DNA from: Halisarca cf. caerulea
Taxonomy: Eukaryota; Porifera; Demospongiae; Chondrillida; Halisarcidae
Assembly (NCBI GenBank): GCA_963170055.1
Contig: CAUJGJ010000072.1
Span: 1,601,001 to 1,665,000, forward strand
DNA length: 64,000 bases
Direction: 5' to 3'
Position 1 is the first letter of the stretch. The number at the start of each line of letters is the position of its first letter. Below the pieces are notes generated by a model. That model was not told the DNA's origin and did not search any database. It worked only from the letters and a program-made list of their open reading frames with translations. Shown in pieces: positions 1-64,000 of the stretch. The translations under genes and the position numbers were made by a program.

Positions 1-720
1 TAACATATGTGTTACTTTAATCTAATATTTAGACTTAATACCCATCTATTTGTATGTAGAAGAAAACGTCGAGTATGTGAGCAACTTCTCAGCAATGGTC
101 ATTTAATAATTTGCCGTTTTTCTCACGGGTGGTTATAAATACCCTGTGTACGTGAAAATTTGGGTAAAGTGTTTGTGCAATGACCAAAATAGCCATCAAC
201 AGAACATGATTCATCGAGAAGCACATCAGCACCTTCCTTGATTTTGCAGTCTTTTAGGAGAGCAGTAATCCTCCCAACTGAGCAATTGCAAATTTTTCCA
301 AATTTCGACTATATGACCGTCACGGATCAAGACTGAAGCGAACTTTTAGAATAGCAACATGTACGTGCTCCTAGACTAGTAAGCTTTGTTTTCACGGTAT
401 AGCATTTTCATAGTTCCTTGAAGCTGTCTTCTCTTGTATTAAGTTAAAAGCGTTCTCTTCTGATTTGCAGCGCATACGTATCCAGTATACAGCGTAGACG
501 CACAGTTCGTTGCTGAAATGGAAAGTTGTAAAGCTAATAATCGTCATTCAGCTTGAATTAAACACCGAAGTACCTTCTCTGTGAGCAAAATCTTTCTTTC
601 AAGTGGGATACATATTAGTTATACCCTGCTTTTGCTCAGGCTGCACCCTCGTGCATCAACACCTAACACTTAGTATATTCCCCATGTACCCAGTAAAAAC
701 GGGGTATAACTAGAACATAT
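1..720. other. non-coding, no gene recognised
   Basis: I see no convincing exon. About 140-245 resembles 13205-13305 (shared text around TGTGCAATGACCAAAAT and the following GAAGCAC-TCAGCAC), so this is a dispersed repeat fragment present twice in the window. Confidence 0.5.
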
Positions 721-734
721 ATATATTATATACA

Positions 735-790
<56 letters not shown>
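721..790. repeat. (TA)n microsatellite
   Basis: Nearly pure AT dinucleotide run of about 70 bases, read directly. The flanks hold no gene. Confidence 0.95.
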
Positions 791-793
<3 letters not shown>

Positions 794-1130
794 GTTATAA
801 TGGAGGTAGGCCGATTTTATCTTTGCACTAATCTAACAAGCTGTGCAAGGAATTCGCAGCGGACTTCTTCCAACATTCCCAGTGCTGTTTGGAAGGTGAC
901 CTCAAAGGGGTTTCTTCCCATTTGCTTGCGAAATGAAGGTTTGTATAAATTTACCCCTACTCGGCTACGAGAGAACATCTTTGTTTTTGCGGATGAACAC
1001 TAATACTAATGACTAAAATACGGATTTTCCATGTCGATCCTTTGTCACACATCTCCTCCTAGAGAAAAAAGCGATCATTTCAAAACTATCCAAAATACAG
1101 TCAGTGAGTGTTGTTAACTGTATAGTAGAA

Positions 1131-1321
<191 letters not shown>

Positions 1322-1611
1322 CTATGTATGTACCTGTGTGTACACGTATGTATGCGTGCGTGCATGTGTGTACATGCATGATAAAACAGCTTCGAAGCAA
1401 TTATGAACACTAGAGCCACACTCCATGTAGCAAAATATACACTTGAGATAAGGGTTACACCCATGTGATGAAACTGTAGGAGAGAAAGGTGGCCCAAGAC
1501 CAAATTTCGGCCTATAAATACAGCAATAATACAACCTCTTCACTTGATATAAGGGTTGCACCCACCACCCGAACTAGGGGTGAAGGCATGCAAAAGCCGC
1601 CTCTCCCCTAG

Positions 1612-2655
1612 TATATTATGGAGTACGGTAGTACTCCATATGTAGGATTGACACTGAAAAAACATGGCCGCCATACATTAACGCAAATTTTGTTTTCATC
1701 CGAAAACTAACGATACAGTACAGTTAGAAGCATTTAGAAGTGATATTGGTGCCTTTTGACACATGTACTAGCTAGAAGATGAAGTGGTTAAAACCCTTCG
1801 TAGGCCAATTTTTTTAAAGAACTTCAAAATTTTAGACGAAAATGTATGGCTACGCAACACCAGTACCATTTTAAGATTCTTCTTCTTCTTCTTTTCGTCG
1901 TTTTCTCGAACTGAGTTACAGGTCGCCACGAAGGGTCCAGAGGTCTCATCTTTCGCCAGTGAGCTCCAATTGTTAGCGCAAAGTGCCTTTTTTAGGTTTT
2001 GAAGCAACATCTACACTTCCAAAGCGAGAAAAAGTTTAATAGGCAAATCCCATACATTCGCCGGATCAGCCATTTTCGGATCAGTGAAATGGCTACGCGA
2101 GACTAGACATACGCGTACATACACAAGGCCTGTACTTCGATGATCGTCGACTTCTGCGCTCTTTTTGTTTTAGCATTTGTTTCTAGATGGGTACATCAAT
2201 TGATTTTAGTTAGGTAACTGAATAGATTCTAGTTTCTTTATTTTACAAGATTTGATCGTGTTCCTTCTCAACTGCAGTGGAAAACTATTCAAGCAACCAT
2301 TTTACAGTACTATGAAAGGAAAAACCGCACGAACAAGGGTGTATAAAAACCATTTAAAAATGGTAAAAGGATTTAGGATTGACACAGGATCGTGCAAAAG
2401 GCATTATCAAAAAGGATTCTCCAAAAACACTTAGAACAAGGGTAAGTTGCAAAACCGGTAGAGGGGTAGATGGGCAAAGGGCAAGACAGACATAGGGCTA
2501 GACGAGCATAGGGCTACACATACATGAGGCCAGACGGGTATAGAGCTAGACAGAGTTTAGTTGGATTGAGTGCACACTGTGCAAATTCCTACATCCCGCA
2601 CGTGCAGCACATTATACAATACATATGTGCTGTGGGATGTAGGAATTTGCACACT
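1612..2655 (+). repeat. dispersed repeat family A, copy 1
   Basis: A roughly 1-kb unit shared with 19430-20462 and 34190-35178. It opens with a small hairpin (GGAGTAC, loop GGTA, GTACTCC), holds a TTC-rich tract near 1878-1895, then a run of degenerate AGGGCTAGAC-like units (about 2470-2560), and ends in a long hairpin with arms around TTCCTACATCCC and GGGATGTAGGAA (2577-2654). No coding capacity is seen. The class is unknown; hairpin-ended non-autonomous DNA elements are one possibility. Confidence 0.8.
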
Positions 2656-2659
2656 GAAG

Positions 2660-3570
2660 GAAAAAATCAAAGATCCAACATGGAAAAGTTGTATATTGCA
2701 AATAACTCACATATGGTACTAAAAACAGTCACTAGCTTGTTCCCTCATGAAGCACCCAGCAGAAAACAAACAAAATTCTAAAGACCATCATAGTCTCTAT
2801 TGTTCAGGGAGTGTCCTGCATGGCTGGAATCAAATTGCCATTGAAGAAAAAACCTTTTTATAAGAAGTGAGAGAGGTTTCCTTGATACGCTTTCCTAAGA
2901 TTCGATCATAGACAACTACAATCGCCATCCTTATGACAAGGTTTGACAGAAGAGCATTTCAGCATAACACAGCAAGTGGGTGTACCAGAGTCATCTTTGA
3001 GGGAGTTCCCAAGGGGTTGTGGGTGAAGTATTCTTTTATCTTTCTCCGATTTCAAGATTCACAGAAACCACATTATATTTATGCAGAGAAAAGCAAAGGA
3101 ATACTTCCGAAGGATGGGGAGCTACGTACGCCCAAGCAGGACCAAGCCAGAAGAACCCTGGTGAAGGCTACAGCAACTCTGACATGTAAATCAGTCATCT
3201 GACTTGGGCATATAGGGGAAAGATCAGTCAACCTGTCTAGCAACACATGAGGATAGATTTTTTCTTCAGATTCCCACTGGTTTCACCAAATAGTCAGCTT
3301 TCTCCTTACTCCTGTTGGGCTGCTAACCCGCACAAACCACTTGTGAATAGACAGAAGAATAGCATTGACAGTCCGAAGTTAGAAGCTCTAGCTGAATATG
3401 CATTGAGAGCCTAAGTTGTAAACTGAGGTAATCAACTCAATAAAAGGAAATAGCCAAAAAGCTCTTTACGGTACATTGAAACACTTCAGAATCATGTGAT
3501 AGGTGAAACCAACAAGAAGGAAATGTCACAAAGGAAATGGTGATTGATTCACCACACTTCAATAGACTAA
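2660..3570. other. unassigned stretch 3' of the last supported exon
   Basis: It may hold the next exon of the long minus-strand gene: at 3328-3391 an acceptor-like ATTCAG is followed by 21 open codons and a GTTAGC donor, with matching phase 0, but the support is weak. A plus-strand open frame at 2933-3202 shows no recognisable motif. Confidence 0.3.
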
Positions 3571-3571
3571 C

Positions 3572-3667
3572 CTGCTGAGAAATGTAAGAAATTTCTTTAA
3601 ATAGTAGATAAAAATTCTCAAGGGTTACAGTCTTCTTGAAGCTTTCACTTTCCATTCTACGAAGTAT
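3572..3667 (-). CDS. exon of long PA-like gene (last supported exon)
   Basis: 32 codons, phase 0 at both sides; acceptor ATATTAG, donor GTTAGT. The product is charged then hydrophobic (ILRRMESES... NFYLLFKEIS), probably helical. The gene should continue to lower coordinates, because no stop is reached before the donor. Confidence 0.65.
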
Positions 3668-6600
3668 CTAATATGAACAACACAGTCAACAAACAGTCAA
3701 ATGCAAGAAGTATTGTCTACAGCACATACATACCTCTTTATTCACAACATCCATCATCTTTGGAGAACATACACAATCTGAGTTAGTCAAAACTGACTGA
3801 ATTGCTTGATAGCAGGCAATACTGTCCTCAGGCAGACGAAAGTAAAACTTCCCTACTAATTCTTGCCACCAAATTCCCAGCTCGTTCAAAAATCCATTAT
3901 CAGATTTGTCTCCAATACAATACTGCAACATTACTGTGTCATGAAGAAAGTGTACTCCCTATTGAAAACACAAAGTAAGGATTTTAAGAATGATCACATA
4001 TGGTAGGAGGCAAAAGTTTGGTCACATCTGGTTTCGAAGAAACGAATACGAAGCGCTACAGCATTTTGTTCCATTTTAGTATTTCTCTTCGTAGTGCGCT
4101 GCTTCAGTTTTACTGTGTTAATTACAAAGGAATTCTACGCACATATCAGCAATAGCTGACCAACATTGGGCATTAAAGTGAGATCGTATTTTTGATAAGT
4201 GAGCTTCAACGATGTTAGTTCGGCGAGTGCAACAAAAGTACGTTCTTGTTCTTTCATTTGTGTGAGCTCCAACAATCAGGCATCATCTTCGGAAAGAGAA
4301 TCAGCACATCAAGGGAGTGCATATTTACGGGGATAATCTCATGGGTAGAATCCTTAGAAAGTGAGCGTCATCGTTGCAGGTTATATACCAGGTTAGCATA
4401 GGGAACAAATTCACGGAAGATGATGAAACCACTGCTAACCAGGTCCACCGAAAGCTCTAAGAGAAAATGGTCAACCTGTCGCTCAGAATAATACTCCATT
4501 GTAGAAAAGCACTAAGGAGGAATTATTGAGGGAGAAAACGCTATTCGACACCTTGCATTTTGTCGCACCATCTTAACGTTTTTACGGTTTTTCAATCATG
4601 CATCTCATTTTATTCCATTCCATTTACATTCTTGCGTAAAAACAAAAACGATTTACTGTTTTGTAAAAACAAAATGTGACCAAACTCCTACCATATGAAA
4701 ACTCATATTGTTACAGTACAATTTATGATCAAAAAATAATTATGACAGAATTTAGACGGGATGTCATAGAGGTCACTTTTAATAATATGTAGTCAATATA
4801 CTGAGAATCCCCAACCTGGAATATAGAATAGCTGAGTTTCAATGGAGTATAAGAAGGAGGGGGTAGCTACATCTCCTAAAAGTTACTGTAAATGAATGCG
4901 CAGTTCAAACAAACACAAAGAGAAGCTCTTTTCAAAGGAGAGTGTTTGTGGTTGAAACACACCTACGCATCAAACCAATCAACAAAAATGGTTTAGTGTA
5001 GATTATAACTCAGCTTGTACTTGCAAAACCACAAAAATCCTAATATTTTCTGCAAATTTTAGTCCTGTCAACCTTTCAGTGCATACAGTAACAAATAAAG
5101 GCTACCACAATTAAACATAGACCACAAGTATAATAACTAGTGTGCTGACATTCTTTCACATTCTGCACCATGGTAACACATTACAGATTCACTGAATTCC
5201 AAAAGGGTATAAAAGTCAGATGTTCCTCATTCAAGATGGCGGCTGAAATATAAAACTTGAAAAAGGGTGCATAAGAACCTAATTACAGACTGCAAATCTA
5301 ACGATCGTTCGGATTTGGATTCAGTTGAATTCACTTGTGCCTTCGAACAGCGTATATGTATATGTTTTAAGTGTTAATTGTACAAAGAGAGAAAAATGCT
5401 GTTAGAGATGACAAAGCGACTTCTAGAATGTGTAGTGTTGATGGGTCTAATTGGACAAGGATATCCTGATTTGTTTGAAGTCTGTGCTTTCTGTTATTGC
5501 TAGAAAGGAGTGATTGGGCCAGTTGTAGTTACCGTGATAAAAAAAGTAGTGAGGCGTGTAACATGCAAGAGTGACAATGCTCATACAGGTACTTGCACGA
5601 GTATTAATTGGTAGGTGATAATTTGTCTTACTCGATTGCAAAAATGGCATTCATATTGGTTTGTTAATACTTTCACTCTTGGAAATCACCATTGACGTGC
5701 TAAAATTCAGTAATCTATTTGGGATCATTTTTAGTAGATTAATAGAGCAAGTAGGATGTAGTGTAGGCTTATTACCTGCTGTTTAGTCCACGATCAAAGT
5801 GATATAAAAGCCAAATGTTCAAATTACATCAGAGAAAGCATTATATAATTGTGGCAACAGGGATGAACCTATTCAGAGGAGCCCAATCACCCAATCCAGG
5901 AGATTCACTATACAACCTTGCTGCAGTACTGTTTTGCGTTTAGTCCATCATCTATGGCCAGGTTGATAACAAAATGTCTGACAGCGTCTTGAAAAGTTTG
6001 TTCATGTTTACTTAGTGCTACTTTCCAACATCCCTAGACTCCATCTGCTAGATTACGATTTTGTTGGGCATTTTTGACTTTTCTTTGAATCTCCTTATGC
6101 ACGACAGAGAATGCATCATGCACAGGTGAGTACTTTGCAATCACGTATACTCAATATAAATTGTGTATATAATGGAAAGTGTATTTCACATACAAGTATT
6201 AGCACCAAAATCTGCTACTCGCGAGTTGCTCACGTTATTTTAACGCATGACTCTTTTACCCACTGTACCTAGGGACACTATTCCTTGCCAGCTTCCGCAT
6301 ACACAAATGTAGGGGCTGTTTGAAAACACTCTCCTTTAAAACAATGAAGTCATATCATATCAATAGCAGCAAATTAACAGGCACAGGTGATACTATCACT
6401 CTAGAAGGCATTCTAGTTGTTTGCAGTGAAATCAAGGACAAAAATAGTCAGTTAGACCAGTTCTAGTAAAAGTTTTATAATATTATGCATTCTATACATT
6501 AAGTTTATTGTATTGTTATTATGTATATTTCACCCTTTTGTGTGGGTAACATTGTGTTGAATCACTTTACTTTGAAATTGCGATCATATAGTCTCCATTT

Positions 6601-9600
6601 AATTTGTCATCTCTTCTTACAAATGCACTTTGTTTGAGGAGAACCTATACTCCCAGTCTACGTTTAAATTTCAAGTCATCTGTCATGTATGTACTGTAGT
6701 ATATTGTAGCATTGTTGTAATTACCTTGATGTACCTGCGTGTGCTACACACGCACACACCATTGTGTTAAAGTGACTTTAGTTACATGAATTTTGTGTGA
6801 CTAGATCATCATCATTAAATTTTCATTACAGTGGAAACCCTGTCAGCTAGAGCTGGTTTTAATAGGGTGCCATAGAACAATGAAGTCAAATCATATCAAT
6901 AGCAGCAAATTAACAGGCACAGGTGATACTATCACTCTAGAAGGCATTCTAGTTGTTTGCAGTGAAATCAAGGATAAAAATGGTTGGCTAGACCAGTTCT
7001 AGTAAAAGTTTATAGGTACTCTACACATTGAGTAGATCAACTATTGTAAGATTGTTTAAAAGATGAAATTCAGGTTCTGTTGTGTTAAGTTGGCTAGTCA
7101 GCTAGCTAGGCAGTGAGATGCTGTAATCTTGAGTGAAATGTTCGCTTGTCCATGTAACTTGAAGCTCAGACTTCATCTACATATACCACATGTACAGTAC
7201 ATATGTGTAATTTGCCACACAGGGTATCTATAAACATTTGTTGCTTGTTCAGATTGTGAATATTATAGCAGCTGTTCTCAACACATCATGGACAGCAAAT
7301 GGCTTGATCTTAAAGTGTTTGAATTATAAAGGTCTCACTGTACATGTATTTTCAGTTAACCCGCTACGTTTTTTCGCATGACCCTTATCTTGCACGGGGC
7401 AATATATTGTCTGCGAACTTTAGGGTTAAAAAACTGCTTCTATTTTGGACGTTAACAACGGAAACTGTTTCGTTTTAGGCTGAAAGCTACAGCCTAACAC
7501 TATTCAGCTGATTTTCAAGGATATTTTGCTCCTTTGCCGGTAAACAAAGAACAAAGACGGTAAAAGAAGAACAAAGATTACGTGCACGAATTTGCGTATA
7601 ATCTTTGCTACACCATTTATTTCTTGTTCTTCTTTGTGTATTGACCGAAATATCTGTTTGAAACCTTTCTTACATTCACAAAGACATCCTCCAAACGTTA
7701 CCAATTTCTGCTTCACATTCGAGGATTGCACACAGAAACAACTTGAATTCGAGCACTCTAAACCAGTCACAAAACGACACTCCCTTTCTACAAAACTGAA
7801 TCTATGAGAATTATCCATGATCTTGCAGGGAAACTAAAGCAAAATCAGCTTTCTTCTGTGCAATCCATGAAGCCATTTCCGCGTTTTTGGCTTATTATAA
7901 TATTCATGATGCGCGTAATTAGTATATATATTCACGATAACTTTTGTATATGCTAATACTTCTATGGCTCATATCTCACATTATATATATGCTATAGCTA
8001 TAAAACTGTATAAATGGGTACATTACGAGAAGCTCCATCGAATGATGTTTTCCGTTTTGAAATCGGCCGAGGTTACGCTATCGTGCAAGAATATCAATAG
8101 AGTCAAAATATTGTTCCATGCAAGATAAAGGGTTCAAGTCACCTTATTTGAGACACATCTCCCGTCTGTATACACTACATTTGTACCACGGCAATACAAC
8201 CAACCTCCAATATCATATTCATAGCAAAGGTGAGTTTAGAAAACCATGCATTTTCTCTCAAAGTCTTCAGGAAATGGTGCATCTGACCAGGCGTCTTCAG
8301 GGCTACTTTATTAAATTGAGCAACAATTATTCTGAAATCAAAAAAATGAAAATAAACAATTACACAAACATTGCGAGCATAAAATAGTGGTATGACTGTT
8401 ACAATCACACTATTAACACTTAAACTCTGAGAAAATAGGGGGAAACTTTGGTAAGTCTTTTACATGACAAATCTGTCTCCAGATGGCATTGGCCAAAATT
8501 AAATTTGGTAATTCTACCATATGTGATAATATTAAACTGTTTATATTCTCCAAGATTCAACAGAGGATTCATCCCATAGTTCTACCCAGCTAGACCATTC
8601 CTCTGCCACTATTTCCTATGCAAATAACAATGTAATTATTGTAATATGGGCATGCAGATTTTAAATTTAAATGAGCATTACAGCACAAAATTTTCCAAAT
8701 TGCTAGTTAAAACCCTCACTAAATTTTCCCATCTTAGAGTGTGCTCACTTTAGAGTAGAAAAACTTGAAATGGAGGACCTTGAGACAAGTAGGCTTAAAC
8801 TTTGATGGTCAAATCTATGCTCTTGTTTGATCTTCACATGTTGCCCCAATACAATCCATTTTTGAAGGATGGCACAATCTTTCTCATGTATTTTTAATGG
8901 TGTGCAACCCTAAAACACAATACAGAACAAAGTCAACCAGTTAAGAGAGTAATATAGTCAATATACAATACTACACAATACATACACCGATGAATACATA
9001 TAAAATCTACATCGAATTCTGCTTCATGCAACAATCTATATACAAAATACAAAAAATAACCCTGATCTTTAGAAGTAAACAATTCCTTAGTTTGGAAAAC
9101 AAACTTATACTGAAATACCTGCTTATATAGAAGGCTCCAATGATCACTTGTATGACTTTTCCCCAAAATTTCACAGACAGAAAGGTGGAGTGTAACTACA
9201 AAAATAGAGGTTGTAAGCAAATTCTTACTCAAATGACCATCCTGCACATGCATATATTGAAGCATATATGTGTTTACATACGCATACCCTCGGTGTTCTC
9301 GACAACACGTTATGGACACGTGGCCTTGGTTAATTTACATTTAGACCTATTTTTGTTTCAAAAGCATCCATTTCTACTTCCATTGAGAATCACCAGTCAA
9401 CAGACTAGATAAATCAGAAGTACTATCACCAAGCGCATGGACCAATCCTCGAAAGAAAACTCCTAATAGCATATTTTAGTAACTCTAATGGATGTAAAGT
9501 GGATTTATGTGAAGCGAGTTTAGGATATTATAATAGTGTTCTATGTTTAAAAAAGATTTACAGTAATAACCACCTTGCATAAAATTTCAGATAAAATAAT

Positions 9601-12600
9601 TTGTTTTGTTTTGCATCTTTTGAAAGCACGCAAATACTTCTAGATGAGCAAAGCAGTATGCAATACTCTGTGGTTATCTCACAATGAGGCTGTTTTGGCA
9701 ATTCAAAATGTGACTCATACATTGATCAAAAGACTGAGGAAAAGGGAGATGATGTCACACTAGTGAATGTCCCTTGCTATAGCTGTTTTTATTCGGATTG
9801 ATTACCATAGGAATGGAAAGTTACAGTATGCATCACTAAAGTTATGCGAATTGAGCTAGATGGGTATTATGCGTTCTTTCTAGCCTATGTGTTTGGGCTA
9901 AACCTAAAAGGACTTCAGTCCCATAATAATGTTTAGCTTTTCCCCTGCCCTGTCTTCATTCGAGAAAGTGGTGTAGTACTTTTAGGCAGTGTTTACACTA
10001 GAATGTTTTCGCATGAAAACGGAACATTTTGATTTTGTTTTGCCTTCTCGTTTACACTAAAACACCAAAAACAGCAACCCAAAACGATAACTTTTGAATC
10101 CGCAAACCAAAGTGTATACCTCTGAAAATGCAACAACAAAATTTGTTTGCAAACGGCAAAACAATGCCACAGTTGAAAACGATGACGTTGGTCAGCAGAA
10201 TGTCACGTGATCCTCCATTGAAGATGGCTGTCTTAACATTATTCCTTCTAGTTTTTTTCTTACGAACTTGATTGCCTTGTACAACCTCAGTACTCTTCTC
10301 TTTGTATTCAACAAAATCGGATACCTCAGACTCCGAATAAAATGTACTTTGATTGTGCCAGAGCTTTGAACCATTAGGTTATGGGGAGACCCAATAGAGT
10401 GAACCGTATATTGATGTGTTACTGTTAAAAGAAGTGCTGCTTCCTTGCCAGTTCAGCAAAATTCTTTCTTTCCTGTCCATTTGAGCATAACAGAAGTGCA
10501 GAATAGTGATTTCTATTCAAATAACCCAAGTGTTACTTCTACTGTGAGGTAGACGTCAAGTGTACATCACGTAGTTAAATTTTTTCTGAATTCGTGCGTT
10601 TTCCAAAATCGCTGTGTGTAAACGGATCAAAAACGATCGATGCAGGGACACACCGATTGTAAACAGATCCACACAAAACATTCTAGTGTAAACGCTGCCT
10701 TAGTCTCACGTAGCCCAGACAACTATTTTGCCTTCTTTATTCAGTGGCATACTCACCGCATAAAGGAAGGCCTGGCAAAATAGCTAAATAAAGGAGGCAA
10801 AATAGCAGTCTGCTATGCGAGACTAAAAGCATCACACCATGTTTTCTGTTGAAGACAAGGCAGGGGAGATGTTTGAGTGGCCAGAGTTACCGATGAAATT
10901 AATTCTGTGACGGCAGCGTTGGCCTTCAGTTGTTTGCTCACAGATACCAATTTGGCAATGAACACTAGGCTGTACTTCAGGAACTGACACGTGTCAAGTG
11001 ACATCAACAGTGATCACACGCAATGTAGCCAATGTATTATGTGATTTCCAAGTATGCAAACTTGTGAAAATTTGCATAATTGCATAACTAAAACGATCGC
11101 ATAATTTCCATTCCTACGGTATTTTAAGTTTTAACCTCAAAGATAATATACTGTATGCCATGTATGTATGTCTTTCAGTGCCTTTACTGACAGTGGCAAA
11201 ATAAAGGGGCACTGAACTCAAAATTTAGGATACCTGTTTTATATTAAAAATAGATAATAGACACTTCTAAAACCTTAAAAATGTTATCAAGGCTTGCGAT
11301 CAACGTTCAAGTTGTACTGCGACCACAAAGTCATGCCTCCTGAACACCATGTTTTTGGGTTCATGACATCAAAAACGTAGTTGGTAAGACTTTGCTGATC
11401 GTTTGTATGGCGAAGATACTGCTGCACCAGTTCGAACGAATTCATGGGAATGTAGAATTGCTCAAAGGAGCTGATTATGACAGAATCCAAGACGAATGGC
11501 TTAGTGCCATCCTTTGAAGAAGTAATACGAACGTACTGTGATGTTTTGGTAGAAATAAGCTGAAAAAGAAGGGCCTGTGACAGCTATAATATCGTATGAA
11601 CTTCACCAATTTTAGGCATGCAAACATGGTTTTTAACAATCTTGTGTCATGGTGAGCAGGTAGATCAAAGGAAAAAAGTGGGCTATAAAAGCTCTACAGC
11701 ACACTTTTGATTTACTATACAGCACACTTGCAATTATTAGCTGCACATCCCACTTGGGAGGGATACAACTAATACTTAAAGACCTCCAAAATGCTTCGTG
11801 CGCAAGTTGTTTTCACAAAATAGTGAAGCAAAGTGGTATACGAAACAAAGTTTGTATGGTTTGAGTTACCAAAAGGTGGATTCTCGAGCATTTAAAGAGG
11901 CTAATTGCTCCTTAAACTGTTTTAAAAACCTGCACAGTAAGATGATTGAGGCTAACCAATGGAAATTATCTGTCACTGCCATTGATGCGGGCAAAAACGA
12001 AGGAAGACAGTGAGATATAAGGTGAACACCATACTTCACCTATGGCAGGTTGCTACCAACTACGTCATTTGCTGACGTCACACATGGTGCTTGAAATTGT
12101 GACATCACAAGGCCATTTTGGGGTCTTTGAGCTTGAATAACTCACAAACTAAGCAACATATGCAAGAAAGACCAGTGCCTGAGTTACTTTCATGCATGCC
12201 CCTACATTAGAGAGCAACCTGTTTTTTGAGTTCAGTGCCCATTAAGGTTATAATCTGAAAATAACCACCAAGAAGACTACACCCCACCTGCTAGAACTTA
12301 CTGAGTCACTCTCAATAGAGTACTACAGCTGAGAAGTTAAAATAAATCTTTCACTGCATGGGACAAAATAAGCTTCTTAACAAAGAAAACCTTTTATTGA
12401 ACAGTCTACAACCTTAAGGGTACAAATGTTAGCGGGTATTAATTATAGTGATTTACTAGCATTTTTGTACCAAATCTGTTATTAACGACTTTAGAAATGC
12501 AGTTGTGTTACCTTAACCAATGCTATATAGGTATACCCAATCCTTTATTAAACCTCCATTTCTAATCTATATACAGTATTATACTGTTGCAATGCAAAGC

Positions 12601-15600
12601 TGCAGAAACAAAACAATGAGATCACAAAACCTGTAGATACGGTTAGAATCGATCTTGTCAACGTACAGCTTAAAGAAATCGTTATCGCTTTTGGATTAAT
12701 TTAAATCAAAATGATTAAAAACAACTTTATGTTACAATCCAATGATTCTTTTAAACATTAGAGGTGTTGGTTCATGGGTTGTTGTATTTCGCTGACTTTG
12801 GGTAGGTTTTTACTGCCGTTCTGCGACACCAAATTCTCCCATACAGTGTACAGCACATCATTACAAATTGTACAATACAAAATATTATTAGCGGGTGCAT
12901 TTATTGGTGGGTATAATTGTTAGTGGGCACTTAAGTTAGCAAATTTGAGGCTCCTCGCTAATTTCACTTAAGTTAGTACCTGCTAACATTTGTAGCCTTA
13001 AGGTATTAGATACTGTGAATGTCTAATCCCAAAAATTAATAACTACAAATGCATGTGAACATCCATAACAGTTTTTGTACCACAAACATTCCTTTTGGCA
13101 CTGCTTCATAATAGTCACCGTAATATGAACATATGCAGACAAATTTTGTGGGATGAAATTTTCACAGTTTTCGCAGATTGGAAGCCATGCATGAAAATTT
13201 AAGCCCATGCACAAAAAGTTTAGGTTAAGTTTTTGTGCAATGACCAAAATGGCCGTCAAAAGAACAGGAGTTGTTGAAAAGCACTTCAGCACGTTCTCTC
13301 CCCTCTCATCCACAAACAGACGAAGTGTAGATTATTAAAAGGCCAAATGAAGATATGATTAAAGGGGGATCCACAAAAATAAAAAACAAAACTTGCACAG
13401 GTACGTATGTTATGTTCGATTGGGATATAAATGTGGCATAAAACAAAATGGCAGATGTTATTAAAGCACTGGGATAATTTGTCTAGTTTTCTGCTGGAAC
13501 GAGATACACAGCTCTAAACTACCTGTGGATCAATGCATGAACATATCTATTAATTTTTGTATCTGACCCAGGCCTAATCTATATTTTCACTTGACAGCAT
13601 GTTATCCAACAAAGAGGGAAGATGACCCTACAAGGAAATTTCAATCGGAATTCTGGTTGTAAAGTTTTGGTTTCCTTATTTGAAACTTTCACAGATTGTT
13701 CCTAAAGGACCAAACGCATGTGGGACATGTCCAAAATCTCCCTAATGTGCTAACAAGCCGGAATTTTAGCGAAATCGTTACTAAGATGGCTTTGAATCAT
13801 GTGACATACGCGTGACGTTCTATGATGTTTTTCTTTATGACCACGCTAGATCGATAGCGCTGCATGGCAATTCATTGTGCATGTGCTTTTTAAGCCTTCA
13901 TCCAAGGAGAAACAGTGTCTAGAACGTGTATTTGCGTACGCAGGTAGGTTATGTGCAAACTCTGCCAGAAAGGGGGTGTTTCGTGGTTTTATAGGAATGT
14001 TGTAAGAAAGTATCACTTTAGTGACTTTTGCGTGGGTTGGTCATGTGCATACTGCGTGAGCTCAGACTAAATATTTAGACTTTTTTTTATTTTTTTGTCT
14101 TTTCTAAATCTTCTGAAACCCTCACTTTGCAGGATTAAATAAGAAATCGAAAGCTTAAGCGATGAAAATTTTGTTACCATCAAAAGAAACCCTTCGAAGC
14201 AGAGTGAATTGCGACACCGTGAGCAAAGTCACCTGACATTAGCGTGACTTATACAAAAGATGACAAGAGTTTGAGGACCAAATTTCTTTTCAAAATGCAG
14301 CGCAGGTGTGACATGTGCACTTTGCGGAAGTTGAGGGGCGTTTTGTGGCTTACGAGGAATTTAATACAATGCTCACACCGAATACAGAGATAGCGCATGC
14401 AAGTCATGTGTTCCTCCGAATCTACGAAAGTTTTCCAAGAGAATTTGTGGTAGTTTCAACGGAATAGGCTGATAAGTGAGGTTTACCGATCGTTATAAAC
14501 TGAAAACAGCTACAAAAGAAGAACGAAACGCGATCTACTACACTCGGCTAAATCTTCTTTGAGGCTCACGTAATGCTGACGTCATATTTATCACGTGAAA
14601 CCTTGTGACAATGGCCGAGGAGACAGTGTTCACTAAAGGCTGAACTTCTTTCGAAAAGGCGGTCATGTGAACGCGTGTGTAGCGAAGCCTCGTTTCGGAA
14701 TGGGGTTCACCAATGACTAAGGTAAATTCTTACCGTTGGAGAATTTTGATCAAGTCCTCCATTCCCGACATGTGCACGGTTTTGTGATTAAATTTGTGGA
14801 CGAAAACAACATTTTGGTGCACATCTCGCAAACGAAGAGGATTAGGAAAATTCTCCAACGGTGAAAGTTTAGATATTCATGTTAGAAGTCTTCAGACTCC
14901 GTATGATTCCCTTAAACGAGCATTTACATGACCGCCTTTTCCACTGAAACTTTTTTATAGGTCCGAATCAACTATTGTTTTTCTAGTTTTACGAAGACGA
15001 GATATACAATTATACCGAGAAATGTAACATTTAATAGTTGTAATGATGTTTGATATCCTCCTCAGGACTCGTAACGTAATAGAACAGAAGAAAAAAGGGG
15101 GGTGATTTCAGCCAACTTTTGGGGCGCCATTTTGTTCGCACCTCACATGTGCACATGTCACACCTGCGGGTCATGTAAATGATGCTTTGGAGCTCGGACA
15201 CTTTACAAGGTTGTTGACAAATTTAAGGGCAAAGCTAAGTCTAAGTTTTCACCGTATGGCCTTTTGATAGCTTGTTCCGTTCGTTTTATGTGCACGTGTT
15301 ATAATATTTACGTCTGCTCGAAAACTACAAAAACCTGCATATCTCAGGAACAAAGGCAAATTTCAAAAGGCCACACAGTGAAAAGTTAGCAACCATTTGT
15401 AGGAACCATTCGATGTCCAAATCTTATCCCAGTGCAGTTGTCTAGTGTATACACCACACCTTGGACTGAAGTTGTTTTGGGATACTTTAGAATCCGCCAT
15501 TTTACTGACGGGTTCAGATCTTTGTGAACATTCTGAGTGCAGAAATGCAAAACTAGAATGTAAAAGTATCATGCACAATCTTTGTTTTACTCACACACCG

Positions 15601-18600
15601 AAACGGAAAAGAAAAAACTGGGGTGTATTTACGGTTGACTTTAGTGGCCGCCATTTGGTCTTATGTGCAAAATGCACATAACCTACCTGCATAAGGACGA
15701 TCGTGGACTGCAGGAGTTTCAAAATCGGGTGTAATATTACAATCAGTGGTAAGTTCAGGCGTTAGGAATGCTGCCTAAGTGATGCATCCTATTCTAAGAT
15801 GTTTAGGTTAGTAAAAAACTCTAATATTTAAAATTAACGCTCAACAACGACTACTGTATGCACCTTGTTCTTCAAGATTGCCGTTTGACGCCAAATGACT
15901 CAATCACTTAAAATTTTTCTCATTTGACGACTTTAGACTTTCTTCGGTCATCTGCCTTAATTATTTAAATAATGGCCTGTTTCCTTTGAATTGTTCTCGC
16001 AATGCATCAGTCCTTGCCATGCTCCAACCTTCAAGATAGTCCTCACTTTCAAGAGTTCGATGATGTCACAGCCTTCATCACATGACTATCATGTGAATAT
16101 AGGCCCCTTGTGAAAGGGATTTTTTTGCAAAATGCAATGTCACCGAGTGAATCAGTGGAGCCACGTAAGAACCTTCTGAGTGTTTCATTGTGATTAGTAT
16201 TGACTGCTTCAACTTTTTCAGTGAGGGGAGTTTTGATCTACTCATTTTCAGAGAAGTTATTGATGAATAGTTTATCACGCGGTATTTGCTGAATATCTTC
16301 AAAACTATTTCAGAAATCAAAACCCCCATTGGTAGAAAGTTAAATATTTTCAGTAGAAACAACCTCGTCTTCATCCTGTGTCTGTAGGCCCATGTTCTGT
16401 TTTACTCGTGTCGAATAACTGTCTAACTCAGCTACCTGGTAAATCATCGATTAGTTAAACAATCAAGAAAGAACTCGGATGAAAAATAGCTCAATGTGTA
16501 CCTTAGATATGTTTGTACTGCTTTAGAACCACTGATTGGCCATTCTACTACATATTGTGAAGAAATCAAGCAATTTGTAAAAAGTAAATTCGCCAACTTT
16601 GAGAAGCCATTAAAGTGCTAATGGACATGTCCCACATGCGAACCCTTAGAATCGAAAACTAAATCTTTGTAGGTTGTTCCATTTCATTTTGTGGCCACAC
16701 GGGTATTTTTATCAGTTTTTCTTATAGATAATTTGGGGTATTGATGGAATGGAGCAGCGGAAATTCATTTTTTTAATTTAGTAAATTTACACTTTGTTCT
16801 ACATTTTCAGCCTATTTTGCATACAAAATCCCCTATATCTACAACCACAATTTGCAATCTTTGTTTTTTCACATAGGCCAGACAAAAGGTCCACAAAAAA
16901 CAATCTTTTAAGTATTGAAAAAGCCTCTAGTCTACTCAGATACAAAGTAGATATGCCCTTGCTCTTGTGTAAACATATTTCAGCACTGTATAGTTTGCTT
17001 TCACGGAAATTTGAGTGCATATGGTATGCTAGAAAAAACAATTTTTGAAGACAGTATAAGAGTAGAAAATATTTGCAATTATGTAACTCACTCCAAAATG
17101 CAAGGTCTACTGGATATCTAAATTTTTGAATGAAATGTTCAGTAGCTTGCAACAGATAGCTCAAGTCTTTGTTTTGAGACACAAGTTCCCTACAACATAC
17201 AAAATAACCAGTCACAGACTTTTATACAATTTACAATGGAATTTAAGCATACTTATAAGCCATTATGTTCTGCACAAGGTCATCACTTCCTTCAACTTTA
17301 GCTGCATCATAAATTGCCTGCAAATAATCAGTCACCATGGTAGGATCTCTGCATGAAGATAAGTCTCAAGTCATAGCACCCATGTATACACAAAACTCAC
17401 CAATACACAACACTAGCTAATGTAGGCTCACATATTAAGGAAGACATTTTACAATGTACGCACTTAGTTAAAAGGCCACCTTCATCTATAGCTCATCATA
17501 CAAGTACAACCCTTATATCGCATGTAGATTGTGGATCAAATGTGGTTTTGGGTTTGGGATCTATTACTGGATTGTGCGGCTTGAATATCTACTTGCACCG
17601 CTTTGTACTGCTAGCATTGTTTTGTTTTGTATGATACAGAAAATCTTCGTGCAGAATCCAGTGATTTCTTTAAAGGGACACTGCATCAAAATTCAGAAAT
17701 TTGGCATAATATTATAATATGAAATATTATAAAAAAAACACAGGCGAATTAAAACAGTTTATCTTGGTTCGTTAAGAGTGAAATTTCGCACAATTTGCCT
17801 ACAAGCCCGCATTGCGGAAGCCATCTTGATGACATCACTGGCATGAACTAATCCATTTTTGCTATGTCTCCGCATGTAAAACCGTACCTCTTCAAGCCTC
17901 TTGTGACTACCAAGCAAGTTGAAAATCGCCAAGAAAGACTTGAAAACGAGGCCGAGTGAGTGAGGTGAGGGTCACACAGAAGTCCAGGAGACTAGGTTTG
18001 GTCACAATCGTTGGTGTGAATGCGGGAAGTGCCCCCCTATGTCTACCGATAAGGAGAGCGTTTGTTGCAGAGAATTTAACGAAACCCACAGTAAAACAGG
18101 ACACAGTACGTTGTTCAGATGTCTTAACAAACGAGAAGAACGTAGAAACGGTGTCCAGTTTCAGCTTTCGCTTAGACTTCGCAACAGGCAGAAGCTCACT
18201 CTTCGAATCTTGTTTAAAACAGTCTTCTGTGAAGTTTTAGAATATATTTGACTAGTTTCCTTAAAACAGGGGTGTTTTAAATGTGCTTCGCAAGCGCTTT
18301 GATTCATAGTGGCAATCTAAATAAGCTGATGCCTCGCTTGTAATTCTTGCCGTCGTTGGTGCAACCGGAAACCATACAGTGCGGCATGATTTTGAGTAGA
18401 TGCAAGCTAAGAGACTCCAAAATATTAGTTTGCAGCAAGAAATAGTCGGCGAAACGAGTCATCCCTCGATACTGAAATGTATGCTAACCGACTTGGGTGA
18501 GTCAACACTTCATGCCAGTGACGTCACATGAAAATGGCGAGTAGACCTCAAGATGGCTTCAAAAATCAGTTTTCCTCAACCTGCATCGATTATACAGCAT

Positions 18601-21600
18601 CGAATTGAGCAGTCGTACTTGGCGCCTAGTGTTTTCTACCCAATATCTTTCATTTAAGCTCTGCTTGAATTTTGATGCAGTATCCCTTTAATGGATTTCC
18701 CTTCTGTTTTAAGAAAAACTATTCTCTGAGGAGTGTATGAACACAGGAGACCAGGCATTCTCCGAAATTTCAAACTGAAACTAAAAACTTTCCTACTAGC
18801 TAGCTACTTCCCACAAACAATATAGGGAGGGTGTTAACAAACCACCATTTTATCAACCATTAATGCCAGCACAGTGCTAATAATGCTAAAAAGATGTGAA
18901 TATTCTAGAATGCTTGGGAGTAGGTCAGATGTCCTCCTGTAGGCACTTGGTTACTGCATGCTTTTAATCATCACGGTATGTGCAATATAGCATGCAAGTA
19001 TCATATTCTACTTACGATCTCATGCTCCAAGCAGCTAGAATGTGAACTGACAAATGTCTTAATCCTGTCGATTTTAATACTGATGTCAGAATCTGCAGTG
19101 CCTCATCTTTGTCGGACTGCAAAAAATAAAGACAATAAAATAAATCATGCATACATACAATGACAGTGGAGCGTATCTCTATAACAAAACCCTTCAATGA
19201 CCCAATAAAAGTTTATATACGTTTCCCGCATTCTTACTAAAGTTCACCACCCCTACTCAAGTATATATATGTTATGTCCAAACAGAGACCAGAATAGGTC
19301 ACAATGTGACCTGCACATGGTTTAAGGTATGTGGTAATATTGCAACACCTTCAAAGCTGGGTGCATGATCAAATACAAACAGTACAGTGAGCGAATTGTG
19401 TTATCAATTCACGGTGACTCATTATTATAGAGTACAGTAGTACTCTATATGTAGGATTGACACCGAAAAAACATGGCTGCCATACATTAGTGCAAATTTT
19501 GTTTTTGTCCGAAAAATAATGTTACAGTACAGTTAGAAGCATTTAGAAGTGATATTGGTGCTTTTTGACACACTAGCTATAAGATGAAGTAGTTAAAACC
19601 CTTCATAGGCCAATTTCTTTAAAGAACTTCAAAATTTTAGACAAAAATGTATGGCTACACAACACCAGTACCATTCCAGTACCAGATTATTCTTATTCTT
19701 ATTCTTATTCTTATTCTTCTCGTCGCTTTTTTGAACTGAGCTACAGGTCGCCACGAAAGGTCCAGAGGTCTCATCTTTCGCCAGTGAGCTCCGATTGTTA
19801 GCGCAAAGTGCCTTTTGTAGGTTTTGAAGCAACATCTAGAAATTAATACGAAAAATCCCATACATTAGCCAGATAAGCCATTTTCGGATCGGCGAAATGG
19901 CTATGTGAGACTAGACATATGCGTATATACATATACGTATACACAAGGCCTGTACTTCGATGATAGTCGACTTCAGCGCTCGTTTTGTTCAAGCATTTGT
20001 TTCTAGATGGGTATATTGATCTTAGTCGGGTAACTGCATAGATTCTAGTTTCTTTATCTTACAAGATTTGATCGTGTTCTTTCTCAACTGCAGTGGAAAC
20101 CTATTCAAGCAACCGTTTCACTATAGAAGGAAAAAAACACACGAACAAGGGTGTATAAAAACCATTTAAAATGGTAAAAGGATGTAGGATCGACACTGGA
20201 TCGTGCAAAAAAGCATTATCAAAAAAGGATTCTCCAAAAACACTTTGAACACGGGTAAGTTGCAAAACCGGTACAGGGCTAAGTGGGCAAAGGACAAGAC
20301 AGGCATAGGGCTATACGAGCATAGGGCTACACATACATGAGGCTAGATGGGCATAGGGCTAGACAGAGTTTAGTTGGACTGAGTGCACACTGTGCAAATT
20401 CCTATATTCCGCAGTACATATGGAATGTATAATGTGCTGCACACGCGGGATGTAGGAATGTCACCTCATTAAAACAGCGGACTGCGTAAAATGGTCACCG
20501 ACTTCTAGTCCCAAACAAACAGACATCTATTTCCACACATTAAATATCCTCAGATAATTGAAGCCAAAACATGCAAACTGCAAGTAGCCATTTTGACCTC
20601 CACCATTTAATATCAAAAGCTTGCTTCCATGTGTCTCAATTATTCATCAATGTCTTCCAATTATCAATCACTTTTGGGAAAAGGCGATTTGATTTCTATA
20701 TGACAGAATTTCTATGAATCAACTTCGAGGGATTTATGAACACTTTTTTTACGTGGCATATAAATCAATAAACAAAACGTTTCGGCTTTGGGGGCCTTCT
20801 TTAGCTGTTACACTGGGTGGACTGAGCCTGGTGGAGTTTCCTATGAGCATCCAGAGAGACCTAATTTATTCCATAAAGCAGAAGAGTAGAGACGAGGGCA
20901 ATGAAGACAGATACTACAAGCATAGTTAAGAGTCTGGAGCCAACTTGAGTCCCTTTTGGTGCAGCCAATCCAAACTACATCACAATAATCAATCAGGGGA
21001 AGGACGTAAGATTTGAGGTAAAGAACAAGCAGATATCGAGGGACAAACCAAGAAAGACGCCTGAGAAGACTAACACTACGAGAAACTTTGCTAACAAGCT
21101 GTTCAATGTGGTTGTTCCAAGTCAATGTTTCTTTGATTATGACACCTAAAAACTTAAATGTTGAAACCTGTTCAATCACATCATCGGAGAGGCAGATGTC
21201 AAGGAGAGGTGGGGTCACTTCTGCCTTTGGGAGTGAATCAGCATACATTTGGTTTTCTTACTGTTCAGTTTGAGGCCATTGGAGATCATCCAGGTGTTTT
21301 CAAGATCAAGGGAGGTTTGTAGAGAGTCGTTGAGGAGTTTGAGATCTTTACCCGATGAAGATAGTGGTATCATCTGCAAAGAGAACAATGGAGTCCTGTG
21401 GGAGAAGTGTAGGAAGACTGTTTATGAAGGCGGAGAAAAGAGTGGGACAGTAAGGAATGTTGTCAGTGCCAATTGCAGAGCTGGTCTTCATGGAAGCTAG
21501 GGTTTGTTTACACCACTCAGGAGTTGTAGAAGACAAAGATAGGGTTGAAGTGAGTAGGAACAAGACTGGGAGTGAAGAGAGGATGAGGATGAGCTGATTG

Positions 21601-24600
21601 AGACAAAGTGATTGTTAAGGGTGGTTGCAATTGTGGAGGGGTCAGAACCAAGAGAGTTCCAGGATTTTGAAGGCATGGAAAGAGAGGGTAGACTTTTCAG
21701 TGTTCCAGAGAGTTTTTGGGGAGGCATCATTGGCAATGAGCATTTGGAAATATTCAATTTTCGCCTTACATTGTAGTGATACTATTACGTAGGTTTCTTT
21801 GCTTCTTATACTCTTCCCAAGCTGAGGGTGATGGAGATGACAGAAAAGACCTTTGCAGCTTGTTCCTCTTGTCCATTTCCTGCCAAATCGGTTTGGAGAT
21901 CCATGGAGTACATTTCTTCTTTACTCTCGCTGTCTTCACTGGAGCATGCTTGTCAAGGACATTAGCAAAGAGTGCATTAAACAAAAACACTTTGTCATGA
22001 ACATTGTCAAAGAGATCCAACAGAAACCAAGGGACAGAGACCAGGTCGTCATTGAAAGAAGAGGGTGAGAAATTCATGAAGGAACATTTACTTATAGTTT
22101 TGTGGCAGGTTTTGGGGTTGGACCAGTCAACAGAAAGAACAATAGGCAAGTGGTCAGAGATTGAGAGATTAAGAACAGCAGAGTGAGATATGGGGACATC
22201 AGAAGAAGCAAGAAAGTGGTCAATGACAGAGCAATGAGAATCATAAATACAAGTAGGGTCAGTAATGGGACATGAAAGAGAGTGTGAAGAGATGAAGTTA
22301 AGAAGTGATTTAGAATGTGGGTGATTGACGTCGGAAGTGTCTACATTCAGGTCTCCACAGACAATGACATGCTTATAGAAATCAACATGGACTCGACGTT
22401 AGAACAAAGATTATGGATTAAACTAGCTGGTAGACCAGGAGGACGGTAGAAGCAGCCAAAGGCAAAACTAGCCAAAGAAGATTTGAATGAACTGATGGAG
22501 AGCCACAAGAATTCGACATCACTGCAAGAAGCACCAGAAACAGAAGAAGATGAAAGAAGAGAACCAGACAGATAGTCAGCAACATAGACAGCAACACCAC
22601 CACCAGAGTGAGAGCGATTGCAGCAATACAAATGGTAATCGGGCAGAGACACTTCACAATCAAGGCACAGAGGAATCCAGCCACGACTCAGTAACAGCAA
22701 ATATGTCAGCTTTTGCAAACAAATAAACGACTGGAACCATCAAAGTGGCAAAGGAGACTTCGAATGTTCAGATGGGGGATCTTGAGGTTCTTCTTGACTG
22801 CCAATGTCAGCTTCTTCTTCTTTTGATACGTAGAGTGAGGCACACTTGGATCAGGGTTATTCTCGATATCAACAGAACACAGTAAATACCTGTTACGATG
22901 TCAATGGTTGCTCTGAAAGATGGAAAACAGCCAAGACATCTTCTTTACCAAGTGCCGAAGGTGCAAAAACACAACTTCATGCGGATATCAAGGCAGCACA
23001 ATTGGAGAGAACTTAACAGATTTGGCTAAAGGTAGATATAGGTCAAAACAAGAGTCTTTGTCAGGAAAAAGAATGGGTAGGTAGAGGGAAAGGACAGCAA
23101 CCAAGAGACTGAATAGTGCAATTTAGTCTCGTTCCCAGACCCACTTCCGCCCGCCATTTTTATTTGGGCGGAAAAGTGGGTCTGGCAACTATCTCCATAT
23201 TTCTTGGTTCGAATCTGCGAATCCGCTGAAACCAATCAGATTGCTGGGTTGCGAATATTAATGAGAAAGTCACGTTTGACCTCGTGACCGACTCTTGTGG
23301 AACAGTAGAACTGTTTGAGAAAGTAACAGACACAGAACATCATTTTTTGCTGCTCTTATTCAGATATCGTCCACACGTATTGTGTTTCCGTAATAGTCGC
23401 GAGCGTCGCGAACAAGACAGGGAGGAAACTTTGCACTACCACCAAACCATTGCCATCATTGACTAGGAGTAGAGCGGATAAGTTGCGACTACATATTTTC
23501 ACTTGGTCAGGTGTCGCCGCGCAAAAACAGCACCGATTTTCAGCCATGAACGAAACGTAGACGGAGTGGATAACTTGAGTCTAAACCATCGTTTCAAAGG
23601 GGAGCAGAGGAGCGTTGAAACGATTTAGCGCGCTGAAAAGTTATCGTTTTAAATTCATAAGTCTTCACGAGAACGTCATCGTCACCTCTTTGATTGAAAA
23701 TGTCTAGCCTTCACGAGTCTTCCTTTTTCCTTTCTTCCTTTTAGGTTTAGAATGATTCACATGACTTGCACGAGGTATTTCGTAATCCATAACCAAGAAT
23801 TATGGAGATAGTTACCAGACCCACTTCTCCGCCCAAATAAAAATGGCGGGCGGAAGTGGGGCTGGGAACGAGACTAAGTGCAATTATGCAAGCCGCCATT
23901 TTCATATATCGATTATCACTTAGGGGTGACAAATTTTTAGAGAGATATTATTCTAGTTGTTGGACTATTGTTAAACACATCTTGAAACAATACGTAAATA
24001 GTTCTTGTCCCAAAATAATCATTCATATACCGTTTCACCCATCACATGCATCTTCAGGCACATGCAATACAATACGTAATGCAGTTTTGCATGTGCCTGA
24101 AGAAGCCCATGATGGGTGAAACGTTGTGCGAATGATTATTTTGTGACAAGAACTATTTGAGTTTCTTCAAGACATGTTCAACAATAGTCCTACAACTAGA
24201 ATAACATACAACTACTGTAACATGTCTAACAACTTCTATGCAATTTTAGAGAGAATACGGTATTTCATAACAAACATACCATGCATGCATGCATTTAATA
24301 CTAACCGCTAGCTCCCATGCTTTCACTTTTTCAGCAACTTTGTCATAAGCCATTAGTGGACTGCACTTGTCCCACTCTGTGCTTCGAAGTAGTTCAGAGA
24401 TAGGGAACTTTGAAGAATATCCCAAAAAGCTCTTAACACTTTTAAAAATTCTACCCATGGTACCTAGATAGAATGTACCAGCTGCAATATACCAAAATAA
24501 AACTACATTTCTGATATAAGTTCTATATACCTTCACTTTCCTGCTTTGATGCTTTACTTTTGCTCTTGCTATGTAGTAATGTGGCGAGATCTGTTTTGGC

Positions 24601-27600
24601 CATACCGATCACAGGAATTTGCACTAAATCTTTACTTGCAATGAAAAAATTGGTGGGAGGCGCAACACACCGTGATCTCACATTAAGACTAAGAGTTACA
24701 ATGAATCCAACCAATGTACCAGACTTCACTTCATCCTCATACTTCTGGAACACAGTGGAATAGGTCATGCCTTCGGAATGATGCACAATGCGGAAATAGG
24801 GCAATGACTGAGGTACAACAGCATCATCGGGGAATAGGACACCCATTAAGTCAGTTGGAACAGGTATAGGTGAATAGGGGTTTAAGATAGTGACATCAAA
24901 GTTGTCTTTGCTTCTTCCACCAAACAACAATTCTATAAGATAAAAACAAGATGTTAGAACACCATATTACTTAAAGTCTACAGTCTGAATTGCTCGTGAA
25001 ATGTATACAAACAATAATAATTCACAGTATCAATAAGTACACAGTGTAAGGACACAAAATGCAGTTTCCAGAATTCAGAGTACATACATTATAGTACTTT
25101 TTCAGTCTTGTGATCAGATAATCCAAACACATGGGTTTATCATGCTTTACAGACATGCAATGACAGAGCATGAGCACAAACAAACTGAAATATATAAGCT
25201 CCAATTCCACAGGTGAACTATTTATAGTCTTCAGTAACTTATACACTATAAATGAATCATGATTCTTACTTCCTTCCTTTTGAAACAAAGTAACCTTTCC
25301 CTTGTTACCTTCCAGGTATTGTAGGAAATGGTAACAGCTGCTGCTGACCACAATTAAAGGTAGTGGAAACTTCTTGGCTTCCTTTCTATTTTGGAAGAAA
25401 CTTGGAGAAAGTATCAATGTGGCAGTAGAGTTGATAACTATAACACCACTAGCTTGCAATCTGTTATCTCTGTCAATAGCACGAAATAAATCTGCATCCT
25501 TGTCACCGCTCTTCAATGAGTAGTACACAAGGAATGGAAATTCAGCCTTGGCTGATTGTGCCTCTTTAGCATTAGCACAATGCAGTGTTCGTCCAAAGGG
25601 GGGATACTTGATTTCAGTTGACTCCCAGGGAGAGTATATAATAAAGGGTACAGTCTCGAGCTTTTTTAAATATTTATTAGCAAACTGCAATTCTAAAAGA
25701 AAATGGGAAAGAATATTGAGCTTAAAGTAATGCTGAGTAGAAATGTTCTGTTTCACGAAACAAATTACAAAAAGCTATACTATACATGCTATACAAACTA
25801 AAAGATAAACAATATATGTATATAATACCATTTAAAGAGCCACTGACGGTAAGGATCATTGAAAAGTAAACAATTTTTTAACGTTTAACCTTTACCTCTT
25901 TTCGGGTAAAAGTTAAAAGAATAGCGCAAACCAAAGATGAATTTCAGCCTTACTGCAAACAAAAGTGCTGTTTCTACCTTAAAAGTTTTATTTTGTCAAT
26001 TTCTTGCACTTTTGAATCTGTTTTACGATAGGTACAATTCTCATCTGATACATTGACAGCGGCTGTCACGATGTGACAACAAGGAGACGATATTTGGAAT
26101 CAACAATAAGATGCGTAGAAGGGCAGGTGCAACTGGGAACATTCAAGTCGGCGAAGAAATTACTATTAGGCATTCATAATGATACATTGCTTGCAATACA
26201 TTGATAAAATCATTGCTAAAAAGCCTTCGAGAATAAACAAATGGTGACGTTCCATTCCGTACATCATCAGCAATGTCACAAATATGTGCTATGTGCCAGT
26301 TAGAAGTTAACAATTAACAGTTAACCGTTAAGTTTTAACCTATTGCTTTTTCCAGCATAAGTTAATGCAAAAGCATTAATTTCTAACTGGTTAACATTTA
26401 CTTTTCTATGATCCATACTGTGACATTAATTGTTTTGCTTAATCATGGTTTATATGTAAAAAATACCTTATGCTATAACTTTACTTGCAAATTTCGCACT
26501 TAAAGGGGAGTACATGCAAAACTTGGTGCACAAAATCTGCCATTTTTCGATTAAATGCATGGGTTGACAATTTCAAGGTGTAGGTTACTCATATAATGTC
26601 ACAAGGTGGACAGAAGTAACCAAGGCCTATAACTTCAGTATGAGAATAACACAAATTTCTTCAACCTATTCCTCAGACTGAAGATGTTGTTTGACTCTTT
26701 GATGGTAGAATCAGTGAAATTACGAGTTTTGTGGGCAACAATAACACAATGACTTCACAGAGGACGTACAATGCATGATTCTCCACTTCACAGCTGTTAT
26801 GTCCAGGGGGTTCTGCCCAAAAACAACATTCCCCATTACAAAACATTGGACATTAATCAATAGGAGCAATGCACAATATTCCAAGATTCAATTTTGACGG
26901 TTTGATCCTGTAGTACAAAGGGCATTTATTAACAACTTGCAGCTACTTGGGATTTGAGGTGTGCACACACCAAGTTTATAAGCAGCATCACCACAAATTG
27001 TAAACCATGTCACACAAATTGAGAGCGTCACAGAAAATAAGGAAGTTAATTACTCTATGTACACAGATACAGCTACTAGTGAAGGCACATAACAGCATCA
27101 CAGTGTGTTATTAAACATGGTAGGTTTTCAATAGGCAAACAGAAACCAGTTTTTCTGAAGAAGATAATGCTGTACTATACTTTCTGGTTTGTTCAACTTT
27201 CAGATTTACATACTCCTGGCTATTACCATACTGTCTGAAATTTCGTTGGACTTTATTTTTGTGAATTTCGCGAATAGCTTCAGATTCACGAAATTTTATC
27301 TGCTAATTTTCCTTAACTGCTGTAAAATAGCAGCCATAACTGGTTACATATCGGACGCTTCAGAAAATAATAGATCCTGATATCAGGCCTGTATTTTGTT
27401 GCATAAATTTGGACACCTGATCGTCCTCAGGACATTTGTTGAAGTTCTTGCAAGTCAGTTTATGTGGAGCCATGGCATGCTGTCCAATCATCTAGCTCGG
27501 AAATGTTTATTTGAGCAGATCAACAAGCTGATGAACATAATTTAAGCCTATAGACCTCAGAATCAGCCTTCAAAATAGCACCAAGCTTCATCAAATATGG

Positions 27601-30600
27601 TATGCTGCACACGTCATTCAAGATCTTTACCTAAACACGTGAAGGGGACGACACCATATTTTTAGCCTGGCTTCCTAGACTAATAGCCTACATGCATTCC
27701 ATCACATAAGTGCATACTTATGTTAAGTGCATGCCAGCTACCTGTTGTTAACGCCCTAACTGCAGGCTGAAAAACACAGGCTTAGGCTGAGCTGAAATTT
27801 TGTCTGTACGCTGTGGACCTTCTTTTAGGAAGTGAATCAGTATGAAGCAAAATTGAATCAAGCCACAGATGGAGCGTAGTCATTTGCCTACCATAGTACA
27901 CCAGCCTACACTTCCAAGGCTAAAAAGAAAGAGTTACACCCGAGAAGAGAAGTTGAATTCTCAAGTTTTGCCATTTGAATAATTGCAACACGTACCAGAC
28001 TTGTCAAAAGTATAAAATGAACAGCAAGACTTTGTAAGGTGACTGAAGGACGAAAACAAAATCAAGAGCAGTAGGAAAGGAAGCAAACACACAAAATTTG
28101 ATCAAACTTAAAGTACCCAGAATGGAGGATCGCCTATATCAGGAATACAATCGACAGATCAAGGGAGTGCATACATAAAGGGATAAGTTCACAGGTACAA
28201 TCCCAAGAACGTTAGTCAAAACAGTTTGTAAAAACATAATGTAAACAAACTTATGAATCATATCGTAGCTAGACATGTATAGGGTAGACGGGCATCAGGT
28301 TAGGCATTTATGGGGTTAGACAGGTATAGAGCTAGACAGGCATAGAGTTAGGCAGAGTTTGGTTGGATTTAGTGCAGTGTACAAAACCTACATTCTGCAT
28401 TATATATGCAGGCTGTACGGATTTGCACACTGCAACCAGTCCAATCAAACTCTGTTAACATGTACATTTCTCAAAATGCAATTAGAATTTCATTTCTAAA
28501 CAAGATACAACAATGAACCTGGGTAAATACTTGCCACAAAAGGTCCTATAATCTCTGCTATACAGTGAGTTCACAGGTAAGTTATGGCAGATTCATGGTT
28601 GCAAAGGGCATTTTGTGGTTTTCACAGGTATGCAATTAAATCATCACGCCCAATACTAATTATCAAGTTGTAGCCGCATGACCACCTTGATGGTATTCAA
28701 GATTTCAATGGTTTCACCAGCAACAGAAAGGATTCTGGCCTGCCAATTTAGCAAATGGATGGTAATAAAGTGAGAAAATGCAGATCTGCGAGTATTCGAG
28801 CTTCGAAATCTCTAACTGACCTCCAAAGTTATGAGCGTAATTGCAGCATATAAATTAGCCTTCGCAACACTGATAGCACGTTGCGTCCACGTGACCAAGG
28901 GTGAAAAAAGCACTCTTGTGCATAGGAAAGTTATGGCAAAAAAGGCAGAGAACTAAACCTCCACCTGTATGCTTGAAACTTAGTCAGGTTATTCCTAAAG
29001 GGCTGAACTTACAAGTTTGGATATGGAAAGATTGGCGGTTATACCGTTCAGTTAATGCACCGTCTTTTGTTACTACAACTGTTCTGTTGGGGAAGAAATC
29101 TTTTGACATAACAGCTGTGGAATGGAGCAGCGCCTTCCCATATCCAAAAATGTAAGTTTGGGGTATGTTCTATCTTGTGAATTGACTTGTGTATCAAACT
29201 CAGAGGTCTTCCTTTCCGCCTTTTTGCGTACTTGCTAATTTTGATACGGTTGAAAAATAGCGACCATGCAACAGGTACATGTTTTCGGTGCTTTCAATGA
29301 CTCACAAGTAAAATATGAATGTTCAGTTTGCTATCTGTATGGTTTCTTGGGGTTTAAAACCTTCAAAGAGTTTGATTCAAAGCGTTCGGAAATGGCAGCC
29401 ATATTGTTTTATGGCAAAAAGTGCCATAACATACTTGCATTCTCCTGTCATTCTGATTAGTGTAGTTTTGTGCAATGTCCTATAATAATAGATATATACC
29501 CTATAGGGAACAATATAAAATTTTGTTAGCAGGTGACATGTAAATAAAATTGCAAAATACTTCGAACCATGATAATTTAGTAGTGCAAATTCAGTAATAA
29601 GCCTTATTACATGCTACATGCTAAGTACAAATTTTCTACCACTTATGGGTTGCCATTTAGCAGTAAACATGCTGTGGCTTACCCTTTACGATTTCCTTTT
29701 TTGTGAGCCATACACTGATGTAGGAACCAGGGGGGCTGGGGGGCTGCAGCCCCCATGTAAATCGTACATAGGGGGCTGAGCTCCCCTTTGAAATTACCAA
29801 CTTACAAAGGTAACTTGAGAGGAAAACTGTATACTACTCAGAAAACTTACAATTAAGTATGAATTGTCGCAAATCTATTTAGATTTATATCCAAAGAAGG
29901 TAAGAATTTCCTTTTGAATGTCTGTAATTTTTGATTCTGTCCAAAGCTCACTACAGCCGTTGGGTTAGCCATTTTATTTGCCTCAGCAGCGTGAATAAAA
30001 TAGCGGACTTCGACGTCAGTCGTAAGTATACTAGGTCCATTCTATCCAGCTATTCCCTGTTTGGTTATTAGAATGATAAATATCAAAGGCTAACTGTACC
30101 AAGATTAAATGTTCTTTTGTAAATTATCACCAATAATTCAGAGAAATACAAAATGAATTACAATCAAATAGACAAGAACTAATAGTAGAATTGATATAGG
30201 TATATTTTGAATATTCACCCATGTACCCCATATTGCAAGTAATATACATAGGTGCTGGCCTTTGAGGTCAGCCCTCCCCCCCCACTGTGAAACAACTTCC
30301 TACGCCCCCTGCCACACTGTACAAATACAGCACATGTAAGGATACGACAAGCTTATAATCTTAAATTTCTTACCTTTCAACTGCTACCTACTACTGTACT
30401 GCATTTCATATTTACATAAGAGTGCAAAATACATGTACATGTATAGAACTATTGTATCAATATCCATATGCATACCTCCATGAATTGGCACTACTTTGGC
30501 AGTTTGCTTTGGAGAACTGCTACAATTATCAAAGGGCAAAGAAGCTTGTCTTGGATCCTTCAATGTTCCCAACAATTGCCACAGTTGCTTTCCACAGGAA

Positions 30601-33516
30601 GTAGATACAAGGTAAAGTGGAGGATCTAACCACATATACTGTTCCTTCGTAATCTTTTCAGATACATTCAAAAGAATTATTCCAGCATTCAATTTATTCC
30701 TTTTTAGTATATTATGGATATACTGTAAATTCTCACTACCCTGATATTCCTGTACATAATAGAAATGGCCACCAGGTATTGTTTCCTCAGATTCTGGAAT
30801 ATTCTGCAGGCATGGGAGTTTCTGTGACAGCATTCGGCAGCAAATTGTGGGGAAAGAATACTCTACTTCTCCTCTCTCAGCACCGTATTCCAAATTGAAC
30901 ACTACATGACCAGACAAGAGACGGACATAGATAAGAACAAGATCTATATAAAAACAATTATTTAATAATGGATATAGGGATAATGCACCGAACCAAGGTA
31001 GGGATGTTTGTTGCATAGAGTTAGACAGGTATAGGGCTGGACAGAGACTAGGTGTAATGGGCATTTTCCCATATATGCAAGGGTGTAGCCAGCTATAAGG
31101 CAACCGAGGCATTTGCCAGGCATAGATGGGTAGGGATGTTAGTTGTGGAGGACTACGTAGGCAAAGGGATGTGCAAGTGGTGGGACTAGACAGGAATTGG
31201 GCTTGATAGATTAGAGCAATCAAGATAGTAATAGGTCTAAATGAACATATGTCTGGACACACATAGGGCAAGACAGAGTTTACCAGGTGCAAAGTGTATT
31301 TCCTCATCCCACATTGCGATAAGTGTAGCACAATACTGCAACCTATGGGATGAAGGAAATTGCACACTGCACCCGGTAAGCTTTGTCTAGCCTTATGCCT
31401 CTCTTAACATAAGCCCATCTACACAGGGTATTTATAACCACCTGTGTCTTGTTCGGATCGTAGTTGTTACCTGTTTACAATGTCATCAATTAGTGGCTGC
31501 TTTGACACATCATTGAGCGTCTTTCAGATGACATTTACAATTTCACATGTCAGCAGAATGGGAAGAGAAGGTGACTTGGTGACATTGCACTACATCGTAA
31601 GTGAAATGTCATGGAAATGGCTGTTTCCTTGAGGACGAAAAAATCGCTAGGGTGGATCTCTAGATGCCTTCAAATTGTAATGACTTTTACTTCTATTAAA
31701 TCTTTATATGTTGCAGTTTGCGAGTATCAACTCTGAGCATAGTGCTCAATTGAGTGTTTTCTTGCAATTCATGCATTAATTTTATGCTCAATTTTGGCCA
31801 TTTGAGGGGTTAAAAATAGCTTTTGCAGTTATAACTTTATAACTTTCTTATGAAAGGTTATACAACCTATACCTTGGAGCTGTTTTTGAATTGATTACCA
31901 CAAATACTTATTTTTTCGTATTAGCTGCATGTGAACTAAGAAGGATCTAACGTTCCACTCAAGGCAAAGTTTGTCCTTTGATTGTTTGTGCAGAGCAAGG
32001 GAATAATCACTAGTTCAGCATTATCATGCTCCGAATATGCCAATCTTAGCTCTAGTAAAATATTAGTAAACTCCAGTAAAATTAAGAAGAATTAAACGAT
32101 CAATAATTAAACGGGCTGTTTTAAAGTGGTCAAATATCGCATTTTAACCCATGCAGGTGGCTATAAATATTCTGTGCAGCTCTATACCCATCCAGCCCTA
32201 AACTTAACTAGCTCCACATGTGTCTAGCTCTATGCAGCAAACGTCCCTACTTCATTTCAGAGCATTTTGTGGAATGAACAATTATTCATACATCGCTTTC
32301 CATTTTCAGTGTTTTCCATATACAGCATTTTACATAGAAATTTCAACAACTCCCCCTCACTCTCTCGGCCTATCGATCCTTGTCCACTCAGCAGTCAATC
32401 ATCAGTAGTTGCACACGTGATATGGCAATATATAAAGCATATATTTGCGCAAGTCTTATTTTGGTATTTTAGTCAAATGGGATTTTAGTGAGTTTCAGCG
32501 ATGTCTTAAGTTATTGATCATGGTCTATTCCAATTATACTAAGCTAAGGATTCACTATTTTAGAAGCTATGTATAAATTCTAACTTTATTGCTTCGCTCT
32601 CAGACACCAGTATTGATAGCTTCAGCTAGCAGGATAAGAATGTCTCATCTGTTGTAAAATAGTATATAGGTCCCTTATTTATGCAGCCCTAGTGCTGAAG
32701 GGGCAACCTTCTAAAAATGATGAGGATGATGGTGATGATCTTTCTCCAGTGAAGATTAATAGCCATATTCTCTTTAGGTTTATCAGAGAGTATATAAGCT
32801 GCCTAAAAGGCTTTGAAGATACGAACAAACAATTCGACTCATGGCATTGCACAATCATTCCATATCATTCATCCTCAATCAACAATCATTCAGTTGACCA
32901 TCACTAAGCTGGTCAATCAAGAATCACTAAAACTTAGTGGTACAGTGCCATGTTTATATAATTTTTTGGTTCCCAACACCTTCCATAGTATTGCAAAGAT
33001 TAGCCTGTGCATGGTATATCAGTGGAATAAACTATCAAAAACCTATCAGCTGCTAAGGAGATATCTGTTAACATACTTCTAACTTCCTCTTACCTCCATG
33101 ATCTGCGGAAATCTTGACAAGTGCAGTGGATGAACCTTTAGCATTTCCTACTTTTGCCGTGGATGATGGAGAGAGTCCAAAGTACTCTAATAACCTCCCA
33201 CAAGAAGAACTGCTAATGATGCATATAGGAACAGCAATTTCATTGTCATCCCAGAAACTGTCTTCAACCTCGCCTGCATTATTCACCAATATGACCCCTT
33301 TAAGTGATGGTGATTCGCAGACCATCTTCAACTGCCTTAATGAATTATTCTCACAAAGCTCATATAAGCACATGTGTTCATTATGAGTGGTCTTTGACTC
33401 ATCTGCCTTCACGAAACGTGTCCAGTTTCTTTCCATGAGCTTTAAACCCCCATTTAAAATGTCACATTGTACCGTTACAATGTCATCTTCTTTATCTTCA
33501 AAGGAATACATCAATA
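3572..33516 (-). CDS. long multi-exon gene with four PA-like units and a helical C-terminal region; family not recognised
   Basis: The model joins 13 exons: 33094-33516, 30476-30943, 25270-25692, 24531-24932, 24306-24481, 19016-19116, 17253-17348, 17092-17189, 9119-9195, 8749-8909, 8205-8331, 3734-3958, 3572-3667. Each has AG before and GT after, and intron phases match at all 12 junctions (1,1,1,1,0,2,2,1,0,2,0,0), which is strong evidence for one transcript. It codes about 955 residues and is incomplete at both ends. The first four exons repeat one pattern: a GVILVN-like strand, then a hydrophobic strand with IPV/PLYLVSTSCG-like text and a following helix, like the core of protease-associated (PA) domains. 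The remaining nine exons code mostly helical sequence without a motif I know. No signal peptide or membrane segment is visible. The PA assignment is an inference; another alpha/beta fold is possible. Introns reach 7.9 kb and hold most of the mobile elements in the window. Confidence 0.72.
3734..3958 (-). CDS. exon of long PA-like gene
   Basis: 75 codons, phase 0 to 0; acceptor CAATAG, donor GTATGT. It contains FLNELGIWWQELVGKFYFRL and a short Cys pair (DCVC). The composition is clearly protein-like; no known motif. Confidence 0.75.
3997..4696. mobile_element. MITE-like element with inverted ends, intronic
   Basis: The two ends are inverted copies: CATATGGTAGGAG, a short difference, then TTTGGTCACAT on the left, and the reverse complement on the right. 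Length about 700 bases, no coding frame. It lies in the 4.2-kb intron of the long minus gene, 38 bases from an exon. Confidence 0.65.
4929..6341. mobile_element. possible inverted-repeat element, intronic
   Basis: Ends share CAAAGGAGAGTGTTT-like text in inverted orientation (4929-4947 and 6323-6341). The interior shows no gene. The ends are short and imperfect, so the call is tentative. The right end touches a 138-base direct repeat. Confidence 0.35.
6340..7013. repeat. pair of 138-base direct repeats
   Basis: 6340-6477 and 6876-7013 are near-identical direct copies (start AACAATGAAGTCA, end CTAGTAAAAGTTT) about 400 bases apart. They might be two short elements of one family or long terminal repeats of a small element. 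No coding sequence lies between them. Confidence 0.75.
7014..8204. other. intron, otherwise empty
   Basis: Apart from the Cys-rich frame at 7504-7818, I see only AT-rich sequence with short TATA runs near 7920-7995. Confidence 0.5.
7504..7818 (-). CDS. small Cys-rich ORF with a C-terminal membrane-like segment
   Basis: 104 codons, stop-bounded. Residues about 14-50 hold eight cysteines with CFC and CLCEC clusters; residues about 83-94 are strongly hydrophobic (FVLLLPSLFFVY) and are followed by basic residues, as in a single-pass anchor. A donor-like GTAAGA lies within the frame after the CLCE segment, so only the first half may be an exon. It sits in an intron of the long minus gene. I do not recognise it; a chance frame is quite possible. 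Confidence 0.22.
   Translation of the reverse strand: MDNSHRFSFVERECRFVTGLECSNSSCFCVQSSNVKQKLVTFGGCLCECKKGFKQIFRSIHKEEQEINGVAKIIRKFVHVIFVLLLPSLFFVYRQRSKISLKIS
8205..8331 (-). CDS. exon of long PA-like gene
   Basis: 127 bases, phase 2 in and 0 out; acceptor GATTTCAG, donor GTTGGT, a non-consensus but GT-type site. The product (FNKVALKTPGQMHHFLKTLR) is helical in character and joins in frame on both sides. Confidence 0.7.
8749..8909 (-). CDS. exon of long PA-like gene
   Basis: 161 bases, phase 0 in and 2 out; acceptor TGTTTTAG, donor GTGAGC. It has no internal ATG, so it is easily missed by simple ORF calling. The product starts GCTPLKIHEKDCAILQKW and ends Ser-rich (SRSSISSFST). Confidence 0.75.
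9119..9195 (-). CDS. exon of long PA-like gene
   Basis: 77 bases, phase 1 in and 0 out; acceptor TTTTTGTAG, donor GTATTT. Product TLHLSVCEILGKSH... HWSLLYKQ. Phases agree with both neighbours. Confidence 0.7.
9196..9983. other. intron, nothing recognised
   Basis: First part of the 7.9-kb intron of the long minus gene. AT-rich; no repeat partner noticed. Confidence 0.5.
9984..10700. mobile_element. MITE-like element with inverted ends (GGCAGYGTTTACACTAG type)
   Basis: Inverted ends read AGGCAGTGTTTACACTAGAA on the left and AGGCAGCGTTTACACTAGAA on the right, one mismatch. 717 bases, no transposase. The end type resembles hAT-derived MITEs, but no clean 8-bp target duplication is visible. The right end abuts another small inverted-repeat element. 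Confidence 0.75.
10701..10825. mobile_element. 125-base MITE with TAGTCTCRC ends
   Basis: Left end TAGTCTCACGTAG, right end the complement of TAGTCTCGCATAG; internal inverted copies of CTATTTTGCC. The end motif matches the elements at 23124-23876 and 54412-55671, so it may be a much shortened member. No target duplication is seen. Confidence 0.6.
11207..12241. mobile_element. 1.03-kb inverted-repeat element, TTAA-type, intronic
   Basis: Ends share GGGCACTGAACTCAAAA in inverted orientation, with TAAA/TTAA at the flanks. The ends resemble those of the 17674-18687 element (AGGGACACTGCATC). A minus-strand open frame at 11287-11543 follows an acceptor-like CTTTTTCAG and ends in a stop; it looks protein-like (ISSFEQFYIPMNSFELVQQY) but matches nothing I know. 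It may be a captured or degraded exon. Confidence 0.65.
12411..13004. mobile_element. MITE with ACCTTAAGG ends, copy 1
   Basis: Inverted ends ACCTTAAGGNTACAAATGTTAGC; 594 bases, non-coding. A shorter inverted copy lies at about 35264-35787, sharing the TACAAATGTTAG end and internal GAGGAGCCTCAAATT-like text on the opposite strand. Confidence 0.75.
13005..13714. other. intron with repeat fragment
   Basis: About 13205-13305 matches 140-245. The rest shows no gene or clear repeat. Confidence 0.45.
13715..16640. mobile_element. 2.9-kb element with inverted ends and many internal palindromes
   Basis: The ends hold an 18-base perfect inverted match CGCATGTGGGACATGTCC (13715-13732 and 16623-16640). 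Inside, nested inverted pairs occur: 13940/15664 (GCAGGTAGGTTATGTGCA), 14302/15148 (GCAGGTGTGACATGTGCAC), 14655/14925 (AGGCGGTCATGT) and 14733/14850 (CCGTTGGAGAATTTT), all centred near 14.8 kb. The motif ATGTGCA recurs about ten times. A short minus-strand terminal-exon-like frame at about 16341-16436 (CAG acceptor, acidic tail DEDEVVSTENI, stop) could be the end of an element protein; its phase does not fit the host gene. Confidence 0.55.
16641..17091. other. intron, nothing recognised
   Basis: AT-rich sequence next to an exon of the long minus gene. Open frames run out of the exon on the minus strand and across the intron but lack coding character. Confidence 0.45.
17092..17189 (-). CDS. 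exon of long PA-like gene
   Basis: 98 bases, phase 2 in and 1 out; acceptor TGTTGTAG, donor GTGAGT. Product ELVSQNKDLSYLLQATEHF, probably helical, in frame with both neighbours. Confidence 0.75.
17253..17348 (-). CDS. exon of long PA-like gene
   Basis: 96 bases, phase 2 in and 2 out; acceptor CATGCAG, donor GTATGC. A second AG inside the exon (before GCAATTTATG) would break the frame, so the upstream acceptor is preferred. Product DPTMVTDYLQAIYDAAKVEG. Confidence 0.72.
17674..18687 (+). mobile_element. TTAA-flanked inverted-repeat element carrying a P2X7-tail-like fragment
   Basis: Inverted ends AGGGAYACTGCATCAAAATTCA are directly flanked by TTAA (17670-17673, 18688-18691), as in piggyBac and Kolobok superfamilies. 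1014 bases; no transposase seen. The internal coding remnant is described separately. It lies in a host intron between 17348 and 19016. Confidence 0.8.
17953..18160 (+). pseudogene. P2X7 C-terminal (ballast)-like Cys-rich fragment inside a transposon
   Basis: In the frame containing ATG at 18039, the sequence reads ..RWCECGKCPPM followed by STDKESVCCREFNE. The spacing W-C-x-C-x2-C-x2-M-x4-E-x-V-C-C-x-E is the hallmark of the cytoplasmic P2X7 tail module, a Cys/Zn-rich fold that also occurs outside purinoceptors in invertebrate genomes and transposons. No channel part is present, the frame is short, and a stop lies just upstream, so this is a fragment or an exon of an element gene. Confidence 0.6.
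18692..19015. other. intron, nothing recognised
   Basis: Short AT-rich stretch between the TTAA element and the next exon. Confidence 0.45.
19016..19116 (-). CDS. exon of long PA-like gene
   Basis: 101 bases, phase 0 in and 2 out; acceptor TTTGCAG, donor GTAAGT. Product DEALQILTSVLKSTGLRHLS then AAWSM; amphipathic helices. It joins in frame to 24306-24481 and to 17253-17348. Confidence 0.75.
19430..20462 (+). repeat. dispersed repeat family A, copy 2
   Basis: Same layout as copy 1: opening hairpin AGAGTAC-AGTA-GTACTCT, a TTATTC microsatellite at the place of the TTC tract (19685-19715), the AGGGCTAGAC-like tandem and the terminal hairpin (about 20395-20460). The opening stem differs from copy 1 at a pair that stays complementary (G-C to A-T). 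Confidence 0.8.
20840..22720 (-). pseudogene. LINE (Jockey/CR1-like) with endonuclease, linker and RT fragments
   Basis: On the minus strand in order: apurinic endonuclease C-terminal part (about 22350-22720: DYHLYCCNRSHSGGGVAVYV, then CFYRPPG), a linker typical of non-LTR ORF2 (21766-22149, PWISKPIWQEMDKRNK), the junction region (21497-21757), the RT core motif IVLFADDTTI with F-A-D-D (21348-21563), and the RT thumb region (20841-21248, TFKFLGVIIKETLTWNNHI). Breaks between frames and a missing stretch of the RT N-terminal half (palm motifs before the FADD box) show that it is dead. It lies in a host intron, in host orientation. Confidence 0.85.
22721..23123. other. LINE 5' flank, possibly more of the element
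   Basis: No clear frame; probably degraded 5' LINE sequence. Confidence 0.35.
23124..23876. mobile_element. inverted-repeat element with TAGTCTCG ends and 9-bp target duplication
   Basis: Ends TAGTCTCGTTCCCAG are inverted over about 70 bases with few mismatches. The 9-base AGTGCAATT occurs directly outside both ends (23115-23123, 23877-23885). 753 bases. It shares the end motif and duplication length with 54412-55671. MULE-like elements make 8-9 bp duplications, but no transposase is visible, so the superfamily is open. Confidence 0.88.
23356..23547 (-). CDS. short CxxC-starting ORF in the TAGTCTCG element
   Basis: 63 codons, starting with Met-Ala-Glu-Asn-Arg-Cys-Cys-x-Cys. The start lies about 330 bases from the nearer element end. 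A CxxC next to the start Met also opens the frame at 54638-55027 in the related element, which may reflect a shared zinc-binding N-terminal module. It is truncated and could be a first exon. Confidence 0.3.
   Translation of the reverse strand: MAENRCCFCAATPDQVKICSRNLSALLLVNDGNGLVVVQSFLPVLFATLATITETQYVWTISE
23945..24206. repeat. foldback element
   Basis: Two arms of about 110 bases in inverted orientation around a short centre (about 24070-24085): GGACTATTGTT...ATAGTTCTTGT...AATGATTAT/ATAATCATT... and GTTTCACCCATCA...TGATGGGTGAAAC, with GCATGTGCCTGAAGA next to the centre. The arms differ at scattered positions, so it is old enough to have diverged. Confidence 0.8.
24306..24481 (-). CDS. exon of long PA-like gene (first exon after the PA-like units)
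   Basis: 176 bases, phase 1 in and 0 out; acceptor TTGCAG, donor GTTAGT. Product MGRIFKSVKSFLGYSSKF, then FPISELLRSTEWDK and KVAEKVKAWELA. It marks the change from PA-like units to the helical region. Confidence 0.72.
24531..24932 (-). CDS. PA-like unit 4 exon of long gene
   Basis: 402 bases, phase 1 to 1; acceptor TTATAG, donor GTATAT. It begins ELLFGGRSKDNFDV, has the strand VGFIVTLSL and the conserved hydrophobic strand plus helix IPVIGMAKTDLATLL, and ends with a Ser/Lys-rich linker. It is the most divergent of the four units. Confidence 0.72.
25270..25692 (-). CDS. PA-like unit 3 exon of long gene
   Basis: 423 bases, exactly 141 codons, phase 1 to 1; acceptor CTTTTAG, donor GTAAGA placed inside a longer open frame. 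Units seen: VPFIIYSPWES, SGVIVINSTATL, then LPLIVVSSSCYHFLQYLEG. The frame that continues past the donor to 25022 is most likely intron read-through. Confidence 0.75.
25841..26421. mobile_element. MITE-like element, intronic
   Basis: Inverted ends with GGATCAT-GAAAAGTAAA (left CACTGACGGTAAGGATCATT, right complement of CACAGTATGGATCATAGAAA). 581 bases, rich in AGTTAAC/GTTAACC stretches, no frame. Possibly hAT-derived. Confidence 0.6.
26422..28264. other. intron, nothing recognised
   Basis: Part of the intron between PA-like units 2 and 3. I see no exon, no inverted repeat and no partner copy in the window. Confidence 0.45.
28265..28455. repeat. family A tail-like fragment
   Basis: Degenerate TATAGGGTTAGACAGG-type units followed by a palindromic stretch with TTTGCACACTGCA, like the 3' tail of family A. 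The 1-kb body is missing, so this may be a related shorter element. Confidence 0.6.
28900..29455. repeat. possible inverted-repeat element
   Basis: Partial inverted pairs: GTTATGGCA near 28930 against TGCCATAAC near 29425, and ACAAGTTTGGATATGG near 29010 against CCATATCCAAAAATGT near 29138. Plus-strand frames across it are probably not genes. Confidence 0.3.
29720..30308. repeat. dispersed repeat family B, copy 1
   Basis: Starts GTAGGAACCAGGGGG and ends with the complement of GGGGCGTAGGAA. Most of it matches 43113-43528; copy 1 has about 170 extra bases near 30035-30205. The G-rich ends and short inverted GTAGGAA suggest a non-autonomous DNA element. Confidence 0.78.
30476..30943 (-). CDS. 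PA-like unit 2 exon of long gene
   Basis: 468 bases, 156 codons, phase 1 to 1; acceptor TATATAG, donor GTATGC. Units: HVVFNLEYG, then YIHNILKRNKLNAGIILLNV, then PLYLVSTSCGKQLWQLLG. The open frame continues upstream to 31367, but that part lies in family-A-like repeat and is excluded. Confidence 0.76.
30990..32260. repeat. family A tail-like repeat within larger inverted sequence
   Basis: TAGGGATGTTTGTTGCATAGAG at the left recurs inverted at 32225-32255 (CTCTATGCAGCAAACGTCCCTA). 31015-31400 holds AGGGCTGGACAGAG-type units and an inverted pair TTCCTCATCCCACA/TGGGATGAAGGAAAT-type like the family A end hairpin. No gene is seen. Confidence 0.5.
32261..33093. other. intron, nothing recognised
   Basis: AT-rich sequence upstream of PA-like unit 2 and downstream of unit 1; several short frames, none with exon borders. 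Confidence 0.4.
33094..33516 (-). CDS. PA-like unit 1 exon of long gene
   Basis: 423 bases, 141 codons, phase 1 to 1; acceptor GTGCAG, donor GTAAGA. Units: VLMYSFEDKEDDIVTV, then LKGVILVNNAGEV, then IAVPICIISSSSCGRLLEYFG. Same length as unit 3. It is the best match of the four to the PA pattern (G-x-I-x-V-N-N ... P-x-x-x-I-S-S ... G-x-x-L). Confidence 0.76.
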
Positions 33517-33622
33517 CTGCACGGGAACAAAGTGATGGCAAATAAAAGACATTATGTAAACAATAATGCTTGATCATTATTAATTGTCATACTTGAATTT
33601 TATCACCACAGAAATACTAATA

Positions 33623-34166
33623 CAGTTGAGTCTGGATAAGTCTCTTGGGACCAATAAAAAACTTCTACTTATCAGAAATTCTACTTATCCAAAAGTGTTG
33701 AAAAAGGCTCTCTTTGGAATGCAACAAACTTGAGACACTTATGTAAGGAACTACTAAGTTGACCTGAAATGATTTCTAACTGTAGAATTTGATTGTTTGT
33801 TAAAAAAATTGTCGACAGGGTGTTTGGTACAATATCAATCGAAATTCTGGGCAATTTCTTTTTCTTCTTCCTGGCTGGGCACTTTTCAACAGTATCAATG
33901 AGTTTAATGTTTCCCTTCAAAGGCAAAGTTTGGAGTTTTCGACCAGGCGCCAGCAAAGCTCTCGTTCCTTAAACAGTATCTAGAGGACTATTGATAAGCA
34001 AGATCTGTAAATTAGCCTCAAGTTATACAGAAATCGTGCTATTAGAATTTGAGTTACTCAAAGAAATTAGTATAGGGAAGTATAGGATTCTGGCAGGGGA
34101 ACAGACTGCAATTCGATTTAAGTAGAAATTTGACTCAGGCAATTTCGACTTATCTGGACTCAACTG
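33623..34166. mobile_element. pogo/Tigger-like deleted element with TA flanks
   Basis: Inverted ends CAGTTGAGTC-GGATAAGTC type with TA on both sides (33621-33622, 34167-34168). 544 bases. The interior codes the start of a pogo-like transposase; the catalytic DDE part is missing, so it is non-autonomous. Confidence 0.8.
33681..33956 (-). pseudogene. pogo/Tigger transposase N-terminal HTH fragment
   Basis: The frame holds LPLKGNIKLIDTVEK, a basic run of lysines, then IVPNTLSTIFLTNNQIL, which fits the psq-type helix-turn-helix of CENP-B/pogo transposases (L-x-x-K-x-x-I-x-x-I ... G/I-V-P-x-N-T-L-S-T-I). The CENP-B second HTH and the DDE domain are absent. Confidence 0.65.
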
Positions 34167-34189
34167 TAGTATTTGGAAATAATTACTAT

Positions 34190-35178
34190 TATAGAGTGAG
34201 TAGTACTCCATATGTAGGATTAACTTGGAACATGGCCACCATACATTAGCGAAAATTTGTTTTCGCTCCAAAAGTAACAATATGGAGGCTCCATAGCTTT
34301 CAAACGTGGATTTTGGTGAATTTTGACAAACCAGCTACAAGATAAAGTAGTTTAAAAGCTTCATAAACCTATATCTTTAAAGAAATTCGAAGTACATTTG
34401 CCAAGGTATGGGTCCACAACACCAGTACCATTAATTTTTAGGATTATTAATTCTTGCTACTTTTCGAACTGAGCTACAGGCCATCAGGAAGGTTCTATAG
34501 GTCTCATCTCTCATCAGTAAGCTCTAATTAAGTGAAGTACCTTTGGTAGGTTTTGAAGCAACATCTACATTTCTAAAGTGAGAAAAAAAATTCTATCGCA
34601 AATTCTATACATTTGCCAGATCAACCATTTTCAGAACAGCAGAATGGCTGCATGAGACCAGGCGTATGGGTACATGCACAAGGCCACGCATTGGATAAAA
34701 ATCACCTCAAGCACTCTTGTTCAAGTTTTTGCTTCTAGCTGGGTACACTGATTTAACTAGCTGCATAATTTTAGTTTCTTTACCTTACGTACAAGATTTG
34801 ATTGTGTTCCTTCCCAACTGCAGTGGAAATCTTCCCATAACAGCCTCTATTCAAGCAACTTCATTTTAAAGGAAAACCGCACGAACAAGGGTGTACAAAT
34901 CCATTTAAAAATGGTAAAAGGATGTAAGATTGACACAGGATCGTGCAAAAAGGCTTTATCAAAAAAGCATCCTCCAAAAACACTTGTAACAATGGTAAGT
35001 TGCAAAACAGGTACAGGGTTAGGTGGGGCAAAGGGATGGGGCTAGACGAGCATACATATGACTATACATACATGGGGCTAGACAGGTATAGGGCTAGACA
35101 GAGTTTAGTTGGACTGAGTGCACACTGCAAATTCCTACATCCCGCAAATATGTATATGCTACGGGATGCAGGAATTCG
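34190..35178 (+). repeat. dispersed repeat family A, copy 3
   Basis: Collinear with copies 1 and 2 but more diverged; the opening hairpin is disrupted (AGAGTGAGTAGTACTCC) and the mid microsatellite has not expanded. The terminal hairpin with TTCCTACATCCCGCA is kept (35128-35178). Confidence 0.75.
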
Positions 35179-35263
35179 CAAGGTAGAATTAATCATGATT
35201 CGCACCCTTAAATATATTTATTTGTTTTTCAATTATTATGACAGTTTAGTTGTGCTGTATTAT

Positions 35264-35787
35264 ACCTTATAACTACAAATGTTAGAGAGTACTTACCGTA
35301 GCAAAACTAGTGAGGAGCCTCAAATTCGCTAACTTAAGTGCTTATAAAAAATTACATCCACTGATCAATGTACCCACCAATATTTTGTATTGCACATTTT
35401 GTATGGATGTATTGCCCGGGAGAAAATAGCAATTCTGGACAGAAGAGAAAATCTATCCCAAAGTCGGCGAAATGAACAACAACCAGTGGACCAATACATA
35501 TAGAGTTTAAAAATATTTAGGATTGTAACACACATAAGTTCGTTTCAATCATTTTCAATTTTAAATTCACCCTAAAGTAATAACAATTTCTTCAATCTGT
35601 ACGCCGATAAGATCGATTCTTCCATCTACAGATATTATGATGATCTCAGTGTTTAGTTTCTGCAGCTTTGTATTGTAACCGTATAGTTCTGTATATACAT
35701 ATTATAAAAATGGTGATTTAGGAAAGGATTGGTTGCTTTATGTCACTAACCTACATTAATAGGTAAGGGTAACACAACTGCATATAT
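35264..35787. mobile_element. MITE with TACAAATGTTAG end, truncated inverted copy
   Basis: Shares its left end and interior with 12411-13004 in reverse orientation, including GGTAACACAACTGCAT near 35767. The second end is missing. Confidence 0.6.
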
Positions 35788-36015
35788 CGTCTTTAGGGGG
35801 AAATGAGGGAGTTTGGCATCAATGGATAGATATGATTTGGATGACTTTCTCATGAAAGATCATTATGACTTTCTCAGGCAGCTACAATGCTAAGCTCGCT
35901 TTTCGGCGTGACATAGGTTGGTATCATTAGGGCTTCCAAGTATAAACTCATGCATGGGTCAGTTAGACGCCCATGTTTTATACAATATAAAACCGCTGTA
36001 TAATTGTGTCATTGC

Positions 36016-36292
36016 TGTGGCATGACTAACTCGCATGACAGTGTTACTGTTAAACTAGTATAGTTTATGTCTAGCAGCTGAATACATGTTTATTATTGTG
36101 ATGCCTTGTTTCTTATACTGTGTGTCCTTATTATGTTGTGTACTGGACAAGTAGTCAGTTCTGTCTTTAGTTATATAGCAGTGTGGTAGTTTCTAGTGTT
36201 TGAGTAGTTTTAGTAGTTCTCTTTTACTGTCGTGAATGATTTGTTGAAAGTAATTATTGAGATGTCCATTGAGCCTGTCGGATAATCATACA
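36016..36292 (+). repeat. 5' LTR of gypsy 1
   Basis: 277 bases; sequence matches the 3' copy throughout as read. It should hold the element promoter. Followed directly by the tRNA-Leu-type primer site. Confidence 0.95.
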
Positions 36293-36329
36293 TGGTGTCA
36301 GAAGTGGGATTTGCCTAAACTGCAGGACA

Positions 36330-39300
36330 ATGGCCACAAGTATATCTCTTAAGCCACCCAATGCCTTCAATTTTCGTTCACCGGATGAATGGCCGAAATG
36401 GCGCAAGCGATTTGAACAATTCCGCACTGCTTCAGGCCTGTCGAAGGAGGATGAGGTACGACAAGTAAGCACGCTACTGTATTGCTTAGGAGAAGAGGCT
36501 GAGGATGTCCTAGCATCAGCAAATATCACCGAAGACGACAGGAAGACCTACAAAACGGTCCTGGATAAACTCGACGCTTTCTTTCAAGTCCGAAAAAACG
36601 TGATTTTCGAAAGGGCGAGGTTCAACAAGCGCGACCAGAAAGAGGGAGAAGCAGCCGAAGAGTACATCACTGCCTTGTACAACCTGGTCAGCAGTTGTGA
36701 TTACGGCGATTTGGCCACAGAAATGATTCGTGATCGACTCGTGGTAGGTATTCGAGATACCGCTTTGTCTCAACGTTTGCAGGTAGACCCAGACTTGACT
36801 TTGGAGAAGGCTAAGAGACAAATACGCCAAAAAGAGGCAGTATCGCAACAGCAGCATACTCTGGGGAGAACAGGGCCACAGGAAACCACCGTGAGCTTTG
36901 TTCAAGGCAAGAAACCTGCCTCGCACCCCAAGAACTTCCAGAGAAGACATCACCATCCACCACAACGCTCCCATCCGCAGGGGAAGCTACCCGGTACTTC
37001 ATGTACACGCTGTGGAGGCGCACAACACTCTAGGAATGTATGTCCAGCCAAGGATGCAACATGTCAAAACTGCGAAAAGAAAGGACATTATAGCCGCCAA
37101 TGTCTTTCCAAAGGCCGTCGAGTTGCTGAAGTTACGGATCATGATGATAACCAGGAGGTCTTCTTCCTAACCCCGATAGTCACCGACTCCAGCAACGCAT
37201 GGCACACCACTGTTTCTATTGAGGGACACAATGTCAGCTTCAAGCTAGACACAGGAGCAGAAGTCACCGCCCTAAACGACCTCACTAGTAAACAACTTGG
37301 CCTAGTTCTGACTGCGCCCATCAAGAAATTGTGCGGAGCAGACAGAGCTCCACTGGACGTGCTTGGAATGGCCTCTGCTACCATGACAACCACAAACGGC
37401 TCAACCAAACAAGATGTGTTTGTCATCTCGGGACTAAAGCACAATCTCCTAGGCCTTCCTGCTATCAAGTCTCTGGGACTGTTAACCCCTGTAGACAGCA
37501 TCCAACCTGACTCTCTAGAGGCCCAAGTCCACAACCACTTCCCAGAGCTTTTCACAGGCCTGGGGAGATTTTCAGGAGCAGAATTTGAGATTCATCTCAA
37601 AGATGACGCCAAACCCACTGCTCTCTACACTCCCAGGAAGATCCCTTTTCCACTACGTGAGAAAGTCCACCAAGAGCTACAGCGGATGGAATCGCTTGGC
37701 GTGATATCCAAAGTGGAGCAGCCAACCGAATGGTGTGCCGGGATGGTCGTCATCCCGAAGAAAGATGGAAATGTTCGGATATGTGTAGATTTGAAGCCAC
37801 TCAACACCAGCGTCCTAAGGGAGACACACCCTCTCCCAAGGGTTGATGATCTCCTAGCCCAACTCTCAGGAGCCAAGCTGTTTAGCAAACTGGACGCCAA
37901 CAGCGGTTTCTGGCAGGTGCCACTGGCAGAGCAAAGTCGCCATCTAACCACCTTCATAACACCATTTGGCCGGTATTGCTTCAATACCATGCCATTTGGC
38001 ATTTCCAGTGCACCTGAGCACTTCCAGAGACGGATGAACGAAATCCTGGAGGGCCTCCCAGGTGTTGTCTGCCTAGTGGATGACATCCTGGTACATGGAT
38101 CCAATGAAGAGGAGCATAAGAGTCGCCTGTTTGCTGTCCTTGATCGCATTCGTAAAGCCGGAGTCACTCTCAACACAGGAAAGTGTGTCTTCGCACAAAC
38201 CAGTACACGTTTTCTGGGACACTTTATCAATGCAGACGGAATCCAGGCCGAAACCGAGAAGACTTCCGCTATCACCAACATGGAGACACCCAAATCTGTT
38301 CCCGAACTCCGACGCTTCCTCGGAATGGTCAACCAGCTCGGGAAATTCTCACCAAACATTGCAGAATTGACCAAGCCATTGCGAGAACTACTCAGGAAAA
38401 AGTCTTCTTGGCTATGGGGACCACCCCAAGACACCGCATTTCAGAAAATCAAGACAGAGCTTGCCTCGCCGCCTCTCCTTGCTTGGTACGATCCATCTCA
38501 AGACACCAAAATCTCAGCAGATGCCTCCTCTTACGGTCTGGGAGCAGTCCTCTTGCAATGTCATGAAGATGTGTGGAGACCAGTTGCCTACGCTTCTAGG
38601 TCCATGACCAGCACAGAATTACACTATGCCCAGATCGAGAAGGAAGTTCTAGCTACCACATGGGCTGCAGAGCACTTCTCTGACTACATCATCGGTCGAG
38701 ATGTCCTCTTCAAAACAGACCACAAGCCTCTCATTCCATTGCTGAATACCAAGCATCTGGACAGCCTCCCTCCAAGAGTGCTTCGTTTTCGCTTACGTCT
38801 CATGAGGTTCAACTACTCTGTACAGTACGTACCTGGTACACTTCTCTACACTGCAGACACGCTGTCTCGCTCTCCACAGCAGTATTCTTCAGCCCATGAA
38901 ATCAGTGCCAAAAATCTGGAAACTCAGATAGCAGCAGTTACCTCTCAACTTCCCGCCACAGAAGACTGTTTGGAACGTTATCGCCAGGCTCAACAGGAAG
39001 ACCCACTCCTTTCACGTGTGATACGTTTCTGCCAAACCGAATGGCCAAACCGTCAAGCAGCTAAAGGTGATCTTCGTCCTTATTGGAAGGTACGTGCTGA
39101 GCTCACATACTGTGATCGCCTGCTTCTTTACGGAACACGCATTGTGATACCGAAAGCTCTTCAAAAGGATACTCTGACCAAGATCCACCATGGTCATCAG
39201 GGTATTCAGAAATGCCGTCTTCGAGTCAACACATCCGTATGGTGGCCGGGAGTCTCTCAGCAGGTGGAAGACTACGTTCAAGGCTGTCACAAGTGTGCTC

Positions 39301-39551
39301 AGAACACACAACAATCCAAAGAGCCATTGTTGCCAACCCCTCTCCCACAACACCCGTGGCAAAGAGTAGCAGCTGACCTCTTTGAGAAGAATGGGAAAGA
39401 CTATCTCATAATGGTTGATTACTTTTCCCACTATCCGGAAGTCATTCAACTGACATCCACTACATCTGCTAGCCTGATCAACGCCGAGAATGGACTATCT
39501 CAGTCTTTTCCCACAACATTTAACGCCATCGTTTTGAACTCTGGTGAGTGA
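36330..39551 (+). CDS. gypsy 1 Gag-Pol polyprotein, up to a frame break in integrase
   Basis: 1073 codons from ATG 37 bases after the LTR. In order: capsid-like Gag (1-170); two zinc knuckles CX2CX4HX4C (about 229-259); aspartic protease with LDTGAE (about 306); reverse transcriptase with VDLKPLN and the catalytic LVDD (about 588); RNase H with SADASSYG and TDHKPL (about 730-800); integrase HHCC (H-x-x-G-H-x-G ... C-x-x-C, about 945-990) and the first catalytic Asp. The frame is lost at about 39480-39550, ahead of the second catalytic Asp. Confidence 0.95.
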   Translation: MATSISLKPPNAFNFRSPDEWPKWRKRFEQFRTASGLSKEDEVRQVSTLLYCLGEEAEDVLASANITEDDRKTYKTVLDKLDAFFQVRKNVIFERARFNKRDQKEGEAAEEYITALYNLVSSCDYGDLATEMIRDRLVVGIRDTALSQRLQVDPDLTLEKAKRQIRQKEAVSQQQHTLGRTGPQETTVSFVQGKKPASHPKNFQRRHHHPPQRSHPQGKLPGTSCTRCGGAQHSRNVCPAKDATCQNCEKKGHYSRQCLSKGRRVAEVTDHDDNQEVFFLTPIVTDSSNAWHTTVSIEGHNVSFKLDTGAEVTALNDLTSKQLGLVLTAPIKKLCGADRAPLDVLGMASATMTTTNGSTKQDVFVISGLKHNLLGLPAIKSLGLLTPVDSIQPDSLEAQVHNHFPELFTGLGRFSGAEFEIHLKDDAKPTALYTPRKIPFPLREKVHQELQRMESLGVISKVEQPTEWCAGMVVIPKKDGNVRICVDLKPLNTSVLRETHPLPRVDDLLAQLSGAKLFSKLDANSGFWQVPLAEQSRHLTTFITPFGRYCFNTMPFGISSAPEHFQRRMNEILEGLPGVVCLVDDILVHGSNEEEHKSRLFAVLDRIRKAGVTLNTGKCVFAQTSTRFLGHFINADGIQAETEKTSAITNMETPKSVPELRRFLGMVNQLGKFSPNIAELTKPLRELLRKKSSWLWGPPQDTAFQKIKTELASPPLLAWYDPSQDTKISADASSYGLGAVLLQCHEDVWRPVAYASRSMTSTELHYAQIEKEVLATTWAAEHFSDYIIGRDVLFKTDHKPLIPLLNTKHLDSLPPRVLRFRLRLMRFNYSVQYVPGTLLYTADTLSRSPQQYSSAHEISAKNLETQIAAVTSQLPATEDCLERYRQAQQEDPLLSRVIRFCQTEWPNRQAAKGDLRPYWKVRAELTYCDRLLLYGTRIVIPKALQKDTLTKIHHGHQGIQKCRLRVNTSVWWPGVSQQVEDYVQGCHKCAQNTQQSKEPLLPTPLPQHPWQRVAADLFEKNGKDYLIMVDYFSHYPEVIQLTSTTSASLINAENGLSQSFPTTFNAIVLNSGE

Positions 39552-40224
39552 TAATGGACCACAATTTGTTTCTTCCGAGATGAAAAAGTTTGCCTCAACC
39601 TACGGATTTGAACAAGTCACCAGTAGCCCCTACTTTCCCCAAAGCAATGGCTTGGCGGAGAGAGGGGTGAGAACGATGAAACGGTTACTTGAGGATACTC
39701 AGGATGCCTACCTTGCTTTGTTGAGCTACCGTGCAACACCTTTGGCATGGTGTGGTCTAAGCCCAGCGGAACTCCTGATGGGCAGATGTGTGAAGACAGA
39801 TGTACCACAGCCTCTGAGTTCATTTATTCCATCTTGGCCTCATCTCAAAGGATTTGAGGAGAAGAACAGGCAGTACAAACAAAAGCAGAAAAACAACTAC
39901 GACCACCACCATCGGGTTCGCCCACTACCAAGCCTATCACCTGGTACTGACGTATGGGTAACCATTCAAGGTGGACAGGAACAAGGTAGAATCTCTACCA
40001 CAGCCCCTGCACCACGTTCTTACTTGGTAGACACCCCAAGTGGTTGCGTCCGAAGAAATCGTCATCACATCATTCCTCAGCCAGCAACTGCGGACACCCC
40101 CACTAATGCTAGAGACGATTTGCCACCAAATGTAGCCAACAGACCAGTTACTCGTTCGACAACTGGAACAGCCATCAACCCACCTGATCGCCTCAGCTAT
40201 CACCGAAAGGGAGATGTGGCATGA
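39544..40224 (+). CDS. gypsy 1 integrase C-terminal part, in another frame
   Basis: 226 codons. It starts at the SDNGPQF catalytic box, followed by the PQSNGLAER segment with the catalytic Glu and a C-terminal GPY/F-like segment (PRSYLVDTPSG). It continues the 1073-codon frame after a shift. Whether the shift is a mutation or a sequencing error cannot be decided here; programmed shifting at this place would be unusual. Confidence 0.88.
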   Translation: MSDNGPQFVSSEMKKFASTYGFEQVTSSPYFPQSNGLAERGVRTMKRLLEDTQDAYLALLSYRATPLAWCGLSPAELLMGRCVKTDVPQPLSSFIPSWPHLKGFEEKNRQYKQKQKNNYDHHHRVRPLPSLSPGTDVWVTIQGGQEQGRISTTAPAPRSYLVDTPSGCVRRNRHHIIPQPATADTPTNARDDLPPNVANRPVTRSTTGTAINPPDRLSYHRKGDVA

Positions 40225-40491
40225 CTAACTCGCATGACAGTGTTACTGTTAAACTAGTATAGTTTATGTCTAGCAGCTGAATACATGTTTATTATTGTGA
40301 TGCCTTGTTTCTTATACTGTGTGTCCTTATTATGTTGTGTACTGGACAAGTAGTCAGTTCTGTCTTTAGTTATATAGCAGTGTGGTAGTTTCTAGTGTTT
40401 GAGTAGTTTTAGTAGTTCTCTTTTACTGTCGTGAATGATTTGTTGAAAGTAATTATTGAGATGTCCATTGAGCCTGTCGGATAATCATACA
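40215..40491 (+). repeat. 3' LTR of gypsy 1
   Basis: 277 bases, no difference to the 5' LTR seen. The integrase stop codon lies inside its first bases, so coding sequence and LTR overlap by about 10 bases. Confidence 0.95.
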
Positions 40492-40564
40492 ATTGCCTAA
40501 TAAATGCTATACAAACTTAGTACAATGTCTTTGACTGACACACTTGCAAGCAACAAGTCCCTAC

Positions 40565-40868
40565 CTGTATTCTTGATCGATCGAATCTGCAACTGAAGGT
40601 TTTCGGATCCACTGGAGTTGGACAAAGCTTGGCCAGTTTGTGTCCCTGCATGTGTGTAAAAGTTCCTGTAAGCAATCACCTCTAGCTAGGATCACAAGAG
40701 AATTACTCAAGTAAAATGTCACTGAATCATACAATCATGATACAGAGAGAGATAGATGTCTGAGCATTACCTTCAGTTGTCATCTGACCTGCCATAGCCA
40801 TGGCCATGGTCGGAATGAGGCTTGCAAATATTGTCTACCTTGCCCTTGGTAGGATTTATGAGTCAGAT
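40565..40868 (-). CDS. possible 5' exons of the long minus gene
   Basis: Two exon-like blocks: 40771-40868 (acceptor TATTGCAG, donor GTAATG; ATG at 40807 in good context CGACCATGG) and 40565-40665 (acceptor CTTACAG, donor GTAGGG). From the ATG the first block codes 12 codons plus one base. All three frames of the second are open, and the one that follows from the ATG ends in phase 0 while PA-like unit 1 needs phase 1, so an exon is missing between them or these blocks belong elsewhere. Confidence 0.35.
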
Positions 40869-40912
40869 CTGCAATAAGAAAACAAATTATTATTATTATA
40901 ATGGCAGATACA

Positions 40913-40985
40913 ATGATGATGATTATGATGATGATGATCGATGATACTGTATCACATTATTAATTAATATTAAAAAAAATAATAA
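40913..40985. repeat. (GAT)n-rich and AT-rich microsatellite
   Basis: GATGATGATTATGATGATGATGATC-type run followed by ATTAATTAATATT. Confidence 0.8.
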
Positions 40986-41692
40986 GTATTAAAAGCATGC
41001 AATGTCAATATTCATACTACACGTGCATATGTAAGTATGTATGATACACCTATACATAAATCCATGAAAAACAAAATAAAACAAAAAAACAAAAACAAAG
41101 TGGTCTGCCCCATTATACTGCAGACGGACATTAATGCATTGCCCTTTGGAACGTCAATGTACAGTCATTGGACAAGATAGCAATAGGCCATATCCTCATG
41201 ACTAAGGGCTCTACCAGTAGGACAAATGTGAGTTACATGTAATGACTGAAAACAAAGGCTGATGGTCTACAATTGACTTATACGATGCAGCCGGAGATAA
41301 AGGCAGAATAAGGATGGAAAACATTCAGTAAACTTGTTATGTGGTCAATACAAAGAAAGGTTTGAGAAACTTAAATCATACAAAGCAAGAAACAAGAAAA
41401 AATAGAGGAAATTCTTGCATAATAATGATACTATATAGTGCATGCTGTGACCCCATCTTACTTTACACAAAGGAATGAAGATTTTATTTGCTGAAAACAT
41501 GCTGTATGTAATCAAAATGCATGCTGTATGCCAGATGTAATTACACAAGTAAAGAAAAGTCACATGGAACAAGCAAACAAATAACACCGAAGAAGACACA
41601 CGTGTACTAAGTCTTCAGATTATAATTAAGGAGCTTATGCCCATGCATGGCATCAATTAAATAAATCTCTATAGAAAGACAAGTTATCTTAC
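40986..41692. other. probable intron, nothing recognised
   Basis: AT-rich sequence between the possible start exon and a possible upstream non-coding exon. No repeat partner seen. Confidence 0.4.
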
Positions 41693-41800
41693 CTTCAAAA
41701 ACTCGATGAAAAGAAGAGAAGATAATTAGGATAAACGTAGCAATAAACCAGAACAACTTTTAAGTTTGCGTTTGCCCCAACTGCCGAGCTCGAGGGTTCC
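41693..41800 (-). other. possible 5' untranslated exon of the long minus gene
   Basis: A strong donor AAG|GTAAGA at 41692/41693 on the minus strand without an upstream coding frame; the upper border is not defined. The sequence beyond is somewhat richer in CpG, as a promoter could be. Confidence 0.25.
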
Positions 41801-42885
41801 GCAACTAGTCTAGACCTCAAAAGTTCAACTACGTACCTAGTCTATGGTTCAACTCAGTGGAATGAACGGTACAACTAGCGGGAAACGTTCATATCGTGCT
41901 TGTTGGCCATTCCTAGAAAGCACTGAGAATATTAATCAAACAAGAATTGGAAAGAGGCGTGGTCAAACATGAGGTCTTTCTTGGAATAATAATACAGTAC
42001 GCATATAGCACGTGAGAGTCTATGTTTCAAGTATCTTAAATTATCGACTCAAATACAGAAGGAAGCAGCGAAGTCTTCACTTGGCGTAGCTCTAAATCGC
42101 CTTGTTTCGATTGAAACCCGGCTTGAAGGACCATTTCAAACAAAGATACTCCAATCACATCATCACATCTTCGTGGAAACACTTTATACTGTGAGTTTTT
42201 TGGCAAGATAATTGTGGGTATGCACAGGGGAGACACTCATTATTACTAATCAAAGTAACAATAAGATACAAAAATCCTGCTAAGAGTTTCTACTTACGAC
42301 CTACAACTACACTACTTAAGTTTCTCTTAGCTGGATGAAAACCTCGGACACAGGGGTAATAGGCCCTCTGGCAGCTCTGGGGCTGTACTGGGGTGTTCCA
42401 GGCCCTGGCAAGGCTGATAGCGGGTTATGTGACTGTTGGTCTAGGACGCTGGGTTCTTCCCAGGCAAGGCCGGAGCTCAAAGAAGCAACATCTCGGCAAC
42501 AGACCGTTGAATCAATATGGTGGCAGCAGTGCAAATTCGCGTTGGGGTCTCCAAATCGCTGCCATCATCCTCCGCGTTTCTAATTGGAAAGAAATGTTGC
42601 CTCAGCTCCTAGTCACCGTTCTTATCTTAATCTTCATTGATCGTGGCTATCTTCGTCATCCTATTTCTTGTTCATTTCACTCATTCGCCACGTGGTGGTA
42701 GCCATTTTGTTCTACTTTGCTTCAGTCAGAAGAAGAACGATGTTCTGAAGTTCAGAACATCGTTCTTCTCAGTTTCTTTCCGACATGTACAGTGGAACCC
42801 TTGGGGTTTGAGTATCGATGTCGGATGATCTATGGTCACACTTCCGAATGGCAATAATGCACGCGCAAGGATAGAGAATATCCTC
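41801..42885. other. intergenic between divergent genes; possible promoter region
   Basis: It lies between the 5' side of the long minus gene and the plus-strand VWA-E2 gene. 42330-42600 is GC-richer than its surroundings and might be a first exon or promoter. A perfect 19-base hairpin occurs at 42727-42767 (AGAAGAACGATGTTCTGAA). No proven gene. Confidence 0.35.
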
Positions 42886-43750
42886 GAGAATATCCCTTCT
42901 TTCGATTATAACTGAACGCTCGGCTGAAATATCCAAAATTTAATCGAGGAGTCCTATCCCACGTTAGAAACGAAGATCGCTATCTCCTTAAAAAAGCGCT
43001 AAAGGTAAGTTTTGATTTTGCTGAATAGCATCATTACGCGGACCATTATTGTTGCCAAACCTTGATCTCTCCATAGATACTCAAACGCATTTCTGTCTCG
43101 TTTCACTGGCGTGGGAACCAGGGGGGGGGGGGGGGGCCGCAGCCCCCCTGTAAATTTTACATGGGGGCTAAGCCCCCCTTTGAAATAACCAACTTACAAT
43201 GGTAACTTGAGAGGAAAACTGTATATTACTCAGAAAAGCTTACAATTAAGTACGAATTATCACAACTTTATTTAGATTTATGCCCAAAGAAGGCAAGAAT
43301 TTCCGTTTGAACGTCACTTTTGATTCTGTCCAAAGCTCACTATAGCCGTTAGGTCGGCCATTTTATTCGCCTCAGTAGCGTGAATAAAATGGTGGATTTC
43401 GGCGTCAGTCGTAAGTATACTAGATATTTTTAGAATATTCACCCATGTACCCCGCTTTGCAACTAGTATACATAGGTGCTGACCTTTGAGGGCAGCCCCC
43501 CCACTGTGAAACAACTTCCTACGCCCCTGCGTTTTCAGTACAACTGTATGGCTAGAATCTGCCTCGAGTGATTGCAAAGAGACGGGGGGGGGGGGGGGGG
43601 GGGGGGGGCAAAATATCGACATTTGCCTTTAGCGTCTATCTTTAAGGACATAGCGATCTTTGTTTCTAACGTGGGATAGCAGTTCTCGATGTAAATTTTG
43701 GATATTCCGATCGAGCGTTCAGTTATAATCGAAAGAAGGGATATATTCTC
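42886..43750. mobile_element. inverted-repeat element with about 125-base arms, split by repeat B
   Basis: Left arm 42886-43009 and right arm 43623-43750 are inverted copies (GAGAATATCCCTTCTTTCGA; TCCCACGTTAGAAACGAAGA). The space between is taken by family B copy 2 and G-runs, so one element landed in another. Confidence 0.82.
43113..43528. repeat. dispersed repeat family B, copy 2
   Basis: Collinear with 29720-30308 but with an internal deletion. It begins GGAACCAGGGGG with an extended G-run and ends before CTGCG. A second 25-base G-run follows at 43584-43608. Confidence 0.8.
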
Positions 43751-45191
43751 ACTTTACGCCCCAGCCGTACATGACACTGTAGTGTATATCCAGTACCCAG
43801 TCCAGTGCTATTTGTCAATTGCTTGTTCACCGTGGCTTTGTTTTCTTTTGTTTATTTGTGTAAAAAATTTTTTGTCTGGCACACAGCATGCACTTTAATT
43901 TCTCACACGCTGCATAATTTTTTTCATTTTTCTTTTGTGTATCTTATGATGGGCCCACAACCATACATTTTGATTATATGCAACGTTTCCTCATGACATA
44001 TATTCTTTACTGTATCTCTCAAATGTTACATCAAATTAATCCACAATACCCACGAGTGCTTCCACCCTAATTTCTGAACTCATCCCTCTGGCTGCTTCGT
44101 AAGTCGACGCAGACCATCAACCTGTCTTTTCCATCATAACTTTAACGTAACTCACATTGTCCTATACTGGTTGTAAAGTATTGATTGATTGATTGATTCT
44201 CTATTCTTTCACATGCATTCTGCCACTCGGAAGTGTGACGTCACGTCTAAAGTGTGACGTAAACGAGCATGTAAGGTGTATAAAAATTAGGTAACCTACG
44301 TACGTAATTATTAACAGTTTAGACTAGAATAAAATGGGTATTGATCCATTGCAGTTTGTATACATTTGGGGATAGCTAAAGGTTAGAGTCAAGGGTTTGT
44401 TGTCTATAGTGCACAGTATGGACAAATTGGAATGGAGGATGTCACAGTCACAACCAAAGTTTTCGCTCTTGTGGCAAAGGTTACACCAGCTAATTCTACT
44501 GCCTCTGGCCCAATCCTTCACATCAATGGATATTGATCAACTATAACAGAGAAATTGTCCACATTGAGGAGGGCCTGTCCACAGCTACCAACTAGGCAAC
44601 CGAGATTCCATGTAGTCTATTGTGAGCATCTTACTGACAACTTTTGAATGGCACATCCCCTCGGGGTATAAGTAACATTAATTTGCTGATATCTTGTCTG
44701 TATGTTCACTAGTTGCATTTATAATAAGTGTATGCTGTTCAGATGTATGATGTTTTAGTAGTTTAGATTACCTCATGCATATAGTCTAGTGTTGCCAATT
44801 CTTTCCTCAATCCACATTTTTGCATTTTCAATGTACGTAATTCCTTTGTTAAAAGTACATGTATAGAGGAAAGGATAGGCTCGCATGCAGGTATTGACAA
44901 TGCCAGACTAGATCTTATGTTCACAATAAGTAAAAATGCCTAGTACAGGACCAGATGAGTACACATGTTCCAAGTTTTTCCATTGAGATTAAATTTGAAA
45001 TCTTTAAACTTCCCACTTGGGCTTCTCAAATCCTCTTCAGTGTTGGTATTCCAATATGTTTATGCATGATTTATGTAAATTCAATATCACTCACTGCCAT
45101 ACGTAGCACTGTATATGCAGTCCTTGTTTTCTGTTTATTTGTTGCTTCCAGTTCATGCTTATAGTAATTGTGATTTTACCTTTCCTTACAG
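43751..45191. other. region upstream of the VWA-E2 gene; probable intron or 5' flank
   Basis: No exon recognised. A (GATT)n microsatellite sits at 44181-44199. A good acceptor (polypyrimidine, CCTTACAG) ends at 45191, 16 bases before the start codon, so an untranslated first exon probably lies somewhere upstream. Confidence 0.4.
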
Positions 45192-45207
45192 CAGACATCT
45201 GTTAGTC

Positions 45208-47991
45208 ATGGCATTGTATATAAAGTACCGAACATTTCAGCCATTGTATCCAGGTCAACCAGAACAACAGATTGATGGTCTACACCCAGCAACCACCTTT
45301 GGGGAACTGGTGAAAGAAATTTGCCGAAAGGAGAGGAAGGACCAAGAAATCACAGCACATTTGTATCTACCCAATGGAATCCCTCTCAACCGCAATATTG
45401 CATCTGAATCCTGGACACTTCGTGACTGGCAAATTGAAAAAGGAGATCTTCTTCTTGTAATATTCTGTAACACTAAATATAATGGCCATGAGGATCTTTG
45501 CTCATCTGTCAACAATGGAAATATTGCTGATCCAAATGATGGCTCTTGCATGGTAAATATTATAGGTTTGAAAAGTTGCAAGATCCAGATTGATCAGCAT
45601 CAAGATAACTGTATGTCTCTTTATGGAAAAGTTTCCTCTGCTACCAACATCCCCATCGACTGGATGACTTTGCAGTACAATGGAGAGGACATTGAGAAAA
45701 GTGAAAGGCCTCTTAGAGAATTAGACTTCCACATAAAAGAATTCTCTAAACTTCTTTTGATACTGAATCCAAAGCCTTCTAACCCATTCTGGTACAGTCT
45801 GTTTAATGCATCAAAGTGCAAGCCTCTGATAGCTCAGTCAGATGTTGGTTTGTCAGCTTTCTACTCAGTTTTGTTTGTTATATCGCACTACGTTAGCAAA
45901 AATGGTATTGATCTGCACGTTCTTGGTTACCTACTCCACCTTACTGCTTGCCCGCCTCTTATTCATGCTTTGGCTATGCTTTTTGATAGAAGAATGATAA
46001 CAATTGCACAAAAGGTAGCTATCAATGAAATACTTTACGAAGTATTCAAGGAAATGTCTCCCAAAAGCACACCTGCAAAGGTATTTGAAGAATCCTTAAA
46101 ATGTTGGACAGCTATATTCTCAAATGCTGAATTGTTCCTCATCAAAGAAGACTATGAGAATTCAATGTCCTTCTTTTGCACTTCATGCAGCCAGCGTATT
46201 CATTATCCTCAATCATTAGATGAGAAATCAGAAGTTGTATTTTGTACAAATTGCATTGACAAATGCACAAAAAGCTACCATTTTAATAGAAAATTTGCCA
46301 AGTATATGATTGCTCTGCCTTTAGAGGATGATGTTTGCTACTGGAATTTGATCCCTGATGAAAGGATTTGGCCAATTCCAATGAAGCCATCAACTGCAAG
46401 GGGATCGTTTCGTGTTCCTGATTATCTCCAAATCCGAAAACCCAACGATTTACGTCTTAGACCCCAAGTGAATCTTCCACCTCAGCTTACACAGAATACA
46501 AAACAACATACTCAATCTGTGATTACAGTGATATTCACTGAACGAGCAAAGCAGCTTGATCGAGGGAAAACCCATTATCTTCTGGATCCATTGACAGGCA
46601 AAGAAGACCTATATGATCTCAATATGATAGACCACAGTCTTCAGGCCTTGGCAACAGGTGGAGTCTACAACAGACAAAGCTATATCACTGAACCACCAGA
46701 TGAAGCGGTCCTAGTAGTTCTGGATGTCAGTGGCTCCATGGGATCACAAGCTTATCCTCAATTTACGAAGTTAGATGTTGCCAAGATAATATTCACTGTT
46801 TTTGCTGAAAGAATTATGGCTTTTGGCTTCAATTTTGCTATAGGTCTAAACACATTTACGCAGTATACAACTAATATTTGTAAATTGTCCACTGCTGGTG
46901 AAACATTTGTCACTATTCTTACCAAAGAAGCAGACAAGCTGAGACATGGCGGAGGTACACGTCTCTGGTGTGCTCTTGATCAAGCCTGTAAAGAGCTAGA
47001 TGAAATAAAAAGAAGGTATCCCAAGTGTATTCGCCGTATTTTATGCCTTACTGATGGCCAAGATGGAAATGAAGCTCAAAGAAGAAGCTGTGTACAGGTC
47101 CTTTGTCAAAGCAGTATTGTCATGGATTGCCTCCTCATTGGTGATAACAACCCAGCTGCAAAGGCTGTTGCTTTTGCAACTGGAGGTCATGCCTTTTATT
47201 ATAGGAGGATAGAGGATGCTATGGGCCTACCTGACATGGAAGCATTCCTATCAGTCAGACTGAGAGAATCTGTGTTAAATGCAGGAAAAGCTCCTAGAGA
47301 ATCCCATCTTGCCAGACTTCAGCACAAAGCATATTCTTTGCACATTCCTGTGAAAATCAACTCTGAATTTTGCACTTTGTCAACGTTTCCAATTGAAGCT
47401 TTGAAGAAAATTGCTACCCAAGGCTCAGTACCAATGCGTCAAGGTAATCAAGTAAAATATGTCCTGAAAGGTTTAGCAAGCATGGCTAAATTGCCAATTC
47501 ATGGAATAAATGTTTTCCCCATCCAGCAGGATGTCACCTTTTGGAAAGTTGTTCTCACTGGGCCTCCAAATTCACCATATGAGGCTGGCCATTTCATTCT
47601 TAACATTCACTTCCCAGATGACTATCCAACAAGCCCACCTGACATCCGGTTTGAGACCAAAATCCTACACTGCAATGTGACAGAGGATGGTCACATTTGT
47701 TGCTACATGCTCAACAGGAACTATTACTCGCCAGATTTCACAATAAGGGAAATACTCAAAGAAATTTATGATCTACTGAGAGCACCGGAGGTGGTTGACC
47801 TTGCTGATGGTGGAAGAGCTTTAGATTATAGACTCAACTATAGAGAATTCAATGCAAGAGCTAAGGAAGAAACTCAGCGCAAAGCCCGTACTTCACTGGT
47901 AACTCACTGTCAGAGCCTCACTGGCATGGCATCCCCTCCTACATCTGATTATGATGACATTCCTCCTGATGCATGGTTTTTCTTGAACTGA
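45208..47991 (+). CDS. UBL-UBL-zinc-VWA-UBC (E2) fusion protein
   Basis: 927 residues in one uninterrupted exon. The ATG at 45208 is chosen because a splice acceptor (CCTTACAG) ends just upstream; the longer in-frame start at 45115 would lie in the intron. Domains: ubiquitin-like fold 1 (2-86) and 2 (104-186; GIP-like NIPIDWMTLQYNGEDI); helical segment (190-310); Cys4 site C324, C327, C346, C349; VWA (500-680) with complete MIDAS D506-S508-S510, T584, D616; C-terminal ubiquitin-conjugating fold (745-890) with catalytic-position C831 in GHICCYML. The usual HPN reads HCN (821-823), the Asn being kept. Inference: a cytosolic E2-type enzyme whose VWA and UBL parts recruit partners. The combination is rare, and I know no named animal protein with it. 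Confidence 0.9.
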   Translation: MALYIKYRTFQPLYPGQPEQQIDGLHPATTFGELVKEICRKERKDQEITAHLYLPNGIPLNRNIASESWTLRDWQIEKGDLLLVIFCNTKYNGHEDLCSSVNNGNIADPNDGSCMVNIIGLKSCKIQIDQHQDNCMSLYGKVSSATNIPIDWMTLQYNGEDIEKSERPLRELDFHIKEFSKLLLILNPKPSNPFWYSLFNASKCKPLIAQSDVGLSAFYSVLFVISHYVSKNGIDLHVLGYLLHLTACPPLIHALAMLFDRRMITIAQKVAINEILYEVFKEMSPKSTPAKVFEESLKCWTAIFSNAELFLIKEDYENSMSFFCTSCSQRIHYPQSLDEKSEVVFCTNCIDKCTKSYHFNRKFAKYMIALPLEDDVCYWNLIPDERIWPIPMKPSTARGSFRVPDYLQIRKPNDLRLRPQVNLPPQLTQNTKQHTQSVITVIFTERAKQLDRGKTHYLLDPLTGKEDLYDLNMIDHSLQALATGGVYNRQSYITEPPDEAVLVVLDVSGSMGSQAYPQFTKLDVAKIIFTVFAERIMAFGFNFAIGLNTFTQYTTNICKLSTAGETFVTILTKEADKLRHGGGTRLWCALDQACKELDEIKRRYPKCIRRILCLTDGQDGNEAQRRSCVQVLCQSSIVMDCLLIGDNNPAAKAVAFATGGHAFYYRRIEDAMGLPDMEAFLSVRLRESVLNAGKAPRESHLARLQHKAYSLHIPVKINSEFCTLSTFPIEALKKIATQGSVPMRQGNQVKYVLKGLASMAKLPIHGINVFPIQQDVTFWKVVLTGPPNSPYEAGHFILNIHFPDDYPTSPPDIRFETKILHCNVTEDGHICCYMLNRNYYSPDFTIREILKEIYDLLRAPEVVDLADGGRALDYRLNYREFNARAKEETQRKARTSLVTHCQSLTGMASPPTSDYDDIPPDAWFFLN

Positions 47992-49614
47992 TAGTCAAGG
48001 AATACAATGATTACTATGCCATTCCTATTTTTTCCATCACACACTCTGTGAAATGCCCACATAATTATTGAAACTACTTACACAGCCAATTACTCTATAA
48101 CAATAACTTTACTGTATAATATTATGCTACTGACGCTTTAGTTACTTGATTGCTTATTGTAGTATGCTTATGATGTTTATTATGATGATTTATGGTATTT
48201 GAAGACAATTAATGTTCGATATATTAATTGTTCTATAGCTAAGGCTATCGATATTATAGATCATGAATTACATAATATGCACATGTACTGTACGTATTAT
48301 TATGCAAGTTGCAATTTTCGATCAATTGTGCATAGTGCTTTGAACTGCATGCATGCATCGATCATCATGCAACTGATGATGATGGCTGGTGATAGAATTA
48401 TCAACTGTGTATAATTATTAAAATTTTTATTAACATTATAATGTTATAATACTTGAACAAGTGTACCTGTAGCTGTGTGCTTTTGAAGTTTCTTGGATTT
48501 GGAGTGAAAAGACATCATCCAAATGCATCTTTGTCACTGCTCACAAAATCAATAGCAGTGCATGGCGCATGTGGAGTTAACTTACTGTAGTGTGATCAAG
48601 TTTTGATACAATTTTAACTAACGAGTTGTATGATGGTACTGTAGGTAACATGAGGAAGTGACCAACTGCATGAGTGAAGAGTATAATTAATGCACTGTAT
48701 TTGGGATGACAAAATGTTGGGTAATCATGTATGTGCTGAGAAATGTATACAGAAACTGAGCTCAAGCAGAGAATTATTAAAGATCTTTTGATTGTCTGAA
48801 GCTCAAGGAATATATTGGATAAACTTAATGTGCATGGCCAGTGTATGTGGTATATTATGCTGCATACAGAGATAGGAAGATTCTAAGTCTATAGTATTCA
48901 TTCACCATGCAAGGGTGGCCATAGAGATTTGGTATACCGTATTTAACGGAGTATAAGCCACACCATGGTTTTGAACAGCATTATCACTTCATCAGCCATA
49001 ATGAACTATTTGGTGCGTAAGTCACACCTCATATTTTGCCAGTAAAATTTAGGCATCAAAACTGTGCATGACTTACAGTATACCCCATAAAATACAATAA
49101 TTTGCACATTATAAACACCAGCTACAGTCTTGCAGTACCACTGCAGTATATAGTTGATCTCTATAAACAACTTTAATGTATAATGCTGTTGGCATGCGTA
49201 CATGGTTGTGTATTAATGAATCTGCTAACAATGCCACATAAAATAAATTACAAGTATATACCTGGCTGCTGTATGCATAAATCTGCAGCTAGGAGTGGCA
49301 GTGTGAACTTAAGCTCTAACTATGCATGTGAGCTAATCAGCAATATACAGTAGGTTGTCTGGGGAATCACTGTAATCAATTCCATTATGTGATTATATAA
49401 AACCAAGGTCCAGGCCCAGGTGCCAGAAGGACATGCACAATAGAGACTCACGTACGTACATACTGATTGAACCAGTAAGTTATACTTCCTGTTGCTATGT
49501 GCATGTGCAATACCTTTGCTGTACGGTAAATACAATGGGATTTGGTTCTATGTGATGGCATCTGTGCCTCATAAATGGGTTGGATAAATCAGGTGGATAG
49601 GATACTACAGTTAT
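47992..49614. other. 3' flank of the VWA-E2 gene, intergenic
   Basis: No AATAAA close to the stop; nearest ATTAAA-like and AATAAA-like hexamers are scattered over several hundred bases. AT-rich, no gene recognised. Confidence 0.4.
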
Positions 49615-49967
49615 TAGCAGGGTTTCCCCCAGATAAAAATTAAAGGGGGGGGGTATGGTGGTTAGCATTGCTTGGTACCTGGCTTTCTAGTTTTCTTGGC
49701 TGAAAACTCTGTTTTTTTACAATTAGATGTGGGTATTTGCTGGAGTGAACAACTATATTGAAAACACTGTATGGTTATTACCAGTGACAATATGTTTATT
49801 ATTAGAATTGAGTTGTTTTCGTGTTGTGTAGAATTGAGTTTTTGTGCTTTTTTCAAGCTTTTAGTGTACTACAATGTCATTAAGGTTGAAAGTTTTGCTA
49901 TCCAAGATTATATATAGGGGGGCGCAGCGCCCCCCCCCCCCCCCCTCTTTAGGGGAAACACTGTATT
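49615..49967. mobile_element. MITE with CAGGGTTTCCCC ends
   Basis: Left CAGGGTTTCCCCCAG, right complement of CAGTGTTTCCCCTAAAG, with G/C-runs just inside both ends (49645-49653 and 49917-49945). 353 bases, non-coding. Ends resemble hAT-type MITEs; the target duplication is not clear. Confidence 0.7.
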
Positions 49968-51093
49968 AGTGATGGGGATGTACATGCAACAGGGTGTCGA
50001 ATAAATAAGATGTGACTGCATTCATTCACTGTCATGTTTTGTGCTACAAATATAGAACCTATAGAATACAATTATTCACTCATGACAAAAGAACAAAAAG
50101 CTGCATTATATTCTTCTAACTAGACTCTACCTGCCTACCAAATTTTGAAAGATTCCAACAATGTTGCATGATTTCCTTCGTTGCGACCCCTATATATTTA
50201 TATTGCATGCATGGGTGTTATTAAAGGATGCATATTATAGATACTCCAACCTACGCAACATAGGTTGGAGTATCTATATATGACATAAGCACATGTCCTT
50301 GCATTGTGTACACAGTGCAAGCCTTTGCAATCTTTTCACACACTTCTAATAGTAATTAATTGGAGGTTGCCAATGGCAACAATACGCAACAAAGTTCGCA
50401 TCACACTTTCATTGCACAAACAAGACTATAGGGAACATACAGTACCACATTATTTGCAGTACCTCTAGTGCAGCTGTAGCATTGATACAGACACACCAAG
50501 GGTAATAAATTAACTCAGGCTAATTCGCCCATGTATGTGTCTGTATCAACGTTACACCTGCACAAGAGGTACTACATGTAAAATACATGTAATACCATCA
50601 GACAACACATCACATGCAACATCACACACATATTATCCATTTCACCTCATGCACTCACCCATTAATATTGTACTAATAGAATAGTGTACTATCACCCTGT
50701 TATATTAACTACACATGATTACACTAGCTTCATGCTGGCTTAAAACTCACCGTGCAGCCCCGACTGCATGGTATATCACAAACTCATGCATGATGTTACA
50801 ATGTGTATACCCTGTTCCCAAGGCTCATTTTTGTATCAGATACCCCTAAATTTGTACCCTCCACAGGCAACCTGTAGTGGAGTATAACATTATATATCAG
50901 TATGAAAACCTAGGGTTATAGGGTTAGGGTTGGGGTTAGCGTCAAGACTTGAGGGACAGACGAGAATGGAAAACCAATGGAAAAGGAAGAAACGTCAACA
51001 CTAGTGATGGCAATTATAGGGTGAGACAAGATTCATGAAATTGAACCAATTGAGAATGAGTACATAGGGAGAGACCAAGATGAGAAAGCTTTG
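49968..51093. other. intergenic with two hairpins and short TTAGGG-like text
   Basis: A perfect palindromic hairpin sits at 50238-50279 (ATAGATACTCCAACCTA arms). A foldback of about 115 bases at 50457-50572 has arms with TTGATACAGACAC and GTACCTCT. At 50917-50938 two to three TTAGGG-like units occur, too few to be a telomere. No gene is seen. Confidence 0.6.
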
Positions 51094-51556
51094 CAGGGTT
51101 CTATCTAGGATAAAAAAAATTGGGGGTGAAGCTTGAGTACTACAGTGAATGACTGCATGCAAGATATACACATAGATTTGATGTATGTATTGTATGTATA
51201 TAGCAGGGTGATGGGGGGGGGGGGGGGGGGGGGTAATTACAAAGTATAGTAGGGGGGCAGGTACATGTATGTATATGTGGTATCCTAGACATCTATAAAA
51301 TACATGTAGTGCAGTGATATATATAATAGAGGTGCATGCAGATATGTTTATGGAGTGCAGGGGTATATATATACATATGAAACTAGGGGGGTCTGGGGGC
51401 ATGCCCCCCAGTGGAAATTCGAGTTTGTTGCATTTGAGGCCATTTTAGACCATTCAGGCCAATTTTCACACTCAAATAGGGCCTTCTCTATAGTAATACA
51501 ATGAGTGCCTGTGTGTATACATGTGCACACATGTGTACATGCGTGCATGCGCGCGC

Positions 51557-51597
<41 letters not shown>

Positions 51598-52169
51598 TGC
51601 ACGCCTATATATATAGGAGTGCAGGAGTATACATACTTAACCAGAGGGATCGATCTGCATGGAGGCATGCCTCCCCATGCAGGGAAAATTTGAGTTTTTA
51701 GGTTATATATGTAATGTTGCATTTGAGGCCATTTTAGACCATTCAATGCTGATTTTGACACTCAAGTAGGGCCTTCTCTATAGTAGTAAAACGAGTGCCT
51801 GTGTGTATACATGTGCATAGATGTGTGTACATGCACGTGCGCATGCGCGCATGTGTGTGTGTGTGTGTATGCGTGTGTGTGTGTGTTTGTGCACGACCGG
51901 ATATATTATGGAGTGCAGGAGTATATGTACTTAACTAGAGGGTTTTCGAGGCATGCTCTTATAGGGAAAATTTGAGTTTTTAGGTTATACAAGGTTGTCT
52001 TTGAGGCCATTTTAGATCATTCAAGTTAAATTTTGACACTCTAGTAGGGCCTACTCCATAGTTATTTGTATTGCAGTTGGAATGTTTTTGGGATGGAAGC
52101 TAGGGAGTTTGGGGTGGAAGCTTCCCCCTCCCCCCCCCCCCCCCCCCCCCCACTGGATAGAACCCTGCT
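51094..52169. mobile_element. inverted-repeat element with CAGGGTTCTATC ends and internal tandem units
   Basis: Ends CAGGGTTCTATCTAG (left) and the complement of CAGGGTTCTATCCAG (right), both backed by G/C-runs. A 5-base CTTTG flanks both ends. The inside holds about 2.7 tandem units of 275-290 bases (51345-52070) that repeat TTTGAGGCCATTTTAGA, a GT microsatellite and GGAGTGCAGGAGTATA. hAT-like ends; no transposase. Confidence 0.7.
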
Positions 52170-52571
52170 TTGATGTAAAGACCCTGTGGCTGCTGGGGTT
52201 GAAGCCTTTCAAAATGTCCAGGAAAGCGACTATTATACGTACTTGCAATTGTTGCTAATCAAGAGCTTTGCTATATACGTACAATTTATTGAGACGGATG
52301 TATTGGAGGACACATGCAAGAACCTGCACCATGTTCAAATAGACAGATTCTATTAACTGCTATACAGTATTACTCTGTACATAGCCACTACTTTATTGGT
52401 TCTACTGGGAATTTCAGAAGCATGACTACATGACACATGTCAACAATTTCACTCAGCAAAGTACAATATACTGTGTTTCCAGCTATAGCAAGTGTACACA
52501 TGACTGCACTAACTACTGGTACAATGTACTCCGTTTCCAGCTATAGCAAGTGTACACATGACTGTACTAAA
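52170..52571. other. 3' flank of SOD2
   Basis: It holds the 3' untranslated side of SOD2 (minus strand). A short direct repeat (CCAGCTATAGCAAGTGTACA) occurs twice at 52480 and 52540. Confidence 0.5.
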
Positions 52572-52714
52572 CTACTGAGCCTCTTTAAACCGTTCAGTAA
52601 CATTGGTCCAGTTGACCACGTTCCATATAGCCTTGACATAGTCTGGTCTGACATTCTTGTACTGCAGGTAGTAAGCATGCTCCCAAACATCAAATCCAAG
52701 CAGGGGAACAAGGC
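52572..52714 (-). CDS. SOD2: SOD2 terminal exon
   Basis: 143 bases, phase 1 in; acceptor CACACAG, stop TAG. Codes [16 protein letters not shown] and the C-terminus, with the Asp and His metal ligands (D-V-W-E-H). Confidence 0.95.
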
Positions 52715-55700
52715 CTGTGTGTGAGGAAATTACAGGTGCCACATACTTTATAAGCATGCAATACAACAATATTCATAAAGCATGTACAAAGACTCTATGC
52801 ACAGTATACACAACAATATGAAGTATGGTAGTACTGCATGTGGTACATATACATATGTACAATTACGTAACACTGAAAAACATGGCCACCATCCATTCAC
52901 ACAAATCTGATTTCATCCAAAAACTAATAATATTTAACACCTATCACAACATTATTGGTGCATTTTGGTACACTATATACAGTACGTAGCTATCAAGATG
53001 CAGAAGTTAAAAGCTTCCTAGGATCATCTCTGTTAAGAATTTGGAAACACAGACTGTGAGGTACGACTGTGCAGGATGTAGGAATTTACCAGTACACTCG
53101 CTTCAACTAAACTCTGTCTCGACTTACAGTATCTTTGTTTCAAGAGTTTTTGGACAATGCCTCTTTACATGATTGTGTGTCAGTGTTTTTAACACTCTTA
53201 TATGTATCTGCTGTGCAAGAGGCAGTAATAATACTATAGAGGTTTAAGGATGCATACCTGTTAAATATAATGAAAACATAGCAAGCTATGGAGATGCCCT
53301 TTGAAATCAGTTATACATAATATAGCCACATATAAAATGTAGTTAATATCAAGGCTGTCGGAGCTAGTACGGCTGGTGCGGCCATAGCCATACCACTTTT
53401 GGTCAAAAAAGTTAATTTGCAAGCTAAACCATTCTACGTATCAAAGAAGAGATTTTTTGTTTGATTTCCTAAAATCCAGCTTCAGACCTCTGTAACTACC
53501 AAACTATCATTGTATGGTTTCCACCATTTTATTCTTGTGGCATGATGTGACTTTGTTAAGTGTTAAGTAGTTATTGTGTAGACTATTCTAGCTGGTAGTA
53601 ACCTGTTGTGTCTTGTTAGGACTTGCATGACTATCTAGTGCTTGCTGTCTGTATTGTAGTTAGTTAGTAGTTTTAATGAGTTGAGTGACAGTGAACGTAT
53701 AGTACTTTGTTAGGCCCCGAGTTTCTAGGCTAGGTATAGTTAGAGCTGAGAGTGTGTGCAGATCGGGAGCATTAGAGATATACCACATGGTGTCAGAAGT
53801 GGGATGGCCAGCGTTAGACTCCAACCTCCAGCTAACTTCGACTTCAAACAGCCTGATGATTGGTTACGATGGAAAAGACGTTTTGATCAGTTTCGCCTCG
53901 CTTCGGGTCTCAGCTCGGAGGACGACGAACGACAAGTTTCCACGTTACTTTACTGCATGGGCGAGAATGCAGAAGAGGTTCTTTCTTCAACAAACATCAG
54001 TGCAGAAAATCGCAAGAAGTACGACCAAGTAGTCACCCATTTCGACGGATTCTTCAAAGTTCGGAAGAACATAATTTTCGAAAGAGCTCGATTTAACCGC
54101 AGGAATCAGAAATCAGACGAAACGGTAGATGAATTCATCACCAGTTTGTACAACCTAGCGGAAAACTGTGCCTTCGGTGATCTAAAGGAAGAAATGATCC
54201 GTGATCGAATCGTTGTTGGAATTCTCGACGCAGCTCTCTCTGAACGGCTGCAGTTGGACGCGGATCTCACTTTAGAGAAGGCTAAGACCATGGTACGCCA
54301 AAGAGTGGCAGTACAGGAGCAACAAGCTCTTCTCAAGAAAGATTTCAAGGAAGAGCACACGGTCGAATTCGTGCAGCGAAGTAAGCCGTACAAAGGTAAC
54401 CGACAGTCGTTTAGTCTCGCGGCGCCAGACCACTTCCCCCTAGAAAAATCGGGAGAAGCGGTCTGGTATTTAACCTAGTGCAAACTCTTCCGCCCACGTT
54501 CATTCATCAGCCCACAGGAATGCAAACTTGTCGTAATTTCAAGGTAAGATTGCGCAACAAGGTGAGATCATTACTAGCGTCGTTAGCGAAACAATAGCAC
54601 AAAGTTAAGCGCGTCGTTTCACGGAACAATAGCAACGATGGATCCAGCCTGCAGCGTATGCAAGAGCCCGATTAGGGATAGAAAGAAAAGACTAATGTTG
54701 TACGGGCCTACGGAGAGGGCCAAGGATGTTCGTTCTGGTATTTTGATTTATTACAAAGACGAACTCGGCCAGAATATCGCAGTAGAGGATGTCTTTCCCC
54801 CTGTAAGTAGCACCTACGTCTGCCAAGAGTGTTGCAACTTTTTCATCGAGCTGCCTAAGCTCAAGGTGCGATGGGAGCAAGCCTTAAAGTTCTGCAGAAC
54901 AACCTTGCCAGCAGCGTCACCTGCAGACAATGGAACACCAGCTGTAAGGATGAGAACGCCGCTAAGAACTCCCCTAGCAAGTTCTGAAAGAGAACAGGCA
55001 ATATCCTGTAAATGCACATGCAGATGAAGAGTCAGTACAAACATGTATGCTATAGAGGACTAACCATGTTCTGATGCAATGGGCCTCATCCACAACAAAT
55101 GCTACAAGATTTTTCTGGTACATCTCGTTGCGGAGCATCTCCCTTAACATGTGAGTATAGCACAAGTTCTCTGGGCTGACCAGGCTATGGCTACCCTTTA
55201 TTACGCGATCTACTGCATAGGGATCCGTTTGTAGTTCCCCCAAAAATTCGGCATCAATCCCCATTGGGACGAACCTTCTCTTCTGTTCTGCCATGAGAGC
55301 TGTTAGTGGGCTGGAAGCATCGCGTACACGAGCGTTTTCCCATACCCGGTTGGCAGAGAGACGAAGACGTCCCTACCTAGGGCGAATGCTAATACAGCTT
55401 TTAGCTGTTCGGATTTTAGGGAAAAACCAAAATGATGGGCGATCAAATGAATAATACACGTCTACGTCAATATCTGCAGAGTGTCCATCGCCGAGCAAGA
55501 CTAGCAAGCGCACGTTCGCACCAAAATTTGACACGTCACAATTAGCGGTCGAGGTCACCTGATATCAAAGCGTCCCAACATTCCACGACATTAACCAGTT
55601 TGCACTAGGTTAAATACCAGACCGCTTCTCCCGATTTTTCTAGGGGGAAGTGGTCTGGCGCCGCGAGACTAACAGTCGTTCAAGACGTCTGGAAAACCTT

Positions 55701-58700
55701 CGCCATCGAACGGTAACAGACAACAACAGCATGTGCCAAAAGGAAAATGTAGCCGTTGTGGGAAAGGATCCCATTCCCGCCAGCAGTGCCCTGCGAGGGA
55801 CGCAATCTGTCACAAGTGTCGGAAGAAGGGACATTACAGCTCACAATGTTTTTCCAAATCAATCGCAGATGTCACCTTGGGACCAATTCTTCACTCTCCT
55901 GAAGGGGCTAAGGACTCAGACTACTACGACACCGCATATCTTGATGCTGTTGGTACAGGGCAATCTAGCAAGTGGACAACAACAATTTCAATAGCAGGTG
56001 CTGAAGTCATCTTCAAATTGGACACTGGAGCTGAAGTAACAACCATCTCAGAGACCACCTTCAAGTCCCTCAAGTTGGGAAAGCTGGAAACTGCAGATAA
56101 GGTGCTGTGTGGTCCTGATCGCAAACCCCTTGGGGTACTTGGGCGTGTATCTTGTACCCTCGCTCACAAAGGGAAGAAATGCCAGCAGTCCTTGTATGTC
56201 CTGAAGCATCTACGCCACAACTTGTTGGGACTACCAGCAATCCAAGGATTACAGTTGCTCACCCAGGCTGACAGTGTGAGTACCAAGTCGATTCCAGACC
56301 AATTCCCCACCCTATTTCAAGGGCTGGGCACTTTCCAAGAGGAGTATGAAATTAAGCTTAAGCCAGATGCTACGCCCTTCGCACTCTACACACCGCGAAA
56401 TGTTCCATTACCTCTTAGGAAGAAGGTGGAGCTTGAAATTCAACGAATGGAGGCTCTTGGAGTCATTGCTAAAGTCGATGAGCCAACACCCTGGTGCGCA
56501 GGAATGGTGGTGGTCCCCAAGAAGTCTGGGGACGTCCGTATTTGTGTTGATTTTAGGCCGTTAAATGAGAGTGTACTACGGGAGGTGCATCCACTACCAA
56601 AGGTTGAGGAAACGCTAGCCAAGCTTACGGGAGCCACTGTCTTCAGTAAGCTCGACGCAAATTCAGGATTTTGGCAGATACCACTTTCAAAGGAGTGTCA
56701 ACATCTCACCACATTCATAACACCTTTTGGAAGATACTGTTTCCACAAGTTACCATTTGGGATCAGTAGTGCCCCGGAGCATTTCCAAAAGCAGATGAGC
56801 CGCATTTTGGAAAGAGAGGAAGGCACAGTATGCCACATTGATGACGTGCTTGTCTTTGGACGCACACAGCAGGAGCATGACCTGCGATTGCACAGTGTTC
56901 TGCAGAAGATTGCAGCTGCTGGTGTTACCCTCAATGAGGCTAAGTGCGAGTTCAACAAGCAATGCATCACTTTTCTGGGCCATGTCATTGACAGCAATGG
57001 TATATCCCAAGACCCAGAGAAGACTGAAGCAATCACCAAGATGAAACAGCCGCAGACTACAACTGAACTTCGCAGATTTTTGGGAATGGTGAATCAACTT
57101 AGCCGGTTTACTCCCAACATTGCAGAGATCAGTCAACCGCTCAGAGAGTTACTTAGTACCAAAAGAGCATGGATGTGGGGCCCAGCCCAGGAGGAAGCTT
57201 TTGTCAAGCTCAAGGAGGAGCTCACATCACCATCTGTGTTGATGGTGTATGATCCTGAAGCACCTACCAAGGTCAGTGCAGATGCATCAATGTATGGTAT
57301 TGGAGCTGTTCTATTGCAGGAAACACCAGGTCCAGCGAAAACTTGGAGACCAGTCTCTTATGCATCTCGTGCCATGTCTCAGACTGAGAGACGATATGCA
57401 CAAATTGAGAAAGAAGCACTGGCAGTCACCTGGGCCTGTGAACGCTTCGCAGCGTTTATCCTTGGCAAGAAGATTATGATCGAGACCGACCACAAGCCCT
57501 TGGTCCCTATTCTTAACAAGAAGGATTTGGATACTCTGCCACCACGTGTCCTTAGATTCCGCCTTCGACTAGCTCGTTTTGATTACCTAGCATCTCACAC
57601 TCCAGGAAAGCTTCTTTATACTGCAGATGCTCTATCCAGAGCACCACACACTGAAGCAAATTCCTTGGATGTAGAGGAAGCAGACAAAACAGAGTCCTTT
57701 GTCAACTATATACGATCTTCTCTACCAGCTCACAGCCACACGTTGGAGGCATACAAGCACAGCCAACAATCGGATGTTGTTTGTGCTAAGTTGATTTCAT
57801 ACTGCAAGACAGGTTGGCCAGACAGAAGAAAGCTAGACAGCAGCATATTACGTTTCTGGCCAGAGAGGAACAATCTTTCTCTATCTGACGACCTACTACT
57901 GCATGGAAGGAGGATCGTGGTTCCTTCTGCTTTGAGGAAGAAGACTTTGGAGAAAGTTCACCGCGGTCATCAGGGAATACAACGGTGCCGTCTCAAGATT
58001 GTGTCATCCGTATGGTGGCCAGGAGTAGCCAAAGAGATGGAAGAATTGGTCAGAAATTGCACTCATTGTACAAAGATAACACCACCACCAAAGGAGCCAA
58101 TGATCGCTAGCCAGCTACCGCAACATCCATGGGAAAAGGTTGGATCCGACCTGTTTGAATTCCGTGGTTCACAATACCTTCTTGTTGTCGATTATTTCTC
58201 GCGATACATTGAGGTACAGAAGCTCAACTCCACAACATCATCCAGCATTATCGCCTCTATGAAAGCTATGTTCTCAAGACATGGCATCCCGTCCATACTA
58301 ATGTCTGACAACGGACCTCAATATGTGTCACAAGAGATGAAAGATTTTGCAGCAGCATACGGGTTCTGTCACCTAACAAGCAGCCCACACTATCCCCAGA
58401 GCAATGGTTTAGCGGAGAGGTCTGTTAAGACCATGAAGTCTATCCTATGCCAAACGGATGACCAGTATCTAGCATTGCTCACCTTCCGAACCACACCAAT
58501 GCCCTGGTGTGGATTCAGCCCAGCTGAATTACTCATGGGGAGGAAACTGAGGACAGATATACCCCAGGTGTCTGATGATCTCATACCCCAATGGACTTTT
58601 CTTGACACTTTCCGCGAGAAAGATGCTGAATTGAAGACGAAAGAAAAGCAGCAGTATGACAGACGTCACCGTGTGAGACCTCAAGACCCTTTGCCTGATA

Positions 58701-61093
58701 ATCAAGAGGTTTGGGTTCGTACAGGGGACAGGCAAGTCCCTGGGCGCATACTCAGAAATGCAGGACCTCCTCGCTCTTACATTGTTGAGACACCCTCCGG
58801 ACAAGTCAGAAGAAATCGAGCACACCTCACTCTCAATCGAGATGGAAATGACAATGACGACAGCTTACAGGAAGCGCAAAGAGGTGCAACAACATCAAAT
58901 GATCTTGATTGTCCAAGTCGTAACACGCGTTCTCGTACTGGAACAGTTATTGCCCCTCCAAATAGACTAACGTACAGGAGAAAGGGAGATGTGGCATGAT
59001 GTGACTTTGTTAAGTGTTAAGTAGTTATTGTGTAGACTATTCTAGCTGGTAGTAACCTGTTGTGTCTTGTTAGGACTTGCATGACTATCTAGTGCTTGCT
59101 GTCTGTATTGTAGTTAGTTAGTAGTTTTAATGAGTTGAGTGACAGTGAACGTATAGTACTTTGTTAGGCCCCGAGTTTCTAGGCTAGGTATAGTCAGAGC
59201 TGAGAGTGTGTGCAGATCGGGAGCATTAGAGATATACCACAATTCTGACATTGACGAGCATCACGGCAACTACATAAGTCCATAGACTACTGAAATAGCT
59301 CAAATATACCCCTCCATTTAGCGGCAAAAAGCAGTTTTCTATGAAATACAGCATCCTTTTCCTTCTCTTCAGTGCAAATGCAATCAGTTTGCTTAGAATC
59401 CTAAAATAACTTTACTTTTACCCTCAGTGCAAATACTAATCAGTATTGCTTAAAAGCAATGGTGAATATATTCAACAGACATGCTTCTTTAAACCTCTAT
59501 TGGTTTATTATCTCCTCAGCCACAGCAGATACATACATAATTCAGCTGCTTCCAGACACACAAACTATAACTAGATCAAAAACATAGTGGATACAAAATA
59601 CATAAATCTAAAGAATGTCCTTATAACCCAGAGGCAAACAGTAAGTAGTATTGTAATAAACCTTATGATAGATAGGTGAATACAACATGAACATGCCACA
59701 AACATAACATCACATACTGCACAATGCTATCATTCACATGTTCAGTGTCTACCTGTACAACACACCTGTAGTTGGCTCCAGAGGATCCTGGTTCGCACAT
59801 GTAGCAATTTCAAGTCTCTTTGATTCTTTGTTATAGCCCTATTAAATGGCATTACTCAAACACATACTGCTACAAATATGTACATAGTGAAGCCCCTCAC
59901 CAGCCAACCCCATCCAGATCCTTGCACAGTTACACTCTTCGTGGACAACTTCGACTTCATCTCTTCAAAGGTGCCAAAATCCCTCTTTATAGCCTCCATA
60001 AGTTCACCTGCAACACAAGAGTGTGATGAGAGTACAATCTATGCACAATGCAATGTACAGAGAGGATCCGCGCAGCTGAATACACAAGTACATCTTAATA
60101 GGGAAACATGAAGGATTGACATTTGTATACTGTATAGCACACATTCACTAAGAGTAGAACTTTGTGGTTGTTAGGATGCAGCTCTGAGCCACATTTTATA
60201 TACACTTGTATGCATGAAATTACTTGGTTGTTTAGAGTAGTACTAAGTCAGTGTTTCAATCCTAAATAAAAATTGTTAAAACTTTGTAGAGAACCCATTG
60301 GTGAATTTACAACTCTAAAACTTTCAAGCGAGATAATAGTCAATTGAAATTCATGATCTTGGATTACAAAGAAAGTTTCCAATAAGTTACTATGATTATA
60401 AAATTAGACTAGAATAATATCACTGGCACATAGACATACATAAAAAAATATCTAAACGTCTGCTCATGTATGTAGGAAGCTTGCTTATGAACCACTGAAA
60501 ATATGAAGAAGATAAAATAGACCAAGTTACCTTAATCAGTCCCATTCTTGTAGTAAAAAGTCACCAATCTGTATAGGTACTAATTTACGTGAATTTCCCG
60601 AATAAGCTTGAATTTATGAAAATTCAAATGCAAATGTTTGGTTAAATTCATAGTCTATAAATAATAACCTAATGTACAGTAGGGATTCGTCCATTTGCAA
60701 AAATAAAATCGTGAAATACAACGAAGTTTTTGATTCACAAAATATATGCCCCACAAAAATTAGTGCTACGTACGTACATACTGTATACAGTAAGTACGTA
60801 CATTGTACTTGCTACCTACCTACTAACAATAGCTGAACATGCTTGCACATAAACTGTAGATAAACGTATGACACCAAACAAATGACAAACACGACTACAT
60901 TTACACTACAACAAGATAACAATTTGAACTAGTAGCATTCCTAGAAACACTGCTGTCAACCAGCATCAGCCCTCACCTTCTGGTTCACCACCTCCTTTTG
61001 GGGAAAGATTGGTCCAAAAGATTGAATGGTTAATGTGCCCTCCACCATTAAACTTAATTGCAGGTTCCAGCTGAATGACAGCCTTAGCATCAT
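52572..61093 (-). CDS. SOD2: manganese superoxide dismutase, last four exons (5' end not found)
   Basis: Converts superoxide to hydrogen peroxide and oxygen; in animals the enzyme sits in the mitochondrial matrix. Exons found: 60977-61093, 59901-60007, 59766-59838, 52572-52714; all have GT-AG borders and phases match at each junction (1,0,1). Signatures in order: [19 protein letters not shown] (second metal His), [32 protein letters not shown] (the last Asp and His ligands) and the NWTNVTERF end with stop at 52572. The exon or exons for the transit peptide and the first His ligand were not found; they lie above 61.1 kb or outside the window. The last intron, 7.05 kb, holds gypsy element 2. 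Confidence 0.95.
52812..53110. repeat. diverged family A fragment in the SOD2 intron
   Basis: Shares the ACTGAAAAACATGGCC-ACCAT text and following lines with the start of family A, then jumps to the GGATGTAGGAATTT tail. Internally deleted. Confidence 0.6.
53804..54411 (+). CDS. gypsy 2 Gag, N-terminal part before the insertion
   Basis: Starts at the ATG 16 bases after the LTR. Capsid-like Gag, similar over its length to gypsy 1 Gag (shared pattern [28 protein letters not shown]). Interrupted at codon 203 by an inverted-repeat element; the frame continues at 55672 after one copy of the 9-base duplication. Confidence 0.92.
54638..55027 (+). CDS. Cys-rich ORF of the TAGTCTCG element
   Basis: 129 codons, ATG about 150 bases inside the left inverted end. 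Cysteines C5-x2-C8 and C-x2-C-C at about 67-71, followed by a helix ([18 protein letters not shown]) and a Pro/Ala-rich tail. The spacing suggests a zinc-binding module of a treble-clef or ZAD kind. No family recognised; it may be the first exon of a longer element protein or a captured host exon. Confidence 0.5.
   Translation: MDPACSVCKSPIRDRKKRLMLYGPTERAKDVRSGILIYYKDELGQNIAVEDVFPPVSSTYVCQECCNFFIELPKLKVRWEQALKFCRTTLPAASPADNGTPAVRMRTPLRTPLASSEREQAISCKCTCR
55062..55445 (-). pseudogene. RecQ-like helicase fragment inside the TAGTCTCG element
   Basis: Minus strand in order: a Q-motif-like [19 protein letters not shown], Walker A PTGYGKT (about 55340), then after a stop/frame change a second piece (55062-55294) ending in the Walker B/DEAH box [12 protein letters not shown]. 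After it a GTTAGT donor would end the exon. The order and the VDEAHCI-x-x-W text fit RecQ helicases. The C-terminal helicase lobe is missing and a stop separates the motifs, so it is not functional as it stands. Confidence 0.75.
55681..58999 (+). CDS. gypsy 2 Gag-Pol, part after the insertion
   Basis: Continues in frame from the interrupted Gag. Two zinc knuckles (about 55745-55850), protease LDTGAE, RT with VDFRPLN and the catalytic box HIDDVL (I-D-D in place of the usual V/M-D-D), RNase H with SADASMYG and TDHKPL, integrase [20 protein letters not shown] with the catalytic Glu, and a C-terminal [11 protein letters not shown] segment. Ends at 58999 just inside the 3' LTR. No other stop or shift is seen in its 1.1 thousand codons. 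Confidence 0.95.
58990..59241 (+). repeat. 3' LTR of gypsy 2
   Basis: 252 bases, one difference to the 5' LTR (53536-53787). Followed by the ATTCT target copy. Confidence 0.95.
59247..59765. other. SOD2 intron remainder
   Basis: A short near-duplicate (CAGTGCAAAT-CAATCAGT followed by TTGCTTA) occurs at 59370 and 59428. Nothing else seen. Confidence 0.45.
59766..59838 (-). CDS. SOD2: SOD2 exon
   Basis: 73 bases, phase 0 in and 1 out; acceptor TTTAATAG, donor GTGTGT. Codes [20 protein letters not shown]. Without an ATG, so missed by simple ORF calling. Confidence 0.93.
59901..60007 (-). CDS. SOD2: SOD2 exon
   Basis: 107 bases, phase 1 in and 0 out; acceptor GTTGCAG, donor GTGAGG. Codes [18 protein letters not shown] and ends at VQGSGWGWL. 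Confidence 0.94.
60008..60976. other. SOD2 intron, nothing recognised
   Basis: AT-rich; a small TACGTAC-rich palindromic cluster near 60765-60800. Confidence 0.5.
60977..61093 (-). CDS. SOD2: SOD2 exon with the second metal His
   Basis: 117 bases, phase 1 in and 1 out; acceptor TTATGTAG, donor GTGAGG. Codes [15 protein letters not shown] and the [17 protein letters not shown] signature. Confidence 0.95.
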
Positions 61094-61299
61094 CTACATA
61101 ATAGTAAGATAGTGAATTACTGTATATACGTAGATAAAATAAGAAAGGAATAAACAAACTATGCAATGAATATTTAGAAAAAAACTGTCAATCTTCTAAA
61201 ATGAAATCAGCATTTGAACTGGCTCTCAGCCATGGCCAGTTCAATGTTGTCACTACGACCCACTGGTGCATAAAGTAGATAGGTTTCCTTTGACGCACA

Positions 61300-61960
61300 T
61301 TGTTGCCTATTTGATCAGCTCAAAAGTAATTCTACATCTCAGATAGGTTACGGTGGCAGCATAGGATGTGCCCTGCTTCTCAGAGAGGAGGTTTGTCAAT
61401 TGATTGTAGAAAATCGTAGTCTGCTTGCTCATTCCTCCAAAGGTCAACATCACAATTGGAGTGAAACATCCATTCCCAATTTCACACACTCGGTGTCCAA
61501 TCATTTTTTTTTCTTTTCATTTTGGTGGCATCTGTACAGGGATTTAATCCTGAAGGCTTGGTAGGACTGTACGTTTGGATAAAATACCCTAAAATACCCT
61601 AAAAAGGCACTTGTCCTCTTCCCCACAAATCATAGAGCATGAAATGTCACAGTGGCCATCATCTTTTCTGTTTACTGCTGTGTGTAGAGGTTCATCATTT
61701 ACTTCTTGCTGAATCGGTTCTGATTGAACATAATTGCAGACCCCTTCCAATAGTGTGCAGGTTAGATCTCTGATGTTGGTATATCACTGGTGGTAAGGCC
61801 CCCATATTTGCAGATCATTGAATGATCAATGGAGAATGGATTTCCACAGGTGCAGAGTCAGAGAATGTTTCCAGTGGCCAGTTATACGTAATGGAGAGGG
61901 TATCTCAGGCCAAATTCTTTGGTATATTTCTATTCTAATCATGTTGAATTTCCACCCATT
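61300..61960 (-). pseudogene. LINE ORF2 C-terminal tail remnant
   Basis: Minus strand: CTCGNPFSIDHSMICKYGG (C-x-C-G-x-P-F-S-x-x-H-x-x-x-C-x-x-G-G zinc-knuckle-like tail, near 61800-61860), then after breaks NGCFTPIVMLTFGGM and LTNLLSEKQGTSYAATVTYL (61307-61504). These two blocks in this order are familiar from the end of non-LTR ORF2-like proteins in many marine invertebrates. Stops and shifts show decay. It lies upstream of the first SOD2 exon found, probably in a 5' intron. Confidence 0.6.
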
Positions 61961-63211
61961 CCAATTTCTGTCGTGTGACTCTAATATTCACTAGGTTACC
62001 AAAAGTGATCAAATTATTCAGTAATCCTGACAAGTCTCTGTACATGGCACAACCATAGATACCAAGGTACAATCACTTGACCTTCAGTGAGTTGCAAACT
62101 TAATTATAGGTAGGATCGCAGTGCTACATTATTACATAACTACGCAGATGATTTATCATCATGGGGGCGAGCCTGAGCTACTGTTAGAGACATAAAGACA
62201 ATCAATGAGCAGCCCATTCTTTCACAATAGGATGACAATGATGGTTGCCTACTGTGGGCTTTGTGTGGTTATGTGCACACATGAAAGTGATGCACGGGGC
62301 AGCTAGAGATTTGGCACAGGAATGCATAGAAGCTTAGAACCGATTGAACAATGTCAAGTGTAGCTGCACGTTGCATAGTAAATATGTTTGTACGTGCCTT
62401 TGTTATTTACCTCAATCTGCAACAGCAGTGCTGTAGCTAATTGACACAATGGTCACTCTCCTGTTGTTTCCTCAGCTTACAGCTGTACTGTACAACACAA
62501 ATTGTACAACACAGGAGTCAGGGGAGAGTGGATGCCTTGTTCCTGCATTTGTTGTTTACCTCAGAGGAGGTAATCAACGTGCAGTTGTGTTATTAAGGAC
62601 AAACATGGAAAACAAATTTTAGTGCCTCAATTGCCCATTAGATCCCAAATCCCTAGGTGAAAAAGAGGAGAGGGCCCACTGAGCAGGCAAAACACACAAA
62701 GAAAGAACAGAAAGCACCCAAGAATCGTTGCTGAAGGTGCATGGTGTTATTTAGCCGGAAAAATCAGGTGAAAACTTTGTTGACTGAATGTACAACACCT
62801 GTCAAAATTTTGTCAGCTGAACGTACAACACAAATATACGTACATTAGCACATATCCAACCAGCCACAGACACGACCCACGTACATCACATCATTGTGGG
62901 GCTTGCTCAGGCTCACCCCAACTACCAGGTTAAAGACAGGATAGGGCAAAGGAGACAAACAGATGATCAAAGAAAGAGTATAAGACCTAATGGACTCATC
63001 ACCGAAGGTGGTCATGCCAAGCAGCCAGAAAAATTCAGGTGGAACCAATGAAAAAATTTGTTGGTTGAACGTACAACACATAGGGTTTGGCAAAGTGAAC
63101 AAGTGATATGACTTGAGCGCCATGAAAGACGGAGGACACATACAAAAATTGCATAGTCCATTCAAATCCCATTCATTTCACCACAATCTATGACATTACC
63201 AATCCATTAAA
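61961..63211. other. probable SOD2 intron or 5' flank, repeat-like
   Basis: A sentence-like duplication occurs: TGAACGTACAACACA appears at 62817 and 63066, with GACAAACAGATGATCAAAGAAAG and AAAACACACAAAGAAAGAACAG-type text near both. No SOD2 N-terminal exon (HHSKHH-like) found. Confidence 0.4.
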
Positions 63212-63213
63212 TA

Positions 63214-63893
63214 CAGTACGGACAGAAAAAAAAGTAACGATAATCGCGGTTAGCCTTAGTCGTTTCCGTTTCTCGTATATTTTAGCGGATATGTTGCGCT
63301 TACCTTTACGCGAATTGCCAAGCCTTTCCCGCTTTCTGGTTTGGCTTTTAACGTTTTCTGATTGACGGTTCACCTATCTCGACCAGGTGAACGGCAGTGG
63401 TTTCGTCGTCTTCGCATTTTAGCTTCGACTAACGCTAGGACTTCTGCAGTAAGCTTTGGCTGTCTTCCGGACCCTGCCAAACGTCCAATCGTCCCGTGCT
63501 CCTTGTACTTCTTGATAATAGCCCAAATGGTCTTCTTCGGAACGATCTTCCCTTCGTGTCGAAGGACACGCTCGATATCTCCATATGAGCAATCCGAATC
63601 GGAATAAAGTTGGAGGCTATCTGCTGTTTCCAGTAAAGGCTCATGGGCATTCTCTAGCGATCTTTCTTCCTTGCTCACACGACATGCTACCACTCAACTC
63701 TCGTCCTTATAAAGTCTCAGTTTTCGGTTTACTTCTCTCGGTCAGCGCTTATCCCCTTTGCGATCCTCATTTAGCCCTTTTTCTGTTTACGCTTAGCAGT
63801 GCATGTTTCTCTATTAGCGGTATTCTCGCCTTTGCGTTTCGTTTAGCGGATTCTTGTTTATGTTTCGCGTTACCTTTTTTCGGGTCCGTACTG
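63214..63893. mobile_element. Tc1/mariner-like deleted element with TA flanks
   Basis: Inverted ends CAGTACGGAC followed by GAAAAAA and GTAACG, with TA outside both (63212-63213, 63894-63895). 680 bases. It keeps only the N-terminal part of a transposase. Confidence 0.85.
63370..63693 (-). pseudogene. Tc1-like transposase N-terminal HTH remnant
   Basis: Minus-strand frame with a paired-type HTH: YGDIERVLRHEG, then PKKTIWAIIKKYKEHGTIGR and SGRQPKLT, the linker typical of Tc1 transposases. At the expected D-D-E-T-T-A segment the frame has slipped (that text is readable in the next frame), and the catalytic domain is gone. Confidence 0.75.
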
Positions 63894-64000
63894 TAACTAC
63901 CATATTGTTCAAGTAGAGCACCTCCTTAATCAAGGTACCCTGCTGATATAAGTCTTACACTTTTTCCTCCAAATTTGAAGTAACTTTGCAAGGAATACAC

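Follow-up and report, generated by a model that had tools for sequence, protein, structure and literature searches.

The window, a stretch of 64,000 nucleotides of Halisarca cf. caerulea DNA, holds on its plus strand a single open frame (45208-47991) that translates into 927 amino acids and a stop, which bears out the one-exon coding part described in the earlier note. The frame stays open upstream to an ATG at 45115 (958-aa version), and the closest homologs begin at the 45208 ATG with MALY, MPSY, MASY, or MATY. An acceptor-like stretch before this ATG, TTACCTTTCCTTACAG, is kept in two further copies of the gene in the same genome (the C3 copies). In the same-genome paralog C172, a short coding exon ends in GAT, followed by GTAAGT, and the homolog P0019 shows this exon connected to the giant one (junction read by eye); by likeness to this exon layout, we assign the window gene a putative 5'-UTR intron. 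Three open frames on the minus strand, from 25022 to 33577, gave no Pfam match at an E-value of 0.01. The features of the locus are as follows.

44787..48208, no strand: DNA segment shared at 92-93% with the two C3 copies (L010; L011 from 44891), from DNA comparison
45176..45191, plus strand: putative 3' splice site of a 5'-UTR intron, acceptor-like and a short way upstream of the 45208 ATG
45208..47991, plus strand: coding sequence of the UBL-UBL-VWA-E2 protein (open frame, Pfam, homologs, model, and dN/dS)
45214..45471, plus strand: UBL1, residues 3-88, predicted beta-grasp fold (model blocks at pLDDT 83-95; weak sequence support)
45547..45771, plus strand: UBL2, residues 114-188, ubiquitin-like and lacking a C-terminal GG (model, Pfam ubiquitin in homologs, and polyubiquitin profile matches)
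45790..46134, plus strand: helical domain, residues 195-309, with CPPL-x2-AL-x2-LF (invariant or near-invariant alignment columns; model helices)
46159..46260, plus strand: zinc-type site C324-x2-C327-x18-C346-x2-C349, placed where the paralogs have their internal U-box
46696..47277, plus strand: VWA domain with a complete MIDAS, residues 497-690 (D506, S508, S510, T584, and D616)
47446..47886, plus strand: E2 (UBC) domain, residues 747-893, with Cys831 at 47698-47700 and HCN replacing HPN (Pfam, phmmer, and Foldseek)
47926..47988, plus strand: C-terminal tail with D-A-W-F, at the place of the U-box in the paralogs C155 and C172; (A/T)WF tails occur in window-type homologs and in the related protein C89

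The domain content was examined by Pfam searches, profile comparison, and structure prediction. In the window protein, UQ_con (E 8e-34) and VWA_2 (E 5e-7) passed the Pfam cut-off, VWA (PF00092) fell below it, and the helical domain had no match. The full-length AlphaFold model built on 50 sequences (pLDDT 88.4, pTM 0.85) contained two beta-grasp UBLs, the helical domain, the four-Cys site, a MIDAS VWA, and a UBE2D-like E2; a first run on 15 sequences was poor (pLDDT 67.1) and was used only for the VWA match. The rows listed in the PDB structure comparisons cover the VWA and the E2, and the E2 part aligned with solved structures at a TMt of 0.87-0.92, an rmsd of 1.2-1.8, and 30-36% identity (first nine Foldseek rows); the UBC fold was also supported by VIA-align structure comparison. 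The HMM search and structure prediction proposed in the earlier note thus recovered UQ_con, VWA_2, and UBL folds, and the note's account of a single chain that couples an E2 with UBLs, a zinc-type site, and a MIDAS VWA stands. Its residue positions were also as claimed, both for the CxxC pairs at 324/327 and 346/349 and for the MIDAS; likewise, UQ_con, the alignment with UBE2D1, and the model agree on an E2 fold with Cys at 831. In alignment A3 (50 rows), D506, S508, and S510 were present in all rows, and T584 and D616 in 49 each (one Lys and one gap, respectively).

The two UBLs differ in their sequence evidence. The claim of two ubiquitin-like folds holds for both in the model, and UBL2 was also recovered by Pfam and profile matches of homologs, whereas the sequence support for UBL1 is weak and the model is its main basis (strands 3-9 and 19-25, helix 31-41, strands 48-53 and 81-88). 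For UBL1, residues 35-84 of P0017 gave a Pfam ubiquitin match below the cut-off (E 5e-4), and P0006, C172, and C89 gave Rad60-SLD matches (E 0.06-0.15). The Pfam ubiquitin match of the window protein itself remained below the cut-off (E 0.05) and passed it in several homologs, including P0003 and P0004 (67-68% identical to the window protein). The family profile matched polyubiquitin chains at E 2.5e-73 over nine stretches, with the best one at profile positions 136-211, which by column mapping would correspond to UBL2. UBL1 was rejected as a repeat of UBL2, the profile comparison giving non-significant values of 7.7% for the window type and 0.2% for the U-box type. The suggestion that these domains serve as the protein's own modifiers was not upheld, because both are internal and neither ends in GG; this dipeptide is absent from residues 1-483 and occurs only at 484, 581, 659, and 868.

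The catalytic region of the E2 part retains several hallmarks of the fold. UBE2D1 was matched by phmmer at 3.2e-24, with Cys831, in a G-x-I-C context, aligned with the catalytic Cys of its 'GSICLDIL' segment, and this Cys is found in 45 of the 50 A3 rows (three gaps, two Phe). His821 and Asn823 of the HPN motif are kept and the Pro is replaced by Cys. The E2 motif was found in 164 of 168 collected proteins, and each of these 164 has both the Cys and HCN; HCN is therefore not a sign of decay, and some accepted E2s also deviate from HPN. The position of the L1-loop Phe of UBE2D, which we take to be an E3 contact, is Thr in the window protein. In two related proteins, C89 and P0017, Phe replaces the catalytic Cys, while the MIDAS and the zinc Cys residues are retained. 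The non-canonical catalytic context (HCN and the L1-loop Thr) speaks against a working E2, as do the two Phe-bearing relatives, which make scaffold use conceivable in the window protein too. The domain is named here an E2 fold with a predicted catalytic Cys rather than a proven E2.

Full-length homologs were recovered at E 0, far beyond chance, and P0002, a protein of a JGI collection, is 99% identical to the window protein. Among the 120 of 307 matches listed and the 7985 word-sharing candidates scored, named homologs came from Oscarella, the acorn worm Glandiceps, and many ray-finned fishes, where they carry no functional names or are named after single domains; of these, Oscarella provides the nearest named relative; two EukProt proteins (P0051 and P0052) are probably from protists. 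The same-genome paralogs C155 and C172 showed the order SAM-like, UBL, UBL, helical, U-box, VWA, E2, and U-box by Pfam and profile comparison. Their C-terminal U-boxes were matched by Pfam at 2e-14 and 1e-16, respectively, and the internal domain of the U-box type matched the C-terminal U-box profile at 95.2% (E 2.7e-8; both controls 0.1%). P0038 falls in the U-box-type group of the tree, and the U-box is missing from its precomputed domain list. The SAM-like part stayed below the Pfam cut-off in C155, C172, P0021, P0042, P0043, P0048, and P0129 and had no Pfam match in the full-length Amia protein P0046; precomputed annotation assigned SAM_TNK to P0154 and P0158.

The window protein is collinear with this family from UBL1 to E2 (alignments A1-A3 and tree), with 30% identity to C172, and lacks the SAM-like part and the C-terminal U-box by Pfam and alignment. 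In the 48-row quick tree, the 15 window-type rows grouped with the two Cys-less proteins in one set (SH-aLRT 99), and the window-type group taken without the Cys-less rows had a support of just 45; P0017, C89, P0018, and others sit on long branches in this tree. Because of C155, C172, and the named homologs, the U-box-bearing family is classed by its domain content as a one-chain E2-E3 type. By the same measure, the window protein is a reduced form, a cut-down cousin of that family, and we call it a derived branch rather than a typical member because the SAM-like part and the C-terminal U-box are missing; we infer that both were lost in the window branch, which carries a half-RING-like site of four Cys at the place of the internal U-box.

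We then compared the zinc-type site with the U-boxes. All four Cys residues were present in the 15 window-type rows tested (window protein included) and in C89, and in most of the remaining A3 rows position 327 is S and position 346 is D or E. Pfam found no U-box or RING in the window protein up to E 1. The four Cys occupy columns that match the U-box. The zinc region matched the internal U-box profile at just 2.8% (E 0.016) and the C-terminal one at 0.0% (controls 0.0 and 0.5%), so that it does not resemble a U-box by profile. An E2 and a recognisable E3 domain thus share one chain, as in an E2-E3 hybrid, in C155 and C172, and not in the window protein.

The history of the gene copies was read from DNA comparison. 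The C3 copies match the window DNA beyond the open frame on both sides, including 317-421 bp upstream. Across the six family loci found in the genome, the part from UBL1 to the C-terminus lies in one open frame at five, and the frame is broken at the sixth (C3b); no intron-bearing parent, with introns inside the UBL-to-E2 part, was present among them. Because the C3 copies share the acceptor-like site as well as this upstream DNA, DNA duplication is the simplest reading of how the copies arose. The earlier note had taken the intron-free coding part as a hint of retroposition or acquisition, and a recent retrocopy or a horizontally acquired single-exon gene is in our judgment highly improbable: the giant exon is common to the paralogs, the upstream acceptor-like site is kept in the C3 copies, and database homologs, several on megabase contigs, also appear to be single open frames. 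Acquisition could draw on a Hokovirus HKV1 protein annotated as an E2 (1329 aa; 1326 columns aligned by Foldseek, E 3e-31), a single giant-virus match; it is by fold only, shows 14% identity, and may reflect a host gene copied by the virus. A bacterial or viral origin was rejected, tblastn confirming no relative among 31 pattern-matching stretches of IMG/VR and 20 of prokaryote genomes (one scan each). Against the C3a copy (93% identical), dN/dS was 0.237 over 925 codons and 0.126-0.351 in eight of nine segments (E2 part, 0.22); the tail segment (32 codons) had two non-synonymous changes and no synonymous one. The coding frame is under purifying selection.

Taken together, these data make it fairly probable that the window gene encodes a constrained, presumably working UBE2D-like E2 on a UBL-UBL-helical-VWA adaptor body, as a reduced branch of the one-chain E2-E3 family. 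We infer the activity, partners, and targets of the protein as follows: E1 would load ubiquitin onto Cys831; the VWA MIDAS, aided by the UBLs, would hold a target or partner; and ubiquitin could be passed on directly, via an outside RING/U-box protein, or via a U-box-bearing paralog in trans. An alternative is a regulatory scaffold, whose E2 fold has lost ubiquitin charging in vivo and instead binds ubiquitin, E1, or the U-box paralogs; the protein would thereby limit or position the E2-E3 paralogs C155 and C172 in a UEV- or decoy-like manner. The Cys-to-Phe change in C89 and P0017, members of the same tree set with intact MIDAS and zinc residues, is consistent with such a scaffold, as are the missing C-terminal U-box and the Thr at the presumed E3 contact. 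However, the window protein and 12 of 13 other window-type A3 rows retain Cys831 and Asn823, the E2 part is itself constrained, and HCN is universal among the motif-bearing homologs, so that we regard the scaffold as unlikely. The decoy raised in the earlier note is, for the same retained Cys and Asn, less likely for the window copy, and fits the Cys-less C89.

The earlier note had also proposed a self-contained conjugation machine, which finds support at the family level, where C155 and C172 carry E2 and U-boxes, but not in the window protein, which has no recognisable E3. It would apply to the window protein if CxxC...CxxC were a working half-RING priming the E2 in cis, making the protein still a one-chain E2-E3. 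The four Cys coincide with columns that in most other rows carry C, S, and D or E, presumably the first-site positions of the RING/U-box fold, and C172 has CPIC...DLDC in this slot with a below-cut-off RING match (Pfam, E 0.06). The poor match to the internal U-box profile and the lack of evident second-site ligands argue against it, and we consider a half-RING of this kind quite doubtful.

More broadly, and only tentatively, animals from sponges to fishes may possess in this family an ancient ubiquitin machine on one chain, still without a name and built from a SAM-like part, two UBLs, an internal U-box, a VWA, an E2, and a C-terminal U-box, that acts in innate defence. It would have undergone lineage-specific duplication, gained further ligase domains (RING, in some spiny-rayed fishes) or deubiquitinase domains (OTU, in a gadid), and been copied by a giant virus. 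In the sponge-like branch, the C-terminal U-box would have been shed and the internal one converted to a half-RING that binds zinc, with the resulting E2-only and Cys-less proteins regulating the full enzymes. In salmon, the family member LOC106564892 is reported, with RTP2-like, HERC6, and nuclear factor 7, as one of four top-100 differentially expressed genes that B cells from three sites had in common six weeks after salmonid alphavirus infection (PMC11649679), and PMC10061729, on infected salmon cells, treats E2s and U-box ligases only in general terms. The defence reading draws on this single mention of expression, for a distant member from fish, and an innate defence role for the family is a weaker suggestion. 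A conserved animal family of this kind, with a UBE2D-like E2 joined to U-boxes, UBLs, and a metal-dependent adaptor, would provide a natural test of an E3 activating an E2 in cis and of the chain-type limits of a fixed E2. The window branch and its Cys-less relatives add an evolutionary series from full E2-E3 through an E2 without U-box to an E2 fold without Cys. Laboratory fish lines offer a way to study the role of the family, since it is present in fishes and a salmon member responds to virus infection.

E2 and E3 usually occur as separate proteins. The canonical E2s of the UBE2D/Ubc13 class share the fold and the catalytic Cys and Asn with the window protein, which differs in having HCN for HPN and approximately 740 N-terminal residues fused on. 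The intracellular VWA domains of TFIIH and Rpn10 resemble its VWA in fold only, and we know of no E2 in those proteins. UBE2O and BIRC6/BRUCE likewise embed a UBC domain in a large protein of several domains; to our knowledge, neither contains a VWA, paired N-terminal UBLs, or a U-box. UBE2O is described as an E2-E3 hybrid (PMC10393103) and BRUCE as a multi-domain E2 (PMC2964712). The window protein itself contains no recognisable E3 domain. Fungal clade 6A PARPs also bear a C-terminal UBCc in a multi-domain protein, joined to a PARP catalytic domain rather than to UBL and VWA (PMC2964712). Mb_UBOXa of Monosiga carries a U-box and a VWA on the same polypeptide, and similar sequences occur in Naegleria, Trimastix, and Spironucleus; its description as an ancient gene not present in animals, in an account that mentions no E2, SAM, or UBL, sets it apart (Marin 2010, PMC3087547). 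No description of the SAM-like/UBL/UBL/U-box/VWA/E2/U-box architecture was found in the open-licence literature, and an animal family with E2 and U-box on one chain is apparently undescribed. The E2-E3 hybrid design, with both in one polypeptide, is seen in the U-box-bearing paralogs.

Translation from the ATG at 45208 gave a 927-residue protein in one frame, with the domains (two UBLs, zinc site, VWA, and E2) that had been observed in the earlier note. Translation and the 50-row alignment A3 placed the zinc-site Cys residues (C324, C327, C346, and C349), the VWA metal-site residues (MIDAS; D506-S508-S510/T584/D616), and the catalytic Cys831 exactly where that note had assigned them. The open frame extends 5' of 45208, with an in-frame ATG at 45115; the ATG at 45208 corresponds to the start position of the closest homologs. 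TTACCTTTCCTTACAG ends 16 bases 5' of this ATG and is retained in both copies on contig C3 of the same genome, so that a single exon following a putative 5'-UTR intron probably holds the entire coding part. Residues 195–309 (45790–46134) form a conserved helical domain that matched no Pfam family and contains the motif CPPL-x2-AL-x2-LF, related forms of which occur in Oscarella and fishes.

Computation showed that the window protein has intact key residues and is under constraint. Over 925 codons, comparison with the intact copy C3a counted 67.5 synonymous and 61.5 non-synonymous differences and yielded a dN/dS of 0.237, and eight of nine segments ranged from 0.126 to 0.351; the ninth, a tail of 32 codons, had two non-synonymous and no synonymous changes. 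The third copy, C3b, is broken in frame near residue 336; when its two frame pieces were compared with the window gene, dN/dS was 0.263 and 0.273. The DNA shared with C3a (from 44787) and C3b (from 44891) runs to 48208–48209, beyond the ORF at both ends, with additional patches of similarity as far as 50842. Dispersed repeat-like DNA, 71–88% alike, lies 3' of several family copies (window 48346–50842, L009:4878–5202, L010, and L011). Two putative Gypsy-type retroelement coding regions, assigned from gag-pol-like open frames by inspection, flank the window gene at 36330–40224 (approximately 5 kb upstream) and 53756–58999 (approximately 6 kb downstream). Upstream of C3a, an open frame (L010:6904–8001) had PHD-finger and RickCE-like catalytic-domain matches, both below the cut-off.

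Six of the 36 UQ_con matches in the genome fell within open frames of at least 600 residues, on contigs C155, C3 (two), C69 (the window), C172, and C89; the longest open frame at the others was 232 residues. The same six loci were among the 62 VWA_2 matches. The larger C155 and C172 proteins end in a U-box (2e-14 and 1e-16, respectively), preceded, in order from the N-terminus, by a SAM-like part (below the cut-off), two UBLs, the helical domain, an internal domain, VWA, and E2. Profile comparison matched the internal domain of this U-box type to the C-terminal U-box (95.2%, E 2.7e-8; two controls, 0.1%), as it did that of the fish and acorn-worm proteins (93.9%, E 1.5e-7). C172 has a short coding exon ending GAT|GTAAGT; homolog P0019 has this exon joined to the giant one. 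The full-length C89 paralog (L013:1595–4534) retains the zinc-site Cys and MIDAS residues, and its catalytic Cys is replaced by Phe (HPN, not HCN, in the E2 motif), marking it as a predicted pseudo-E2.

Homolog searches retrieved 17 proteins initially, 34 among the best 7985 candidates scored with C172 as query, and 307 matches (120 listed) when the stretch from VWA through E2 to U-box of a bowfin protein served as query. Named members from the C172 search were from Oscarella lobularis, Glandiceps talaboti, and fishes; ray-finned fishes were the sole named group among the 120 of 307 bowfin-query matches listed, two of which carried no name. The E2 motif was found in 164 of 168 collected proteins, all 164 having the Cys and HCN; P0016, P0044, and P0048 stop short of the motif, and P0017 has Phe. 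All collected proteins except P0118 (167/168) contained the DxSxSM motif. Most members are annotated as "uncharacterized" or "hypothetical," and a few bear automatic single-domain names (among them "Ubiquitin-conjugating enzyme E2 E2," "ubiquitin-protein ligase," and "protein-tyrosine kinase"). Two different EukProt transcripts, P0051 and P0052, share one arrangement, with an N-terminal RING and with a VWA split after its MIDAS strand by an inserted U-box and, behind it, a UBL. An extra N-terminal RING was also found in three spiny-rayed fishes, by domain scan in P0129 (Trachinotus) and from precomputed domain lists in P0133 and P0158, and Gadus chalcogrammus P0162 has an added OTU protease domain.

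A quick maximum-likelihood tree of the VWA-E2 part (48 rows), rooted on P0051 and P0052, grouped the 15 window-type rows with two Cys-less rows (SH-aLRT 99) and placed the 19 U-box-type rows in a separate group (support 95). Oscarella stood alone, and P0018 grouped with the rows from fishes and the acorn worm (support 86). Without the two Cys-less rows, support for the window-type rows was 45, and several tree rows were long-branched. Since other branches and the outgroup carry U-boxes (in the outgroup at a different place in the chain), the simplest reading is that the U-box was probably lost in the window set; the precomputed domain list of P0038, a protein of the U-box-type group, contains no U-box. 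All four zinc-site Cys residues were present in the 15 window-type rows tested. Across the 50 rows of A3, the C324 column held C in 48; C327, C in 18, S in 27, and T in 4; C346, C in 16, D in 13, and E in 20; and C349, C in 18, the rest being varied. These counts are compatible with the window type carrying zinc at places where a U-box relies on other contacts, but direct profile comparison of the window-type zinc region with the internal U-box gave no support for it (2.8%, E 0.016; controls, 0.0 and 0.5%).

Foldseek comparison of the AlphaFold window model with BFVD viral models gave one full-length match, Hokovirus HKV1 A0A1V0SEK3 (annotated E2, 1329 aa; E 3.3e-31, 1326 columns, 14% identity, TMq 0.44), whose rmsd of 22.4 indicates that the domains are not similarly positioned as a rigid body; the second-best match had an E of 9.9e-10 over 184 columns. 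A single scan of IMG/VR and another of prokaryote genomes yielded no confirmed relative.

The domain content observed in the earlier note was borne out, and its proposal of a self-contained conjugation machine or a decoy was supported in part. A one-chain E2-E3 design is seen in the family, but the window gene itself is probably a derived form without a U-box. In our preferred working model, an E1 would load Cys831, the VWA and UBLs would hold a target or partner, and the target would receive ubiquitin either straight from the E2 or with the aid of an outside RING or U-box protein, perhaps the U-box paralogs.

We found no description of the family architecture in the open-licence literature searched. 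In a study of salmon (PMC11649679), LOC106564892, matched by name in the bowfin-query search to family member P0056, was reported as one of four top-100 genes that B cells of three sites had in common at six weeks post infection with alphavirus, the others being RTP2-like, HERC6, and nuclear factor 7. Marin (2010; PMC3087547) describes, in Monosiga and in some protists, a protein with both a U-box and a VWA and states that it is absent from animals. The main finding here is a conserved animal family of one-chain E2-E3 design that none of the papers searched describes.
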